From Proteus terrae (GTDB lineage Bacteria; Pseudomonadota; Gammaproteobacteria; Enterobacterales; Enterobacteriaceae), in NCBI RefSeq assembly GCF_003144325.1, contig NZ_PENS01000009.1, positions 62,001 through 126,000 on the forward strand: DNA of 64,000 bases, written 5' to 3'. The notes under the pieces are model-generated. The model did not search any database, was not told the origin of the DNA, and worked only from the letters and a program-made list of their open reading frames with translations. Shown in pieces: positions 1 to 64,000 of the stretch (positions are counted from its first letter, which is position 1; every line of letters begins with the position of its first letter). The position numbers and the translations under genes are program-made.

Positions 1-4
1 TCTA

Positions 5-1000
5 ATGAAAAAAATAATAATATTTGGAGCTACTGGTAATGTTGGCTCCTACCTAACCCGTTATTGTTCAGATTTTTTTAACGAGAATAATTTTGAAATT
101 ATTGCGGTTGGTAGTCGTGAAACTAATACTTTTGATGCATATAATATAAAATATATTAGTGTTGATATTACAAACTCAGCTGATTTTGAAAAATTACCTA
201 CTGATAATATTCATGCTGTTATGCTTTTAGCAGCAAAAATCCCATCTTATATGGATGAGTATGACCCTCATGAGTATTTAAATGTAAATATCATGGGTGC
301 TTTTAACGTATTAGAATATTGCAGAAAAGTTAAAGCTGATAGAATTCTTTATACTCAAACTGTTTTCGACATATCATTACATGCAGGAGAAAATATTACT
401 TTATCGCCTGACTTAGAAAAGAATTTTGATTATAAAGGTGATCATGCCGTCTATGTTATTTCAAAAAATACTGCTTTAGAATTAATTGAGCATTATCATC
501 AAGAATATAATCTTAAAAAATTTATTTTTAGGTTACCTACTATATATAATTACAGCCCATATCATTATTATTTTCCAAATGGAAAAAAAGCTAAAAGACC
601 TTTATACCAAATGATAGAAAAAGCAGAAAAAGGTGAAGATATCGAATTATGGGGAAACCCAAATTACGCTAAAGATATGGTTTATGTTGATGACTTTAGC
701 CAGATGCTATGTAAAGCAACATTAGTGAATAGAAACGAAGGTTTTTATAATATAGGTACAGGTATTCCTATTACACTCCAGAAACAGATAGAAACTATCA
801 TTGATGTTTTTTCTCCTCCAGAAAAAAAATCAAAAATCATTTATATGCCAAATAAACCATATGGTGGCGGCTTTCTAATGGATGTATCAAATGCTAAAGA
901 AGAGCTAGGCTATGAGCCACAATATGATTGTAAAAAACTATTTGAAGCTTACAAAGCTGAAATGGACCTAAAAAGATTCGACGAGCTTCGTAAGAAATAA
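5..1000 (+). CDS. NAD-dependent epimerase/dehydratase (extended SDR)
   Basis: This 331-residue protein is an extended short-chain dehydrogenase, the family that epimerises or dehydrates nucleotide sugars in the cytoplasm. The Rossmann motif GATGNVG lies at residues 8-14 and a YVISK stretch fits the YxxxK catalytic pair. A central LWGNPNYAKDMVYVDD segment is typical of sugar-nucleotide epimerases. The N-terminus looks complete because the glycine motif sits at the usual distance from the start, but the upstream DNA is outside the window. It is AT-rich like the O-antigen genes, yet lies before the JUMPStart element and is followed by an inverted repeat, so it is probably a separate transcription unit. 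The substrate cannot be told from the sequence. Confidence 0.85.
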   Translation: MKKIIIFGATGNVGSYLTRYCSDFFNENNFEIIAVGSRETNTFDAYNIKYISVDITNSADFEKLPTDNIHAVMLLAAKIPSYMDEYDPHEYLNVNIMGAFNVLEYCRKVKADRILYTQTVFDISLHAGENITLSPDLEKNFDYKGDHAVYVISKNTALELIEHYHQEYNLKKFIFRLPTIYNYSPYHYYFPNGKKAKRPLYQMIEKAEKGEDIELWGNPNYAKDMVYVDDFSQMLCKATLVNRNEGFYNIGTGIPITLQKQIETIIDVFSPPEKKSKIIYMPNKPYGGGFLMDVSNAKEELGYEPQYDCKKLFEAYKAEMDLKRFDELRKK

Positions 1001-1021
1001 ATATTATTGATTCAACCTCTA

Positions 1022-1084
1022 CTGCCATCTACTTACACTGTATTTATATTATTGATAGTAATATTTAGATGGCAGCCTATTTTT
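1022..1084 (+). terminator. Putative terminator after the epimerase gene
   Basis: A perfect 10-bp inverted repeat (1022-1031 with 1066-1075) encloses a 34-base AT-rich loop and is followed by a T-rich stretch. The loop is long, so this is only a moderate candidate. It would separate the first gene from the O-antigen operon. Confidence 0.4.
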
Positions 1085-1432
1085 CTAGACTATCCTTTCA
1101 CCTTACCCTTCGAGGTACCTATTTTCGAGTACCAATTTGTCAAGAAATAGAGTAACAAAACTTCTACATTGATATATAGCACTATTTATTAGAAAAGAGG
1201 CAGCATGTTCTCTTTGTTATCACCTAACGATGCAATTCAGAATGATCTGTCTGAATCGACCGCTATTCCAGTATTTATATATCCTCAATCAATGGTAAAA
1301 TACCCAGCTATTACTTGACCGTCTGGTTTGAAGAGTCTACTCTCAGTGCGGTTTTTAGCATATTGATAAAGTATGCTTATATAATTAAACCCTTATATTA
1401 CAGATAGATAAGGGTTTATAAAAATGAATTTT
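1076..1432. other. Non-coding leader region upstream of the O-antigen operon
   Basis: No convincing gene is seen here. The stretch is AT-rich and probably holds the O-antigen operon promoter; a TATAAT hexamer lies at 1380-1385 but has no good -35 partner. A perfect 11-bp inverted repeat (1386-1396 with 1408-1418, loop 11) follows directly and is listed separately. Confidence 0.5.
1386..1418 (+). repeat. Perfect stem-loop just before JUMPStart
   Basis: The arms TAAACCCTTAT and ATAAGGGTTTA pair perfectly over 11 bp with an 11-base loop. It lies 15 bases before the JUMPStart element in the probable 5' untranslated leader. It could be a weak terminator or pause hairpin that RfaH-modified polymerase overcomes; that role is inference. 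Confidence 0.5.
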
Positions 1433-1470
1433 GGCGCTCTGGGGGCCGTAAACCCAGTGCGGTAGCTTTG
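1433..1470 (+). promoter_or_regulatory. JUMPStart element with ops site (RfaH loading)
   Basis: The segment shows the conserved JUMPStart pieces in order: GCGCTCTGGGGGC, GTAAACCCA and GCGGTAGCTTTG. The last contains the ops core GCGGTAGC at about 1459-1466. In enterobacteria, ops in the non-template strand pauses RNA polymerase and recruits RfaH, which suppresses termination in long O-antigen and core operons. It lies 24 bases before wzx and so marks the 5' leader of the operon. Confidence 0.85.
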
Positions 1471-1493
1471 TACATAATAAAATAAATACTACT

Positions 1494-2765
1494 ATGCCAG
1501 TAAAGAAAAATTTTTTTATCCTATTCATATTAGCATTCAGTACATTTGCTGGTGCATTTATGAGTTTTATCTTTCAAACTATTGTAGCTAGAAATTTATC
1601 ACCAACTGAATTTGGCTTTTTTTCTGCCACTAATACTTTGATTTTAACTGTTTCTCCACTTTGTGGTTTTGGAGTAGCTCAATTTATTTTAAAATCGTTT
1701 GCAAATTATGGCATATATGCGAAAAATTTTTTACCTATAATAAGATCATTTATATTTAAAACCACAGCACTAGTAATATCATCTATAATACTTTATCTTT
1801 TTTTATTTCATAATGGAATTGATCTTACTTTATCTTTATTAATGTTATTTATGATCATTCCTATACTTTTAACTGAAGTTACAAGTTGTTTATTTCAACT
1901 GGAAAGAAATTATATTAAACTAGCGTTAACTCAATCGATTATAAATTGGATAAAACCAATTATTCTATTAATTAGTATATGTTTTTTTAGTAAGAATATA
2001 AACACTGTGGTTATTAGTATTTTTATATCATCTATAATAGCATCAATACTACTTTATCCGTCTACAATACGTTTTTTCTTAGGAAGAATAAATTTAGAAA
2101 ACTATAACTTCACATTACCTCCACAAAAAAACATAACTATTAAGAATGTAATAATTGATTCCATTCCCTTCGGAATGTCTGGCTTTCTTTATTTAATCTA
2201 CTTTCAACTAAATATTCTTTTATTAAAATTAATATCAAGTTCTTTAGATGCAGGGATATATAGTGTTGCATTTATAATAATATCAGCGACAACTTTGATT
2301 CCAAACATTATATACCAGAAATTCTTATTACCAAAGTTACATGTATGGGCTTATCATGAATATGAAAAGTTAAAAAAAGTATATTTCCTAGGAAATATAC
2401 TAATGCTTACATTAGGGATGGTAATCGCTATAAGTATATATTTTCTAGCCCCATTAATTATTAACAATATCTTTGGTGAAAGATATCACGAGTCAATAAT
2501 TATTTTAAAATACTTATCTTTCTGCATACCTTTTTATTATATATCAAGTAATGCAGGTGCTATTCTAAACACAAGAAATCTTATTTCTATTAAAATAAAA
2601 TGCATGGGAATAACTGCTATATATAGTGTAATATCAAATATTATTTTTATTTATACTATGGGGATTTTGGGTGGTGTTTTATCCACACTAACAAGCAATA
2701 TTTTATTAATGTTTTTATATATAGTAGCGAATAATAAACATATGTTAAAGGAACCAAATGTCTGA
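1494..2765 (+). CDS. wzx: O-antigen flippase Wzx
   Basis: This 423-residue protein is almost wholly hydrophobic, with about 12 predicted membrane segments. Its N-terminus (ARNLSPTEFGFFSATNTLI) is typical of the Wzx/MATE-like polysaccharide exporter family. It should flip undecaprenyl-linked O-units across the inner membrane for polymerisation by Wzy. It is the first gene after JUMPStart, and its last 8 bases overlap the next gene, so they are translationally linked. No clear Shine-Dalgarno precedes the chosen ATG. Base composition is very AT-rich, as is usual for horizontally exchanged O-antigen genes. The transporter family call is firm; naming it wzx relies on context with wzy and waaL. Confidence 0.88.
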   Translation: MPVKKNFFILFILAFSTFAGAFMSFIFQTIVARNLSPTEFGFFSATNTLILTVSPLCGFGVAQFILKSFANYGIYAKNFLPIIRSFIFKTTALVISSIILYLFLFHNGIDLTLSLLMLFMIIPILLTEVTSCLFQLERNYIKLALTQSIINWIKPIILLISICFFSKNINTVVISIFISSIIASILLYPSTIRFFLGRINLENYNFTLPPQKNITIKNVIIDSIPFGMSGFLYLIYFQLNILLLKLISSSLDAGIYSVAFIIISATTLIPNIIYQKFLLPKLHVWAYHEYEKLKKVYFLGNILMLTLGMVIAISIYFLAPLIINNIFGERYHESIIILKYLSFCIPFYYISSNAGAILNTRNLISIKIKCMGITAIYSVISNIIFIYTMGILGGVLSTLTSNILLMFLYIVANNKHMLKEPNV

Positions 2766-4128
2766 TAAAATATCAATAAAAACAGTTATTGAAAATAATT
2801 TTTGCATTGGATGTGGTAGTTGCTGTTACAAAAAAAACAGCAATATGAAAATTGACAGTAACTTATTATTAACTCCTGACAAAATACATTTTGATTTAGA
2901 ATCAAATAATATCTGTCCAATTATTTCTAATGTAGATGAAAGTGCTCTTGCGATAAAACGTCATTCAAATATAGAAAATATAAAGCATGATGAAAAATTA
3001 GGATATTATTTAGATAATTTTGCTGGTTATATAAATAATGACGTATTAAGAGAAAAATCAAGTTCAGGTGGTTTAACAACTTGGATAATAGAAAAACTAT
3101 TTGAACAGGATTTAATTGATGGAGTTATTCATGTTGGTAAATCTGAAGATAAGAATAATACTTTTGGATATAAAATATCTAATAACATTGAAGAATTGAG
3201 AGAAAATAGAAAATCTCGCTATTATCCAACTCATTTTGATTTGGCTTTAGAAAAAATTGATTTCCAAAAAAGATATGCTTTTATTGGAATACCTTGTTAT
3301 ATAAAAGCAATTAGACTATTAATGGAAAAAAATCCTGAATTAAAAAATTCTATTATTTTTCTTATCGGTATTTTTTGTGGACATTTAAAGTCTCAGGCAT
3401 TTTCAAAAATATTGGGTTGGCAATTAAATATTCCACCTGATGAATTAATAGATATTGATTTTCGTGTAAAAAACAAAAGTGGCGCTGCTAGTTATTATAG
3501 TGTAGAGGCCTCCTCATCTACAAAAAAGAAATTATCCTTAAACAATAAGCTATATGGAACAGATTGGGGACTTGGTCTATTTAAACCTAAAGCATGTGAT
3601 TGGTGTGATGATATCACCGCTGAAACAGCAGATATAGCATTCGGTGATGCTTGGTTGCCTGAATATGTAAATGACCCTCTTGGTACTAACATTCTGGTTG
3701 TCAGACACCCAGTTTTATTAGAAATATTAAAAACTGGAAAAGAACAAAAAAATATAACTTTAAATAAGTTAGATAAAAATGACATCATTAAATCACAATC
3801 TGGTAATTACAGACATCGCAGAGAAGGAATTATAGCTAGAAATAAATTTTATGCTCATGAGAACCTATGGCACCCTCAAAAAAGAATATTTAAAGAAACT
3901 CCTCCATTAACAAAAATTAGATATGCAATCTATATAGAAAGATATAAAATATCCCAATCCTCTCACGAGATTTTTAAAAATAATTTAGACTCTGGAAATA
4001 TATTTAAATTCTTATACCAAATGACAAGACAAGAGTTAAAATATAGGAAACTGAATAAACAATTAATAAAAACATTAGTTAAATATTTCATATACAATAT
4101 AAGAATTTTAAAAAATAGGATTTATTAA
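2758..4128 (+). CDS. FrhB-family (coenzyme F420 hydrogenase beta-like) iron-sulfur protein
   Basis: This 456-residue protein carries an N-terminal cluster motif CIGCGSCC (Cys16, 19, 22, 23), a GIFCGHLKS block and a later CDWCDD pair. Together these match the FrhB/FdhB N- and C-terminal domain family. Members bind [4Fe-4S] clusters and often flavin. In polysaccharide loci they recur beside pyruvyl-transferase-family proteins, with unknown redox chemistry. The start is supported by AAAGGA a few bases upstream, inside the end of wzx. The gene directly precedes a polysaccharide pyruvyl-transferase-family gene with a 2-base gap, which fits that known pairing. The substrate is unknown; F420 itself is not expected in this host. 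Confidence 0.82.
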   Translation: MSDKISIKTVIENNFCIGCGSCCYKKNSNMKIDSNLLLTPDKIHFDLESNNICPIISNVDESALAIKRHSNIENIKHDEKLGYYLDNFAGYINNDVLREKSSSGGLTTWIIEKLFEQDLIDGVIHVGKSEDKNNTFGYKISNNIEELRENRKSRYYPTHFDLALEKIDFQKRYAFIGIPCYIKAIRLLMEKNPELKNSIIFLIGIFCGHLKSQAFSKILGWQLNIPPDELIDIDFRVKNKSGAASYYSVEASSSTKKKLSLNNKLYGTDWGLGLFKPKACDWCDDITAETADIAFGDAWLPEYVNDPLGTNILVVRHPVLLEILKTGKEQKNITLNKLDKNDIIKSQSGNYRHRREGIIARNKFYAHENLWHPQKRIFKETPPLTKIRYAIYIERYKISQSSHEIFKNNLDSGNIFKFLYQMTRQELKYRKLNKQLIKTLVKYFIYNIRILKNRIY

Positions 4129-4130
4129 AC

Positions 4131-5210
4131 ATGAATATTGGTCTAGTAACTTTAACTCCAAATATAAATTATGGTGGTACATTACAATGTTTCGCACTAT
4201 ATAGTTATTTAAAACAGCAAGGACACTCTGTCACTTTATTAAATATAACTCCAGAATTAAAAAAAACAAGAAAAATAATAATAAGCCTACTTGAAAACCT
4301 TCCATTTATTGATATAAAAAACATAAAAAATATAAAACTACAAAAAAAATTTCATTCAAATTGGATTGAATCTAACATTCCTGATAAAAGTAAAGAATTA
4401 AGAACATTAGAGGATATTAATAATATAATAGAACAGTATGATTTTGATGCGTTAATTGTCGGGAGTGATCAAGTTTGGCGTTGGGAATATATAAACAATC
4501 CCATATATAAAGCCTATTTTTTAAACTTTAAAACAAAGAAAAAAATAAAAAAAATATCTTATGCCGCATCTTTCGGAAAAGGAGAATGGGGAAATAATAA
4601 TAATATTTTAGAAATTAGTAGCTTTCTTGCTGATTTTAAAGCTATATCTGTTAGAGAAAAATCAGGCATAAAAATATGTCAAAAAACATTCAATCTTAAT
4701 ATGCCTATTGTTCATACTTTAGATCCAACATTGTTAATTAATAAATCTATATATAATAAATTTATAAAAAAAATAGATACACCTTTTGTATTAAGTTATA
4801 TTCTTGACCAAAATGATCAATTGGATGATTTGATAAATGAATTTAAAAACATTGATATTATTGACATATATAAAAATAAAAAATTATTATCTATAAATGA
4901 ATGGTTAAGCTTATTTAATAATTCAAAATATATAATAACTGATTCTTTTCATGGTATGGTTTTTTCTATTATTTTTAATAAAAATTTTACTGTCATTATT
5001 AATGAAAAGAGAGGTGCTGATAGATTTTTATCTCTACTGAAAGAATTAGGACTGATGGATAGAATTATATACTCAGCTACTATATCAAATAAAGAAAAAC
5101 TAATTAAAAATATAGAAAAACCTATAGATTATGAAGTAATTAACAATAAATTACTAGAGCTAAAAATAAAATCAGAAAATTTTATTTTGAGTGCATTGAA
5201 TGATGAATAA
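4131..5210 (+). CDS. Polysaccharide pyruvyl transferase family protein
   Basis: This 359-residue cytoplasmic protein starts with the family signature NYGGTLQCFALYSYL and carries GSDQVWRW in the middle and DSFHGMVFSIIF near the C-terminus. These are the three blocks expected in the WcaK/CsaB polysaccharide pyruvyl transferase family. Such enzymes add ketal-linked pyruvate from phosphoenolpyruvate to a sugar, although members beside FrhB-like proteins are poorly characterised. It lies 2 bases after the FrhB-like gene and overlaps the following GT2 gene by 11 bases, so it is central in the O-antigen operon. It may make the O-unit acidic; the chemistry is inferred. Confidence 0.85.
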   Translation: MNIGLVTLTPNINYGGTLQCFALYSYLKQQGHSVTLLNITPELKKTRKIIISLLENLPFIDIKNIKNIKLQKKFHSNWIESNIPDKSKELRTLEDINNIIEQYDFDALIVGSDQVWRWEYINNPIYKAYFLNFKTKKKIKKISYAASFGKGEWGNNNNILEISSFLADFKAISVREKSGIKICQKTFNLNMPIVHTLDPTLLINKSIYNKFIKKIDTPFVLSYILDQNDQLDDLINEFKNIDIIDIYKNKKLLSINEWLSLFNNSKYIITDSFHGMVFSIIFNKNFTVIINEKRGADRFLSLLKELGLMDRIIYSATISNKEKLIKNIEKPIDYEVINNKLLELKIKSENFILSALNDE

Positions 5211-6159
5211 TATATATTTTAGTGTTGTTATACCTCTATACAATAAACAAGAGTCTATTTTAAGAGCAATTGATTCTGTTTTAAAACAAAGCTATGTTTA
5301 TTTTGAGCTAATTATTATTAATGATGGCTCAACAGATAATAGTAAGAAGGTTATTGATGATAACGTATCTGATTCAAGGGTAAAAATTTTTGATCAATCT
5401 AATTCAGGTGTATCTATAACTAGAAATAACGGTATAAAAAAATCAAAATATAATTATGTATGTTTATTGGATGCAGATGATACATGGTCACCAAACTTTC
5501 TCAATGAAATAAAAAAACTAGTAAATCAAGATCCTAATTGTAGTTTATATAGTACACGTTACAAGGAAATTTATCCTTGTGGTAAAGAATTTATTGGTAA
5601 GTTATCCTTAGCAAAAAATCATTTTGGTATTGTACACAACTTCTATGCGGCTTATGCTCGAAGCCGCTCTTTAATCCACTCATCATCTGTCTGTATTAAT
5701 AAATCAATAATGGAAAAAGTTAGTTATTTTCCTGAAAATATAAAATTAGGTGAAGATATATTTACTTGGTTAAAACTTGCTGAAAATAATGATGTAAGTT
5801 TTTCATCCACCATATGCTCAACAGTTCATAGAGATGCAGAAAATAGAACAAATACGCATACATCGTTAGATGTTCTTTATCATATTAAATATTATCTATC
5901 TAATGATGGATTAAAAATAATTAATAAATTAGATATAAAAAAGAGAAATCAACTTCTACAATTTTTGTATCGAAATTTATTTGTAAATGCAATATATTCA
6001 TTATCTAAAAAAAATAAATATGTTTTTAAAAGTTATTGTGAAATTATCAAAAAACATAATTTATGTCTATTTTTTATATTAAAGGGAATTGAAATATTAC
6101 TTCCAATAAAAATCATCAATTCTTTGGCTAATATTAGAAATAAATTACAAAATGAATAA
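5200..6159 (+). CDS. Family 2 glycosyltransferase (O-unit assembly)
   Basis: This 319-residue enzyme has the GT-A fold signature FSVVIPLYNKQESILRAI at the N-terminus, NDGSTDN for nucleotide binding and a metal-binding DADD motif. It should transfer one sugar from a nucleotide donor to the growing undecaprenyl-linked O-unit on the cytoplasmic face of the inner membrane. The C-terminal part is basic and partly hydrophobic, which suggests membrane association. Two adjacent ATG codons (5200 and 5203) are possible starts. It overlaps the preceding gene by 11 bases and the next by one. Donor and linkage cannot be read from the sequence. Confidence 0.88.
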   Translation: MMNNIYFSVVIPLYNKQESILRAIDSVLKQSYVYFELIIINDGSTDNSKKVIDDNVSDSRVKIFDQSNSGVSITRNNGIKKSKYNYVCLLDADDTWSPNFLNEIKKLVNQDPNCSLYSTRYKEIYPCGKEFIGKLSLAKNHFGIVHNFYAAYARSRSLIHSSSVCINKSIMEKVSYFPENIKLGEDIFTWLKLAENNDVSFSSTICSTVHRDAENRTNTHTSLDVLYHIKYYLSNDGLKIINKLDIKKRNQLLQFLYRNLFVNAIYSLSKKNKYVFKSYCEIIKKHNLCLFFILKGIEILLPIKIINSLANIRNKLQNE

Positions 6160-7331
6160 TGCTTATTATGAACACTAAAAATATTTTTTTATTTATACCT
6201 TTTTCTTTTTTGCCTTTCTCTCCATTACTAACATTTTTAAGTAGTATCATATTATTACTTTTTTCATCAAAATTAACCTATAATAAAGAAAGAATTATAT
6301 TAAGTTTATTCTGTATATATAGTTTATTATTCATTGTTGCCTCTCGTTCATATATAGATGAATTAGAACATGACCTTTCACACTATTACTTAGTATATAA
6401 AAATTTAGGTGATGGAAACATTAATGAGCTATTTGGTTTTGGTAATGGATTAGAAATTGGCTGGCCTATATTATATGGAAGCATCTCATTTTTTTTCCCT
6501 AATTTAACACCTATCGGAATAGCTATAATAAATTCTAGTATATGTTGTATCTTATTTCTTATATGGCTTGAAAAATATGGCTATGCCTTTTTTCACTGCA
6601 AAAATAAATCAATAGCAGCTGCCTTTGTGTTTACTTTCTTGAGTGTTCAAACCTTTGGTTATTTAGAAAGACAAGCTATTTCTACTGTATTTATTTTATT
6701 TGCAATATCTACGAATAAATATAAGTCTCTTGTCTATACTATACTTGCAACTTCATTTCACTTAACAGCAATTCCATTAGTAATTCTATATAAATTAACT
6801 CTTAGTAGGTATATAACTCAAGTAAAATTACTCTCCTTTTTTATAATAATAATAATTTTTAGATTATTCTATCAATCCATTTTGGAAAATCTTTTTATTT
6901 TCAAAGAAATATTACCAGTGCTAGGAAAGTTAAATTATTATATTATTACATTTAATGATTTTAAAATAACATCATATAGATTTATGATTCTTGTATTTCC
7001 TTTACTACTATCTATATTATTCTTATTGCGAAAAGAGAAAGAAACATATCATATTCATAAATTCATCGCTGTTAATTCATTTTTATATATATCTTTTATA
7101 GGTATTCCTTTACTTCCTGAACGAATAAATTTTTCTTTACTTTATCTATATGGCCTTTTTGTATACTTTTTATTTTATAAAAATTATAAAGAATTAACTT
7201 TCTTTTTCTTAATTATTTATATTTTATTTTTTATTTTAGAAAAAACCAATATTTTAAACAATGGCATTAATCAATTTTGGATTCGTTATCCTATTATTGA
7301 TTTATCTCCTTTCTATTATTTTACTTTTTAA
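6159..7331 (+). CDS. wzy: O-antigen polymerase Wzy (EpsG-like)
   Basis: This 390-residue protein has about 10 membrane segments and a periplasmic loop with DELEHDLSHYYLVYKN and EIGWPILYGS, followed by LERQAIS and FHLTAIPLVI. These blocks resemble the EpsG-type polymerase family. As the only such protein beside wzx it is the best candidate for the periplasmic polymerase that joins O-units. It starts by sharing one base with the stop of the preceding gene; ATG 6168 is an alternative start. Sequence conservation is low for this family, so the name rests on topology and position. Confidence 0.8.
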   Translation: MLIMNTKNIFLFIPFSFLPFSPLLTFLSSIILLLFSSKLTYNKERIILSLFCIYSLLFIVASRSYIDELEHDLSHYYLVYKNLGDGNINELFGFGNGLEIGWPILYGSISFFFPNLTPIGIAIINSSICCILFLIWLEKYGYAFFHCKNKSIAAAFVFTFLSVQTFGYLERQAISTVFILFAISTNKYKSLVYTILATSFHLTAIPLVILYKLTLSRYITQVKLLSFFIIIIIFRLFYQSILENLFIFKEILPVLGKLNYYIITFNDFKITSYRFMILVFPLLLSILFLLRKEKETYHIHKFIAVNSFLYISFIGIPLLPERINFSLLYLYGLFVYFLFYKNYKELTFFFLIIYILFFILEKTNILNNGINQFWIRYPIIDLSPFYYFTF

Positions 7332-7336
7332 TAATT

Positions 7337-8371
7337 ATGAAAAAACTAGCATTTATTATAACAAAATCTGAAGTGGGTGGAGCTCAAACTTGGGTTTCAG
7401 AGTTATATAAATATTTAAATCAATATTTTGATATTTATCTTATTACATCAGAAAAAGGCTGGTTGACTGAAGGAATCAATCAACCTAAAAAAACCATCCT
7501 TATTCCTGAGCTTTTATCATTAAAAAAGCCTATTACTATTTTAAAAATAGCTAATATTTTAAGAGAAAATAAAATAGATATAGTTATATCTAATTCAGCT
7601 AGTGCGGGTATTTATTCTCGATTATCAAGAGTTATATATAAACATAAGCATATATATGTTAGCCATGGTTGGTCATGTTTATATAATGGTGGAAAATTTA
7701 GCCATATTTTTTGTTTTATAGAGAAAATTTTATCGTATTTTTGTGATACTATCCTGTGTGTATCAAATAAAGATAAAGAAAATGCAATACAAAGGATAGG
7801 AATAAACCCCAAAAAAATATCAGTAATTTCAAATAGAACCATTCCTAAGCAACAAAAATTAGTCGTAAATAAAAGAAAAAAAATATTGTTCATAGGCCGT
7901 ATGGTATATCCTAAAAGACCGGATTTACTTTTATCTATTTCTAGCCATTTTCCAGATATGGATTTCTTTTTTATCGGTGATGGTCCATTACTTGAAAAAG
8001 TATCTCAACACTATAATAATTATGCTAATGTTTTTTTTCTTGGTAATATTAATAACTTTTCAGCTCATCATGAATACGATATTTTTGTTTTATGTTCTGA
8101 TAGCGAAGGTTTACCAATGTCAGCTATTGAATCTGGTTCTGCTGGTCTTCCTATGATATTAAGCAATGTGGGTGGTTGTCATGAATTAATATATACTGAA
8201 AATAATATATCTAATGGAGTCTTGATCAATAATAATGAAAAAGATTTAATAGATGCTCTTAATACGATTAATAATAATTACTCTGACTATCTACATTTCT
8301 CACAAAAAATAAGAGTTAATTATAATATCGAGAATATAATTCAAGATTATATTAACTTAATTTCTAAATAA
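7337..8371 (+). CDS. Family 4 glycosyltransferase (O-unit assembly)
   Basis: This 344-residue protein has the two-Rossmann GT-B layout. The N-terminal domain begins with a SEVGGAQTWVSEL acceptor/donor loop and the C-terminal domain starts with FIGRMVYPKRPD. The EX7E signature appears in DSEGLPMSAIES. It is a retaining GT4 enzyme that should add a sugar to the lipid-linked O-unit in the cytoplasm. It follows wzy by 5 bases and is part of the same operon. The donor sugar is not predictable. Confidence 0.88.
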   Translation: MKKLAFIITKSEVGGAQTWVSELYKYLNQYFDIYLITSEKGWLTEGINQPKKTILIPELLSLKKPITILKIANILRENKIDIVISNSASAGIYSRLSRVIYKHKHIYVSHGWSCLYNGGKFSHIFCFIEKILSYFCDTILCVSNKDKENAIQRIGINPKKISVISNRTIPKQQKLVVNKRKKILFIGRMVYPKRPDLLLSISSHFPDMDFFFIGDGPLLEKVSQHYNNYANVFFLGNINNFSAHHEYDIFVLCSDSEGLPMSAIESGSAGLPMILSNVGGCHELIYTENNISNGVLINNNEKDLIDALNTINNNYSDYLHFSQKIRVNYNIENIIQDYINLISK

Positions 8372-8388
8372 CTATATCAGGTAAAATT

Positions 8389-9336
8389 ATGCTAACAATC
8401 ATAGGTGGTTCAGGTTTTATTGGCACACGCCTTTCAGATCAACTAACTAAAGAAAATATTGAATTTAAAATTGTAGATATTGCTAAAAGTGAAAAATACC
8501 CTGAAAAATGGGTATTTGGTGATGTCACAAAACCCGAGTCATTATTAGAACCATTAAAAAACTCTAGTGTGATTATTAATTTAGCCGCACAACATAAAGA
8601 TAATGTTCACCCCATTAGCCTATATTATGATGTCAATGTGGATGGCGCTAAAAATGTCTGTGATGTAGCTGAACAATTAAATATTAAACATATCGTATTT
8701 ACTTCATCTGTTGCTGTATATGGATTTGTTGAAAAAGAAACTGGCGAAGATGGTGAATTCCATCCATTTAACGATTATGGAAAGTCAAAGCTTGAAGCTG
8801 AGCATAAATATGAAGCTTGGTATAAAAAAGATATTACAAATACTCTAGTTGTTATCAGACCAACTGTTGTATTCGGTGAAGGAAACCGAGGTAATGTCTA
8901 TAATTTATTCCGTCAAATAGCATCCGGTAAGTTTCTAATGGTTGGCTCTGGTAACAATCAGAAATCAATGGCTTACGTGGAAAACATTGCTTCATTCTTA
9001 AAATTTTCTACTCAACTAGAATCTGGGCACCACATATTTAATTATATTGATAAACCTGACTTTACAATGAATGAGCTCACAGACATTATCTATACAGCTT
9101 TAGATAAACGTCATAGTCATATTAAAGTACCTTATGCTATCGGATTACTTGGTGGATATTGCTTTGATATTCTTTCTAAAGTGACAGGTAAAGAATTTCC
9201 TGTTAGTAGTATTCGTATTAAGAAATTCTGTGCTCGAACTCAATTTAAATCAAATAGTATTGCTAATACTGATTTTAAAGCTCCAGTTACCCTTGAGCAA
9301 GGTATTGCTAACACAGTGAAAAATGAATTTTTATAA
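8389..9336 (+). CDS. NAD-dependent epimerase/dehydratase (nucleotide-sugar)
   Basis: This 315-residue extended SDR has GGSGFIG at residues 6-12, an SVAVYG block and YGKSK as the YxxxK catalytic pair. A later VIRPTVVFGEGNRGNVY segment is typical of UDP-sugar epimerases. It probably makes a nucleotide sugar for the O-unit, for example by C4 epimerisation. It is the last gene of the tight O-antigen operon and is followed by a 234-base gap before ugd. Its composition is slightly less AT-rich than the wzx-wzy block. The exact substrate is unknown. Confidence 0.85.
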   Translation: MLTIIGGSGFIGTRLSDQLTKENIEFKIVDIAKSEKYPEKWVFGDVTKPESLLEPLKNSSVIINLAAQHKDNVHPISLYYDVNVDGAKNVCDVAEQLNIKHIVFTSSVAVYGFVEKETGEDGEFHPFNDYGKSKLEAEHKYEAWYKKDITNTLVVIRPTVVFGEGNRGNVYNLFRQIASGKFLMVGSGNNQKSMAYVENIASFLKFSTQLESGHHIFNYIDKPDFTMNELTDIIYTALDKRHSHIKVPYAIGLLGGYCFDILSKVTGKEFPVSSIRIKKFCARTQFKSNSIANTDFKAPVTLEQGIANTVKNEFL

Positions 9337-9570
9337 TAAATTAGTTTTAAATGATCTATGTATTAACAAATAATTAAAATATACCCTACATTTCTCGACT
9401 TACTTTCTAATAAAAAATTAATTTTATATTAATTTAATAAGTATATGGTCCTTATGCATTGCTAAATGCACTATATCTTTACTAAAGGATGAAAATTAGC
9501 ACTAAAATATATATTTTTATCCTAGTATAGTAAAATTATATAAATACATATACTTTAGATAAGAGAAACC
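9337..9570. other. AT-rich gap between the O-antigen operon and ugd
   Basis: No gene is seen. The stretch is strongly AT-rich and probably contains the ugd promoter, but no -35/-10 pair stands out clearly enough to call. Confidence 0.4.
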
Positions 9571-10737
9571 ATGAAAATCACAATCTCCGGTACCGGCTAT
9601 GTCGGTCTATCTAACGGAATACTTCTTTCCCAAAACAACAAAGTCGTTGCGTTAGATATCAATAAAGAAAAAGTTGAATTACTTAACAAAAAAATCTCTC
9701 CAATTACCGATAAAGAAATTGAAGAGTTTTTAGCAACCAAAGAACTCGACTTTACGGCAACCTTAGATAAAGAATTCGCTTACAAAGATGCTGATTTCGT
9801 TATCATTGCAACACCAACCGATTATGATCCTAAAACAAATTACTTTAACACCTCTTCTGTAGAGTCTGTTATCCGTGATGTTTTAGCATATAATCCAAAC
9901 ACGACAATGATTATTAAATCAACCATTCCTGTTGGTTTTACCAAAGAAATGAGAGAGAAATATAATACGGATAATATTATTTTCTCACCAGAATTCTTAC
10001 GTGAAGGTCGTGCGCTTTACGATAACTTATACCCATCTCGTATTGTGATTGGTGAACAATCAGAAAGAGCACAAAAATTTTCTGACCTTTTACAACAAGG
10101 TGCACTGAAAAAAAATATTGATGTTCTGTTCACTGACTCTACAGAAGCAGAAGCCATCAAATTATTTGCGAATACTTATTTGGCACTACGTGTTGCTTAC
10201 TTTAATGAGCTTGATAGTTATGCAGAATCTTACGGCTTGAACTCAAAACAAATCATCGAGGGCGTCTGTTTAGATCCGCGTATTGGTAACCATTATAATA
10301 ATCCATCATTCGGTTATGGCGGTTATTGCTTACCAAAAGACACTAAACAACTATTAGCAAACTATGATTCTGTTCCTAATAATATTATTAGTGCCATCGT
10401 TGAAGCTAACCGCACACGTAAAGACTTTATTGCAGACTCAATTATCGCTAAATCACCAAAAATCGTGGGTGTTTATCGTTTAATTATGAAGTCTGGTTCT
10501 GATAATTTCCGTTCTTCTTCTATCCAAGGCATTATGAAACGCATTAAAGCCAAAGGAATTGAAGTGGTAATTTATGAGCCAGAGATGAAAGAAGAAACCT
10601 TCTTTAATTCAAAATTAGTTCGTGATTTAAATGAATTTAAATCAATCTCTGATGTCATTATTACCAATAGAATGTCATCAGTACTAAACGACGTTGAAGA
10701 AAAAGTTTATACTCGTGACCTCTTTGGTAACGACTAA
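9571..10737 (+). CDS. ugd: UDP-glucose 6-dehydrogenase
   Basis: This 388-residue enzyme oxidises UDP-glucose to UDP-glucuronate in two NAD-dependent steps. It shows the N-terminal GTGYVG dinucleotide motif (residues 7-12), the family block [22 protein letters not shown] and the catalytic cysteine at residue 253 in GGYCLPKDT. The length matches the enterobacterial Ugd family. UDP-glucuronate feeds uronic acids in O-antigen and core, and the aminoarabinose modification of lipid A that underlies polymyxin resistance in Proteus. It sits between the variable O-antigen genes and trmL and has composition closer to the core genome, so it probably marks the conserved edge of the locus. Confidence 0.95.
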
Positions 10738-10748
10738 ATCTATTTTAT

Positions 10749-11252
10749 ATGCTCAATATCGTCTTATTTGAACCCGAAATTCCACCGAATACGGGTAATA
10801 TTATCCGCCTGTGTGCTAATACAGGCTTTCATCTTCATCTAATCCAACCATTGGGTTTTACTTGGGATGATAAACGTCTACGTCGTGCAGGGCTTGATTA
10901 TCGTGAGTTTGCTGATATTAAGCAGCATCACGATTACTACGCTTTTTTAGAAAGTGAAGGTTTAAACCCTGATAATGCACAATCACCGACAGGTGCACGA
11001 GTATTTGCGTTAACGACAAAAGGAACACCAGCACATAGCAATGTTAGCTATCAAGATGGAGATTATCTCCTTTTTGGACCTGAAACTCGTGGTTTACCGC
11101 CCTATGTGTTGGATAATATGCCAACACAGCAGAAAATCAGAGTTCCAATGCTTGCTGATAGCCGTAGCATGAACCTGTCAAATACTGTGGCTGTTGTGGT
11201 TTTTGAAGCATGGCGCCAACTTGGTTATCCTGGTGCGTTATTAAAAGATTGA
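10749..11252 (+). CDS. trmL: tRNA (cytidine/uridine-34-2'-O)-methyltransferase TrmL
   Basis: This 167-residue SPOUT-class enzyme methylates the wobble ribose of tRNA-Leu. It starts [20 protein letters not shown], nearly identical to the E. coli protein, and ends with the knot motifs [11 protein letters not shown] and [16 protein letters not shown] that bind S-adenosylmethionine. It is a few residues longer than E. coli TrmL. It lies 11 bases after ugd and is followed by an intrinsic terminator. In Proteus this gene is a conserved flank of the O-antigen locus. Confidence 0.95.
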
Positions 11253-11275
11253 TTTACTATTAGTCAATAATTTTT

Positions 11276-11311
11276 AAAGCGTTTTATCTTTCTCTAGATA
11301 AACGCTTTTTT
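11276..11311 (+). terminator. Intrinsic terminator after trmL
   Basis: The arms AAAGCGTTTTATCT (11276-11289) and AGATAAACGCTTT (11296-11308) pair with one bulged base, and the stem runs straight into a T tract. This is a strong rho-independent terminator for the ugd-trmL unit. Confidence 0.85.
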
Positions 11312-11363
11312 ATTACATAAAATTTGATTAACTTACCTAAAAACAATGGCCAAAGGCTATAAA

Positions 11364-12341
11364 ATGCATAATGTAACCTTATCATTTAAATATTCTCATC
11401 ATATTAGTCAGTATATATATGGATTCTTGCTTTTAAAAAAGTATAACATTATAAAAATATCAAATATAAATAATAATATTACTGGTGCTCAGCATATATT
11501 AAGGGCCAATGTTGATGGAAAAAAAATAGTTTATGACGCAAATGATGGTGATCATATTGAAAGAAATTTTTTTTCTATTCCTGATTATGATTGGTGTGAT
11601 TTATATTTTAAAAGAAGTTACTCTGAAAAACTTGCTAACAAATTTCCAAAATGTAGGCCTCTTGGATTTAACTATGAAATAAAACCCGTATATGGAGTAG
11701 TGGATAATTTATTGGGAAACATTCGGAGAATATTGGGTAAAGAAATTGTAAGGCATTATGACCTCGAAACCATACCAAAAGTATCAAACAATCCCAGAGT
11801 TTTATTTTTAACCCGATTATGGGAACCAGAAGTTATTTCTGAAGACTCTAGCTGTATAGAAATAGAAAAATATAATGAAATAAAAAAACTCAATAGATTT
11901 AGAATTGATGCTTTAAATATGTTAAATGAGAATTTTAAAGAAATATCTACTATTGGTATTAATGATATTGAGTATTCTAGAAAAATTGCTCCTAATTTTA
12001 TTTTACCTAAAACACAAACTCATCGCAGACATTTTATTAATATGATGAAAAATCATGAAATATGTATTACATCAACTGGTTTACATCAATCCACGGGATG
12101 GCGATTTGGGGAGTTTGTTGCATCTTCACGGGCTATAATATCGGAACCTTTAGAATATATCGTTCCAGGAGATTTTAATAATTATCTTCCATTTGAAAAT
12201 GTAGAAGAATTATACCAATCTGTTAATAACCTCGTGAATGATAAAGAACTTAGGTATGAAATGATGGAAAAAAACTATAATTATTATAATAATTATTTAA
12301 AACCTGATAGATTAATTTTAAATACTCTATTTTCTATCTAA
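11364..12341 (+). CDS. Glycosyltransferase-like protein of unknown specificity
   Basis: This protein of about 325 residues has no motif that I can assign firmly. A C-terminal stretch (TSTGLHQSTGWRFGEFVASS then EPLEYIVPGDF) resembles the nucleotide-binding half of GT-B glycosyltransferases. The start at 11364 is preferred because AAAGG lies 7 bases upstream; an in-frame ATG at 11346 has no ribosome site. It is very AT-rich, like the O-antigen genes, but stands alone after the trmL terminator and converges on the acetyltransferase gene. It may be a late addition that decorates the O-antigen or core. The glycosyltransferase role is inference. Confidence 0.6.
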   Translation: MHNVTLSFKYSHHISQYIYGFLLLKKYNIIKISNINNNITGAQHILRANVDGKKIVYDANDGDHIERNFFSIPDYDWCDLYFKRSYSEKLANKFPKCRPLGFNYEIKPVYGVVDNLLGNIRRILGKEIVRHYDLETIPKVSNNPRVLFLTRLWEPEVISEDSSCIEIEKYNEIKKLNRFRIDALNMLNENFKEISTIGINDIEYSRKIAPNFILPKTQTHRRHFINMMKNHEICITSTGLHQSTGWRFGEFVASSRAIISEPLEYIVPGDFNNYLPFENVEELYQSVNNLVNDKELRYEMMEKNYNYYNNYLKPDRLILNTLFSI

Positions 12342-12348
12342 CTTGAAT

Positions 12349-12367
12349 AGGTACTATTAAAGTACCT
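12349..12367. terminator. Small inverted repeat between convergent genes
   Basis: The arms AGGTACT and AGTACCT pair over 7 bp with a 5-base loop. It lies between the stop of the glycosyltransferase-like gene and the stop of the acetyltransferase gene, so a weak bidirectional terminator is possible; the T tract is poor. Confidence 0.3.
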
Positions 12368-12912
12368 TAATTTATATTTACTACTATCTTATTAATATAC
12401 CTACACCCTTCCCCCACATCCTTTAATACCAATGCGTGAGCACCAATCACAGCGTTATCACCTATTTCTATCTCTCCGCCGATAATCGAAGAATTACAGC
12501 CAATATAAACATGGTTGCCAACTCGAATATCTGCTTTGCCATCTTTTTCTTTTACTCCAATGGTGACACCTTGCATTAACGTCACATTCTCACCTAGTTG
12601 ACAGTAATTAGTCAGTACGATCCCTATGGGATGTGGTAATGAAAGGCCTTTACCTATGCGTGTTCTTAGTGAGATATCGTTGCAGTATTTACGATTATTT
12701 TTAGCACCGATACGAATACCCAGTTTTTTAAGAAAACGATTTTTAGAGAAATAAAAGAATTGGGCGACACGCCACCAAAAAAGATAACGCGAACGCTGGC
12801 AGAAAAAGACGCGATGAAAAAGTCTTATCCAACTAAAAGGCTTGTTATCACCGATATATTCAGCATGTAAACAAGCCTTCAGCTCAGAGAGTGTAACTTC
12901 AGTTAATGCCAT
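12367..12912 (-). CDS. Hexapeptide-repeat acetyltransferase (CysE-like), odd C-terminus
   Basis: This 181-residue protein has left-handed beta-helix hexapeptide repeats (IGVKEKDGKADIRVGNHVYIGCNSSI and following) like serine acetyltransferases and sugar O-acetyltransferases. The catalytic-type stretch LPHPIGIVLTN is present, with a PIGIV block in place of the HATGIV of true CysE. Family members usually end with a GNPAK-type segment; here the chain ends in the AT-rich tail RYINKIVVNIN, as if the 3' end had been replaced. Its start shares one base with the cysE stop, so it is co-translated with cysE. It may O-acetylate a surface sugar rather than serine; that is inferred. Confidence 0.75.
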   Translation of the reverse strand: MALTEVTLSELKACLHAEYIGDNKPFSWIRLFHRVFFCQRSRYLFWWRVAQFFYFSKNRFLKKLGIRIGAKNNRKYCNDISLRTRIGKGLSLPHPIGIVLTNYCQLGENVTLMQGVTIGVKEKDGKADIRVGNHVYIGCNSSIIGGEIEIGDNAVIGAHALVLKDVGEGCRYINKIVVNIN

Positions 12913-13733
12913 TAAATGCCATCACCGCATTCAAAACCAGGCACCACACCATTAAAGTGTTGATCCATATCGAGTGAAGGCTTGTCACTCGTCGGCTTAC
13001 CGACAATACGGGCTGGAACACCGGCAACCGTGGTATGAGCAGGAACTTCATGTAATACCACAGAGCCAGCACCAATCTTGGCACCACGGCCAATCTCAAT
13101 ATTACCGAGTATTTTAGCACCTGCGCCAATCATTACACCTTCGCGTACTTTAGGGTGGCGATCGCCACAGGTTTTACCTGTTCCCCCTAAAGTGACGGAT
13201 TGTAAGATCGAAACATCGTTCTCTACGATAGCGGTTTCACCAATCACAATACCTGTTGCGTGATCAAGCATAATGCCATGACCAATGCGAGCGGCGGGAT
13301 GAATATCAACCCCAAAAGTCACAGAAATCTGGTTTTGTAGGTAAATAGCAAGTGCTTTACGATCTTGCCCCCATAGCCAATGCGCTATGCGATAAGCTTG
13401 TAAGGCATGAAAACCTTTTAGATAAAGCAGAGGTGTGGAGTACTTATCAACTGCGGGATCGCGTAGACGAACGGCTGAAATATCATAAGCTGCTGATTCA
13501 ATCATAGAATTATCACTACGATATGCTTCTTCAACAATCTCACGAACAGCAATCGCAGGCATAGTCTGGGTTGCCAGCTTGTTCGCCAGCATATAGCTTA
13601 AGGCACTGCCTAAGTTTTCATGCTTGAGTAATGTCGCATGGAAGAAACTCGCCAAAATCGGCTCGCAATCTGCCAAACATCTTGCTTCATCTTTAATATG
13701 ATCCCAGACTCTTTTTAGTTCTTCTAGCGACAT
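12912..13733 (-). CDS. cysE: Serine O-acetyltransferase CysE
   Basis: This enzyme makes O-acetylserine from serine and acetyl-CoA, the first step of cysteine synthesis. It closely matches the E. coli protein throughout, including ALSYMLANKLA, RDPAVDKYSTPLLYLKGFHALQ and the hexapeptide core LDHATGIVIGETA with the catalytic Asp-His pair. The start at 13733 (MSLEELKRVW) is chosen because it aligns with the E. coli N-terminus and gives 273 residues; an ATG four codons upstream (13745) is possible. It ends with the feedback-sensitive C-terminal tail. It lies 86 bases after gpsA and leads into the CysE-like gene. Confidence 0.95.
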   Translation of the reverse strand: MSLEELKRVWDHIKDEARCLADCEPILASFFHATLLKHENLGSALSYMLANKLATQTMPAIAVREIVEEAYRSDNSMIESAAYDISAVRLRDPAVDKYSTPLLYLKGFHALQAYRIAHWLWGQDRKALAIYLQNQISVTFGVDIHPAARIGHGIMLDHATGIVIGETAIVENDVSILQSVTLGGTGKTCGDRHPKVREGVMIGAGAKILGNIEIGRGAKIGAGSVVLHEVPAHTTVAGVPARIVGKPTSDKPSLDMDQHFNGVVPGFECGDGI

Positions 13734-13819
13734 ACTCACTCTCATTCTTTTTACATTGAAGCCTAAGTAAAAACTTAGGCTTCTTATGTTTAAAACAGAA
13801 ATAAATAACTAAAATAGAC

Positions 13820-14836
13820 TTAGAAAAGATTGCTGTCTATCTCATCTTTCGTTGCACGGCCTAATAAAGATAATGCCGCTTCTTTGGCGTCTTTATGCTG
13901 GTATAAAATTTGGTAGATCTGCTCTGTGATAGGCATTTCAACACCGACTTGTTCGGCCAATGCACGAACTTCTTTGGTATTGCGATAGCCTTCAACGACC
14001 TGTCCTATTTTTTCTTGGGCAGTATCAACATCAAAGCCTTGACCTAGCATCATGCCAAATCGACGATTACGAGATTGGTTATCGGTACAAGTTAAAACTA
14101 AATCACCTAAACCCGCCATTCCCATAAAAGTAGCTGCATCTGCGCCTAATGCTTTACCCAAGCGGCTCATCTCGGCAAGTCCACGGGTGATCAGCGCTGT
14201 ACGCGCATTCGCACCAAAACCCATACCATCAGACATACCCGCACCAATCGCAATCACGTTTTTTACTGCGCCACCTAATTGCACACCGATAAAGTCAGGG
14301 TTTTTATAAACACGGAAACTTTTGCCACAATGGAAAAGCTGTTGAAGCTCTTCAGAGAACGTATTATCCGTTGATGCCACAGAAATCGCAGTAGGCAAAC
14401 CAGCGGCAAGCTCTTTAGCAAAAGTAGGGCCTGATAAAACTGCTAGCGGGATTTCATTACCTAATACTTCACGCGCTACATCTTGCAACAAGCGACCAGT
14501 ATGTGCCTCAAGTCCTTTTGTCGCCCAAACAACACGTGCATCCTGACGTAAAAAGGGTTTGATCTGTTGTAATACATCACCAAAAACATGGCTTGGGATC
14601 ACAACAAGAATATTACGGCTGGCTTCAATGGCTTTTTGCAAAGAAGCTTCCATGTATAAACTATCAGGAAAGGAAACATCGGGCAGAAATGCCTGATTAC
14701 AGCGAGCTTGTTCTAACGCAGCAACATGCTCAGGATCATGACCCCAAAGTACGACATCATGACCATTGCGCGCTAAGGTAATCGCTAAAGCGGTGCCGTA
14801 TGAACCGGCACCGATAACTGTCATAGAAGCGTTCAT
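13820..14836 (-). CDS. gpsA: Glycerol-3-phosphate dehydrogenase [NAD(P)+]
   Basis: This 338-residue cytoplasmic enzyme reduces dihydroxyacetone phosphate to sn-glycerol-3-phosphate for phospholipid synthesis. It shows the dinucleotide motif [10 protein letters not shown] near the N-terminus, the [10 protein letters not shown] block and the family signature [28 protein letters not shown] with its catalytic lysine. Its start ATG overlaps the secB stop (TAATG), so it is translationally coupled to secB as in E. coli. Confidence 0.96.
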
Positions 14837-15306
14837 TAAGCTTCTTCAGCCCCTTCATTAGCACCATCAGTTTGTTGCTGTTGTAAATAGTTCATAAACA
14901 ACGCATCAAAGTTAACAGGTGCTAAGTTCAGTTGTGGGAAAGTACCACGGCTAACTAAGTTAGTGATACATTCACGAGCGTAAGGGAACAGAACGTTAGG
15001 GCAATATGCACCTAAGCAATGTGCCAGTTGAGTGCCTTCGATACCTTCAACGGTAAAGATACCTGCTTGTTGAACTTCACACAGGAATGCTGTTTCGTTA
15101 TCCATTGTTGCGGTTACAGTAACGCGCAAAATAACTTCATATACGTTTTCAGCTAAAGTATTAGAAGAAGTATCCAGATCTAATTTAACTTCTGGTTGCC
15201 ACTCTTTTTGGAAAACTTGTGGGGCATTAGGCGCTTCAAAAGAGATATCTTTTGTATAGATACGTTGAATTTGAAAAGTCATCTCTTGGTTTTGCTGTTC
15301 TGACAT
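14836..15306 (-). CDS. secB: Protein-export chaperone SecB
   Basis: This 156-residue cytoplasmic chaperone holds precursor proteins unfolded and delivers them to SecA. The N-terminal [13 protein letters not shown]-like block (here [13 protein letters not shown]), [13 protein letters not shown] and [19 protein letters not shown] are hallmarks of enterobacterial SecB. The C-terminal tail is acidic. It is expressed with gpsA and cysE. In E. coli grxC lies between yibN and secB; here only 69 bases separate them and grxC is absent. Confidence 0.96.
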
Positions 15307-15375
15307 AATAATCTTACCTTTTTATATCCTTATTAATTGAATAGCAGTAAGTATAGAACTCAATCTGCCCGCTCG

Positions 15376-15813
15376 TTACTTTTTACCTTTAGCCAGTGGT
15401 AAATTCTCACCACTCCAGCCTGAAAGACCATCTTTTAAGATAAAGACTTTTTCAAAACCGAGTTTAATTAGGCTTTCTGCAGGTTTTGCACCTTCAATAC
15501 CTGATGGTGACACAACAATAACTGGCTGTGATTTATATTTCTCCAGCTCAGCAATATTATTATTTTTGATTTCAGAAGGCGTTAAATTGATAGAATCAAT
15601 GATGTGTCCTTTACGGAATTCATCACGGCTACGGATATCAACACACACCGCATTCTCTTTGTTTATCAAAGAAATCGCTTCTGTACGGGAAATATTTTTC
15701 GTCTTAGAAAAAAGCCCTTTAAAGGTCAATACAATGACCGCCACCAGCAACGCTACCCAAACAAAGCTTAACAGGGTGTGCCGGTTGAAAAATTGCATTA
15801 CTTCTTGCAGCAT
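15376..15813 (-). CDS. yibN: Membrane-anchored rhodanese-like protein YibN
   Basis: This protein of about 145 residues has one N-terminal membrane segment ([15 protein letters not shown]) followed by a rhodanese fold with [19 protein letters not shown]. The active-site loop reads SPSGIEG where active rhodaneses have a cysteine, so it is probably not a sulfurtransferase. E. coli YibN shows the same lack. The start at 15813 (MLQEVMQF) is chosen from the E. coli alignment; an ATG three codons upstream (15822) is possible. It sits upstream of secB on the same strand. Its role is unknown. Confidence 0.88.
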
Positions 15814-15822
15814 AGGATGCAA

Positions 15823-16172
15823 TCACTCTCGTTGGTTAAAAATAGTATCAAAGAGCCAAAGTATACCTTTGTCATGGCGCAATTACAGCCTATTCCTGCT
15901 TTTCTCTTTCTATTTTTGCGGAAAGTTTCTCAACAATCATTTTTTTTATTGACGGATTTATGTACCATTAGCGTCGGTTCCGTGAAAAATGATGAATTGA
16001 AAAGGCCTTACCTTTTTACTCTACAGGAACTCTCTTCAGGCAAGCTATTAATAAATCAGCATCCCTAATAGTGGCTACTTACGTATAAAATCTCCCATAT
16101 TACGTAAGATTTATACCTGTCTGAGATACAACAACTATCTGTTATTTATTTAAAAGTATTGAGAACACGAGC
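15823..16172. other. Divergent intergenic region between yibN and rimO
   Basis: No gene with convincing support is seen; open frames here have no ribosome site or recognisable sequence. The stretch should carry promoters for yibN (leftward) and rimO (rightward). An imperfect inverted repeat lies at about 16083-16116. Confidence 0.45.
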
Positions 16173-17501
16173 ATGTCGCAAACAAATCAAGTGCCTAAAA
16201 TTGGATTCGTTTCATTAGGTTGTCCTAAAAATTTAGTGGACTCTGAACGTATCCTAACCGAACTGCGTACAGAAGGTTATCAAGTTGTTCCTACCTATAA
16301 TGATGCTGATTTAGTCATCGTCAACACCTGTGGGTTTATTGACAGCGCAGTACAAGAATCGCTAGAAGCGATTGGTGAAGCACTCGATGAAAACGGTAAA
16401 GTCATTGTTACTGGCTGTTTAGGTGCAAAAGAGAACCAAATTCGTGAAGTGCACCCTAAAGTACTTGAAATCACGGGACCTCATAGTTACGAACAAGTTT
16501 TATCTCATATTCATCACTATGTGCCAAAACCTGATCACAACCCTTTTCTCAGCCTTGTTCCTGAACAGGGTGTAAAATTAACGCCTCGTCATTACGCGTA
16601 TTTAAAAATCTCTGAAGGTTGTAATCACCGTTGTACTTTCTGCATCATCCCATCAATGCGAGGTGATTTAGACAGTCGTCCAATTGGTGAAGTCTTAGGT
16701 GAAGCTAAAAGATTAGTTAATGCAGGAGTAAAAGAGTTACTTGTTATCTCTCAAGATACTTCTGCTTATGGTGTTGATACTAAACATCAAACGGGTTTTT
16801 GGGATGGAATGCCAGTCAAAACCAGTATGGTCAGTTTATGTGAGCAACTGGCAAAACTAGGTATTTGGGTGCGCTTACATTATGTTTATCCATATCCACA
16901 TGTTGATGATGTCATTCCTTTAATGGCAGAAGGTAAAATTTTACCTTATTTAGATATTCCACTTCAGCATGCCAGCCCTAAAATTTTAAAACTGATGAAA
17001 CGCCCAGGTGCTGTTGAGCGTACATTAGAGCGAGTAAAACGCTGGCGTGAAATTTGCCCGGAATTAACCTTACGTTCTACCTTTATTGTTGGTTTCCCGG
17101 GTGAAACAGAAGAAGATTTCCAAATGCTATTGGATTTCCTCAGCGAAGCTCGCCTTGATCGCGTAGGTTGCTTTAAATACAGCCCTGTTGATGGTGCGAA
17201 AGCAAATGAATTAGCCGATCAAGTACCTGAAGAAGTGAAAGAAGAGCGTTATCATCGCTTTATGCAATTACAGCAGCAAATTTCGACTGAACGCCTGCAA
17301 GAGAAAATCGGCAAAGTATTGCTTGTTATGATTGATGAAGTGGATGAGGAAGGTGCAATTGGCCGTAGTATGGCCGATGCGCCTGAGATTGATGGTGCCG
17401 TTTACCTCAATGAGCAATTTGATGTAGAACCGGGACAAATCGTTCGTGTTCTTATTGAACATGCAGACGAATATGATCTTTGGGGTACTATCGTCGAATA
17501 A
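16173..17501 (+). CDS. rimO: Ribosomal protein S12 methylthiotransferase RimO
   Basis: This 442-residue radical-SAM enzyme adds a methylthio group to Asp89 of ribosomal protein S12. It has the UPF0004 domain at the N-terminus ([19 protein letters not shown], with two more cluster cysteines in NTCGF and TGCLGA). The radical-SAM motif CNHRCTFC is in the middle and a TRAM domain lies at the C-terminus ([21 protein letters not shown]). It is very close to the E. coli protein in sequence and length. In E. coli, gpmI occupies this place before envC, so the order differs here. Confidence 0.96.
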
Positions 17502-17512
17502 TCTCTCTCGTG

Positions 17513-17558
17513 GACAGCGTGATATTCTATTGCGCTGTCACACAGGATCCCTCTTTTT
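17513..17558 (+). terminator. Weak terminator candidate after rimO
   Basis: A 7-bp stem (GACAGCG at 17513-17519 with CGCTGTC at 17533-17539) is followed 13 bases later by a run of six T. The distance from stem to T run is larger than usual. Confidence 0.3.
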
Positions 17559-17716
17559 TCCTCTCTCCTATTATTATTGCTTTATAATCTCTTATTAATT
17601 GAATAGATTACCTGTTAGGTATTATCTGAAATTTCGGCTTTATTTCGTGTTAGCTGGTCAGTTGTTTGGTGGCATGGAATAATCTTACAAACTGTTATGA
17701 AAGGTACGTTGGTCAG

Positions 17717-19009
17717 ATGGCAAAGAAAATGGATCTTCAAAAAAAAACACATCCGTCTTATCGTGTATTTTCTTTACCGTTAATCACGTTGCTTATTAGC
17801 ACCTCTCTTTTTTCTGCCCCTCCTGTTTTTGCTAACACATTAACGGATAACCGCAATCAGCTAAAAGATCTACAAACCACGATTGCAGAAAAAGAAAAAC
17901 AGGTTCAAGAACAACAAAAACAACGCACGGCCCTTCTTAGTCAATTAAAAACACAAGAAACTCAAATTTCTAGTGCAGGTCGAGCTGTGCATGAAACCCA
18001 AAATCGCCTACAAACATTGGGTAAAGAGATAAAAACCATTACCTCAAATATTGCTCGCTTACAAAAACAGTATCAGTCACAGCAAGAGTTATTAGCGCGT
18101 CAAATGGATGCTGCGTATCGCCAAGGTAAACACCAAGGTATTGAGCTCTTATTTCGTGGCGAAGAAGGTCAGCGTGAAGAGCGTATCTTAGCGTATTACA
18201 GCTATATTAATGATGCTCGCAAAGAAACAATGGCGGAGCTTGCTCAAACATCAAAAGAGCTAGAAGCAGAAAAAGCAACGCAGCAAGCAAAACAGAATGA
18301 GCAAAAGCAGGTTCTCACTAAACAACAGCAAGAAAAACAAAAACTCGATAATGCATTAGCTGCTCGACAAAAAACGCTAACCCAACTTGAATCAACTTTA
18401 AAAGCAGATCAGAAAAACTTAGCCACCATGCGAGCTAATGAAGCTCAATTAAGAAATAAAATTGCTCAAGCTGAACGAGAAGCCAAAGCACGAGCAGAAC
18501 GTGAAGCCCGAGAAGCAGCACGGATTGTAGCCAAACAACGAGAAGCCCAACAGCGTGGTTCAACCTATAAACCAACAGCTGAAGAGCAATCATTAATGTC
18601 ACGTACTGGTGGTTTAGGTAAACCTGCGGGACAAGCTATTTGGCCTATCAGGGGCTCTTTATTACACCGTTTTGGTGAGTCTATTTCTGGCTCTGGCGAA
18701 TTACGCTGGAAAGGAATTGTGATACCAGCAGCACAAGGTACGGAAGTAAAAGCCATTGCTGATGGACGTGTATTATTAGCAGATTGGCTTCAAGGTTATG
18801 GTTTGGTCGTCGTGGTTGAACATGGTAAAGGTGATATGAGCCTTTATGGTTATAACCAAAGCGCTTTAGTGAATGTTGGTCAACAGGTTAAAGCAGGCCA
18901 ATCTATCGCTTTAGTTGGTAACAGTGGTGGACAAGAACGTTCAGCACTCTATTTTGAAATTAGACGTCAAGGAAAAGCAGTGAACCCTGTTCCTTGGCTT
19001 GGGAGGTAG
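17717..19009 (+). CDS. envC: Murein hydrolase activator EnvC
   Basis: EnvC is a periplasmic division protein that activates the amidases AmiA and AmiB at the septum and is itself recruited by FtsEX. The protein (about 430 residues from ATG 17717) has a signal peptide with a likely cut after VFA. A long coiled coil rich in Gln, Lys and Glu follows, ending in RAEREAREAARIVAKQREAQ. The C-terminal LytM domain (GLGKPAGQAIWPIRGSLLHRFG to the end) is degenerate. The end NPVPWLGR matches E. coli. The start is chosen over an upstream ATG (17666) to place the signal peptide near the N-terminus; ATG 17729 is also possible. It is followed at once by yibQ. Confidence 0.93.
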   Translation: MAKKMDLQKKTHPSYRVFSLPLITLLISTSLFSAPPVFANTLTDNRNQLKDLQTTIAEKEKQVQEQQKQRTALLSQLKTQETQISSAGRAVHETQNRLQTLGKEIKTITSNIARLQKQYQSQQELLARQMDAAYRQGKHQGIELLFRGEEGQREERILAYYSYINDARKETMAELAQTSKELEAEKATQQAKQNEQKQVLTKQQQEKQKLDNALAARQKTLTQLESTLKADQKNLATMRANEAQLRNKIAQAEREAKARAEREAREAARIVAKQREAQQRGSTYKPTAEEQSLMSRTGGLGKPAGQAIWPIRGSLLHRFGESISGSGELRWKGIVIPAAQGTEVKAIADGRVLLADWLQGYGLVVVVEHGKGDMSLYGYNQSALVNVGQQVKAGQSIALVGNSGGQERSALYFEIRRQGKAVNPVPWLGR

Positions 19010-19011
19010 GT

Positions 19012-19977
19012 TTGAAATTACTTGGCACATTACAACGCAAGCGCTCTTTTCTACTTAGTTTAATGTTGCTAAGCCTGGTTGTAAGTACACCTGCCTTTGC
19101 AGCAAAATTAGCCATTGTGATTGATGATTTTGGTTATCGTAAAAAAGAAGATAACCAAGTTTTACAGCTTCCTACTGCAGTTTCTATCGCTATTTTACCT
19201 GATTCTCCTCATGGTAAAGAAGTGGCGACTAAAGCCCATGCACAAGGGCGTGAAATACTGATCCATATGCCAATGGCGCCAATTAGTAAACAACCTCTAG
19301 AGCGCGATACCCTAAAACCGTCAATGGATCAGAACGAAATTAATCGTATTATTCAACATGCTATTAGTAATGTTCCTTACGCTGTCGGTATGAATAACCA
19401 TATGGGCAGTGCGATGACATCGGATAGACAAGCAATGGATAGGGTTATTAAAGCGCTTAATCACTCTAATCTCTATTTTTTAGATAGCGTGACCATCGGT
19501 AATACACAAGCTGCTATTGCCGCTAAAGCCGCAGGAGTTCCTTCTTTGCGTCGCCATGTTTTTCTCGATAACGTACAAACTGAAGCAGAAACTCGCCAAC
19601 AACTTGCCCGCGCTATTGCTTTAGCACGGAAAAATGGCTCTGCCATTGCTATCGGACATCCTCATCCCTCAACGGTTAGAGCATTGCAACAACAACTGCC
19701 TTTACTACCTGCTGATATTCAACTAGTCGCACCAAGTACGCTATTAAAGCCACAGACAGAAAAACCAATACAACCAGAGCCGCCAAAAGTTGTCCCGCCA
19801 ACAGAGCAACCGAAAGAGCCAAAACCTGCGTCTTGGTTAAAGCCAGCGCAAGAAGCGATTATTTCGATGAAAAAAAGTACGCTAATTAATACATTATCCA
19901 GTGGATTTAGCTCATCAGAAAAAAAGAAATTACCTGACATACCTGATCCTAATGGAATTGAGGAAGTTGAAAAATAA
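19012..19977 (+). CDS. yibQ: Divergent polysaccharide deacetylase family protein YibQ
   Basis: This protein of about 321 residues has a signal peptide (cut near TPAFA) and the divergent polysaccharide deacetylase domain: AIVIDDFGYRKKEDNQ, ILIHMPMAP, MNNHMGSAMTSD and AIGHPHPST. The C-terminus is a Pro/Glu/Lys-rich tail. No ATG lies near the start; TTG at 19012 is chosen because GGGAGG sits 5 bases before it, overlapping the end of envC. It probably acts in the periplasm on cell-wall material with EnvC, but its activity is unknown. An intrinsic terminator follows. Confidence 0.88.
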   Translation: MKLLGTLQRKRSFLLSLMLLSLVVSTPAFAAKLAIVIDDFGYRKKEDNQVLQLPTAVSIAILPDSPHGKEVATKAHAQGREILIHMPMAPISKQPLERDTLKPSMDQNEINRIIQHAISNVPYAVGMNNHMGSAMTSDRQAMDRVIKALNHSNLYFLDSVTIGNTQAAIAAKAAGVPSLRRHVFLDNVQTEAETRQQLARAIALARKNGSAIAIGHPHPSTVRALQQQLPLLPADIQLVAPSTLLKPQTEKPIQPEPPKVVPPTEQPKEPKPASWLKPAQEAIISMKKSTLINTLSSGFSSSEKKKLPDIPDPNGIEEVEK

Positions 19978-19984
19978 TGCAATA

Positions 19985-20012
19985 AAAAAGAGCCTTAAAA
20001 GGCTCTTTTTTT
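19985..20012. terminator. Bidirectional intrinsic terminator between yibQ and tdh
   Basis: AAAGAGCC pairs with GGCTCTTT across a short loop, flanked by A and T runs on both sides. It can end both the rightward envC-yibQ transcript and the leftward kbl-tdh transcript. Confidence 0.9.
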
Positions 20013-20028
20013 GCTTAATGAACACTCA

Positions 20029-21054
20029 TTACTGCCAATCTAAAATAACTTTACCTGATTGACCTGAACGCATGATATCAAAACCTTTTTGGAATTCATC
20101 GATTGGAAATTGATGAGTAATAATTGGAGAGAGATCAAGGCCAGACTGAATAAGTGCAGCCATTTTATACCATGTTTCAAACATCTCACGCCCATAGATA
20201 CCTTTAATAAACAAACCTTTAAAGATAACTTGTCCCCAATCAATTGCCATATCAGAAGGCGGAATACCCAACAGTGCAATACGACCGCCATGATTCATGG
20301 TATTAAGCATGGTACGAAACGCAGGTGGCGCACCCGACATTTCTAATCCCACATCAAAACCTTCTGTCATACCCAATTCTTTCATAACATCCATTAGGTT
20401 TTCTTTGCTGACATTCACGGCTCTGGTAACACCCATTTTTTTCGCGAGATCAAGGCGATATTCATTAACATCAGTGATCACCACATGACGAGCCCCAACA
20501 TGCTTACAAATTGCAGCCGCCATAATCCCAATAGGACCAGCTCCTGAAACCAGAACATCTTCACCCACTAAATCAAAAGATAATGCGGTATGTACAGCAT
20601 TACCAAAGGGATCAAAAATAGCGGCTAATTCATCAGGAATATTGTCAGGGATTTTAAACGCATTAAAGGCAGGGATAACCAAATATTCAGCAAAACAGCC
20701 TGAGCGATTTACACCTACACCAATGGTATTGCGACATAAATGAGTACGACCGCCACGACAATTACGGCAATGGCCACAAGTGATATGCCCTTCACCGGAG
20801 ACACGATCACCAATATTAAAACCTTTAACTTCCTGCCCTATCGCAACAATTTCGCCGATATACTCATGGCCTACAACCATAGGAACAGGAATTGTTTTTT
20901 GTGACCACTCATCCCAGTTATAAATATGAACGTCAGTGCCACAAATTGCTGTTTTACGAATTTTGATCATCACATCGTTATGACCAAGTTCAGGTACTGG
21001 AACATCGGTCATCCAAATACCTTCTTGTGCTTTTAATTTTGACAATGCTTTCAT
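20029..21054 (-). CDS. tdh: L-threonine 3-dehydrogenase
   Basis: This 341-residue zinc enzyme oxidises threonine to 2-amino-3-ketobutyrate with NAD+. It is a medium-chain dehydrogenase with the catalytic zinc cysteine in CGTDVHIY, the structural zinc lobe [15 protein letters not shown] and the Rossmann motif [10 protein letters not shown]. It closely matches E. coli Tdh in length and sequence. It lies 9 bases after kbl, and the two enzymes together convert threonine to glycine and acetyl-CoA. Confidence 0.96.
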
Positions 21055-21063
21055 AGAGTAACC

Positions 21064-22263
21064 TTATGCAATCACATTAAGTTCTTTGCCAATTTTGATA
21101 AATGCCGCCACTGCACGCTCAATTTGTTCAGTAGTGTGTGCTGCCGACATTTGCGTACGAATACGTGCTTGCCCTTGAGGTACAACAGGATAGAAGAATC
21201 CTGTGACATAAATTCCCTCATCAAGTAAGCGCGTTGCAAATTCTTGAGCTAATTTAGCCTCTCCTAACATAACGGGGATAATGGCATGATCTGCGCCAGC
21301 CAATGTAAAACCAGCGGCACTCATTTTTTCACGGAAAAGTGAGGCGTTACGCCATAAACGGGCACGAATTTCATCCCCTGATTTCAGCATATCTAAAACA
21401 GCAATAGAGGCCGCAACAATCGCAGGAGCTAATGAATTAGAGAATAAATAAGGGCGAGAACGCTGACGCAACCACTCAACAACTTCTTTACGCGCTGCGG
21501 TATATCCACCAGAAGCACCACCTAACGCCTTACCTAAAGTGCCTGTGATAATGTCGACTCTGCCCATCACATCACAATACTCATGAGTTCCGCGACCTTG
21601 TGCACCCACAAAGCCTACAGCATGAGAATCATCGACCATAACAAGGGCACCAAATTCATCGGCTAAATCACAGATAGATTTTAGGTCTGCAATCACACCA
21701 TCCATTGAAAATACACCATCTGTCGCGATCATAATGTGGCGAGCATTATCTGCTTTGGCTTTTTCAAGTTGAACACGTAGCTCTGCCATATCGTTATTGG
21801 AATAGCGATAACGTTTAGCTTTACATAAACGCACACCATCAATAATAGATGCATGGTTTAAAGCATCAGAAATAATGGCATCTTCAGGGCCCATTAATGT
21901 TTCAAATAATCCCCCATTGGCATCAAAACAAGATGAATACAGAATGGCATCTTCCATACCTAAAAATTCAGCGATTTTATTTTCTAATGTTTTATGTGAA
22001 TCTTGAGTACCACAGATAAAACGTACAGAAGCCATACCAAATCCGTGGCTGTCCATACCTGCTTTTGCAGCTTCAATTAATTTTGGATGATTAGCGAGGC
22101 CTAAATAGTTATTAGCACAGAAGTTAATAACATGGCTTCCATCAGCAACTGCGATATCTGCGCTTTGTGAAGAAGTGATGATGCGCTCATTTTTAAAGAG
22201 GCCATCTTGACGAGTTTGTTCTAGTTGTTGATTAATTTGTTGGTAAAACGTGGGAGTAGACAT
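21064..22263 (-). CDS. kbl: 2-amino-3-ketobutyrate CoA ligase (glycine C-acetyltransferase)
   Basis: This 399-residue PLP enzyme cleaves 2-amino-3-ketobutyrate with CoA into glycine and acetyl-CoA. It belongs to the alpha-oxoamine synthase family: [16 protein letters not shown] at the N-terminus, [11 protein letters not shown] as the cofactor aspartate/histidine block and [12 protein letters not shown] with the PLP lysine. It is the first gene of the kbl-tdh operon. The upstream region shared with hldD contains a 15-base palindrome. Confidence 0.96.
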
Positions 22264-22310
22264 ACTTTCTCCTAAGACAGCAATTCGAAAAGAGACAACT
22301 TAAATAGTTT

Positions 22311-22325
22311 GACTATAATATAGTC
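22311..22325. repeat. 15-base palindrome upstream of kbl
   Basis: GACTATAATATAGTC is a perfect palindrome around a central A, about 50 bases before the kbl start. It could be an operator or overlap a promoter -10 region of kbl; no protein can be assigned. Confidence 0.35.
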
Positions 22326-22480
22326 AGTATTGTTTCTTATTTTATGCCTTTGTTCTATTAAAAACGACAAATGTAAATAAATAATGTTATTTGTGTAATT
22401 AAGATCACTAATACGCTCTGCTTTTTTCGAGAATTTCAGTCTGTTGTTCCATGATGAATGCTACCGTTAAAGCTGTTCAG

Positions 22481-22489
22481 TGTTATTAT
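22481..22489 (+). promoter_or_regulatory. Candidate extended -10 promoter of hldD
   Basis: TGTTATTAT fits an extended -10 (TGn followed by TATTAT) about 45 bases before the hldD start codon. No good -35 hexamer is present, as is common for extended -10 promoters. Confidence 0.35.
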
Positions 22490-22533
22490 AGACCTAGAGC
22501 TAATTTTTAGATTTTATATGAAGGGGTAGCCAC

Positions 22534-23472
22534 ATGATTATCGTCACTGGCGGTGCAGGTTTTATCGGCAGCAATATTGTTAAAGCATTAAATGATGAAG
22601 GTTATACTGATATCTTAGTTGTTGATAACCTTAAAGATGGCACCAAATTTGTGAATTTGGTTGATCTAAATATCACTGATTACATGGATAAAGAAGATTT
22701 TATTGCAAGCATTGTTGCTGGTGATGATTTCGGTGATATTGATGCGGTTTTCCATGAAGGTGCTTGCTCTTCCACGACAGAGTGGGATGGCAAATATATG
22801 ATGGATAACAACTATCAATATTCTAAAGAGCTACTTCATTTTTGTCTTGAACGCCAAATTCCTTTCTTATATGCCTCTTCTGCTGCAACTTATGGTGGTC
22901 GTACAGATAACTTTATCGAAGATAGAAAATATGAAGCGCCTTTAAATGTCTATGGCTATTCAAAATTCTTATTCGATGAATATGTACGCCAGATTTTACC
23001 TGAAGCAGATTCAATGATTTGTGGCTTCCGTTATTTTAATGTTTATGGCCCTCGTGAAGGACATAAAGGTGGCATGGCGAGTGTTGCATTCCATTTAAAT
23101 AACCAAGTAAATGCGGGTCAAAATCCAAAATTATTTGAAGGTAGTGAAACCTTCCAACGCGACTTTATTTATGTAGGTGATGTGGCTGCGGTTAATTTAT
23201 GGTTCTGGCGCAATAATGTATCCGGTATTTTTAACTGTGGTACAGGTCGTGCTGAATCATTCCAAGCTGTTGCAGATGCCGTTATTGCTCATCACAAAGA
23301 TAAAGATCTCTCTATCGAACATATTGAGTTTCCAGAGAAATTGAAAGGTCGTTACCAAGCCTTTACTCAAGCTGATCTGACAAATTTACGTAAAGCGGGT
23401 TATACCGCACCTTTTAAAACAGTTGCTGAAGGCGTAGAGCTTTATATGCAATGGTTAAATCAAGGTAAGTAA
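22534..23472 (+). CDS. hldD: ADP-L-glycero-D-manno-heptose 6-epimerase
   Basis: This 312-residue NADP-dependent enzyme converts ADP-D-glycero-D-manno-heptose to the L-glycero form used for the LPS inner core. The Rossmann motif GGAGFIGSN lies at the N-terminus, with [12 protein letters not shown] as the YxxxK pair and [17 protein letters not shown] typical of the family. A GGGG ribosome site precedes the ATG. It opens the LPS core locus and is followed by waaF after 9 bases. Confidence 0.96.
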
Positions 23473-23481
23473 TCGCTGTTT

Positions 23482-24531
23482 ATGAAAATCTTTGTGGTAG
23501 GGCCTTCATGGGTCGGGGACATGATGATGTCCCAAAGTCTTTATCGTACATTGAAAGCATTACATCCTGCGGCAACGATTGATGTGATGGCACCTGCGTG
23601 GTGCCGTCCATTATTAGAAAAGATGCCAGAAGTTGATAATGCAATCCCAATGCCATTAGGGCACGGTGCTTTAGCCATTGGTGAACGTCGTCGCTTAGGA
23701 AAACAATTAAAAGGGCAAGGTTATACTCACGCTTATGTATTACCTAACTCGTTTAAGTCTGCATTAGTCCCTTTCTTTGCAGATATTCCCAAGCGCACAG
23801 GTTGGCGTGGAGAGATGCGTTATGGTCTATTAAATGATTTGCGACCTTTAAATAAAGATGCATTTCCTTTAATGGTTGAACGCTATGTTGCGCTAGCTTA
23901 TGACAAGCAAAAAGTCCAAAAAGCGACTGATTTACATCAACCTTTGTTATGGCCTAAGTTATCCGTAACCGAGAGTGATATCTCTACCACATTGCATCAA
24001 TTTTCATTATCTACTCAACGTCCTGCTATTGGTTTTTGCCCTGGAGCTGAATTCGGTCCTGCAAAACGTTGGCCTCATTACCATTACGCCGCTTTAGCAC
24101 AGAAGCTGATTGAGCAAGGTTATCAGATCTTCTTGTTTGGCTCTAAAAAAGATAAAGAAGCAGGCGAAGAGATAAAACAAACCTTAACACCAGAAGCACG
24201 TGAAGCGTGTTTTAATCTTGCTGGCGAAACCAGTCTTGAGCAGGCGGTTAATTTAATTGCATCTTGTAAAGCTATTGTCAGTAATGACTCTGGTTTAATG
24301 CATGTTGCTGCCGCGTTAGAGCGTCCGTTAGTGGCGCTTTATGGCCCAAGTAGCCCTGACTTTACCCCTCCTTTATCACATAAAGCACGCGTGATCCGTT
24401 TAATTACTGGTTATCACAAAGTGCGTAAAGGGGATGCAGAACAAGGCTATCACCAAAGCTTAATCGATATTCAGCCAGAGAAGGTTTTGGCTGAATTAGC
24501 AAATTTACTGTCAACGGAGCCATCAGCGTGA
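23482..24531 (+). CDS. waaF: ADP-heptose:LPS heptosyltransferase II
   Basis: This 349-residue family 9 glycosyltransferase adds the second heptose to the inner core. It begins MKIFVVGPSWVGDMMMSQSLYRTLK, contains the CPGAEFGPAKRWPHYHYAAL donor-binding block and the SNDSGLMHVAAAL signature near the C-terminus. The match to E. coli WaaF is close. Its stop overlaps the waaC start (GTGA), coupling the two heptosyltransferases. Confidence 0.95.
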   Translation: MKIFVVGPSWVGDMMMSQSLYRTLKALHPAATIDVMAPAWCRPLLEKMPEVDNAIPMPLGHGALAIGERRRLGKQLKGQGYTHAYVLPNSFKSALVPFFADIPKRTGWRGEMRYGLLNDLRPLNKDAFPLMVERYVALAYDKQKVQKATDLHQPLLWPKLSVTESDISTTLHQFSLSTQRPAIGFCPGAEFGPAKRWPHYHYAALAQKLIEQGYQIFLFGSKKDKEAGEEIKQTLTPEAREACFNLAGETSLEQAVNLIASCKAIVSNDSGLMHVAAALERPLVALYGPSSPDFTPPLSHKARVIRLITGYHKVRKGDAEQGYHQSLIDIQPEKVLAELANLLSTEPSA

Positions 24532-25487
24532 AGCGGGTATTAATCGTTAAAACCTCTTCCATGGGCGATGTGTTACATACATTGCCAGCATTAACTGATG
24601 CAATAAATGTTTATCCTGATATTCGTTTTGATTGGGCCGTCGAAGAAGGTTTTGCACAGATCCCGAGCTGGCATCAAGCCGTTGATACAGTTATTCCTGT
24701 AGCAATACGCCGTTGGCGAAAAAACTGGTTTAGTGCTACTATTCGTGCTGAACGCGCACAATTTCGTCATGCTATTCAATCTCATCATTATGATGCGGTT
24801 ATTGATGCACAAGGTTTACTAAAAAGTGCATTCTTAGTGACTCGATACGCCAAAGGCATTAAACATGGTTATTCTCGCCAATGCGCTCGAGAGCCTTTAG
24901 CGAGTTTCTTTTACGATATTCGCCACAATGTCAGTAAAGAGATGCACGCCGTTAAGCGAATTCGTCAACTGTTTGCTTTAAGCTTAAATTATCCTATTCC
25001 ACAGTCTCAGGGTGATTATGGAATTGCACAGCATTTTCTCTCACTTCCCACCTTTGATGAGCGCCCTTATTTAGTCTTTTTACACGCAACTACGCGTGAT
25101 GAGAAACATTGGCCTGAATCTCATTGGAGAGAGTTAATCGCACTACTTGCTGATTCTGGACTACGCATTAAATTACCTTGGGGTGCCGAGCATGAACATC
25201 AACGAGCAATACGCCTAGCAAAAGATTTTGACTACGTTGATGTATTACCGAAGATGTCATTAGCCCAAGTGGCTCAGGTTATTGCTGGTGCGAAAAGCGT
25301 CGTTTCTGTGGATACGGGATTAAGCCATTTAACGGCAGCATTAGATAAACCCAATATCACCTTATTTGGCCCTACCGATCCCGGCTTAATTGGCGGTTAC
25401 GGTAAAGCCCAAACCTCTATAAAAGCAGAAGGTGGGGATATTGGGGAGATAAGTGCACAACAAGTTATCAATATTCTCGATATTTAG
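24528..25487 (+). CDS. waaC: ADP-heptose:LPS heptosyltransferase I
   Basis: This 319-residue GT9 enzyme adds the first heptose to Kdo2-lipid A. It starts with KRVLIVKTSSMGDVLHTLPAL and contains LHATTRDEKHWPESHWREL and SVDTGLSHLTAALDKPN, all hallmarks of WaaC. The start codon is GTG at 24528, overlapping the waaF stop. It is the last gene of the hldD-waaF-waaC unit and faces the broken GT9 gene on the other strand. Confidence 0.95.
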   Translation: MKRVLIVKTSSMGDVLHTLPALTDAINVYPDIRFDWAVEEGFAQIPSWHQAVDTVIPVAIRRWRKNWFSATIRAERAQFRHAIQSHHYDAVIDAQGLLKSAFLVTRYAKGIKHGYSRQCAREPLASFFYDIRHNVSKEMHAVKRIRQLFALSLNYPIPQSQGDYGIAQHFLSLPTFDERPYLVFLHATTRDEKHWPESHWRELIALLADSGLRIKLPWGAEHEHQRAIRLAKDFDYVDVLPKMSLAQVAQVIAGAKSVVSVDTGLSHLTAALDKPNITLFGPTDPGLIGGYGKAQTSIKAEGGDIGEISAQQVINILDI

Positions 25488-25507
25488 TCTTATAACCCTA
25501 AAAGTTA

Positions 25508-26580
25508 TTAGCCTTTTAGGGTTTTATTGACGGCATTAAAGACTTCATCAACAGTAATAAGATCCATTGATGCTTGTATTCCCTCATCTGGGCTAGGTCT
25601 CTTATTGATAATAGTATGCAAATGAAGATCTTGATAAGGCCCTGTCCATTTAGGGTTTGCTGTCGCAAATAAACTTACTGTTGGGCGTTGTAGTGTGATC
25701 GCCAAATGCAAAGGCCCAGTATCCCCTGTGACTAATACATCCATTATTTTTATTTGACTTAACAAACCAGGTAATGAAGTTTTACCTACTAGATTTTCAA
25801 TATTGTTATGATATTTTTTTGGCAACAATACAAAAAACTCTTCTGGTAATTCTAATTCTCTGGGTGAACCAATAAGTTTAATCTGTATTGATGGTTTACT
25901 CTCAATAAGCTTTTGAGCTAACTCAACAAAATATTTTACTGCCCATCGGCGCTCTTGCGTTGATGCTCCCATTTGAAATCCAACAATATGATTAATTCCT
26001 TTATCTAGTTGTTCTATTTCACAAGGAATTTCCATTCTTGTATCAGAGCTATCTATTCCTAAATGACGAATAATATTAAGTTTACTTTGAACAATATGAC
26101 AATTAGGAGGCTGATGCTCAGCAACAATCCATTTTTGAAACCATTCTGGAATAATATGAAATGTATTACGCAAGATATACTGGCAACCAGCTATAACAGC
26201 AAATAACACATCGTAAGGAAGATGTGAATGTAATATAACCGCTAATTCAGGTTTATATTTTTTTGCATGTAGTGCGATAGGAAGTAGGTTCCTAATTTTA
26301 TTATCCCAGTAAACCACACTATCTATTTGCTCATAGTTTTCAACTAATAATCTATTTTTTCACTAGAAACCAATGTGATATGTGCATCAGGGTAATGTGC
26401 ACGAATAGCTCTTATCGCGGGAGTATTAAACATAAAATCCCCCAGCGCTGTCGTGGAGAAAATAAGAATACTGTTAAATTGAATCTCAGATGAAAATGTA
26501 TCTGTTTTTCTCATCCTGCCCAAAAGTGGGTTATAAATATTTAAAAAATTATGTACCCATTTTAATTTCTTTAACTTCAT
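25508..26580 (-). pseudogene. Family 9 heptosyltransferase-like gene broken by a frameshift
   Basis: Two adjacent leftward frames together make one GT9 protein. The first (26580 down to 26344, 78 residues) holds the N-terminal half-motif SILIFSTTALGDFMFNTPAIRAI and stops at TAG after SSEKIDY. The second frame continues in another phase (LVENYEQIDSVVYWDNK), running to 25508 with VTGDTGPLHLAITLQRPT, the GT9 C-terminal signature. A single-base deletion near an A run (about 26345-26360) explains the break. It lies just after wabN on the same strand, with one base between them. The product would be an outer-core heptosyltransferase; a sequencing error or a phase-variable tract is an alternative. 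Confidence 0.8.
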
Positions 26581-26581
26581 C

Positions 26582-27544
26582 TTATTTTGCCTGCATCTTA
26601 CTTTGATAATACTCAGCTAATGTCACTCCTTGCACTTTGTCTGATAAGAAACTAAATAACGTTTCTAAATCGTTATATAACCCTTCAATATCTTTTTCAG
26701 TACGAAATGTAGGGCTACCACCCGGCATAAATTCAGAGGAGTGCAACATAAATTCAATATGAGAGTGGCCTTGAGCCAAAGATTTTTCAGCAACATCAAT
26801 CATCTGTTGAGCATTGCCACCTTTAGGGCGGAGCCAATTCACAGAAGGCGCTCGTTGCTTACCTCTTAATTTATCGTAACCCTGCTTAACTTTATTCATT
26901 AAAGGCGAGTGCTTATATTGAATACTCATTGGCACTTCTAGTAGCGAAGAGTTTCCCGCTTTAGTGATATTCTGTAAGTCCATAAAGTAAGCATGACTTG
27001 GAAAATCAGTATAATTTGTACCCCCTGATTGTGCGGGATCACCTTTTGTAAATCGCCAATCCACTTTAGGTGTCACAGAACAATCGACTTGGTAACCAAA
27101 CTCAACTAAAAGTTGTGCATAAATCTCATTAAAAGCCCAACGGCCCGCACGATGGCTTAACATTTTAGTTTGTAGTTTATCTTCAAGTAAGTGCGTCATT
27201 AATGCGATTTTTTCTCGCATTTGATCTTTGGGATATTCAATTAAATAAGGCTGATAACGTAAATCATCATCCGTTAAAGGTATTAATGGTGGGCTATTCC
27301 ATGCATGCAAGTGCATACCAATTTCACCGGTATTACGCGCAATAACATCACGGGCAAACTCAATATAAGCTTCATCCATAACCATTTCATAGTTTGTTAG
27401 CCAAACAGGTTTAAAATTAAAGCGCTCACAAAGTTGCTGAAAACGGGGAAGAAAGTGCGTATTTTGAGTAGTGATATCACGTTCATTTTCCCAAAGATTA
27501 TCGCCTTCAGTATCTAATGTGATAATAAATGCTGGTTTAGTCAT
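26582..27544 (-). CDS. wabN: Polysaccharide deacetylase family protein, probable core GlcNAc deacetylase WabN
   Basis: This 320-residue protein has the NodB-like deacetylase layout: an early metal-site stretch ITLDTEGDNLWENE, then GEIGMHLHAWNSPPL with paired histidines and SHRAGRWAFN. In Klebsiella and Proteus core loci, WabN removes the acetyl group from the outer-core GlcNAc added by WabH. The position beside waaQ-wabG-wabH fits that role. It is transcribed leftward, divergent from waaQ, and leads into the broken GT9 gene. The family call is firm; the gene name rests on context. Confidence 0.75.
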   Translation of the reverse strand: MTKPAFIITLDTEGDNLWENERDITTQNTHFLPRFQQLCERFNFKPVWLTNYEMVMDEAYIEFARDVIARNTGEIGMHLHAWNSPPLIPLTDDDLRYQPYLIEYPKDQMREKIALMTHLLEDKLQTKMLSHRAGRWAFNEIYAQLLVEFGYQVDCSVTPKVDWRFTKGDPAQSGGTNYTDFPSHAYFMDLQNITKAGNSSLLEVPMSIQYKHSPLMNKVKQGYDKLRGKQRAPSVNWLRPKGGNAQQMIDVAEKSLAQGHSHIEFMLHSSEFMPGGSPTFRTEKDIEGLYNDLETLFSFLSDKVQGVTLAEYYQSKMQAK

Positions 27545-27703
27545 GCATTCCCCGCCAACTAATGGATTATAAGTTCATAATTGAATAAATTGTTCTATGT
27601 TACGCAGTAGAAAACATCAATTCAATCAATATAAATACAGTATGGTAGATGCATTCTGTGGATTTGTTTACAATTAGAGTATCTCACTAAAGCTAAAGTA
27701 ATT

Positions 27704-28774
27704 ATGACTAATATAAATCGATCATTTAATAGAATACTGGTTATTAAACTCCAACATCATGGAGATATGTTATTAACGACACCCGTTATATGCTCATTAA
27801 AATCAGCTTATCCTAATGCAACGATTGATGTTCTATTATATAAAGAAACATTACCGATGCTTGAGCACAACCCATTAATCAATAAAATTTTTTATCTTGA
27901 TCGCAATTGGAAGTATCAAGGTAAATTCACTCGATTGAAAAAAGAGTGGCAACTTGGTCGAGAATTACAAAAACAACAGTATGATTTAGTGGTTAATTTA
28001 GCGGATCAATGGAAAGCCGCTATTTTTGCTTTAGTGACTAAAGCACAAGTTCGTTTAGGACTTGAATTTGAAAAACGCAAAGGCAATAAGTTTTGGCAAA
28101 AATGCCATAATATAATTATCTCCACCTCAGATCATGGGCAACTACATACTGTTGAACAAAACCTAAGTATCCTTACTCCACTTAATGTTCCTATTATTTC
28201 TGATGTTATGATGTCTTATAGTGAAGAAGATAAGCAGTGGCTAGCGAAGACTATTAAAAAGCATCATATTCCTGAAAACTACATCGTGATCCAACCGACC
28301 TCTCGCTGGTTTTTCAAATGCTGGGATGAAGATAAAATGGCGGCTTTGATTACACAACTTCAGAATAGTAATTATTCTGTTGTTTTAACCTCAGGACCAG
28401 AGAAAAAAGAATTGGAGATGATCGAAGCTATTTTGACGCAATGTCCAAATAAAGAAGCTATAACAGTCTTAGCTGGCCAAACTTCTTTATCCCAATTAGC
28501 GGTATTAATTGATAATGCAGGGCTTTTTATTGGCGTTGATTCTGTTGCAATGCATATGGCTGCTGCATTAAAAACACCTTTAATAGCACTTTTTGGTCCA
28601 TCTAAACTCGAACATTGGCATCCTTGGCAAGCAGTAGGTGAAACAATTTGGGCGGGTGATTATGAAGATATTCCACATCCTGATCATATTAAAACAGATA
28701 CTCAACAACGTTATCTCTCCGCTATTCCTGTTGATGTTGTCTACCGCTCAGCTAAGAGGTATTTACCCCAATGA
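27704..28774 (+). CDS. waaQ: LPS core heptosyltransferase III
   Basis: This 356-residue GT9 enzyme has the family N-terminus ILVIKLQHHGDMLLTTPVICSL, the central IQPTSRWFFKCWDEDKMAAL and the signature GVDSVAMHMAAALKTP. These match WaaQ, which adds a branching heptose to heptose II of the inner core. It is the first gene of a rightward unit waaQ-wabG-wabH and shares a 4-base ATGA overlap with wabG. Other GT9 genes lie in this window, so the assignment to heptosyltransferase III relies on sequence resemblance and gene order. Confidence 0.82.
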   Translation: MTNINRSFNRILVIKLQHHGDMLLTTPVICSLKSAYPNATIDVLLYKETLPMLEHNPLINKIFYLDRNWKYQGKFTRLKKEWQLGRELQKQQYDLVVNLADQWKAAIFALVTKAQVRLGLEFEKRKGNKFWQKCHNIIISTSDHGQLHTVEQNLSILTPLNVPIISDVMMSYSEEDKQWLAKTIKKHHIPENYIVIQPTSRWFFKCWDEDKMAALITQLQNSNYSVVLTSGPEKKELEMIEAILTQCPNKEAITVLAGQTSLSQLAVLIDNAGLFIGVDSVAMHMAAALKTPLIALFGPSKLEHWHPWQAVGETIWAGDYEDIPHPDHIKTDTQQRYLSAIPVDVVYRSAKRYLPQ

Positions 28775-29904
28775 ACCATCCTTTACGACTCGCTATCGTT
28801 CGGCAAAAATATCGCCCTGATGGAGGCGCAGAACGTTTTATTGCTCGTGCATTAGATGCACTATCAAACGATGATCTTGAACTCAATGTGATCACTCGAG
28901 AATGGCAAGGTGATACCAATCCAGATTGGCATATTCACTTATGTAATCCACGAAAGTTAGGCAGAATTAGTCGAGAGTCTGGCTTCGCTAAGGCGGCGAG
29001 AGCGTGTTGGCAAGAAAATCATTTTGATATTGTTCAAAGCCATGAACGTATCGCTGGTTGTGATATTTTTCGGGCAGGTGATGGTGTGCATCGCCGATGG
29101 TTATTACAACGCCAACGAATATTGCCAAATTGGAAAGGTCGCTGGTTATTTTATGATAGATACCATCGCTATGTTATGAATGCAGAAAAGCAGATGTATG
29201 CTGATCCTGCATTAAAACAAGTTATTTGTAACTCACAGATGGTTAAAAATGAAATTATTGAGGATTTTGGCGTATCTGCCGATAAAATATCTGTTATTTA
29301 TAACGCAATTGATCATAATGCTTTCATACCTGCGACAAATTCTCAAAAATATGCATTAAAGACACAATATAATATTCCACAAGATGTACCTTGCTTTATT
29401 TATGTTGGGTCTGGCTTTGAACGTAAAGGATTAGCTGCTGCTATTTCAGCAATAGCAAAAACATCAGCTATATTGTTAGTTGTTGGAAGTGATAAAAATC
29501 AGCGAAAATACGAACAATTCGCGACACAATTAGGTTGTGAGCAACGTATTTTCTTTTTAGGTATGCAGAAAAAAACACTCGATTTTTATCAAATGGCGGA
29601 TGCATTGTTGCTCCCGACTCTTTACGATCCTTTCCCTAATGTTATTCTTGAGGCATTATCATGCGGTTTACCAGTGATCACCTCAACAACTTGTGGTGGC
29701 GCAGAATTTATTCAAAATGGTAAAAATGGATTTGTTTGTGATGCATTAGATATTTCAGCATTAATCAATGCAATTACACAGATCCCAAAAGAAGCAGCGT
29801 GGACTGAAATGTCACAAGTGGCAAGAGAGACTATTCTCCCTTACACGCCACAACGATTATCAGGCGAGCTTATTTCACTTTATAAACGGATATTAGCCTT
29901 GTGA
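28771..29904 (+). CDS. wabG: LPS core galacturonosyltransferase WabG (GT4)
   Basis: This 377-residue GT-B enzyme begins RLAIVRQKYRPDGGAERFI and contains RAGDGVHRRWL and the EX7E stretch in PTLYDPFPNVILEALSCGLP. The sequence resembles Klebsiella WabG, which adds galacturonic acid to the inner-core heptose and starts the outer core. UDP-galacturonate for this step derives from Ugd-made UDP-glucuronate. Its GTGA overlap with wabH couples translation. The GT4 family call is firm. Confidence 0.82.
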   Translation: MNHPLRLAIVRQKYRPDGGAERFIARALDALSNDDLELNVITREWQGDTNPDWHIHLCNPRKLGRISRESGFAKAARACWQENHFDIVQSHERIAGCDIFRAGDGVHRRWLLQRQRILPNWKGRWLFYDRYHRYVMNAEKQMYADPALKQVICNSQMVKNEIIEDFGVSADKISVIYNAIDHNAFIPATNSQKYALKTQYNIPQDVPCFIYVGSGFERKGLAAAISAIAKTSAILLVVGSDKNQRKYEQFATQLGCEQRIFFLGMQKKTLDFYQMADALLLPTLYDPFPNVILEALSCGLPVITSTTCGGAEFIQNGKNGFVCDALDISALINAITQIPKEAAWTEMSQVARETILPYTPQRLSGELISLYKRILAL

Positions 29905-31004
29905 GTCAACAACATATACTTTTTATTATTGATGGATTACCTGGTGGTGGCGCTGAAAATGTTACACTCAGGCTAGCCAACGGTTTTCATCAGAATGGAT
30001 ACCAAGTCACACTGTTATCCTTACATAATAAATTAGCGTATGAACTACCTGATTTTATTGACTATATTGTTGATCATGATGACTATCGTGGTATCTTCAG
30101 AAAATTGACCGAAATATCTCGTAGAGCAAAATCTCTTGATAATGTCCTTATACAACTTTTTGCTAAGAAAGGACGTCCTGCACTTGTTCTTTCTAATCTA
30201 CACAAAACAGACCGTATTGTTTGTCGCTCCAAACAGCTAAAAATGTGTAATGTTTGGTACTGCATTCATGGTATTTACTCTCAATCTTATCTTGGTAATA
30301 AATCTGGCTTTTCATATTGGTTGAAGAAAACCAAAATTCAGCGCGTTTATAAAGATAAAAATCTCGTCTGTGTATCCAACGCAGTTAAAGATGATTTAAT
30401 AAACGCCATTGGCATCCATGCCCGTCAACTAAAAACTATCTATAACCCTTTTAATATTGAAGAAATACAACAAAAAGCCACCCTTCCTAATGTATTTACT
30501 CAGCAAGATTACATTTTACATGTTGGCCGATTACATGAAGTTAAAAGGCAAGACAGGTTAATTGAAGCCTTTGCGAAAGCGGATTTACCTTGCCAATTAA
30601 TCCTTTTAGGTGAAGGAACGCCTGCTATCAAACAAAAATTAGAAGCTCAAATAAACCGACTCAACCTAACACAACAGGTTGTACTTGCTGGCTTTATTTC
30701 TAATCCGCTCCCTGCCATCAAAGATGCGAAGGTAGTCGCATTAAGTTCTGATAGCGAAGGGCTTCCTACTGTGTTAATTGAAGCTTTAATTTGTGGAACG
30801 CCTATCGTCAGTACTCGATGTCCAGGTGGAGTCAGCGAAATTATGACTGACGCGCTTTCTGATTATCTTTCTACTATGGATAGTGATTCTCTCGCTGAGA
30901 AACTTCGTTTCGCGTATTATTCACCACCTCAAATATTGCCATCATCCTATGCAAAATTTGAACTAAACCATATTTTAAAGCAGTATATCGCTTTAATTCC
31001 TTAA
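29901..31004 (+). CDS. wabH: LPS core N-acetylglucosaminyltransferase WabH (GT4)
   Basis: This 367-residue GT4 enzyme has IDGLPGGGAENVTLRLANG at the N-terminus, HVGRLHEVKRQDRLIEAF at the start of the second domain and the EX7E motif in SDSEGLPTVLIEALICGTP. Position after wabG and the type of core locus point to WabH, which adds GlcNAc to the outer core; WabN then deacetylates it. The start codon is GTG at 29901, overlapping the wabG stop. The precise sugar is inferred from gene order. Confidence 0.75.
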   Translation: MSQQHILFIIDGLPGGGAENVTLRLANGFHQNGYQVTLLSLHNKLAYELPDFIDYIVDHDDYRGIFRKLTEISRRAKSLDNVLIQLFAKKGRPALVLSNLHKTDRIVCRSKQLKMCNVWYCIHGIYSQSYLGNKSGFSYWLKKTKIQRVYKDKNLVCVSNAVKDDLINAIGIHARQLKTIYNPFNIEEIQQKATLPNVFTQQDYILHVGRLHEVKRQDRLIEAFAKADLPCQLILLGEGTPAIKQKLEAQINRLNLTQQVVLAGFISNPLPAIKDAKVVALSSDSEGLPTVLIEALICGTPIVSTRCPGGVSEIMTDALSDYLSTMDSDSLAEKLRFAYYSPPQILPSSYAKFELNHILKQYIALIP

Positions 31005-31086
31005 TCCGCGCCTACTTGTTTTTACACACTTTCTACTACACAGTGTGATACTATAAGCGTTCGTCCAGATAAGTGAATTTGATAGC

Positions 31087-32363
31087 ATGTTGTTGCGTTT
31101 ATATCAGGTACTTCTTTACCTTATTCAACCTCTGATTTGGTTGCGTCTTTTATTACGCAGCCGTAAAGCCCCCGCCTACCGTAAACGGTGGGGAGAGCGC
31201 TATGGCTTTTGCAAAGGCAAAGTCGTGCCTCAAGGGATATTATTACATTCCGTTTCTGTCGGTGAAACACTCGCCGCCGTGCCACTTGTTCGTGCCCTTC
31301 GCCATCACTATCCCGATTTGCCTATAACGGTCACAACCATGACACCAACAGGCTCAGAACGTGTGCGTTCTGCATTTGGTGACGATGTTTACCATGTCTA
31401 TCTTCCTTATGATTTACCGGGTTCAGTTAATCGTTTTCTTAAAACAGTTGATCCGAAATTGGTGATCATTATGGAAACCGAACTATGGCCTAACCTGATT
31501 TCAAAACTGCATCAACGAAAAATCCCGTTGATTATCGCCAATGCACGTTTATCAGAACGCTCTGCGGCGGGTTATCAGAAATTAGGTAGTTTCGTCAAAA
31601 CGATGCTCCAAAAAATCACCTTAATTGCGGCTCAAAACCAAGAGGATGGTGAGCGTTTTATCGAATTAGGGCTTAAACGTTCACATTTACATGTAACAGG
31701 CAGTCTAAAATTTGATATTTCTGTCACCCCTGAGTTAGCAGCAAGAGCCGTTGCTTTGCGTCGCCAATGGGCTGCTCATCGCCCCGTTTGGATTGCAACG
31801 AGTACCCATGAAGGTGAAGAAACCATTATCTTAGAGACACATAAAAAGCTACTGACACAATTTCCACAGCTTTTGTTAATCTTAGTTCCTCGACACCCTG
31901 AGCGTTTTCCTAAAGCGGAGCAATTAACACGCGAAGCAGGGTTAAAGTATACGTTACGAAGCACTGATGCTGTTCCTGATGCACAGACCCAAGTCGTGAT
32001 AGGCGACACCATGGGCGAACTGATGTTGCTCTATGGTATTGCTGATCTGGCTTTTGTAGGGGGGAGTTTAGTCGAGCGTGGTGGTCATAATCCTTTAGAA
32101 GCAGCTGCACACGCTATCCCAGTTATTATGGGACCTCATACGTTTAATTTTAAAAATATCTGTGCCAAACTCGATCAAGCTGAAGGATTAATTACTGTTA
32201 CAGACAGTGAATCGATGGCGACAGCTATTGCTTCATTGCTTAATGATGAAGATTATCGTCGTTATTATGGTCGTCATGCTGTTGAAGTGCTTCATGATAA
32301 CCAAGGTGCATTATTGCGCTTACTCACCCTACTTTCACCTTATCTTCCCCCTCGGAGCCACTG

Positions 32364-32364
<1 letters not shown>
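31087..32364 (+). CDS. waaA: 3-deoxy-D-manno-octulosonic acid (Kdo) transferase
   Basis: This 425-residue inner-membrane-associated GT30 enzyme transfers two Kdo residues from CMP-Kdo to lipid IVA. An N-terminal membrane anchor ([19 protein letters not shown]) is followed by [18 protein letters not shown] with the catalytic Glu. Other conserved blocks are [10 protein letters not shown] and [18 protein letters not shown]. It shares one base with the start of waaE. This is an essential gene in enterobacteria. Confidence 0.96.
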
Positions 32365-34439
<2,075 letters not shown>

Positions 34440-34538
34440 AGGTGGCTCCATTATTATCAGATAAGAGATACAGCGATAACATCATTTTTATTGTATGATC
34501 AGTTTCCCTAAAAGTAGAAAGGACGATAGCAGATTATT

Positions 34539-35798
34539 ATGATGTTGTTTAAAGACTATAGTAAAAAATCCCTTTGGAATTTATCCATTATCGGGCTTTA
34601 CATTATATTGATCTACTTACCGGATATCACCCGTTATAAAAATATTGTGATGGGATTAATTGGTGCAACAGCGCTGTGGTATTTGGTGCGTGATTTTAAG
34701 ACTATCTGTAAGATATTTAAAAATAATCTGTCATTCTCACTGCTGTTTTTATTGCTGGTGATTGGTTATTCCATCGTGATTTCTGTCGAGCCCAGTATCA
34801 GTATAAAAGAGATTAATAAGCCGATACTCAATGGATTACTACTTTTTGCTATTACCTTTCCAATTGTACTGTATAAAGAAAAACCTGCTGATATAGCGAA
34901 GATGGTGATGGTCGCTTTTGCAATTGGGTTGTTGGTAATTATGGCTAAGGAGCTGGTGCAGTATTATTTGGAGTATCAGAGAAATGTTTTACCTTTTTCA
35001 TGGTGGAGTCAGAAATTACATCGAGAAGCTTCATATGAATTACTTTTCTTCTTTCCTATTATTTTAACCACTTGGAAATTAAAAAAAAACCATTCTATAA
35101 TTAACTGGTTATTATTTGTTATAACTTGCTTTTTATTTCTTTATATAATATTAGGTACTTTATCAAGAGGTACTTGGTTAACACTTGCAATAATTTCTTT
35201 TCTAATTTTTATTATTAATCGTCAATTACTCCTAATGATAATTAGTTTAATTATTTGCATTTTCTTATTTATTGGAGCAATAAAACCCCCTTCAGATTTT
35301 TTTATTAGTAATATACTACAACATAAATTAACCCAAATTAATAGTGGAAATAGGTTTGATAATGGCACCCAAGGCTCAGCGTTAGATCTTATTTTAGAAC
35401 AACCAATCAAAGGCTATGGTTATGGTAATCAGCTATATCATAATATTTATAATGAGCGAGTAAAAGACTATAAAAATTGGATAGTTAAAAAATCCATTGG
35501 CCCTCATAATATCTTTTTAGCTTTTTGGTTTGCTGGCGGTATTTTGGGGCTATTCAGTATTCTTTATTTTTGCTCTTCAATAATTGCCCAAGGTATCCAA
35601 CTAATAAGAAAAAACCAAGGGGTTATTCGTCAAGCTGCGTTGGTATTACTGATGTCCTTCTTAGGAGTTTATGTACTGCGAGGATTATTTGAAAATGCCT
35701 ATATCAATCAAGTGGGTATTTTGGTGGGGCTAATGTTGGCATTACGCCACGCTTTACTCAATAATCAATCCGTCACACCATCAGGTAAACAACAATAG
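34539..35798 (+). CDS. waaL: O-antigen ligase WaaL
   Basis: This 419-residue membrane protein has about 11 predicted segments and a periplasmic loop ending in GPHNIFLAFWFAGG, plus LGTLSRGTWLTL. These fit the Wzy_C/O-antigen ligase family. It joins polymerised O-antigen from undecaprenyl diphosphate to the lipid A core in the periplasm. The middle part is much more AT-rich than its flanks, which suggests past exchange. Its place in the core locus separates it from the O-antigen polymerase at 6.2 kb. Confidence 0.87.
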   Translation: MMLFKDYSKKSLWNLSIIGLYIILIYLPDITRYKNIVMGLIGATALWYLVRDFKTICKIFKNNLSFSLLFLLLVIGYSIVISVEPSISIKEINKPILNGLLLFAITFPIVLYKEKPADIAKMVMVAFAIGLLVIMAKELVQYYLEYQRNVLPFSWWSQKLHREASYELLFFFPIILTTWKLKKNHSIINWLLFVITCFLFLYIILGTLSRGTWLTLAIISFLIFIINRQLLLMIISLIICIFLFIGAIKPPSDFFISNILQHKLTQINSGNRFDNGTQGSALDLILEQPIKGYGYGNQLYHNIYNERVKDYKNWIVKKSIGPHNIFLAFWFAGGILGLFSILYFCSSIIAQGIQLIRKNQGVIRQAALVLLMSFLGVYVLRGLFENAYINQVGILVGLMLALRHALLNNQSVTPSGKQQ

Positions 35799-35799
35799 G

Positions 35800-36966
35800 T
35801 TACTTAATTAACTTCTCTATTGTTTTTAATATAATCTCTGCCCGCTTATCCCAGTTGTAATAGTTTTCAACCAGAGAGCGGGCATGGGTTGTTTTTTCTT
35901 TGGCTCGTTGTGGATTTTCTCTTAGTTGTATTATCTGTTTTGCAAAACTCTGCGCATCACCACTATCGGCAAAACTTACCGCTTTCTCATCTACCACATC
36001 ACGAATTGAAGGAAAGTCTGAAATTACCACAGGTTTTTCCATCGCCATATATTCAAATAATTTAAGAGGTGAAGTGTAACGACTTCCAATACTCGTTAAT
36101 GTAAGCGGAAGTACACAGATATCGTGCTGAGCAATCGCATTAAAGCGTTTTTTGGGATCAATAAATCCCAAAAAATTGACCTTGTCTTTTACGTCCATTT
36201 CTTGCGCTAATAAGGTTAACCCTTCAATCTGTTCAGGTGTTCCCCCAGCAATATTAAGCCTTGTATTATCAAGGTATTTCATTGCTCGCATCATGGTAGG
36301 GATCCCTTTCCATTTATGCAAACTGCCTAAATAGAGCACTTCCGTAATAATTTTATTTACTGTAGAAGGCTCTATCTGATGATCTGCTACAGCATGTAAA
36401 TCTACGCCATCAGGAACCACTGTTATTGGCGTAGTAACTTGATACTGCGAAACAATATCATCTCTTAATAATGAAGTAAGAACAAATATGCCTGTCGCTC
36501 TGCTGTAAACGAGTTTCTCCATTTTTAATAGTTTATGATATTTGGCACGATTCTTTTTTTTCTCAAAGGAATGAGACTCTGCAAAAGATTGAGCGAAAAT
36601 TTCATGGCTTTCAAAAAAGAGAGGAATTTCTGGGTAATTTTCACAAAGATAACAAGCTAGTTTTAAATTACGGGTAAATAATGCATCAACGTTATTTTGC
36701 TTTACCCAGCGAGCGATCTGTAATGAGAAAAGCTTTTGTGAATTAAATGGAAAATACCATTTACGGCGAATATCTCTTAAAGAAACTAAACTCGCATTAG
36801 TATGAATTGAACGACCTAATATATCACTATCTCGATATTGCCCTTTAGGTGTGACTAATGTTACTTGAGCGCCTGCTCGAGCAAATGCATCCACATTTTG
36901 CAAAATTTGTAATGAAGCCACACGTAAATCAGGCACTGGGTAAGGATCAAGATAGGCAATTTTCAT
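35800..36966 (-). CDS. Family 4 glycosyltransferase (outer core)
   Basis: This 388-residue GT-B enzyme begins MKIAYLDPYPVPDLRVASLQILQ and carries LYLGSLHKWKGIPTMMRAM and the C-terminal LKLFEYMAMEKPVVISDFPSI block. Start 36966 is chosen because it lies two bases after the stop of the upstream gene; the longer frame would overlap it. It is the last of a leftward group of outer-core glycosyltransferases. In Proteus such genes differ between strains and add heptose, galactose or hexosamine residues. The exact sugar is not predictable. Confidence 0.82.
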   Translation of the reverse strand: MKIAYLDPYPVPDLRVASLQILQNVDAFARAGAQVTLVTPKGQYRDSDILGRSIHTNASLVSLRDIRRKWYFPFNSQKLFSLQIARWVKQNNVDALFTRNLKLACYLCENYPEIPLFFESHEIFAQSFAESHSFEKKKNRAKYHKLLKMEKLVYSRATGIFVLTSLLRDDIVSQYQVTTPITVVPDGVDLHAVADHQIEPSTVNKIITEVLYLGSLHKWKGIPTMMRAMKYLDNTRLNIAGGTPEQIEGLTLLAQEMDVKDKVNFLGFIDPKKRFNAIAQHDICVLPLTLTSIGSRYTSPLKLFEYMAMEKPVVISDFPSIRDVVDEKAVSFADSGDAQSFAKQIIQLRENPQRAKEKTTHARSLVENYYNWDKRAEIILKTIEKLIK

Positions 36967-36968
36967 AA

Positions 36969-38072
36969 TTATGACGCCAATACCTGTAATAAACGTTGCG
37001 CAGAATGTTGCCAAGTATAGCGTGTTTCTATACGGACACGCGCCTGCTCTCCCATCGCCTTACCTCTGTCTGGTAACTCACGAAAATGATTAATCGCTAT
37101 CACAATTTCATCTGCATTACCTGGTGCGACTAAAAGCCCTGCGGTACCTTCATTGCCTACAACTTCAGGAATGCCACCGATATGGCTCGCAATCACTGGT
37201 TTGGCGCATGCCATTGCTTCTGCAATCGTAATACCGAAGGCTTCATCTCCAGTACTTGGAAAAATACCCACGTCACTTGCCGCATAAAATTCCGGTAATA
37301 CGTTATGCTCAACAGGCTGATGAAAAATGACTTGCTCTGCAACACCTTTAGAAATCGCTTTCTTTTTTAATCGCTCAAGATCATCACCCGCACCGATAAT
37401 CAGAAGTTTAACATCTTCACCTTTTAACTGCTCGATGGCATCAATTGCGACACTCAAGCCTTTCCAACCCACTAATCGCCCAGCAAATGAGAGTAAAAAA
37501 GTGGATTCGGCTATTCCTAATTGCTCACGCAACGAGGTAGTCATAGGTCTAAATTTTTCAATATCCACACCATTATAAATTACACTAGGGAATTGTTTAA
37601 AATGATGTTGGATTTGCCAAGCATTAAAATGACTACATGCCACCCATGCTGAAATCTTTTTACCTAACCAGCGATCACCTTTGAAAAAGCTGGTGCCCCC
37701 ACTCATATAGCAAAAACGCGTTGAGGATGATTTAGGCATCATAGAAGGCCAAAAAAAGTCAAAAGGCTTCGTTAAAATAACCCAATCAAAATTTTGACTG
37801 ATAACATCTTTTTTAGCGTGTCGTGCAAAAGTATAACGCTCAACAATACGACGAAAACGCCCACCGAGATCAATCACTTTATCTCTTGGTGTATACGGAT
37901 AAGTGTGAATTTGTATTTGGCGTCCTGCCAGATTGTGTCGGATATCGCCATTGCCACCATAAAGATGAACTTCATGCCCAGCATCATGCAATTGCTTAGC
38001 CAGTTCCCAAACTGCTGTTTGGATCCCGCCATAAGACATGGTGATTGTGACATCAATTATACCGATCTTCAT
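36969..38072 (-). CDS. Family 4 glycosyltransferase (outer core)
   Basis: This 367-residue GT4 enzyme has the N-terminal loop ITMSYGGIQTAVWELAKQL, the FAGRLVGWKGLSVAIDAI block and the EX7E-type motif in STGDEAFGITIAEAMACAKP. It lies 3 bases after the GT9 gene and 2 bases before the next GT4 gene, so the group is one operon. It should extend the outer core; its donor is unknown. Confidence 0.83.
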   Translation of the reverse strand: MKIGIIDVTITMSYGGIQTAVWELAKQLHDAGHEVHLYGGNGDIRHNLAGRQIQIHTYPYTPRDKVIDLGGRFRRIVERYTFARHAKKDVISQNFDWVILTKPFDFFWPSMMPKSSSTRFCYMSGGTSFFKGDRWLGKKISAWVACSHFNAWQIQHHFKQFPSVIYNGVDIEKFRPMTTSLREQLGIAESTFLLSFAGRLVGWKGLSVAIDAIEQLKGEDVKLLIIGAGDDLERLKKKAISKGVAEQVIFHQPVEHNVLPEFYAASDVGIFPSTGDEAFGITIAEAMACAKPVIASHIGGIPEVVGNEGTAGLLVAPGNADEIVIAINHFRELPDRGKAMGEQARVRIETRYTWQHSAQRLLQVLAS

Positions 38073-38075
38073 GGA

Positions 38076-39077
38076 TTACTTTTTCACCTTCATTCCATTC
38101 ATGATATTACTCACTGCATTCCACACATTCTCAACTGAGATTTCAGCCATATTATCTTCACGGCGTGCTTTTTCTAATGGTGTAGGGTGTTGGATAACCT
38201 GACAACAAGAATGTTGTATAGGGGCTAAATAGCACCCAGGATGATAGCTATGATATAGCGCCACCATCGGGATATCTAAAGCACCGGCTAAATGTGTAGG
38301 ACCGGTATCAACACCAACATAAAGCGATAAATTTGCCATAATTGCCGCATTTTGACGCATTGAAACACGCCCCGCTAAGGCTAAACATCGCTCTTCACCT
38401 ATTTTTTTAGCTAAATCAACAGATAATTGCGCACTTTCCTTACCACCTAATAGCAAAAAATACGTACTCGCGTCATGGGAAATAATCTGCTTTGCTAATT
38501 GCAGAAAGTTCTCCACTGGCCAATCTCGATAGGCTTTAGTGGGAAAGCTTTGTAACTGAAAACCAATAATATTCTTATTAATTAATGAATTATCTTTCAA
38601 AAATTGTTGTGCAAAAATTACTTCTTCCTCACTGATAAAGTAACGTAATTGCCAACAACTCGGATAAATCCCTAATGCATTAATTAATAAGGCACGCTCT
38701 TTTTGTGCAACCATCGGCAACTTGGGGCGCGCAACCCAAGTAGTATCGCCTTGCTGCTCAGATATATCAGCAAAAGCAACGGTATGATGGGATTGGCGAC
38801 GAGCATAGTTCACTAATTCACGATCATCACCGTATACTAAAGCCAAATCATACGGTTTATTCGGTAACCAACCTGACCAAACAGCGCGTTTTTTAGAAAA
38901 ATTTCTAATACTATTAATATCAGGATTATGCTCAAGAATGCATGCACTACGCTTATGTGCAAATACATCAATATGAGCATTGGGCCAACGCTGTTTTAAG
39001 GCATGAATAACGGGGGTGATAAGTAATGTATCACCAAAACGCGCTACCGCTATAACCAATATATTTTTTGGATCCAT
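38076..39077 (-). CDS. Family 9 glycosyltransferase (heptosyltransferase-like, outer core)
   Basis: This 333-residue GT9 protein has ILVIAVARFGDTLLITPVIHAL at the N-terminus, FQLQSFPTKAYRDWPVENFLQL in the donor region and the signature GVDTGPTHLAGALDIP. GT9 enzymes in LPS loci transfer ADP-heptose, and Proteus outer cores are known to contain extra heptoses. It precedes two GT4 genes in the same direction. Which heptose it adds cannot be told. Confidence 0.83.
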   Translation of the reverse strand: MDPKNILVIAVARFGDTLLITPVIHALKQRWPNAHIDVFAHKRSACILEHNPDINSIRNFSKKRAVWSGWLPNKPYDLALVYGDDRELVNYARRQSHHTVAFADISEQQGDTTWVARPKLPMVAQKERALLINALGIYPSCWQLRYFISEEEVIFAQQFLKDNSLINKNIIGFQLQSFPTKAYRDWPVENFLQLAKQIISHDASTYFLLLGGKESAQLSVDLAKKIGEERCLALAGRVSMRQNAAIMANLSLYVGVDTGPTHLAGALDIPMVALYHSYHPGCYLAPIQHSCCQVIQHPTPLEKARREDNMAEISVENVWNAVSNIMNGMKVKK

Positions 39078-39215
39078 GTGCTTTTTATTTGGCTTAAATG
39101 ATACATTTACTTCTCAGACTATACACTAAAAAGTATTACAAATATTCATCAATAAGATGAATACACCAAGTTGATAATAGAGATAATCGTTTCAAAACTT
39201 TATTATCAGCATTAA

Positions 39216-40343
39216 TCATACTGACTTATTTTTATCGTTGATTGCCTGAATAAAGATCCTTTCCATCTTATCTAACATATTATCCAAACCAAATCGTGAA
39301 ACAGCGTGTTCAAGTGCTGCTTTTCCCATCTGCTCACGTAATTCATCTGAGCTCATTAATTTAGCCAAATGACTTGTTAATGTTTCTTGTACCTGTGGTA
39401 CTAATGTAAATCCTGTTTTACCATCAATAACGGCTTCGCTAATCGCGCCAACCGTAGTCGATACAACAGGCAAACCACACGCCATTGCCTGCATAATACC
39501 TTGCGGCACACCTTCATTACCAAAAGAAGGTAACGCAAAGAGATCCATTGCATTTAAACAATCAGGCACATCATTACGATTACCAAGGAAGAAGATGCTT
39601 TGTTCTAATCCTGCCGCTTTCACCATTGGTTCTAAATTTTTACGCTGAGGCCCATCACCAACAAAAATTAATTGCCAATCTGGAAACTGCTGATGTAATG
39701 ATTTCCATGCTTCTACTAAGTATTTATGTCCTTTCCACACTCGCATAGTTGCAACAATACCTAATGTCGGTTTATTCGGTATTCCAATTTTTTCTCTAGC
39801 TTGTTGTTTGTTTTGTGGATAAAAACGTTGCAGATCAATTCCCGTAGGCACTGATGTCATTTTTTCTAATGGAAATTTATTATGCTGATGGAGAGTCTGA
39901 CGTAATTTTTCACCTGTTGTCACAACATGGGCACTGGATGAAAGATAAAGCCATCGAGTTGGTAATGAACGTGAAACATCTGTAGAAACATGACGAGTTC
40001 GAATGACCACTGGAGAATGACGTAATGTGGCACAAGAAGCAGCGACTAACCATGCATCAGTTGAGCTATGAGTATTGATAACATCAAATTGGTGGCGATG
40101 TAATTTCAGCCATTGGCGAAGTGCTTTTAACGCTGACCCACGTTTTTTTTCAATGGGTAACGTGAAAACCTCAATACCATAATCAGGCGCGGCCTTGGCA
40201 ATTTTGGATGTAGGACAACACACTAATGCAACTCGGTGCCCTCTGCGGATCATACCTTGAGATTCCGTCAGTATACGGATTTCCTGACCACCCCATCCAC
40301 AAGATGATTCTGTATGTAATATTGATAATACTGACTTACTCAT
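39216..40343 (-). CDS. Family 4 glycosyltransferase (outer core)
   Basis: This 375-residue enzyme starts at ATG 40343 (MSKSVLSILHTESSCGWGGQEIRI); a longer frame to 40409 would add an unlikely hydrophobic leader. The second GT-B domain has IVATMRVWKGHKYLVEAW, and LPSFGNEGVPQGIMQAMACGLPVV holds the EX7E-like motif. The GGQEIR N-terminus resembles heptose- or hexosamine-adding GT4 enzymes of LPS cores. It is separated from the next gene by 138 bases, so it may have its own transcript. Confidence 0.82.
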   Translation of the reverse strand: MSKSVLSILHTESSCGWGGQEIRILTESQGMIRRGHRVALVCCPTSKIAKAAPDYGIEVFTLPIEKKRGSALKALRQWLKLHRHQFDVINTHSSTDAWLVAASCATLRHSPVVIRTRHVSTDVSRSLPTRWLYLSSSAHVVTTGEKLRQTLHQHNKFPLEKMTSVPTGIDLQRFYPQNKQQAREKIGIPNKPTLGIVATMRVWKGHKYLVEAWKSLHQQFPDWQLIFVGDGPQRKNLEPMVKAAGLEQSIFFLGNRNDVPDCLNAMDLFALPSFGNEGVPQGIMQAMACGLPVVSTTVGAISEAVIDGKTGFTLVPQVQETLTSHLAKLMSSDELREQMGKAALEHAVSRFGLDNMLDKMERIFIQAINDKNKSV

Positions 40344-40449
40344 CCGCAATCCATTTATCTGATGATTTAAAAAGAGCCATAGTATAACTAAAGAGCAAGC
40401 TAAGATCACAATAGCTTTACTTTGTTATACTTAGCAGGCTCCAGATAAC

Positions 40450-40480
40450 AAAAAACCCGACACTAAGGTCGGGTTTTTTA
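40450..40480. terminator. Intrinsic terminator after rpmG
   Basis: AAAAAACCCGAC pairs with GTCGGGTTTTTT across a 6-base loop, giving a GC core with A/T runs on both sides. It ends the leftward rpmB-rpmG transcript; it could also act on rightward read-through. Confidence 0.9.
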
Positions 40481-40492
40481 AGAAAACTAAAA

Positions 40493-40663
<171 letters not shown>

Positions 40664-40671
40664 TCAGCTCC

Positions 40672-40929
<258 letters not shown>

Positions 40930-40975
40930 TCAGCTCGAGCTTTAATATCAGGTTTGACCGCCTCGTCAGGCTTTG

Positions 40976-41049
40976 GAGCCCATCTCAGCAACTTTTAACG
41001 ATTGAAAAACTGTGTAAACACCTCAGAAAAAACTTGCTGAGATAGGCTC
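40976..41049 (-). ncRNA. Long hairpin in the rpmB leader
   Basis: The arms 40976-40991 and 41034-41049 pair over 16 bp with one wobble mismatch and a 42-base loop. They lie inside the 5' leader between the rpmB promoter and the start codon. Structured leaders of ribosomal protein operons often bind one of the encoded proteins to give feedback; whether L28 does so here is inference. Confidence 0.5.
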
Positions 41050-41083
41050 TTCTCGCCAAACCCAAGATCCTCAAAGGTGGCGT

Positions 41084-41112
41084 AGTATACGCCCAATGGC
41101 CTCAACGCTCAA
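41084..41112 (-). promoter_or_regulatory. Promoter of rpmB-rpmG
   Basis: On the leftward strand TTGAGC (41112-41107) and TATACT (41089-41084) are separated by exactly 17 bases, a good sigma-70 promoter. The start point would be near 41077, giving a 5' leader of about 170 bases. Confidence 0.65.
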
Positions 41113-41155
41113 GACCCGTACAAATAAAGATTGACAATAATTACAAAAATATTTG

Positions 41156-41827
41156 CTACAACCAACCTCGTTCTGCGAAAGAAACACAATTATCATGCCC
41201 TATCACAAGGTGATCGAGTACATTTACACCCACTAATTGGCAAGCAGTAAAAATTTTTTCTGTTATTACTTTATCTGCGAGACTTGGTTCGCAAACACCA
41301 GAAGGGTGATTATGAGCAAGAATGATGGATGTTGCATTCTTTTTTATTGATTGACGGACAATTTCTCTAGGATGAACCTCTACTCTGTTAATTGTTCCTT
41401 TAAACATTTCTTCAAATGCAATCAATTGATTTTGATTATCGAGAAACAGTACCACAAACACTTCTCTGTCTCGCCAATGCAATAATTTTTGTAAGTAATG
41501 CTTTGTATCTTCTGAAGAAGATAATACATTTTTATACATAAATTGTGTTGCAGAAAAGCGCTGTGCCATTTCATTAATCGCTTGTAGCTGAGTAAACTTT
41601 CCCACACCAACGCCTTTAAAACGCCCTAAAGTTTCATAATCAGCATTAATAACATGATAAAGAGAACCACACTCTTTAAGTAAAAAAGCAGCCAATTCTA
41701 ATACAGATTTTTCATAAGTACCGGTGCGTAAAAAGAGCGCCAATAACTCAATATCGGTGAGTGATTCAACGCCATAAAGTAATAATTTTTCTCTAGGTAA
41801 AAGTTCACTAACCGATTGATTTTCCAT
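41156..41827 (-). CDS. radC: RadC family JAMM/MPN+ protein
   Basis: This 223-residue protein has an N-terminal helix-hairpin-helix-like region (PREKLLLYGVESLTDIELLALFLRTG) and a C-terminal JAMM metal-site motif HNHPSGVCEPSLAD with EVFVVLFLDNQNQL before it. RadC was once thought to act in DNA repair, but its role is unsettled. Its placement between rpmB and coaBC is conserved in enterobacteria. Confidence 0.92.
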   Translation of the reverse strand: MENQSVSELLPREKLLLYGVESLTDIELLALFLRTGTYEKSVLELAAFLLKECGSLYHVINADYETLGRFKGVGVGKFTQLQAINEMAQRFSATQFMYKNVLSSSEDTKHYLQKLLHWRDREVFVVLFLDNQNQLIAFEEMFKGTINRVEVHPREIVRQSIKKNATSIILAHNHPSGVCEPSLADKVITEKIFTACQLVGVNVLDHLVIGHDNCVSFAERGWL

Positions 41828-42129
41828 CCATGGACTCCTTAATAAGTAAAGGCAGTGGTATTAATGATCTATTTTATCTATTCATATAAGCATTAGGATT
41901 TAGATGAAGCATCACACATCATTAAATGCTACTCGCAAAACAACTGTTGTTTTATACAGTTAATTTACTATAAACTACTAATCTTGTATAAAAAAGACAC
42001 ACATCAAATTTATGCGAGATGAATCGCAAAAATTTAATCTATAAAACATGAAGTTACATAGAATTCCGAATTCACGATGACCTTGTGGTAAAATTACGGG
42101 CAATTATTTATGTACTTAGGCATTTCATC
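41828..42129. other. Divergent intergenic region between radC and coaBC
   Basis: No gene is seen. The region is AT-rich and should carry promoters for radC (leftward) and coaBC (rightward). A GAATTCCGAATTC stretch (42061-42073) is present without known role. Confidence 0.4.
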
Positions 42130-43341
42130 ATGACTACACTTCACGACAAAAAGATTATTCTTGGTATCAGTGGTGGTATTGCGGCCTATAAAGCACCTGA
42201 ACTTGTACGCCGTTTACGTGAGAAAGGTGCAATTGTGCGAGTTGTAATGACACCCGCAGCTCATGCATTTGTGACACCTTTATCACTACAAGCTGTTTCT
42301 GGTTTTCCTGTTGCGGATGATTTACTTGATCCAGCAGCAGAAGCCGCTATGGGGCATATTGAATTAGGTAAATGGGCTGATTTAATTCTACTTGTACCTG
42401 CTACTGCCGATCTTATTGCACGTTTACGAGTGGGTATGGCAAATGATTTACTTACCACACTCTGTTTAGCGAGTAGTGCACCTATCGCTATTGCGCCAGC
42501 AATGAATCAGCAAATGTACAGAGCCACGATTACACAAGAAAATTTATCAGCTTTAGAGCAACGTGGCTGCTTAATTTGGGGGCCTGACTCTGGTAGCCAA
42601 GCTTGTGGTGATGTAGGGCCGGGACGAATGTTAGATCCTTTAACACTTGTCGCATTAGCTGAAAAACAACTTGCTTTGCAGCCACAAGATTTTGCAGGTA
42701 AAAAAATTACGATAACCGCAGGTCCGACTCGTGAAGCCTTAGATCCAGTGCGTTTTATCAGTAATCATAGCTCCGGGAAAATGGGATTTGCGATTGCACA
42801 AGCAGCCGCATTACGTGGAGCTGATGTCACACTTATCGCAGGGCCTGTCACATTACCGACACCCGCTTGTGTTAAACGTATTGACGTTGAAAGCGCACAA
42901 GAAATGTATGAACAAGTGATGCTAATCGCACCTTCACAAGATATTTTTATTGGTTGTGCGGCGGTTGCAGATTACCGCGCTAAACTTATCGCGGCTGAAA
43001 AAATAAAAAAACAAGGTGATGAAGTCACCATCACTATGGTAAAAAACCCCGACATTGTCGCGAGTGTCGGAAAAATGGTTGAACACCGTCCTTTTGTTGT
43101 TGGATTTGCAGCCGAAACCCAGAATGTGGAAGAATATGCCCGCAAAAAACGAGAACAAAAGCAACTCGATTTAATCTGTGCCAATGATGTTTCAGTAGAA
43201 AATCAAGGCTTTAACAGTGATAACAATGCATTACACCTTATTTGGGCTAATGGAGAAGCGCGCTTACCACACAGTAGTAAAGCACAACTTAGCCATCGCC
43301 TACTTGACGAGATAGCCAAACATTATGATGAAAAAAATTGA
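42130..43341 (+). CDS. coaBC: Bifunctional phosphopantothenoylcysteine decarboxylase/phosphopantothenate-cysteine ligase
   Basis: This flavoprotein of 403 residues carries out two steps of coenzyme A synthesis. The N-terminal CoaC part has the FMN-binding [19 protein letters not shown], the catalytic-His region and PAMNQQMY; the C-terminal CoaB part has [25 protein letters not shown]. Start 42130 ([12 protein letters not shown]) is chosen from the E. coli alignment; the frame is open further upstream. It overlaps dut by 17 bases. Confidence 0.95.
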
Positions 43342-43783
43342 TGTTAAAATCCTTGATGCACGTATTGGTCAAGAATATCCACTTCCTGCTTATGCCACGA
43401 CAGGCTCTGCTGGTTTAGATTTACGCGCTTGCCTTGATGCACCATTAGTTCTTGAACCAGGGCAAACCGAATTATTACCTACAGGTCTTGCTGTACATAT
43501 TGCCGATGAAGGATTAGCAGCAATGGTACTTCCTCGTTCAGGTTTAGGCCATAAACACGGTGTTGTATTAGGTAACTTAGTTGGACTGATTGATTCCGAT
43601 TACCAAGGTCAACTGATGGTATCTGTTTGGAATCGTGGTCAAACAGCGTTTACCATCGAACCGGGTGAGCGTATTGCTCAAATGATTATAGTGCCCGTAG
43701 TTCAAGCTGAATTTAATATTGTTGAAGATTTTACCGCAACGGAACGTGGTAGCGGTGGCTTTGGTCACTCCGGCCGCCAATAA
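43325..43783 (+). CDS. dut: dUTP diphosphatase
   Basis: This 152-residue trimeric enzyme cleaves dUTP to dUMP and pyrophosphate, keeping uracil out of DNA. It has the five classic motifs, including [29 protein letters not shown] and the C-terminal [10 protein letters not shown] loop. It is nearly identical to the E. coli protein and overlaps coaBC. Confidence 0.97.
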
Positions 43784-43895
43784 TAACGACGTCTTGCATT
43801 AATTATATCAATGACGATATCACTCCCTTTGCACTAAAAACCTTAGTGCAAAGGTTTACTGATTTGTTTTGCTTTTAGCAGGGGCCTTATCAGTC

Positions 43896-44498
43896 ATGGC
43901 AGAAGAAAAAGAAACCAAAAAGAAAAGAAATAGACGGGATGAAATCTTACAATCACTTGCCCAAATGTTGGAATCAAGTGATGGTAGTCAGCGCATCACA
44001 ACGGCAAAGCTTGCCGCCACTGTTGGTGTATCTGAAGCCGCGCTCTATCGACATTTTCCCAGTAAAACCAAAATGTTTGATAGCTTGATTGAGTTTATCG
44101 AAGATAGCTTAGTCTCCCGTATTAATTTGATTTTAAAAGATGAAAAAGAGGCTGTTGCAAGAATTCGCTTAATTCTTATCTTGATCCTCGGTTTTGCTGA
44201 GAAAAACCCGGGGCTATCTCGTATTTTGACTGGTCATGCATTGATGTTTGAACAAGACAGATTGCAAGGGCGAATAAACCAGCTTTATGAGCGTATTGAG
44301 GTTCAATTACGACAAGTCATTAAAGAGCGTAAAATTCGTGAAGGTAGTGCTTTCTTGCATGATGAAGCATTACTTGCTTCACAACTACTCGCTTTTTGTG
44401 AGGGTATGTTAGCACGCTTTGTACGCACAGAATTTCGCTATCAACCCACTCAAGAATTTGAAGCTCGCTGGCCATTAATTTTGGCACAGTTACAATGA
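43896..44498 (+). CDS. slmA: Nucleoid occlusion factor SlmA
   Basis: This 200-residue TetR-family protein binds specific chromosomal sites and blocks FtsZ ring assembly over the nucleoid. The helix-turn-helix ([24 protein letters not shown]) and the C-terminal part closely match E. coli SlmA. Start 43896 ([11 protein letters not shown]) is chosen from that alignment; a longer frame from 43869 is possible. It follows dut by 112 bases. Confidence 0.96.
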
Positions 44499-44559
44499 AA
44501 TGATGGACTCGTGATTTAACTCAACAATTTGAAATTTACAGATATGCCGTTTTTTTCTT

Positions 44560-44770
44560 ATTTGTGTTAACATGCGTCCTCTGGTACACAATTACCTAAT
44601 GTATTTATCAGGAATGGCACTCGTGCAGTTCCTACATTGTGGCATTAGCGACTCGCTTTGCCCCTGCTGTAAAAGTCCTTTTTATATTTCAATATCTGTG
44701 ATAATTGCCACAGAAGATTCATTGTACTACTCACCCCGCCCATAATTGGGCGAGGGCTTTTTTTTATCTC
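44560..44770 (+). ncRNA. Candidate small RNA or structured 3' UTR between slmA and pyrE
   Basis: This gap has no gene but shows several paired elements and an intrinsic terminator. AGGAATGGCACTCGTGCAGTTCCT (given here as arms AGGAA/TTCCT and GCAC/GTGC) folds into a hairpin near 44610-44633. TGTGGCA at about 44637 can pair with TGCCACA near 44706, and CTGTG/CACAG can form a local alternative. The 3' end is the terminator at 44736-44765. It may be an independent small RNA or the 3' UTR of slmA. It does not match any small RNA that I recognise. Confidence 0.4.
44735..44765 (+). terminator. Intrinsic terminator in the slmA-pyrE gap
   Basis: CGCCCA pairs with TGGGCG across a short loop, extended by flanking C/G pairs, and is followed by a run of eight T. 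It is oriented rightward and ends whatever transcript leaves the slmA side. Confidence 0.8.
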
Positions 44771-44805
44771 TAATCGACCAACTCGTTTATCGCGTATTGA
44801 CTTTA

Positions 44806-45450
44806 TTAATTCACGCCATAGCGCTCACGATAAGCTTTAACCGCAGGTAAATGCTCAGACAGTGTTTCATTCTCACTTAGGTAACTAATTAAATCATCTA
44901 AGGTAATAATCGAATACACTTGGCATTGATAATCACGTTTTAACTCTTGTATTGCAGAAAGTTCTTCTCGCCCTTTCTCTTGTCTATCCAAACTTAATAA
45001 CACGGCAGAAAGCATTGCATCATGTTGTTTTATAATTTCCATTGATTCACGAATTGCAGTACCTGCTGTAATGACATCATCGACAATCACAACATTACCT
45101 TTCAATGGGCTTCCTACTAATGTTCCTCCTTCACCATGATCTTTAGCCTCTTTGCGATTAAAACAGTAAGGGATATCGATATCATGATGCTCAACCAATG
45201 CGACTGCCGTTGTGGTTGCAATAGGTATCCCTTTATAAGCGGGTCCAAACAACACATCACAAGACACATTATTATCTAATAATGTTTGCGCATAGAACTG
45301 CCCCAGTAAAGCCAAATCACGCCCTGTATTAAATAAACCGGCATTAAAAAAGTAAGGACTCACCCTTCCTGACTTCAGTGTGAACTCACCAAATTTCAGG
45401 ACATTTTTTGCTAATGCTAGTTCTATAAAGCGGCGTTGGTAGGCTTTCAT
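44806..45450 (-). CDS. pyrE: Orotate phosphoribosyltransferase
   Basis: This 214-residue enzyme joins orotate and PRPP to make orotidine monophosphate in pyrimidine synthesis. The PRPP-binding motif [13 protein letters not shown] and the [11 protein letters not shown] and [15 protein letters not shown] loops are present. It lies downstream of rph, and a terminator hairpin between the two genes acts as an attenuator. Confidence 0.97.
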
Positions 45451-45493
45451 TTCTTTCTCCTCTCTACGTTACTTGATGACAAATTTTAGACAT

Positions 45494-45519
45494 AAAAAAG
45501 GCGACTTCTCAGTCGCCTT
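45494..45519 (-). promoter_or_regulatory. pyrE attenuator (intrinsic terminator between rph and pyrE)
   Basis: On the leftward strand AAGGCGACT and AGTCGCCTT form a 9-bp stem with a 4-base loop, followed by a T run. In E. coli, pyrE expression is set by UTP-sensitive attenuation at this very place: low UTP slows polymerase, translation of rph keeps up and the terminator fails. The same arrangement is seen here. Confidence 0.85.
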
Positions 45520-45530
45520 AAAAATATAAT

Positions 45531-46247
45531 TTATTGCTTAAGCGCCTCTTTTTGCGCTTCAAATATTTTCTCTAATCCCCCCTTTGCAAGGGCGAGTAAA
45601 GCAAGTAATTCTTCGTGACTAAATGGTGCGCCTTCTGCCGTACCTTGAACTTCAATCATACGACCATCATCAATCATCACCACATTCATATCTGTTTCTG
45701 CGGCAGAATCTTCAACATATTCAAGATCGCATAATGGTTCACCATCAACGATCCCCACAGATACAGCGGCGACCATAGATTTAAGAGGGCTCTTTTTCAG
45801 TTTACCTTCTTCAACCATTTTATTTAAAGCATCAACTAATGCGACGCAAGCACCAGAGATAGAGGCCGTACGTGTACCACCATCAGCTTGAATAACATCA
45901 CAATCAACAGTGATAGTGAATTCACCTAACGCTTTTAAATCAACAGCAGCACGTAATGAGCGTGCAATTAAGCGTTGAATTTCCATAGTACGGCCGGTTT
46001 GTTTACCACGAGCCGCTTCACGTGCATTACGACTATTTGTTGCGCGAGGAAGCATACCGTATTCTGCGGTTACCCAACCTTGCCCTTGCCCTTTAAGAAA
46101 ACGTGGTACACCCTCTTCTACAGTGGCGTTACACAAGACTTTAGTATCACCAAATTCGACTAATACAGAACCCTCAGCGTGTTTTGTATAATGGCGAGTG
46201 ATGGTAATAGGACGTACTTGGTCTGCTTGTCTGTCTGCTGGACGCAT
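45531..46247 (-). CDS. rph: Ribonuclease PH
   Basis: This 238-residue phosphorolytic exoribonuclease trims tRNA 3' ends. Start 46247 ([14 protein letters not shown]) gives the same length as E. coli RNase PH; an upstream ATG (46286) is less likely. Conserved blocks include [23 protein letters not shown] and [15 protein letters not shown]. The C-terminus is intact. Its transcript runs into the pyrE attenuator. Confidence 0.96.
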
Positions 46248-46284
46248 GGTGTTATCTCCGCTTTCTCTGACATATTGGGGGCGC

Positions 46285-46290
46285 ATTATA
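46285..46290 (-). promoter_or_regulatory. -10 element of the rph promoter
   Basis: TATAAT on the leftward strand lies 38 bases before the rph start codon. A clear -35 is not seen. The promoter would also serve pyrE through the attenuator. Confidence 0.4.
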
Positions 46291-46334
46291 CGACCTAAAA
46301 TGGCTTATGCCTATCCTGTATCGATACCTGGGGT

Positions 46335-46340
46335 TATAAT
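46335..46340 (+). promoter_or_regulatory. -10 element of the yicC promoter
   Basis: TATAAT lies 33 bases before the yicC start codon, on the rightward strand. No strong -35 is seen. Confidence 0.4.
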
Positions 46341-46372
46341 CGTATCATCTTTTACACTATTGAGACCCTATT

Positions 46373-47236
46373 ATGATCCGTAGCATGACCGCTTTTGCTC
46401 GCCGAGACATCAAAAAAGACTGGGGTAGCGCTGCATGGGAACTACGTTCCGTCAACCAACGCTATCTTGAAACTTATATTCGTTTACCTGAGCAATTACG
46501 TAGTTTAGAGCCTGTTATTCGTGAACGTCTACGTAATCGCTTAACGCGCGGTAAAATTGAATGTAACTTACGTTTTGATCTTAATGCTCGCTTTCAAGGC
46601 GAACTTAATATTGATGAGAATTTAGCAAAACAACTGATTGTTTCTGCCAACTGGGTAAAAAGCCACAGCCATGAAGGGACTATCAGCCCATTTGATATTT
46701 TACGTTGGCCGGGTGTTATTTCCGCACAAGAGCAAGATTTAGATGCCATTGGTACTGAGCTTTTAGCTGAATTAGATTTAGCGATCGACGCCTTCATCGC
46801 AAGCCGTGAAGCAGAAGGGCAATCACTGAAAGTTCTTATCGAACAGCGTTTAGATGCTGTTTGCGAAGAAGTTGTTAAGGTGAGAGCACAGATGCCAGAA
46901 GTTTTACAATGGCAACGTGAACGTTTAACAAGCAAATTAGAAGAAGCTCAAGTTCAAATTGATAATAATCGTTTAGAACAAGAGTTAGTGATGTTAGCAC
47001 AACGTTTAGATGTTGCTGAAGAGCTTGATAGATTAGAAGCTCATGTTAAAGAAACACGAAAAATTCTTGTAAAAAAAGAAGCCGTAGGTCGTCGTCTTGA
47101 TTTTATGATGCAAGAATTTAACCGTGAATCCAACACATTAGCATCGAAATCAATTAATACTGAAGTCACTAATTCAGCCATTGAATTAAAAGTTTTAATT
47201 GAACAAATGCGTGAGCAAATTCAGAACATTGAATAA
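46373..47236 (+). CDS. yicC: YicC family endoribonuclease
   Basis: This 287-residue protein matches the YicC family from MIRSMTAFARRD to MREQIQNIE. The middle is coiled coil and the C-terminal domain has ETRKILVKKEAVGRRLDFMMQEFNRE with conserved acidic and basic residues. YicC proteins have been described as endoribonucleases, including in E. coli small-RNA turnover. The gene is divergent from rph. Its 3' end is a known insertion site for a class of mobilisable genomic islands in Vibrio and relatives, and here a tyrosine integrase gene begins 171 bases after its stop. Confidence 0.95.
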   Translation: MIRSMTAFARRDIKKDWGSAAWELRSVNQRYLETYIRLPEQLRSLEPVIRERLRNRLTRGKIECNLRFDLNARFQGELNIDENLAKQLIVSANWVKSHSHEGTISPFDILRWPGVISAQEQDLDAIGTELLAELDLAIDAFIASREAEGQSLKVLIEQRLDAVCEEVVKVRAQMPEVLQWQRERLTSKLEEAQVQIDNNRLEQELVMLAQRLDVAEELDRLEAHVKETRKILVKKEAVGRRLDFMMQEFNRESNTLASKSINTEVTNSAIELKVLIEQMREQIQNIE

Positions 47237-47272
47237 TTTTCTCTTGTTTTCCAAAGCTTTCCGATATTAATC

Positions 47273-47297
47273 AAAGCCCTGATTTATCAGGGCTTTT
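47273..47297 (+). terminator. Intrinsic terminator after yicC
   Basis: AAAGCCCTGA pairs with TCAGGGCTTT across a 4-base loop, followed by T-rich sequence. It ends yicC transcription just before the mobile element's integrase. Confidence 0.85.
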
Positions 47298-47341
47298 TAT
47301 TTTCACTCTGTTCTTGTACGTTTCAATCTGTTTCATCTAAG

Positions 47342-47394
47342 TGGTGAGTTAACTGGTGAGTAATGCCTCGCTATACTTGCATCAAATGGTGAGT
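47342..47394. repeat. Three TGGTGAGT direct repeats at the integrase side (arm-type site candidates)
   Basis: TGGTGAGT occurs at 47342-47349, 47354-47361 and 47387-47394; the first two are 12 bases apart. They lie between the yicC terminator and the integrase gene. P4-type integrases bind short arm-type repeats beside the core attachment site, so these may be the attL arm. The core site itself, probably in the last codons of yicC, cannot be fixed without the other end. Confidence 0.5.
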
Positions 47395-47407
47395 ATTAGG
47401 AGACACA

Positions 47408-48631
47408 ATGGCATCAATGACCGCAAAGCAGGTGGCGTCACTTGCAAAATCAGGAGAGCCGACAAGAAAATCCGACGGAAAAGGACTCTACTTTGTCGTT
47501 CCAGACTCGGGAGCGCCCTATTGGGCCCTTCGATATAGTGGAAATGGCAAACGAAAACAAATGACTCTGGGTCAGTACCCTGATATGTCGTTGGCCGATG
47601 CAAGATCAGAAGCCGAAGTGTTTAAACGTGACTTAAGGCAAGGCGTAGATCCCCTCATTGCAAAACAGCGTCAAAAGTGGACTGGTATCATATCGGTCGA
47701 TGATTTATTTGAGGATTGGTATAAAAACGATTTAGCGCCAAGGCTAAAGCATCCCAACATTCCAGCTCGAATATATAGAAAGGAAATTAAGCCAGTCATT
47801 GGCGAATTCAAAATTCAGGACGTCACAGCTCTGGATGTTCGAGAGATAATTCAAAGAGTTAGGGATAGCGGCCGTCTAACCATTGCCAATGACACTCTGG
47901 GTTATATGAAGCAGCTTTTCAAGCACGCTTTAAAGCTTGGATTAACCGCCAATAATCCCGCTGCACCTTTCACAATAAACGATGCTGGAGGCCTTGAAAA
48001 CAGTTGTAAACGGGCATTAGATCTGGATGAAATCGAGAAAGTCTTTAAAGTATTTCGAAGCCATCTAAATAGCTTTGGTAGAGATAACTATTTGCTGTGC
48101 TGCCTCTTTTTGGTACTAGGTAACAGGAAGAGTGAACTATGTGAAGCTCCTTGGTGGGAATTTGACATGACAGAATCTGTGTGGCACATCCCCGAATCGC
48201 GGGTGAAAACTGGAATAGCTATTTCTATCCCTTTACCAACTCAGGCAATGGCATGGCTTAGTGAGCTCAAAGTAAGATCGATGGGCTCTGATTACGTTTT
48301 TCCTGCCAGACGCCGAAGCAATCTGTTACATATGGGACCTGATACCCTGAATAGCGCAATCTCAAAGTTATTTGGACGAGAAGCTGGGAGGAAGATTCAG
48401 CCCCCCAACGTAATGGGTGATATCGAGCATTTTACAGTACATGACTTACGGCGAACATTCAGGAGTCTCGCTGCATCAGTAGGAACACCAAATCACGTCG
48501 CTCGGTTGTGCATCAATCACAGGCAGGGAGGAGTTGACGGTATATACGATCGGTATGAGTACTTCAAAGAACGAAAAGTTGCTCACCAGAAAGTTGCCGA
48601 TCTAGTTACACCTCTCATTCAACTGGATTGA
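47408..48631 (+). CDS. int: P4-type tyrosine recombinase (integrase) of the mobile element
   Basis: This 407-residue integrase has the N-terminal arm-binding domain of the P4 family (KSDGKGLYFVVPDSGAPYWALRY, MTLGQYPDMSLADAR), then a core-binding region. The catalytic domain has Arg240 in LGNRKSEL, His345 and Arg348 in HDLRRTF, His371 in INHRQGG and a tyrosine at 380 or 383. It should catalyse integration and excision at the 3' end of yicC. AGGAG precedes the ATG. Base composition rises from here onward compared with the host genes, a sign of transfer. Its position mirrors that of yicC-targeting genomic islands known from Vibrio. Confidence 0.95.
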   Translation: MASMTAKQVASLAKSGEPTRKSDGKGLYFVVPDSGAPYWALRYSGNGKRKQMTLGQYPDMSLADARSEAEVFKRDLRQGVDPLIAKQRQKWTGIISVDDLFEDWYKNDLAPRLKHPNIPARIYRKEIKPVIGEFKIQDVTALDVREIIQRVRDSGRLTIANDTLGYMKQLFKHALKLGLTANNPAAPFTINDAGGLENSCKRALDLDEIEKVFKVFRSHLNSFGRDNYLLCCLFLVLGNRKSELCEAPWWEFDMTESVWHIPESRVKTGIAISIPLPTQAMAWLSELKVRSMGSDYVFPARRRSNLLHMGPDTLNSAISKLFGREAGRKIQPPNVMGDIEHFTVHDLRRTFRSLAASVGTPNHVARLCINHRQGGVDGIYDRYEYFKERKVAHQKVADLVTPLIQLD

Positions 48632-48812
48632 TAGGCCCTCCATCATTTATGGCTAATTGGGACAAACTTTTCCTGAGTTCCTTTGAAGAAACAGTCCTGG
48701 AACAAGCTATATCTCGCTCAGCTTGTTCCAGCAGAAGCCTAAATGCCAATATTTCGAGGTCTTCGATGGTTTGAACATCACGCATATTTTTATTATCTCC
48801 AAGTATTTTCAT
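48615..48812 (-). CDS. Small hypothetical protein convergent with int
   Basis: This possible 65-residue protein is rich in Leu, Glu and Arg with a likely helical stretch (TIEDLEILAFRLLLEQAERD). Its end overlaps the integrase end by 17 bases on the other strand. ATG 48785 with GGAG upstream is an alternative start. The sequence looks protein-like, but no family is recognised. Confidence 0.4.
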   Translation of the reverse strand: MKILGDNKNMRDVQTIEDLEILAFRLLLEQAERDIACSRTVSSKELRKSLSQLAINDGGPINPVE

Positions 48813-48854
48813 CCGATTTTAGCTGGGAAACTTCAAAAATGCTCTACGCAGACT

Positions 48855-48908
48855 AAACGTGCAGCCGCCCCACATATTCGAGAAATATCCGTGCAACAAT
48901 CCCACATA
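48855..48908 (+). repeat. Iteron-like 22-bp repeat, pair 1
   Basis: Copies at 48855-48876 and 48887-48908 are 32 bases apart. Shared pieces are CGTGCA(A/G)C at the left and CCCACATA at the right, with variable bases between. Confidence 0.65.
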
Positions 48909-49030
48909 ACTAAAAGATCACGTTGAACAGGTTCTAACGAACCGAAAAGCACCATCAAAATCGCACTAATAGCCGAAAACAGCGGTTAAAAATAGCTCAT
49001 CCTTGTAACCGCCCCATAGGTTTAAGCGTT

Positions 49031-49084
49031 AATCGTGCAGCCAACCAATATACCCAAGGCTTAAACGTGCAACGTTCCCACATA
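49031..49084 (+). repeat. Iteron-like 22-bp repeat, pair 2
   Basis: Copies at 49031-49052 and 49063-49084 are again 32 bases apart and lie 176 bases after pair 1. The second copy has CGTGCAAC and CCCACATA intact; the first has drifted at the right half (CCAATATA). Confidence 0.65.
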
Positions 49085-49122
49085 TGTCACTGGTGTGGGA
49101 GAGTAATAGAGTCTCATACTAA

Positions 49123-49155
49123 AATGGCAGCGTACTCAGTCGATTCGCTGCCATT
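49123..49155. repeat. Perfect 10-bp inverted repeat
   Basis: AATGGCAGCG and CGCTGCCATT pair with a 13-base loop. No T run follows, so a simple terminator is unlikely; its role is unknown. Confidence 0.5.
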
Positions 49156-49371
49156 CCTAAATCGAAAATGCCCCTTTGTGTGCTAAGTAAGTTAACGATC
49201 ATTAAAGTGGTTTCTATTAGTTTCCCTCAATTTATCTAATAGCAACGAATACCAAGGATAATTTTTGTCCCAATAGCATCCTTATATGTCCTTTAAGCCA
49301 CTTTTGAGCGTCTATGCTATTGCATAAAATGACTCCATTACAGCAAAACACAGCAATACTGGAGCACAATT

Positions 49372-50148
49372 ATGAAAATCACACAAATTCGCAATGCAAC
49401 ACAAATCATTGACTATGCAGGTAAAACATTCCTTATTGACCCAATGTTAGCGCCAAAAGGCACTTACCCAGGATTTGAAGGAACCGCAAATTCACACTTA
49501 CGCAATCCAACCGTTGAATTGCCTCTGCCTCTTGAAAGCATCATCAATGTGGACGCAGTTCTGCTAACTCATACTCATCCAGACCACTGGGATGAAACAG
49601 CAGTGAATGCGATCCCTAAAGATAAATTGATTTTTGTACAGCACGAAGGTGATGAAGCTATTCTTCTATCACAAGGTTTTACCAACGTTAAAATCTTCTC
49701 TGAAGAAACTGATTATCATGGTATTTCATTTACACGTACCGTCTGCCAGCATGGCTCTGATGCAGCGTTCCAACATGATCAAATGGCTGAAATTTTGGGT
49801 GAAGTGACAGGCGTGATTTTTTCCCATGCCGATGAAGAAAAGTTATATGTGGTTGGTGATACGATTTGGATTCCAAGTGTAGAAGAAACCATGAAAAAAG
49901 AACAACCTGGTGTCGTTATTCTCAATACGGGCTGGGCGCATGTACTGGGCTTTGGTCCTATTATTATGGGTAAAGAAGATGTACTAAAAACACACCAAGT
50001 ACTACCCACAGCGAAAATCGTTGCGACTCATATGGGCGCGGTTAACCATGTATTGGTGACTACTCAAGAAATGCGCGAATACGCAGCTTCAAATATGATT
50101 AGCGATTTTGTGTTTGTTCCAGAAGATGGTGAAACAGTAACACTTTAG
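49372..50148 (+). CDS. UlaG-like metallo-beta-lactamase fold hydrolase
   Basis: This 258-residue protein has the metal-binding motif HTHPDHWDE and later metal ligands in QHGSD, VVGDT and THMGAVNH, as in the UlaG-like branch of the metallo-beta-lactamase fold. Relatives cleave lactones or other small esters, but the substrate here is unknown. No signal peptide is seen, so it is cytoplasmic. It is the first of three cargo genes read in the same direction with a SnoaL-like protein and a GlxA-type regulator, probably one operon. It has no obvious link to transfer. Confidence 0.85.
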   Translation: MKITQIRNATQIIDYAGKTFLIDPMLAPKGTYPGFEGTANSHLRNPTVELPLPLESIINVDAVLLTHTHPDHWDETAVNAIPKDKLIFVQHEGDEAILLSQGFTNVKIFSEETDYHGISFTRTVCQHGSDAAFQHDQMAEILGEVTGVIFSHADEEKLYVVGDTIWIPSVEETMKKEQPGVVILNTGWAHVLGFGPIIMGKEDVLKTHQVLPTAKIVATHMGAVNHVLVTTQEMREYAASNMISDFVFVPEDGETVTL

Positions 50149-50172
50149 TCAGATGTTAGGAGTAGGCTGGTA

Positions 50173-50574
50173 ATGACGTCTGAGACAAATATTGAGTTAG
50201 TGAAGTCTTTCTATAGGGCTATAGAGGATAATGATTACGATGCTGTGGCTTCAATGTGCCATGAGCAATTCACGTTTTACTCACAGGTAGATACGCCATT
50301 AGATATCGACGGGTTCCTTGCTCAAGAAAAGGGAAATATGGACGGCTTTCCTGGTTTTATTTTCCGTATACATGACATCTTCGCTCATGATGATAAAGTT
50401 GCTTGTTATATGATATTTGAAGGCGTTCATTCGGCACCTATGCATAATTTGCAGCCAACAGGTAAGAAGGTTCGCTTTTCATTGATGATGCAGCTAACGA
50501 TTAAAGACGGCAAAATAATCGAAAAACGAGCGCACTTCAATGAAGTTGATATTATGAAGCAACTACAGAGTTAG
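50173..50574 (+). CDS. SnoaL-like / NTF2-fold protein
   Basis: This 133-residue protein shows the NTF2-like pattern: ELVKSFYRAIEDNDYDAVASMCHEQFTFY at the N-terminus, then DIFAHDDKVACYMIFEGVH and a C-terminal KVRFSLMMQLTIKDGKIIEKRAHFNEVD. SnoaL-type proteins act as small isomerases, cyclases or binding proteins. AGGAG precedes the ATG, and it lies 24 bases after the hydrolase gene. Substrate unknown; it may act in the same small-molecule pathway. Confidence 0.82.
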   Translation: MTSETNIELVKSFYRAIEDNDYDAVASMCHEQFTFYSQVDTPLDIDGFLAQEKGNMDGFPGFIFRIHDIFAHDDKVACYMIFEGVHSAPMHNLQPTGKKVRFSLMMQLTIKDGKIIEKRAHFNEVDIMKQLQS

Positions 50575-50634
50575 AGTTGATAACGGCACAGAGTGATTGA
50601 TATTGCTCTGTGCATTTTACTTTGGAAACGCCCA

Positions 50635-51606
50635 ATGAACCTCGCTGAAAACCATACAATTCCCTCAGTTGCAGTTGTCGTCTTTAATCACTTTAGTCCG
50701 TTTCATATTTCTGTTCCGAGCATTGTGTTTGGGCGAGATACCCTAAATGAAACTTTTTTCGAACTTAAATTTGTCGCAGGAGAGCAAGGACCGATTTTAT
50801 CTGATATCGGTATGGAAATTCATACCGAGACACAGTTGGATTTCTTAGAGTCTTGCGACATTATCGTTGTCCCTTATTGGAGAACAATTGATGAACGCCC
50901 TAATGAAAACCTGCTCAATGCTCTCTGTCGCGCTCATGCCCGAGGCGCATTGGTTGTCGGTTTATGTCTTGGTGGTTATGTTCTCGCTTATGCTGGCTTA
51001 TTAGCGGGAAAACGAGCTGCGACACACTGGGAATTAGAACAGGATTTTAGTCGACGCTTTCCAGAAGTTTCGCTCGATACGAATGCCTTATATGTTGAAG
51101 ATAGTGGGGTGATCACCTCAGCAGGTACTGCCGCTGGTATAGATTGCTGTCTGTATGTTTTCCGAAAATACTACAGCAGCACGATTGCGAACCGAGTAGC
51201 AAGAAGAATGGTTGTGCCTCCATACAGAGATGGCGGACAAGCTCAGTTTATAGATCAACCTATACCCGTGACGACATCTGATTCACGTATCAATGCATTA
51301 ATGGACGATATCAGGCGTAATATCAATCAAAAATATTCACTGGATGAGCTAGCAGATTCGGTGATGATGACCCGCCGAACCTTTACGAGAAAATTTAATA
51401 GAGCTACAGGTATGTCATTTGTAGAATGGCTGACGGCTGAACGACTAAACTTGGCTCAGGATCTACTTGAGTCTACAGACTTATCTATCGAACAGATTGT
51501 CGCAAAAACAGGGTTTAGCTCAGTTCTCATTTTCAGAGATAAATTTAAAGAGCGTTATGAGGTGACACCTAACCGATGGAGAAAAACGTTCCACCAACAG
51601 CCTTAG
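50635..51606 (+). CDS. GlxA-family AraC-type transcription regulator with DJ-1/PfpI domain
   Basis: This 323-residue regulator has an N-terminal DJ-1/PfpI-like domain (VAVVVFNHFSPFHISVPSIVFG, then VVGLCLGGYVLAYAGLLAG with the nucleophile-elbow cysteine). Its C-terminal AraC DNA-binding domain has two helix-turn-helices (YSLDELADSVMMTRRTFTRKF and IEQIVAKTGFSSVLIFRDKF). Start 50635 (MNLAENHTI) is chosen over a GTG at 50593 because GGAA precedes it. It probably senses a small molecule and controls the two genes upstream. It closes the cargo operon. Confidence 0.88.
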   Translation: MNLAENHTIPSVAVVVFNHFSPFHISVPSIVFGRDTLNETFFELKFVAGEQGPILSDIGMEIHTETQLDFLESCDIIVVPYWRTIDERPNENLLNALCRAHARGALVVGLCLGGYVLAYAGLLAGKRAATHWELEQDFSRRFPEVSLDTNALYVEDSGVITSAGTAAGIDCCLYVFRKYYSSTIANRVARRMVVPPYRDGGQAQFIDQPIPVTTSDSRINALMDDIRRNINQKYSLDELADSVMMTRRTFTRKFNRATGMSFVEWLTAERLNLAQDLLESTDLSIEQIVAKTGFSSVLIFRDKFKERYEVTPNRWRKTFHQQP

Positions 51607-51880
51607 ATAAATATTCAGCGCCCCAACTACAACTAAGGTTTGCCATACATTTCCTCATGTCAATTCCGATTATTAGGGAGGTCAGCGTAGCTCATTTATG
51701 TCCCGAAGTGAGGTACAACGAGTATGATACTTTAATACTTCGTGGTTGCTCGATTCGAAATGGGTAGAAGTAAGTAGTATGAATTTTTATTTTTGATCAC
51801 GTTTAATCACAAACAGTTCAATCCGGGTTACTTGGCTGTTTAGTGTGAAACTTTATTCCTCTCCCACAACTGGCAGCGGT

Positions 51881-51915
51881 GTTACATGTCACACTTTACA
51901 TTCGTGACATGTAAC
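51881..51915. repeat. Perfect 12-bp inverted repeat
   Basis: GTTACATGTCAC (51881-51892) and GTGACATGTAAC (51904-51915) pair perfectly with an 11-base spacer. It lies between the cargo operon and the next unit. No T run follows, so a protein-binding site is more likely than a terminator. Confidence 0.55.
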
Positions 51916-52017
51916 GAAACATAAATATCTTTTTAAATTCATTTATATACGTTCAACCAGCAACACCAATCTAGGTCAAAACTTGGAAATTTTCTTCTGA
52001 CTCTACAGACAACACAT

Positions 52018-52046
52018 TTGTCCAAATCGGGCAGTTTGACGTGCCA
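52018..52046 (+). promoter_or_regulatory. Activator-box candidate, copy 1
   Basis: In gene direction the box reads TTGTCCAAA, two bases, GGGCA, one base, TTTG, and CGTGCCA with one change. The core GTCC-N5-GGGC is a near-palindrome. It ends 57 bases before the ATG at 52104. Two further copies stand at the same distance before other genes of the element. Confidence 0.7.
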
Positions 52047-52103
52047 ATCTCGGCAATTATCAGCGGGATAATGACTCCGTTCACTAAGCACGGAGTTATT
52101 TTT

Positions 52104-52490
52104 ATGAAGCTAAATGGTATTGAACTACTCAACCTAGCTGTAGCACATGAGTTAAAAGAAGTTTGGGTCGTCAGGTTAGATCCGCCCGATCAGCCCGGCA
52201 ATCGGGGGCCAGATGGTGACCTGCTCTGGCCGGAGGTTTTGCTGTGCAAAAGTTCTGACGATGCTACTCATTTGGCTGAGTATTTAAGCAAAGCAGCCTT
52301 TGATGATTTTTCTGATTTTATGGCCGCAGAAGAAGATGGGGAAATCCATTCAGAACCCCAGGACGCAGATCAGTACATAGTTGCGCTCTGTAAAAGCATT
52401 CAAAGGTACAGATACGCTTGGCTGGTAGAGCCGAGCATCAATAGCATCTCACAAATCACCTTGCTCAAGGAGGCTTTTCAACATGATTAA
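52104..52490 (+). CDS. Acidic hypothetical protein
   Basis: This 128-residue protein is acidic (for example DFMAAEEDGEIHSEPQDADQ) and has no signal peptide or membrane segment. Start ATG 52104 is chosen because GGAG lies 8 bases upstream and because an upstream GTG (52041) falls inside the activator box. It overlaps the next gene by 8 bases and begins a three-gene unit preceded by box copy 1. No family is recognised. A regulatory or accessory role in transfer is possible. Confidence 0.7.
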   Translation: MKLNGIELLNLAVAHELKEVWVVRLDPPDQPGNRGPDGDLLWPEVLLCKSSDDATHLAEYLSKAAFDDFSDFMAAEEDGEIHSEPQDADQYIVALCKSIQRYRYAWLVEPSINSISQITLLKEAFQHD

Positions 52491-53646
52491 AAAGTCATTG
52501 AGTTTGCTGGCCTTTACATTAATTGCATACTCAAACATTACACTTGCTCAAGAAAGCGCCACTGTGGGCCAAAAATCCTCACAGGAAAAGCGCACCCAAA
52601 AAGAAACCACGTTGAACGATGAGACAAGCATGGAGTTACAACGCCAAAAGGGAGAGGAAACAAGAAAAGGTGAGGAAAAAAGAGACACGACTTCCACGTC
52701 AGCTCGACATGCAAGCGAAGCATCATCTAGGCAGCAATATCAAAATGCTCGCCGTCTTTCAGTAAAAACAGCACCACTTTCTATTCTCATAGAGCTATTT
52801 GCCTATGTCGAAAAAGGCAAATCTATAAGAGGGAAAACAGCAAACCTCATCAGAAATTGTTCGCTCATTACAAACCCACAAGCGCCACAATTTCCAGAGC
52901 TAGAACCCAAACCCCTAGTTACAAGCGTGCAGGCCTGCATGGCCTGGAACAAAGAAAAAACACTGGGACAATGCCAAGTTGAGTTGCAGCAGGCAGCTTT
53001 CAACTGGGCGACCACTGGCATGCCTTCATCCATAAGAGTTCCATCTGAACGACTGAAAAAAGAAGGGGTTTGCTGGGCAGTCTACGGACTTGTAGCAGAA
53101 GCAACGCTGGATGAAATATCAAGCGGGATTTCGGTCAACGGAAGTGGCAAGTCAGCGATAAAAATGGCGCTTGCCAAGGCAATGAGTAAACAGCTCATAC
53201 GTAATGACTTACCAGAAAAGGCCTTGAAGATAGTAGATAGACAATTTGGAAGGAACTGTGTAGTGCCATCTACACGAGGGTATCAGTATGAAGGAAAATA
53301 CGAATGGTCTTGTGGCTCTTTTTCTGCTGATCCAAAAAATCTGTCAGCTTCAATCGGCGAGTTCACTGTCTTTGGCCGAGGAAACTCACTCTTTGGAGAG
53401 TCATGGGAGTTGGAGACATCATTAAATCACGACACTCTTTTTTCATTATCGACTACCAGAACTAACTCAAAAGAAGCATCAACGTCTAATGCTCATTATG
53501 CAAGTACCGACAACCGCTCATCCAAGTCCCGTAATCTTTCAATGAGAACTTCCGAGCGCTTACAAACTGAGGAAGCATCCAATCTCAGCAATTCCACGGA
53601 GGCAAGCTTCACAGTGTCTCAGCCAGGCATAAAAGGGGGTAATTAA
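52483..53646 (+). CDS. Secreted Ser/Thr-rich protein of unknown function
   Basis: This 387-residue protein has a clear signal peptide (MIKKSLSLLAFTLIAYSNITLA, cut before QES). A Glu/Lys/Arg-rich linker is followed by a central domain with paired cysteines (RNCSLI, SVQACMAW, GQCQVEL, EGVCWAVYG, RNCVVPS, WSCGSF) that may form disulfides in the periplasm. The C-terminal third is Ser/Asn/Thr-rich. AGGAGG precedes the ATG. It lies between the acidic protein and a small membrane protein in the box-1 unit. It could be a cell-surface or mating-pair component encoded by the element, but no family is recognised. Confidence 0.72.
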   Translation: MIKKSLSLLAFTLIAYSNITLAQESATVGQKSSQEKRTQKETTLNDETSMELQRQKGEETRKGEEKRDTTSTSARHASEASSRQQYQNARRLSVKTAPLSILIELFAYVEKGKSIRGKTANLIRNCSLITNPQAPQFPELEPKPLVTSVQACMAWNKEKTLGQCQVELQQAAFNWATTGMPSSIRVPSERLKKEGVCWAVYGLVAEATLDEISSGISVNGSGKSAIKMALAKAMSKQLIRNDLPEKALKIVDRQFGRNCVVPSTRGYQYEGKYEWSCGSFSADPKNLSASIGEFTVFGRGNSLFGESWELETSLNHDTLFSLSTTRTNSKEASTSNAHYASTDNRSSKSRNLSMRTSERLQTEEASNLSNSTEASFTVSQPGIKGGN

Positions 53647-53648
53647 AA

Positions 53649-54005
53649 ATGAAATCTGTACTGTATGGCATCATCATTGCCTGCCCAATAACAGCCATCG
53701 TGATCTACTTTGCCTTAACTGGTAGGCAGGAAGTTCTTATCCAACAAAAAACACATGAAGTTCAACAACAAATTCGCTCGGAAGAGTTTCATCGTGACTT
53801 CTCCAAGGCCTGGGCTGAGTTTGATCTACCCAACCAGCATGATAAGGCCCTTCTCTCGTCGGAAAATGCTGAACGAAACGAGCGAATAAAACAGCTCAAA
53901 AAACTTCGCTCTCAATTGGAAGCGGATAACGGTGAGTCAATGGATGACCTCAAAGGAGACTTAGCAGAGATGAGAAAAGCGTTAAAGGAAGCTGATAAAA
54001 ATTAA
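53649..54005 (+). CDS. Small membrane-anchored coiled-coil protein
   Basis: This 118-residue protein has one N-terminal membrane helix (VLYGIIIACPITAIVIYFAL) and a highly charged, probably coiled-coil remainder (NERIKQLKKLRSQLEADNGE). It is 2 bases after the secreted protein, and the pair probably work at the envelope. No family is recognised. It resembles in size and shape small membrane proteins of conjugation loci, but that is only suggestive. Confidence 0.65.
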   Translation: MKSVLYGIIIACPITAIVIYFALTGRQEVLIQQKTHEVQQQIRSEEFHRDFSKAWAEFDLPNQHDKALLSSENAERNERIKQLKKLRSQLEADNGESMDDLKGDLAEMRKALKEADKN

Positions 54006-54012
54006 ATCAAAA

Positions 54013-54060
54013 GCCACATTCTTACCTTCTGCCTATATGTAGTAGTAAACGGAATGTGGC
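54013..54060. terminator. Possible bidirectional terminator
   Basis: GCCACATTC (54013-54021) and GAATGTGGC (54052-54060) pair with a 30-base loop, between two convergent genes. Flanking A and T runs are modest. Confidence 0.4.
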
Positions 54061-54073
54061 CTTCCAATTTTAT

Positions 54074-54751
54074 CTATGTTTCATTCTTTTCAGTAAATGA
54101 ACGATATGCGGCACAGTATGCGTCCCGCTCTAATATTGCGTCTCTTATAAACGCAGGATATAGCTTAAGTGCAGCACAGTAAGACTCCCAGTATATGCCT
54201 TCTGTTCCTCTTGGATTTTCTGGCACACCACTCTTTACTATATCCAGAGCTTGTTCTGCGGTGAAAGTTATTCTATGAGTTTCCAACTCTTCAACATTGG
54301 CAACGATCACGCGGCCATTTTCTACTAATTTTATAAATGGCTGTAAGGTTAAGCATATTGGCTCGAACTGGTCCCAGCGCAACATTTCAATTCGTCCATC
54401 ACTACTTTTAATAAACCGGCTAACATCCGTTTCAAACATACATCGTTCTGCTGATGAATACGGAGCAGGTGGTTTATACCCTAAAACTTGCTCCCGCCAT
54501 TTTATGTAGTCGTTTTTACAATCACTGTAACTAAACTGCTGGCTGCGCCTTATTTTTAAGCACACATCTATATCACCAAATTTTTCACCACCTCTAGCCA
54601 AACTGCCGACTAATGCAGCCTCTTCTATTTCATAGTAGGAAGAGTAAAGCTCATTCCAATCATTTAGCCTTTCTAAAACACCTTGCAGCTTTTTGTAAGC
54701 AACTGCTTTGCTTACCTTAGATCTATAGTTCTTTGGCACGGCAATCCTCAT
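54074..54751 (-). CDS. Nucleotidyltransferase-domain protein
   Basis: This 225-residue protein carries the minimal nucleotidyltransferase signature GSLARGGEKFGDIDVCL: a GS motif followed by the DxD metal pair. The rest has no recognised family. Proteins of this fold include antitoxin-like AMP transferases, abortive-infection effectors and antibiotic adenylyltransferases. It stands alone, converging on the box-1 unit and separated from the lipoprotein gene by a terminator. A defence or toxin-antitoxin role is possible; an antibiotic-modifying role is less likely because no known resistance-enzyme motifs are seen. Confidence 0.72.
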   Translation of the reverse strand: MRIAVPKNYRSKVSKAVAYKKLQGVLERLNDWNELYSSYYEIEEAALVGSLARGGEKFGDIDVCLKIRRSQQFSYSDCKNDYIKWREQVLGYKPPAPYSSAERCMFETDVSRFIKSSDGRIEMLRWDQFEPICLTLQPFIKLVENGRVIVANVEELETHRITFTAEQALDIVKSGVPENPRGTEGIYWESYCAALKLYPAFIRDAILERDAYCAAYRSFTEKNET

Positions 54752-54824
54752 ATTATGGTCATTAGAAGCACCTTTACTCGAACATACACCAAAGCCGGAT
54801 AAATTTTAAGCCACCATAAATGAC

Positions 54825-54852
54825 AAAAAAGGCAGGTTAATCTGCCTTTTTA
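54825..54852. terminator. Intrinsic terminator between the lipoprotein and nucleotidyltransferase genes
   Basis: AAAAAAGGCAG pairs with CTGCCTTTTT across a 6-base loop. The A and T runs on both sides allow use in either direction; leftward it ends the operon of the lipoprotein gene. Confidence 0.85.
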
Positions 54853-54872
54853 AAGTGGGATGGGAATGATTA

Positions 54873-55262
54873 TTATTTTGCCTTATCCGGTTTGAGCGCT
54901 ACAAGTTCCTCTAATGGGCTTGGCCCTGTCAAGCTATAATTAATCACAGCCGGATTATTGTAACGAACATCAGAGAGGTCCAGATGTAATCCCACTTGGC
55001 TCTCTCCGGTTACATCCTCCAGGCAATGTCGAGATTCCATATCAAGAGCAGCCATATATTTCTCTTCATTACTTTGAGGGCCGAGCGCCATGGTAATAAG
55101 ACAGTCTTTTCCATGCTCAATCTTGTAAGTAACATTAATAGTGTCACCACTTGCTGGGAACTTAAAAACCATAAGTGAAGCGTCGTTAATTCCAGGCTTT
55201 GTCGCACACCCAGCCAAAGAGAGCATAGATGCGGTAGCCACTGCTAAGATTGCTTTTTTCAT
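54873..55262 (-). CDS. Small lipoprotein
   Basis: This 129-residue protein has a lipoprotein signal (MKKAILAVATASMLSLAGC) with Cys19 as the lipidated residue. A compact domain follows with the cysteines DCLITM and HCLEDV. Start 55262 is set by GAGGAA just upstream; a longer frame would hide the signal. It is the last gene of a leftward unit that begins at 56603. Envelope lipoproteins are common in conjugation and entry-exclusion systems, but no family is recognised here. Confidence 0.72.
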   Translation of the reverse strand: MKKAILAVATASMLSLAGCATKPGINDASLMVFKFPASGDTINVTYKIEHGKDCLITMALGPQSNEEKYMAALDMESRHCLEDVTGESQVGLHLDLSDVRYNNPAVINYSLTGPSPLEELVALKPDKAK

Positions 55263-55293
55263 TTCAGTTTCCTCATTTTCTTGAATGTAATTC

Positions 55294-56106
55294 TCAACGA
55301 CCAATTGACTGGTTTTTGTCGCGGTCGATTCTTTTTTCACTGTGTTGCTGGTGCTGAATTGACGATGCAGCTTGGCGTTCTTTTTCTCTCGATTGAGCCT
55401 GGGATATGGATTTTTGATGTTCTGGGCGAGGTTGATATTGGCTGTACTCTTTCTTGGCAGAATGAGATAGCTTGTTATAGGTACTAACTATCAGCTTATC
55501 AGCCTCCTTCTGTTGGCCGCTTTGTTCCAACCGTTTGGCATTGCTTATCGCATCTGACATCAGTTCATGCCGCTGTTCTGTTTTGACCTCTAGTCGAAGG
55601 CGGGATAACTCAACACCTAGCGCCTTTGTCATTTTCCCAATATCTTTTTTTAGCTCCTGGGCAGCTTGTTGCTGCTTAGCGTTATCTGACTCAAAAAAGA
55701 TTTTCTGGATAGCCTTTGCAGCCATCCACACCATGGCTCCTGCTGCTTCAGTGAAAATATCGTTCTCCAGATAACCTCTTTGATAGTTAGAAAGCGTTTT
55801 AGATAGCCAGTTATCTTGAGTTGGTTTATCGAGCCCCATGCTTTCAACCTGCTTCATTAGCAACTGGACAGAATCAACAATTTTCATCTGCTGCTCAGAT
55901 AGCTGTCGATACTGCTCATTCATGTGAGCATGATCAAAAACGCTAGTTTTAATCTGCTCATCTTTAATAGGATGACTATTCATACTTTGCACAATTGACT
56001 TAGCCGCCGATTCAAGCTGTCCAACCAACTTGTTAGGGTCAGAGACATCAGCTTTGCTAAGTTCTTGATAGAGCGCCGCAACTTTCGCTTTTTCGTTCAA
56101 TTCCAT
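55294..56106 (-). CDS. Coiled-coil hypothetical protein with a hydrophobic segment
   Basis: This 270-residue protein is mostly helical and charged, with one hydrophobic stretch in the middle (FTEAAGAMVWMAAKAIQKIFF) and a C-terminal tail rich in Gln, Arg, Lys and Ser (QPRPEHQKSISQAQSREKE). The tail is of the type seen at the ends of some relaxase-associated proteins. It follows the small protein ending at 56119 with a 12-base gap and is part of the unit from 56603. No known family is recognised. Confidence 0.65.
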   Translation of the reverse strand: MELNEKAKVAALYQELSKADVSDPNKLVGQLESAAKSIVQSMNSHPIKDEQIKTSVFDHAHMNEQYRQLSEQQMKIVDSVQLLMKQVESMGLDKPTQDNWLSKTLSNYQRGYLENDIFTEAAGAMVWMAAKAIQKIFFESDNAKQQQAAQELKKDIGKMTKALGVELSRLRLEVKTEQRHELMSDAISNAKRLEQSGQQKEADKLIVSTYNKLSHSAKKEYSQYQPRPEHQKSISQAQSREKERQAASSIQHQQHSEKRIDRDKNQSIGR

Positions 56107-56118
56107 TCCAGTTACCTC

Positions 56119-56346
56119 TTAATGACGATGTTTTACATGTAGATTTCCATTAACCCACTCTGCGCTAATGAAATTATTGGGCTCGGTAATGTGTTCAAAG
56201 TGGCTAGCTGACGCCTCTATATCTGCATGAAAGCGCTCGATCTCAGCCTGATAATTCCGAATTTCAGCCACAAGGTTGGATAGTTGAGAGTACAGATCAG
56301 GCTTGGGCTCTCTTCTGAAGATTTTTCTGAAAATACTGGTAATCAT
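56119..56346 (-). CDS. Small hypothetical protein
   Basis: This 75-residue protein begins MITSIFRKIFRREPKPDLY and contains a short coiled-coil stretch (QLSNLVAEIRNYQAEIERFHADIE). Its start overlaps the stop of the preceding gene by 4 bases (ATGA), which fixes the start at 56346. No family is recognised. Confidence 0.65.
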   Translation of the reverse strand: MITSIFRKIFRREPKPDLYSQLSNLVAEIRNYQAEIERFHADIEASASHFEHITEPNNFISAEWVNGNLHVKHRH

Positions 56347-56603
56347 TGAGTGCCGCCTTGATACCAAGAAGCAATAGGTTCGAAGTGATCTCCCCACTCC
56401 ATGATCTTCAAAAAGTCATCGGTGTTATCGACTCTGGCAAGTCCACAATATGTTTTCGTGTATCGACCATCGAGACACTTCAATACAGTGAAATGAAGAG
56501 GTTCACCAGACGCTGCTCTTGCAGCGGTTACGCCTCGTCTTTGATGAATGTGAGCATCATTTATTGGAAGTACCAGTCCGTTCAATTGAATCTCTGCCGC
56601 CAT
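56343..56603 (-). CDS. Small hypothetical protein
   Basis: This 86-residue protein has the stretch LNGLVLPINDAHIHQRRGVTAARAA and a C-terminal EWGDHFEPIASWYQGGTQ. No signal peptide or family is seen. It opens a leftward unit of four genes and has the second activator box 63 bases before its start, right after a terminator. GAGG precedes the ATG. It may be an accessory protein induced for transfer. Confidence 0.65.
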   Translation of the reverse strand: MAAEIQLNGLVLPINDAHIHQRRGVTAARAASGEPLHFTVLKCLDGRYTKTYCGLARVDNTDDFLKIMEWGDHFEPIASWYQGGTQ

Positions 56604-56665
56604 AGTGTCCTCATTTATCTCTACTCTCTTTGAGCTAATATTTTCTCAGGTGAGCAAGCTTTAGA

Positions 56666-56694
56666 TGGCACGCCAAAGTGCCCAATTTGGACAA
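56666..56694 (-). promoter_or_regulatory. Activator-box candidate, copy 2
   Basis: On the leftward strand this box reads TTGTCCAAA, two bases, GGGCA, one base, TTTG, then GCGTGCCA. It has the best match to the shared pattern and ends 62 bases before the ATG at 56603. A terminator stands just upstream, so the box starts a fresh transcription unit. Confidence 0.72.
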
Positions 56695-56717
56695 AAAAGA
56701 AAGGGGCCTGAGCCCCT
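56690..56717 (-). terminator. Intrinsic terminator after the 507-residue lipoprotein gene
   Basis: On the leftward strand AGGGGC and GCCCCT pair over a 4-base loop and are followed by a T-rich tract (TTTCTTTTTT). It ends the lipoprotein transcript right before activator box 2. Confidence 0.8.
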
Positions 56718-56750
56718 AAAAGAATGAGTGGAGAAGTTGAATTCGATGAT

Positions 56751-58274
56751 CTAGCGTTTGTGTTCGCCAGCTTCTATCTGTTCGCGAGAAAAGACAGTGG
56801 GACAACGTGACAGATCCGGTTTTCCATAACCATTCACAGCCTCTGATCTGCTGCATATGTAGGCATCAAACCGACCTGCGGCTTGCATCATTTTTTCCTT
56901 GGCCTTCATTGACTCGCTTGCCTTTTCTAGGTAATCACAGGCAGGATAAGACCACGTTGCGAGTCCTGAATGGCCTGCCGCATATGTAGAGCAGGTTTCC
57001 CGCTCCATGACTTTCTCTGTGTAACTTGCAATACCACTTCCTTTTTTCTGGAGTTGAGTCTGAATAGTTGAGTTGTGCTGGTACGGACCGGGATAGCTCC
57101 AATACGGCACCTGATAGTTGTTGAATGCAGGAGAGTACACCGACATAAACCCACGAAGACCCTCGCTTTCGCCAGCAATGTAATCAGCAACACGTTTCCA
57201 GTTACCGTCTGTCCATTTCAAACAGTGGTAACCCCCATTCGTTTGACGAGGTTTAGCTCCCAGCGCGATAGCGAGCTCATCAATTTCGATGTCACTATCC
57301 TGGCTGCTACTACCTGTACCAAACGCTGCACACATACCACCCACGTGCATTACGGAGATGACACTGGAGCGCCCAATTGCGAACGGTCTGATATCAAACG
57401 CATCAAAGTAGCCAGTTCGTTGATAATTATAGAAGTTGGCAGCAATCATATTCATTGCTCCAGATCTGGATTGCATGTTTAACACATCACGAGACATTTT
57501 AAGCGCACTATCCCAACCAACCCGCGACGCCGCTGCCGCAATAAGGCTGCCCATCACATCATTATCATGAGCCGAGATAGTGTATTGAACAGATGAAACA
57601 GGAGTCCGCACTGCACAGTATTCGTAATATTCATTAAAGGCTAGATCCTTACGCGCTTGTGGAGCGGCTGTATTGTGGTTCACCAAGAATTTATCCAAGC
57701 TCAGTTCCTGACCGTTCTCCGTACACTCACTACCTCCGTTAATTAGACAACGCTCATAAAGCTCAACCGTGCTTTTGAAAGAGGCAACATTGGTAAGCGC
57801 ATAATGGCTGATGAAATCGTCTACTGAGAACATTTGACCAGAATCATTGAAGCAATCATGGAATCCGTACTCCATGCCCTTATCTGCTTCGTCGGAATAG
57901 CGATCTATTTTTGAAAAATTCACCTTCCTTTCTATTTGGCGTCGCTCATCGTTGGCTGTACGAATGCACTCCAGGGCTGCTGATTGATAACCGGGCTCTA
58001 GCAACGCCTCGGTCCAAGAATTGAAGGTTTGCCACTCGGCACCTAAATTTGCCACCATCTTAGCTGCTGAGTTGAATGCCTCCTCACTGCCGAAGTCTTC
58101 CTGTCTGAATCCAACGAGTTTCATGTCGGTTAGTGCCGCCTGGATGTCAGGCTCTGTTTTTTCAGTTTTTTGGACCGACGTATCTGTCTTAGTCTTGCCG
58201 GCGATGTTAGGCATGGTCGCGGAGCAACCTGCCAGTGCAGTCATTACAACGATTGACGTAAAAAGAACTTTCAC
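56751..58274 (-). CDS. Large lipoprotein of unknown function
   Basis: This 507-residue protein starts at GTG 58274, with GGGAG upstream, giving a lipoprotein signal (VKVLFTSIVVMTALAGC) whose Cys17 would be lipidated. The mature part has scattered cysteines (for example YEYCAVR, GGMCAAFG and YHCLKW). A C-terminal segment ends in SRCPTVFSREQIEAGE. It is outer-membrane or periplasmic. It follows traI and has its own activator box (copy 3) 61 bases before the start. No family is recognised. It may be a surface or entry-exclusion protein of the transfer system. Confidence 0.75.
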   Translation of the reverse strand: MKVLFTSIVVMTALAGCSATMPNIAGKTKTDTSVQKTEKTEPDIQAALTDMKLVGFRQEDFGSEEAFNSAAKMVANLGAEWQTFNSWTEALLEPGYQSAALECIRTANDERRQIERKVNFSKIDRYSDEADKGMEYGFHDCFNDSGQMFSVDDFISHYALTNVASFKSTVELYERCLINGGSECTENGQELSLDKFLVNHNTAAPQARKDLAFNEYYEYCAVRTPVSSVQYTISAHDNDVMGSLIAAAASRVGWDSALKMSRDVLNMQSRSGAMNMIAANFYNYQRTGYFDAFDIRPFAIGRSSVISVMHVGGMCAAFGTGSSSQDSDIEIDELAIALGAKPRQTNGGYHCLKWTDGNWKRVADYIAGESEGLRGFMSVYSPAFNNYQVPYWSYPGPYQHNSTIQTQLQKKGSGIASYTEKVMERETCSTYAAGHSGLATWSYPACDYLEKASESMKAKEKMMQAAGRFDAYICSRSEAVNGYGKPDLSRCPTVFSREQIEAGEHKR

Positions 58275-58319
58275 TTTTAGATCTCCCTTTTGGTTCTGTA
58301 TCCATTCCATTTTTAAATA

Positions 58320-58356
58320 AAAGGGCAGTCTAGCTAGTACGCCAAACTGCCCTTTT
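58320..58356 (-). terminator. Hairpin after traI that overlaps the activator box
   Basis: AAAAGGGCAG (leftward strand, from 58355) can pair with CTGCCCTTTT, followed by AT-rich sequence. It could end traI transcripts; because it includes half of activator box 3, the two functions may be linked. Confidence 0.5.
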
Positions 58357-58363
58357 TGGACAA
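58335..58363 (-). promoter_or_regulatory. Activator-box candidate, copy 3
   Basis: On the leftward strand this box reads TTGTCCAAA, two bases, GGGCA, one base, TTTGG, then CGT with a drifted end. It ends 60 bases before the GTG at 58274. Its GGGCAG can also pair with CTGCCC just downstream, so it overlaps a hairpin after traI. Confidence 0.65.
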
Positions 58364-58373
58364 TGGACTGCAA

Positions 58374-61300
58374 TTATCTTGTTAGACTGCGTTCACTGTC
58401 GCCTCTTGATATACCTTTAGCCTGAGATTTACCAGTTGTCTGCGTTGACGAGCGTCCTGACTCTGGTTGTTGCCATAGCTTATCAATCAAGTGATCCAGC
58501 GGTTCCAGAGACTGGTAACGGCTTTCCTTAGCCGTCTGTTTTTGACCTGAACGCTGCTCCACAGCTCGGACAAACCCTTCCGTTGAATCGGTGTATAGAT
58601 ACACGCGGTCCTTTGCTCTTGATATCTGCACGTAGAACTGTTCCGTGTTCAATAAAGCTTCCCGGTTGGTTTCGGCGTGCACAAACACGTTCTGGGCTGT
58701 CTTACCTTGGGCAGCATGAACCGTCATGGCGTAACCGTGATCCCAATGGGAATTAGCCAGTTTGGACATGTCAAACTCACCAGTTTTACCATTTGAAAGT
58801 CTGAAGGTTACGTTCGTGCCTTCTATCTTCTCAACTGTGGCCGTGTCATTGTTCAATCGTCCAGTTGGCTTATCATTATCACGCCACACGATCTTCTCAC
58901 CAACGGCCAAGCCACTTTCAGTTAGTTCGAACAACTGGATGTTCTTGGCCGCATAGTTTTCAGGAGAGAAGCGAATCAGCTCAGCCTGCTCATTGGCCCC
59001 GAACTTCTTAAGCAAGATATCGTGGTTATCTCGACCAACAACCTGATAATACAGGCCCTTCTTGATGCCCTCACGCTTGAAGCTACGCGCAAACCGGACG
59101 ATTTGCCCATTTTGATACGATGTCACCACACGCCGTTCAGCTTCGGTTGCATCGACTGGTGATAGCTGGTTAGTATGCAGCTCTTCGCCCAGAGCACCTT
59201 CTTTTTTAAGGGCATCACGAACTAATTCATTCGTGCGACGTCGGCCCTCACGGCTTGGTTCGAGGATAATACTTTTGGCTCGTTCATCCGGCGCAAGAGC
59301 CATGTAGTCCTTCACAAGCTCTTGTCTGCGGACTTCACCGCTTTTCTCATGGTCAATTTTTCCACTTTTCTTATGCGCGACCAATTCTTTTATCGTGCTG
59401 CCACTCTCCTGTAACCGAGAGAGAGCATTAGAGGCTTTTTTCATTAGGGAGAGATATACCGCATCCCTTGTGCCTCGGTTCGTCTGCCGAACGATTTCCT
59501 CTAGTCGATATGTTTCCATTCCATGAGCCTGAAGCTGACGAAAGGCAGCACCAGCCTCCACAGAAGCAAGCTGGCGGACGTCACCAGTCAACACAACCCT
59601 AGCACCGACCTGTCTAGCTCTTTGAAGTAGATCGCGCATCAATTTTGTACCGATCATAGATGCTTCATCAACAATCCAAAGTTGAGGGGACCGCTGCATT
59701 CCCTTAGCTAACTCCTCCCGTTGACTTTTTAACTCTGTTTGTTCGTAACAAAGTTCATCGAGTCGCTTTTGGTAAATGGGAGAGGTTTTAGGGATCTGAG
59801 CACCAGTTTTTAGGTCTACTCCTGGGTTTTCAAGGGCCTTCTTGATCCGATCCAGCCGTCTGTCTATTCTCTCTACTTGGGCGATCAGTCGTTTCTCTTC
59901 TACCCATTCATTGCGATTTTGTCCCAGAAAACTTTGGATTGTACTGGAGGGAATATTCGCGCCCTCAGATAAACTTTGAGCAGCCGAGTTAGTTGGAGTA
60001 AGACCTCTTACTTCGTACCCCATAACTCGTGCTTTTCCAGCAACAGTGCTGAGCACGGAGTTGGTTTTAGCTGTACCAGCTAATCCTTGCACTCCAACGA
60101 TCCGATTCTCGGAGAGAAGAATGCCCTCTGTAGCTTTCCTTTGGTCAGCGTTCCACTCGTATCCCAATTCGTTGGCTTTCTCCTCGGCATTAGAAATGGC
60201 CTCAGCCGCCTGTTCCCGGCTGCACAATGCCTGAACTCGGTCGCGGCCAAGGTATTCCTCCTTGATCACCTCATCCTCGATGGCGATGGCCGCTTTCGAC
60301 GTATATCCCCGCACATCAATCTCTTGCTTGCTGACCTTATTAAAGGTTCTAACCGACTTCTCTATGAGCTGACCACTGCGAATTGCAGCATCAATTGCAT
60401 TCGTTACATCAGAAAGTAATACTCGCGATCCGGCATAACGGCTAGCCACTTTGACTAGATCGTGGTGTGCCCAAGACGTATCACGTTCTCCAAGGTGCTC
60501 AGTCGCCCACATGACGGCTTCGTTGGCTAATTGAACCCGCGCCAAAATCGCCTCGGATTGCCGCTCTAGGCTTGGAATGTTCTTCCGTGACAGAGCTATT
60601 ACTTCTTTCAACTCGGTCAGCTTCTCAGAGCTGATTTCAGCATGCCAGCGTTCAAGAAGTTCACCCCGTTCTGCCTGAACCTTTCTATCCCGAGTGTCTA
60701 GAGTAGCAGCCTCTTTCTCGGCGGCTGTAGCCGTGTCTCTGGTTTTTCCACGGGCTTCCAAGGCATCCCCAATAGCCTCTGAACGCTTCGAGAATTCATG
60801 GACAACATCTTTATCAAGGCCTGTAATTTCCCAAGTTCCATCTTTTGCATGATCCAGGCTATACCCCAAAGAGCGCACCTCTTCAGCGAGATATTGCCGA
60901 TAAACGAGGCCTAAGTACTTCTGATCAACAAAGAGGGGCTTGTTCTCAGTGGAACGCCACTGCCCATCACCGCGCTGTGTTATGTTCATCAGGACGCAAT
61001 GAGTATGGAGCTGTGGGTCGAGGGCGCGACTGGTTGTGTGCTTGAAGGTGGCGGCCACCATCGAGCCGGTTTTTTCGTACTCGACTCTATTCTCGAACCG
61101 GTTACGGTTCCTAGTAACAATATATTCCTGTTCTATATAGCGCAGAGCGGCGTGCACGGCCTTATCGTGGGCGCTCAGTAACCTTTGATCACCAGCAATT
61201 TCAGCCAGAATAGAAACACTCTTGGGCGCTGAGAAGGTTACATCCGTTCCTGGTTGATGCTTCCACTCACCATCTCTGATAGTTCCAACTCTCTGCCCAT

Positions 61301-61481
61301 CGGGAAGCTGGCCTTCCAAAAGAGATTTGAAAGTTTCTCGCTGCACGTCTCCTGATAAACCTAACGCTTCTGCTCCCGAGCCAACCCACTCAGACGGAGA
61401 CAGGCCATCGACATAATAATCGTCTTTTTCAAAGTAATGACCTGCCTGCGAGGCACTTTTTATTGCTTTGGGTGACATCAT
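58374..61481 (-). CDS. traI: MOBF conjugative relaxase-helicase (TraI/TrwC-like)
   Basis: This 1035-residue protein nicks oriT and unwinds the transferred strand. The relaxase domain has tyrosines at 16, 22 and 23 and the metal-binding histidines 148, 159 and 161 (FKHTTSRALDPQLHTH). The helicase domain has a Walker A variant GLAGTAKT (466-473), Walker B WIVDEAS and the motifs MTVHAAQGKTAQN and YVQISRAKDRVYLY. The length is close to TrwC and IncN TraI and much shorter than F TraI, which has extra domains. It overlaps the coupling-protein gene by 4 bases, with AAAGGAGG upstream. It is the main transfer enzyme of the element. Confidence 0.95.
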   Translation of the reverse strand: MMSPKAIKSASQAGHYFEKDDYYVDGLSPSEWVGSGAEALGLSGDVQRETFKSLLEGQLPDGQRVGTIRDGEWKHQPGTDVTFSAPKSVSILAEIAGDQRLLSAHDKAVHAALRYIEQEYIVTRNRNRFENRVEYEKTGSMVAATFKHTTSRALDPQLHTHCVLMNITQRGDGQWRSTENKPLFVDQKYLGLVYRQYLAEEVRSLGYSLDHAKDGTWEITGLDKDVVHEFSKRSEAIGDALEARGKTRDTATAAEKEAATLDTRDRKVQAERGELLERWHAEISSEKLTELKEVIALSRKNIPSLERQSEAILARVQLANEAVMWATEHLGERDTSWAHHDLVKVASRYAGSRVLLSDVTNAIDAAIRSGQLIEKSVRTFNKVSKQEIDVRGYTSKAAIAIEDEVIKEEYLGRDRVQALCSREQAAEAISNAEEKANELGYEWNADQRKATEGILLSENRIVGVQGLAGTAKTNSVLSTVAGKARVMGYEVRGLTPTNSAAQSLSEGANIPSSTIQSFLGQNRNEWVEEKRLIAQVERIDRRLDRIKKALENPGVDLKTGAQIPKTSPIYQKRLDELCYEQTELKSQREELAKGMQRSPQLWIVDEASMIGTKLMRDLLQRARQVGARVVLTGDVRQLASVEAGAAFRQLQAHGMETYRLEEIVRQTNRGTRDAVYLSLMKKASNALSRLQESGSTIKELVAHKKSGKIDHEKSGEVRRQELVKDYMALAPDERAKSIILEPSREGRRRTNELVRDALKKEGALGEELHTNQLSPVDATEAERRVVTSYQNGQIVRFARSFKREGIKKGLYYQVVGRDNHDILLKKFGANEQAELIRFSPENYAAKNIQLFELTESGLAVGEKIVWRDNDKPTGRLNNDTATVEKIEGTNVTFRLSNGKTGEFDMSKLANSHWDHGYAMTVHAAQGKTAQNVFVHAETNREALLNTEQFYVQISRAKDRVYLYTDSTEGFVRAVEQRSGQKQTAKESRYQSLEPLDHLIDKLWQQPESGRSSTQTTGKSQAKGISRGDSERSLTR

Positions 61482-63454
61482 GATTTTTTGCCTCCTTTCC
61501 CAAGCAGACCAAATACCAAATCATCATCCATTCCGACCGTTCCCAATACTGAATGTACTTCCTGCTCAATGTCACTTGGGCTTGGCACTTGCTCTTTAGG
61601 CTCATCAGTAGCCTGCGCGTTAGAAAGTTCTTTCGGAACAAAGTCAGTATCAGATTCCATTTTCATTGTTCTTGCGGCATTGAGCAGACGCATACCAACA
61701 GTCTCATTCTCATCACCTTGAATAAAACCGTCAGCGATCTTTGGAAGTCTCAAGAAAGGAATATCAATACGGGCTTTACTCTCCACGCCCCAAATTTTGG
61801 CAAAACAAGACAAATCAGGCAGGTCCATGATTTCACTGGGAAGAACAATTTTTCGGTTTTGGCGTTTAGAACTGACCCGAACACCGTCTCGAATGTCATC
61901 GGCGGAGTAGTTTAAGTCTTCATCAACTTCCTCACGCTCAGCTTCACCAAGTACTTTGGAGACCCACTCAGCTGTGTCGGCATTATTCAAACGAAAATGA
62001 AACTGTGTGGAGCACAGGCCAAGTATGGTTTTAGAGGTATTTCTTCCAAACTCTTCCTCTAGCTGGTTTATTTCCTGAATACCCAAAACAACAGCCGCAC
62101 CGAAGCCCCGCCCTTCGGCCATCAACATTGAAAGAGCAGGAATTTTTTTGAGGCTTGGTAGCTCATCGACAACAATCCAAAGAGTTCGCTCGTTATTAAC
62201 CCCACGCGCCATCAACCCTTTGGCCGCAGCTTGTATCCACGTTGAGATGAGAGGTTTCTGTATTTCTATTTCAGATTCACGTACTGGTAAGAATAACCAA
62301 CTATCATCGGCATTAGGTTCATCGCCTTCTGCTATCCAATCTCTTATAGAAAAGAACCCCTTTTTATTCTCTTCTTTCAACAGGCGAAGTGGACGAACAC
62401 CATCTACGATGGTTGAACGAATACTTTCGAGAGTTCTCTCGTTATCTTCATTGAAATATGTCGCTGCTGGAGTACCTGCAACTAGTTCTTTGAGTAACTC
62501 AAGATCATTCCACGCTGTCGCCCGAAGAAGTGAAAGCAATGACTTCGGTCCGTCTAGATATAAATTCTGAAGTGCGGCAGAAACAACTGCTCTGGCTGCG
62601 GATGTGAAGAATTTATCAGAACCACTGTTACTATTAGAACTAGGTAAAAGTGTCTCAGCTATCCAGTCTGCATCAAATGGTGAGGCCATTTCTTCCCATG
62701 GAGTCCATTGGTGTGAGCGGCTATCTGCCGGATTGAGTATGTGATCAATTCCGTCCCGATAGAACATCTCTACGAACTCGCCTTTCTTGTCATACACCAC
62801 GGCTCGGTCTCCACGAGCGCGAATAGCTTTAAGCAAATGAGTAAGTGCTGTAGATTTACCTGCCCCGGTGGTGCCACTAATCAAGGCATGCTTTTTTGAA
62901 AATCCTGTGGGTAAAGGGAAATCGCCGAGGGTTAAATCAGAAACACCATGCTTTTCTACGATTTCTCCTTTCAATTTTTCGGCTGAAACAAGTTTCGCAC
63001 CTCGAATATATTTGTCTTCTTTGATCTCCTCACCTCTCTTAACTGCCTTCACAACAAGATAAACACCAATAGGCAAGTACAATACAAAGAGCGAAATGAA
63101 AGCCCATCCAAAGGATTTGAGAAGCTTAACAGCAGCTTCCCGGAATAGTGGTTCATTTATCACCACAGAGGATGGCAGAGAGTCGCGCCCATCTAGGGCA
63201 ACACAGGTTCCTACAGTTACGCTTGAAAATGGTTGTACTAGTCCCTTCAATTGTGCCCAAATATATGTATTAGCGTTTTGCAAGACACATTTATCAGCGT
63301 CTATCCCGATGTATAACAGGCCACCGACAATCGCCAACAAAACACCAGGCAGAAAGATCCAAACTCCGCTGAATAACAACATCTGCTGGCTATGAAGCCA
63401 TGTGTCCGCACCACGAACAAAGTCACCGACTCGACCTTTTCTAATCGTTGCCAT
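61478..63454 (-). CDS. traD: Type IV coupling protein (TraD/TrwB-like)
   Basis: This 658-residue membrane ATPase couples the relaxosome to the secretion channel. It has two N-terminal membrane segments (about residues 26-50 and 114-137), the Walker A motif GTTGAGKST at 194-202 and Walker B WIVVDELPS. The signature GRGFGAAVVLGIQEINQLEE is also present. The C-terminal tail is acidic, as in F TraD. Start 63454 (MATIRKGRVG) is set by GGAGGGG upstream and overlaps the ribbon-helix-helix gene. No pilus or channel genes are seen in the window, so it would need a partner channel or genes beyond the edge. Confidence 0.93.
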   Translation of the reverse strand: MATIRKGRVGDFVRGADTWLHSQQMLLFSGVWIFLPGVLLAIVGGLLYIGIDADKCVLQNANTYIWAQLKGLVQPFSSVTVGTCVALDGRDSLPSSVVINEPLFREAAVKLLKSFGWAFISLFVLYLPIGVYLVVKAVKRGEEIKEDKYIRGAKLVSAEKLKGEIVEKHGVSDLTLGDFPLPTGFSKKHALISGTTGAGKSTALTHLLKAIRARGDRAVVYDKKGEFVEMFYRDGIDHILNPADSRSHQWTPWEEMASPFDADWIAETLLPSSNSNSGSDKFFTSAARAVVSAALQNLYLDGPKSLLSLLRATAWNDLELLKELVAGTPAATYFNEDNERTLESIRSTIVDGVRPLRLLKEENKKGFFSIRDWIAEGDEPNADDSWLFLPVRESEIEIQKPLISTWIQAAAKGLMARGVNNERTLWIVVDELPSLKKIPALSMLMAEGRGFGAAVVLGIQEINQLEEEFGRNTSKTILGLCSTQFHFRLNNADTAEWVSKVLGEAEREEVDEDLNYSADDIRDGVRVSSKRQNRKIVLPSEIMDLPDLSCFAKIWGVESKARIDIPFLRLPKIADGFIQGDENETVGMRLLNAARTMKMESDTDFVPKELSNAQATDEPKEQVPSPSDIEQEVHSVLGTVGMDDDLVFGLLGKGGKKS

Positions 63455-63797
63455 TATCGTCCCCTCCAATAAAGTGAGAACGCAGAGCATTTGTGCGCGC
63501 TGAAATGACCTGTTTAGCCTCAGCCATTTCATCCTCAGAGCAGGTCTTTTTGAGCAGAAAATCTGTGGTTGCCACGTTGATCGACAGCAGGTTAATTAAC
63601 TGCTGATAAATCTCCTTCTGATCCACTTGTACATTTCTGATTTCGCTCAATGTTGAGTCATTATTTAACGCCTGTTCGATCAAAGACACCGCCGTTTTAC
63701 TAACCGTTTGCCCCGATTCTTTAGCTAATTCCTTCAACAAAATATGTACTTGCCTAGGTGGATATATTTGTACGCGATACGCCTTAGAAACTCCCAT
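63441..63797 (-). CDS. Ribbon-helix-helix relaxosome accessory protein (TrwA/TraY-like)
   Basis: This 118-residue protein has an N-terminal ribbon-helix-helix-like segment (KAYRVQIYPPRQVHILLKELAKESGQTVSKTAVSLIEQALN) and a helical C-terminal part. Such proteins bind oriT and help the relaxase nick. The order accessory protein, coupling protein, relaxase is that of trwA-trwB-trwC in R388. GGGGGA precedes the ATG. It lies just beside the oriT candidate at 63845-63999, and probably also represses its own promoter there. Confidence 0.85.
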   Translation of the reverse strand: MGVSKAYRVQIYPPRQVHILLKELAKESGQTVSKTAVSLIEQALNNDSTLSEIRNVQVDQKEIYQQLINLLSINVATTDFLLKKTCSEDEMAEAKQVISARTNALRSHFIGGDDNGND

Positions 63798-63844
63798 TGT
63801 AGTCCCCCTTATCCCTGATTCTCTTGCGTGTAACTCCCTTGCAA

Positions 63845-63999
63845 CTCTGTGTGTACAGAGGTGCAGGGAGTCCCCTCAGAAGGCGCTACTGCGCCGGATG
63901 AGACAGACCACTCGCGGTGAGTGGGGTGTGGAGAAAAATCCGGGCAAAGCACGGTTTTTTCTTGCTGTGAGATGGGGTCCCCGAGCGCTAAGCTCGGGG
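63845..63999. other. oriT: Candidate oriT with F-like nic sequence
   Basis: This GC-rich, gene-free stretch packs several inverted repeats: 63845-63860 (CTCTGT/ACAGAG), 63882-63895 (GGCGC/GCGCC), 63908-63924 (CCACTC/GAGTGG) and 63979-63999 (CCCCGAGC/GCTCGGGG). Right after the third hairpin comes TGGGGTGTGG (63922-63931), which matches the core nic sequence of the F plasmid origin of transfer, where a hairpin also lies just upstream. It adjoins the genes of a relaxosome protein, coupling protein and MOBF relaxase. The exact nick site is inferred. The window ends here, so more of the origin may lie beyond. Confidence 0.72.
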
Positions 64000-64000
64000 T

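Follow-up and report, generated by a model that had tools for sequence, protein, structure and literature searches.

A yicC-integrated island of Proteus terrae carries boxes that look like AcaCD-type operators, together with an AcaC-like gene

A near-identical sequence box placed at a similar distance ahead of several transcription units of one mobile element raises the question of what the boxes do and which protein would read them. The window (the whole stretch of DNA analyzed, 64,000 nucleotides of a Proteus terrae genome) holds part of this element, and the rest lies past the window end on the stretch that we call L002.

The element and its seven boxes

The element is ~29.6 kb long and integrated at yicC. 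Its attachment repeats, read by eye, lie at the yicC 3' end (47213 to 47236, plus strand) and outside the window (L002, 12807 to 12830); they are alike in 21 of 24 bases, and an exact-repeat search had missed the pair. A tyrosine integrase gene (47408 to 48631, plus strand) adjoins yicC, an arrangement common to the window element and those of Escherichia coli EC50 and V. injensis, the three elements compared. The EC50 attachment repeat was not found in the window or L002 at up to two mismatches. The unit behind box 1 (52104 to 54005, plus strand) encodes an acidic protein and proteins of 387 and 118 amino acids (aa), and that behind box 2 (55294 to 56603, minus strand) encodes proteins of 86, 92, and 270 aa. 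Behind box 3 is a 507-aa lipoprotein (56751 to 58274, minus strand) with no family match in Pfam, NCBIfam, or PHROGs. The box 4 unit, also on the minus strand, comprises a 118-aa ribbon-helix-helix protein (63441 to 63797; Pfam match below cutoff), a 684-aa TraD-type coupling protein (61478 to 63532), and TraI, a 1035-aa MOBF relaxase-helicase (58374 to 61481). No mating-pore genes were recognized on the element. The PHROGs search was uninformative for 9 of 10 element proteins, a search against phage records gave no match, and the structure model of the 703-aa box 5 protein had a pLDDT of 30.

The preliminary description had reported three boxes, and direct rereading of the sequence placed all three where it had put them (52018 to 52046, plus strand; 56666 to 56694 and 58335 to 58363, minus strand), sharing the pattern TTGTCCAAA-NN-GGGCA-N-TTTG and ending, as 29-mers, 57, 62, and 60 bases before the start codons (ATG 52104, ATG 56603, and GTG 58274). 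These boxes are real, but the list was short. Just beyond the end of the window are three more exact copies, and the TraD-TraI unit is headed by one of these; box 7, a diverged copy, precedes an excisionase-type HTH gene. Of the seven boxes, one heads the TraD/TraI unit, one the excisionase-type gene, and each of the remaining five a further unit, with a start codon ahead of each at 59 to 74 bp (25-mer end to start). In the 28-mer register of published AcaCD sites, box 1 lies at 52015 to 52042 (plus strand), box 2 at 56670 to 56697 (minus strand), box 3 at 58339 to 58366 (minus strand), between the traI stop and the lipoprotein gene, and box 4 outside the window at 729 to 756 of L002 (minus strand).

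A 19-mer pattern with 16 fixed bases was scanned over the whole 4,098,142-base genome. At 0 or 1 mismatch it gave six matches, all exact and all inside the element (contig C37, 114020 to 137197), with none scattered in the host. Two mismatches yielded 7 further places and three mismatches yielded 38, box 7 among these; a reversed-pattern control at up to three mismatches gave 12 + 12 matches, versus 21 + 30 for the real pattern. Some matches in other sequences were set aside: 18 viral-contig stretches with one 19-mer match each and one two-mismatch match in genome G695 were taken as chance, and the MAGs CAIPYM010000046.1 and JAPLKJ010000200.1, with single 25-mer matches, both had no AcaC-like gene (E of 0.001).

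Promoter geometry and fit to AcaCD-type sites

The hexamer NNNAAT stands at offset 24 after 7/7 boxes of the Proteus terrae element, as GATAAT for box 1 (52067 to 52072, plus strand), GAAAAT for box 2, and AAAAAT for box 3 (both 24 bp downstream, minus strand). The triplet AAT was picked after inspection; with every offset between 10 and 39 allowed, 0 of 20,000 letter shuffles reached five boxes. Boxes 1 to 5 and 7 are kept in six related elements and box 6 in five, and NNNAAT at 24 bp accompanies 28 of the 30 distinct reads of boxes collected from six elements, a count that omits reads below 19.95 bits; the two reads without it are a backward read of box 2 of genome G669 and, in S. indica, a box of the GCCC type, which has TAAACT. 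Between elements, the 24-bp spacer of box 5 is only 54% identical yet constant in length, with the box 94% and the −10 element 91% identical. In the AcaCD promoters of SGI1, as described, the −10 element follows the site at 22 to 24 bp, with no clear −35 element (PMC4207636, PMC5058578).

A matrix built from 13 IncC sites scored all seven boxes at 20.2 to 29.5 bits (box 1, 22.7; box 2, 26.9; box 3, 20.2; box 4, 29.5). The same 13 sites, each left out in turn, scored 17.9 to 26.5 bits, and the best score in 114 kb of host DNA was 15.4 bits; by this measure the boxes and the sites of IncC itself fit the matrix equally well. The IncC sites were picked by a seed matrix and start distance, using a hand-typed, incomplete list of starts rather than ChIP data, and the matrix comes from the second pass of an iterative scan, in which 13 of 33 matches, those 15 to 140 bp before a start, were kept; the seed matrix omits the MGIVmi1 site before VMD_06480, published as not regulated. 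Read backwards, boxes of the Proteus terrae element reach up to 19.9 bits (box 4), which the cut of 20 bits used for related elements just excludes. In the reverse test, a seven-box matrix run on the IncC plasmid put IncC-set sites in 7 of the first 8 places, but only 9 of the 13 were among the first 25, which counts against reading the boxes as AcaCD operators. The 25-mer within one mismatch occurred in none of seven IncC, IncA, and ACL plasmids searched, and two-mismatch sites occurred in three of them; this absence counts against naming any of the seven as the native helper.

Published AcaCD operators of IncC, SGI1, and MGIVmi1 (Carraro 2014, PMC4207636; Muranyi 2016, PMC5058578) are described with the same core, G(C/T)CC-AAA-WW-GGGCA, the same 28-bp extent and start-codon distance, a −10 element ~24 bp downstream, and control of mobilization and excision genes. 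Two points set the boxes apart: all seven read GTCC against the IncC consensus GCCC (3 of the 13 IncC sites also have GTCC), and a CGT tail closes six of them, as it does 4 of the 13 IncC sites, one of which stands before traI. Across the elements, the tail is GAG before the excisionase-type gene (6/6) and CGT elsewhere (35/35 reads, which form six groups of orthologous boxes; 43 reads less the two from G669 and S. indica make 35 + 6). Because the boxes match the IncC matrix and are followed by a −10-like NNNAAT at approximately the published AcaCD spacing, they look, from their sequence, like AcaCD-type operators of class II promoters. The preliminary description had likened them to sites of FlhDC-family activators, naming both AcaCD and SetCD: the AcaCD branch is borne out by the matrix match in both directions and the −10 spacing, whereas SetCD appears unlikely, judging solely by published statements.

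An AcaC-like gene on the element and its relatives

That no activator gene is seen in the window holds for the window, where none was noticed, but not for the element, since an AcaC/FlhC-family gene lies 7 kb past the window end (L002, 7042 to 7608). It is intact in 6/6 box-bearing elements, 78 to 98% identical to the Proteus terrae copy, and dN/dS values of 0.08 to 0.25 in 14 of 15 pairs indicate purifying selection. The encoded protein is only 24 to 28% identical to AcaC, yet an AcaC query finds the gene in all six elements (E of 5.7e-8 to 8.6e-12, with the elements as the only search set), a profile comparison with five plasmid AcaCs gave an E of 8.9e-13, and the TYKQ(I/V)R stretch and cysteine pairs of AcaC are retained. 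Pfam and NCBIfam gave no match to the protein at E up to 1, and FlhC was not among the matches of a PDB sequence search. The top three PDB matches by Foldseek were all FlhC chains (2avu_E, E of 8.9e-4; 8j56_C, 3.4e-3; 8j56_F, 7.4e-3), the next match being at 0.67; the structure model was the best of five, with a modest mean pLDDT of 66.3 (others, 43.4 to 60.7). The protein is thus predicted to have an FlhC-like fold, as expected of a family member. In the wider AcaC/FlhC-family sequence search, one plasmid record was counted at 60 to 80% identity, and genome G138 has an FlhC-like match that is 32% identical.

A tblastn search of the six elements with AcaD gave no match at E up to 1, and matches to the FlhD model in the Proteus terrae genome are only on contig C34; as far as sequence comparison goes, the AcaC-like gene is without a recognizable adjacent D-subunit partner (acaD/flhD). 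A comparable FlhDC-family C subunit without D is SgaC of IMEVchUSA3, an SGI1-like mobilizable island without sgaD that likewise has AcaCD-type promoters (Durand 2021, PMC8409611). However, SgaC proteins are quoted as 64 to 85% identical to AcaC, and with only 24 to 28% here, pairing of the AcaC-like protein with AcaD is uncertain; the relaxase of the Proteus terrae island, MOBF, is also a point of difference from IMEVchUSA3.

By sequence, the element is close to the published IEVchAut1-type mobilizable islands (Rivard 2024, PMC11493245), which are described as having the yicC 3' end, TraD and a MOBF TraI, both found here, an excisionase-type gene, and predicted AcaCD sites, with related islands of Shewanella occupying other sites. 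It differs in being without sfx, the bait by which that group was found (0/6 elements at E up to 1, with S. carassii covered as four pieces), and in the presence of RepA/RepC-like genes plus 21-bp repeats instead of the lambda-P-like protein that IEVchAut1 is described as having. The EC50 element has an annotated lambda-P-like protein. The available portion of PMC11493245 makes no mention of an AcaC-like gene for IEVchAut1. The island group and the idea of its AcaCD control are already published; for this branch, the literature, as far as the available portions of it extend, reports no AcaC-like gene.

Which activator would read the boxes

It is likely that a helper's AcaCD wakes the island, that the island's own AcaC-like subunit joins in through AcaD, and that the boxes serve as class II operators. 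The 28-bp site, bound by an FlhDC-family complex, would take over the role of a −35 element, and the −10 element fixed 24 bp downstream would be used by sigma70 RNA polymerase. The promoters at all seven boxes would be linked in this way and remain silent until the activator arrives. No AcaCD-type helper was seen in the Proteus terrae genome; the trigger would most likely be AcaCD encoded by a conjugative plasmid that enters the cell, of the IncC, IncA, or a related (ACL) type, and the same plasmid would provide the mating pore. We infer that the AcaC-like subunit most likely pairs with the helper's AcaD, as proposed for SgaC of IMEVchUSA3, a precedent for cooperation between plasmid AcaD and a C subunit lacking its own partner; two IMEVchUSA3 promoters with the AcaCD motif are, however, reported as unresponsive to AcaCD (PMC8409611), so a match to the motif is no proof of response. 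More tentatively, and in our view rather improbably, the switch may have two tiers, with the GAG-tail excisionase promoter answering helper AcaCD and promoters with TTTG(G)CGTGCC-like tails answering the AcaC-like protein with a borrowed D subunit; if so, the island would represent a new FlhDC-family branch with its own operator variant. The IncC sites that also end in CGT (4/13, one before traI) speak against such a switch.

That helper AcaCD alone acts on the boxes, leaving the AcaC-like protein another role (as a decoy, as an inhibitor, or at other promoters), is possible but doubtful: the IncC matrix recognizes the boxes just as well as it does sites of IncC itself, and the protein is very divergent with no recognized partner gene, but the gene has stayed intact under purifying selection in all six elements, and the protein keeps the TYKQ(I/V)R stretch and cysteine pairs. 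We think it improbable that the element switches itself on through the AcaC-like protein, alone or with host FlhD, and needs a helper only for the mating pore. The gene is located on the element, host FlhC and FlhD genes are present on contig C34, the six main boxes have a common tail of their own, and SgaC alone reportedly activates transfer genes of the helper to a certain extent; in the same published case, however, SgaC alone was insufficient for rdfN expression (PMC8409611), and the boxes match AcaCD-type sites, from which the FlhDC motif is set apart by its published description.

SetCD of SXT/R391 elements is a very improbable activator. MGIVflInd1, which is helped by SXT-type elements and senses them through this FlhDC-family activator, is likewise inserted at yicC, and SetCD promoters are also class II, but the SetCD motif is described as one that "drastically differs" from AcaCD's and is set apart by that description, and the boxes fit the AcaCD-type matrix; moreover, MGIVflInd1 has another operator motif and depends on the helper relaxosome at an oriT mimic (PMC4344509). 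Near-identical copies at several places in one element could also be a transposable or structural repeat with no role in transcription, a reading that we rejected as having next to no probability: flanks and spacers differ between the copies, no copy with 0 or 1 mismatch lies elsewhere in the genome, and all seven face a start codon at 59 to 74 bp, with a −10-like hexamer at a constant distance.

Drug resistance is described as being spread by IncC plasmids and by the islands that ride on them, and much of one such island appears to be wired to the helper's activator, with AcaCD the likely trigger. The box-plus-spacing signature allows related islands to be found from sequence. The island's C subunit, divergent and lacking a D partner, makes the pairing range of AcaD, and the evolution of operator preference in the FlhDC family, testable.

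Positions of the boxes and their likeness to AcaCD sites

The preliminary description had placed three boxes (1 to 3) in the window, each at a similar distance from a start codon, and its coordinates and distances were both correct. Close copies are not scattered over the host genome: the core 19-mer gave six exact matches, all within a single 23.2-kb span of contig C37, none with one mismatch, and seven with two. As the window is C37:62001-126000, the element continues beyond its end, onto L002 (the adjoining DNA; adding 64000 to its positions gives window numbering). Four further candidate operators lie there, given here in the 28-mer register with bits from an IncC-site matrix. Box 4 (L002:729-756, minus strand, 29.5 bits) is upstream of a lipoprotein gene (L002:201-665), the first of a unit that continues with 130-aa, RHH, TraD, and TraI genes; box 5 (L002:7916-7943, plus strand, 24.1 bits) precedes 195-, 130-, and 703-aa genes; box 6 (L002:11174-11201, plus strand, 28.9 bits) precedes a 140- to 142-aa gene; and box 7 (L002:12079-12106, plus strand, 24.4 bits), with three mismatches to the core 19-mer in the genome pattern scan, precedes an excisionase-type gene (L002:12170-12409). 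By eye, the three box 5 genes (L002:8020-11148) resemble pilus subunit, chaperone, and usher-like genes; the family matches of their products were weak, below cut-off, and none was to such families, no PHROG match was found, and a structure model of the 703-aa product had a pLDDT of 30.

A single IncC plasmid, pP99-018, supplied the sites for the 28-column matrix; seven published SGI1 and MGIVmi1 sites served as the seed for finding them, and the second round comprised 13. This 13-site matrix gave the seven boxes 20.2 to 29.5 bits, the IncC sites themselves (leave-one-out) 17.9 to 26.5 bits, and 114 kb of host DNA 15.4 bits at best; scored backwards, the boxes reached up to 19.9 bits. When, in reverse, a seven-box matrix was run on the IncC plasmid, sites of the IncC set took seven of the eight top places, just 9 of the 13 fell within the top 25, and first came the site preceding the gene that diverges from traI. 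GTCC, the variant characteristic of the window's island, occurs in 3 of the 13 IncC sites.

All seven promoters have a -10-like hexamer ending in AAT exactly 24 bp past the 28-mer. None of 20,000 letter shuffles had five or more AAT at any of the offsets 10 to 39, the triplet having been chosen for this test after the promoters had been seen. Across six box-bearing elements (including the window's and those of Escherichia coli EC50, Vibrio injensis, Shewanella carassii, and S. indica), the hexamer stood at 24 bp in 28 of 30 distinct box reads. AcaCD promoters of SGI1 are described, in excerpts of the source, as having the -10 at 22 to 24 bp past the site and no obvious -35 (PMC5058578). Between elements, mean identity at box 5 was 54% in the spacer, 94% in the box, and 91% in the -10, and at box 7 it was 56%, 80%, and 100%, respectively, with spacer length constant at both; boxes 1 and 3 are little informative, because almost the whole region there is conserved. 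By eye, the 13 IncC sites have no comparably uniform hexamer at one offset, and the rigid 24-bp spacing therefore seems to be a trait of the branch of the window's island.

The yicC island and its relatives

One side of the element is marked by the yicC 3' end and an adjoining tyrosine integrase gene; at its far side, about 29.6 kb on, the yicC end recurs with 21 of 24 bases identical by eye. The element's relaxase is of the MOBF type and its TraD of the F type; no mating-pore genes were recognised among the element proteins scanned (all but a few small ORFs). Repeats spaced at 21 bp adjoin its replication-type genes; at L002:4702-4783, three overlapping, iteron-like 40-nt repeats lie beside RepA/RepC-like genes. 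In their stead the E. coli EC50 island has a gene annotated as "replication protein P", so related islands differ in their replication module. That island is also at yicC and covers 93% of window positions 47300-63800 at 97.1% identity; such a relative was present in 1 of 5,426 E. coli genomes. A 25-mer pattern scan of genome contigs returned 13 stretches, 11 in S. carassii, S. indica, and V. injensis and 2 as single matches in MAGs. Among 394 genomes of the order, scanned with up to two mismatches, the window's genome and one other (G669) had six boxes each, and a third had one weak match.

Boxes 1 to 5 and 7 are present in all six elements, as are the proteins encoded by box units 1 to 5, TraD, and TraI (in pieces in S. 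carassii); box 6 and its product are each found in five, the window-type integrase and excisionase genes in three each, and RepA and RepC in two. In the S. indica element (L084/L085, joined reverse complement position 34864), a GCCC-type AcaCD-like box (23.3 bits) occupies the box 6 location of the other islands, and the box 6 gene has no match in that element. A gene for a 540-aa protein and, divergent from it, one for a DNA methylase (L002:1518-4508) were found in the window's island alone among the six and are perhaps restriction-modification cargo. Elsewhere in the genome, a weak TraC-type match (C6:43189-43542; 27% over part of the query) falls within a 903-aa open frame, perhaps part of another conjugative element.

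A divergent AcaC-like gene

With AcaC of an IncC plasmid as the query, an AcaC-like gene (in the window's island, L002:7042-7608, minus strand, 188 aa) was found in all six elements at 24 to 28% identity; in the window's genome the query found this gene, the FlhC gene on contig C34, and nothing else. Aligning the profile of the AcaC-like protein with that of five plasmid AcaC proteins gave an E value of 8.9e-13 over 141 columns, which include cysteine pairs and a TYKQ(I/V)R stretch that, at a guess, contacts DNA. A longer 211-aa frame matched 1,052 plasmid records by tblastn at E up to 1 (best, 8e-6); all 20 of the matches listed were annotated as FlhC family, as were 36 of 40 in a spread listing for the 188-aa frame. 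Speaking against this assignment, the protein had no match in Pfam or NCBIfam. For the protein of V. injensis, an AlphaFold model (pLDDT 66.3) had as its best three PDB matches FlhC chains of E. coli and Cupriavidus FlhDC complexes, one of them with E under 0.001, and the remaining matches followed after a gap. For 14 of the 15 pairs the dN/dS ratio was 0.08 to 0.25; the closest pair, with eight changes, had 0.40. Relatives of AcaD (the partner of AcaC on IncC plasmids), Sfx, and AcaB were not found on the elements, and among 392 genomes of the family the AcaC-like protein occurred in two, the window's own and one with a 32% match.

Between this gene and box 5, L002:7845-7905 is AT-rich and holds the palindromes TAATTATCATAATTA and TTACGATAATACCGTAA; its box-side 45 bp are 94% kept between elements, versus 54% for the box 5 spacer, and it is possibly an operator controlling the AcaC-like gene.

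A probable helper-dependent course and the new part of the system

The most likely course of events, whose binding and activation steps we infer throughout, is dependence on AcaCD of a helper. The seven promoters would be silent without one; entry of an IncC-like plasmid producing AcaCD would turn on the excisionase-type gene and TraD/TraI, and the island would then excise from the chromosome and exploit the helper's pore. A precedent for an island with its own C subunit is IMEVchUSA3: it has no sgaD, and its SgaC is the proposed partner of plasmid AcaD and is required for transfer to be efficient (PMC8409611). The AcaC-like subunit, so distant a relative, may likewise pair with AcaD.

Islands of the IEVchAut1 type at yicC, with TraD, a MOBF TraI, an RdfM-like factor, and predicted AcaCD sites, are described in excerpts of Rivard et al. 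2024, where mobilization by ACL plasmids is held likely and mechanistic parallels with SGI1 are noted (PMC11493245). The core of the window's island is of like kind; sfx was not found in it, however, and we therefore stop short of counting the island as a strict member. The words sgaC, FlhC, SgaCD, and FlhDC do not occur in the main text of that paper, and further literature searches, judged by their listings, turned up no article that places an AcaC-like gene on such islands. As the islands and their predicted AcaCD sites are in print and no such account of the AcaC-like gene was found, operators and island are both of known kinds, and the new part is the activator variant.
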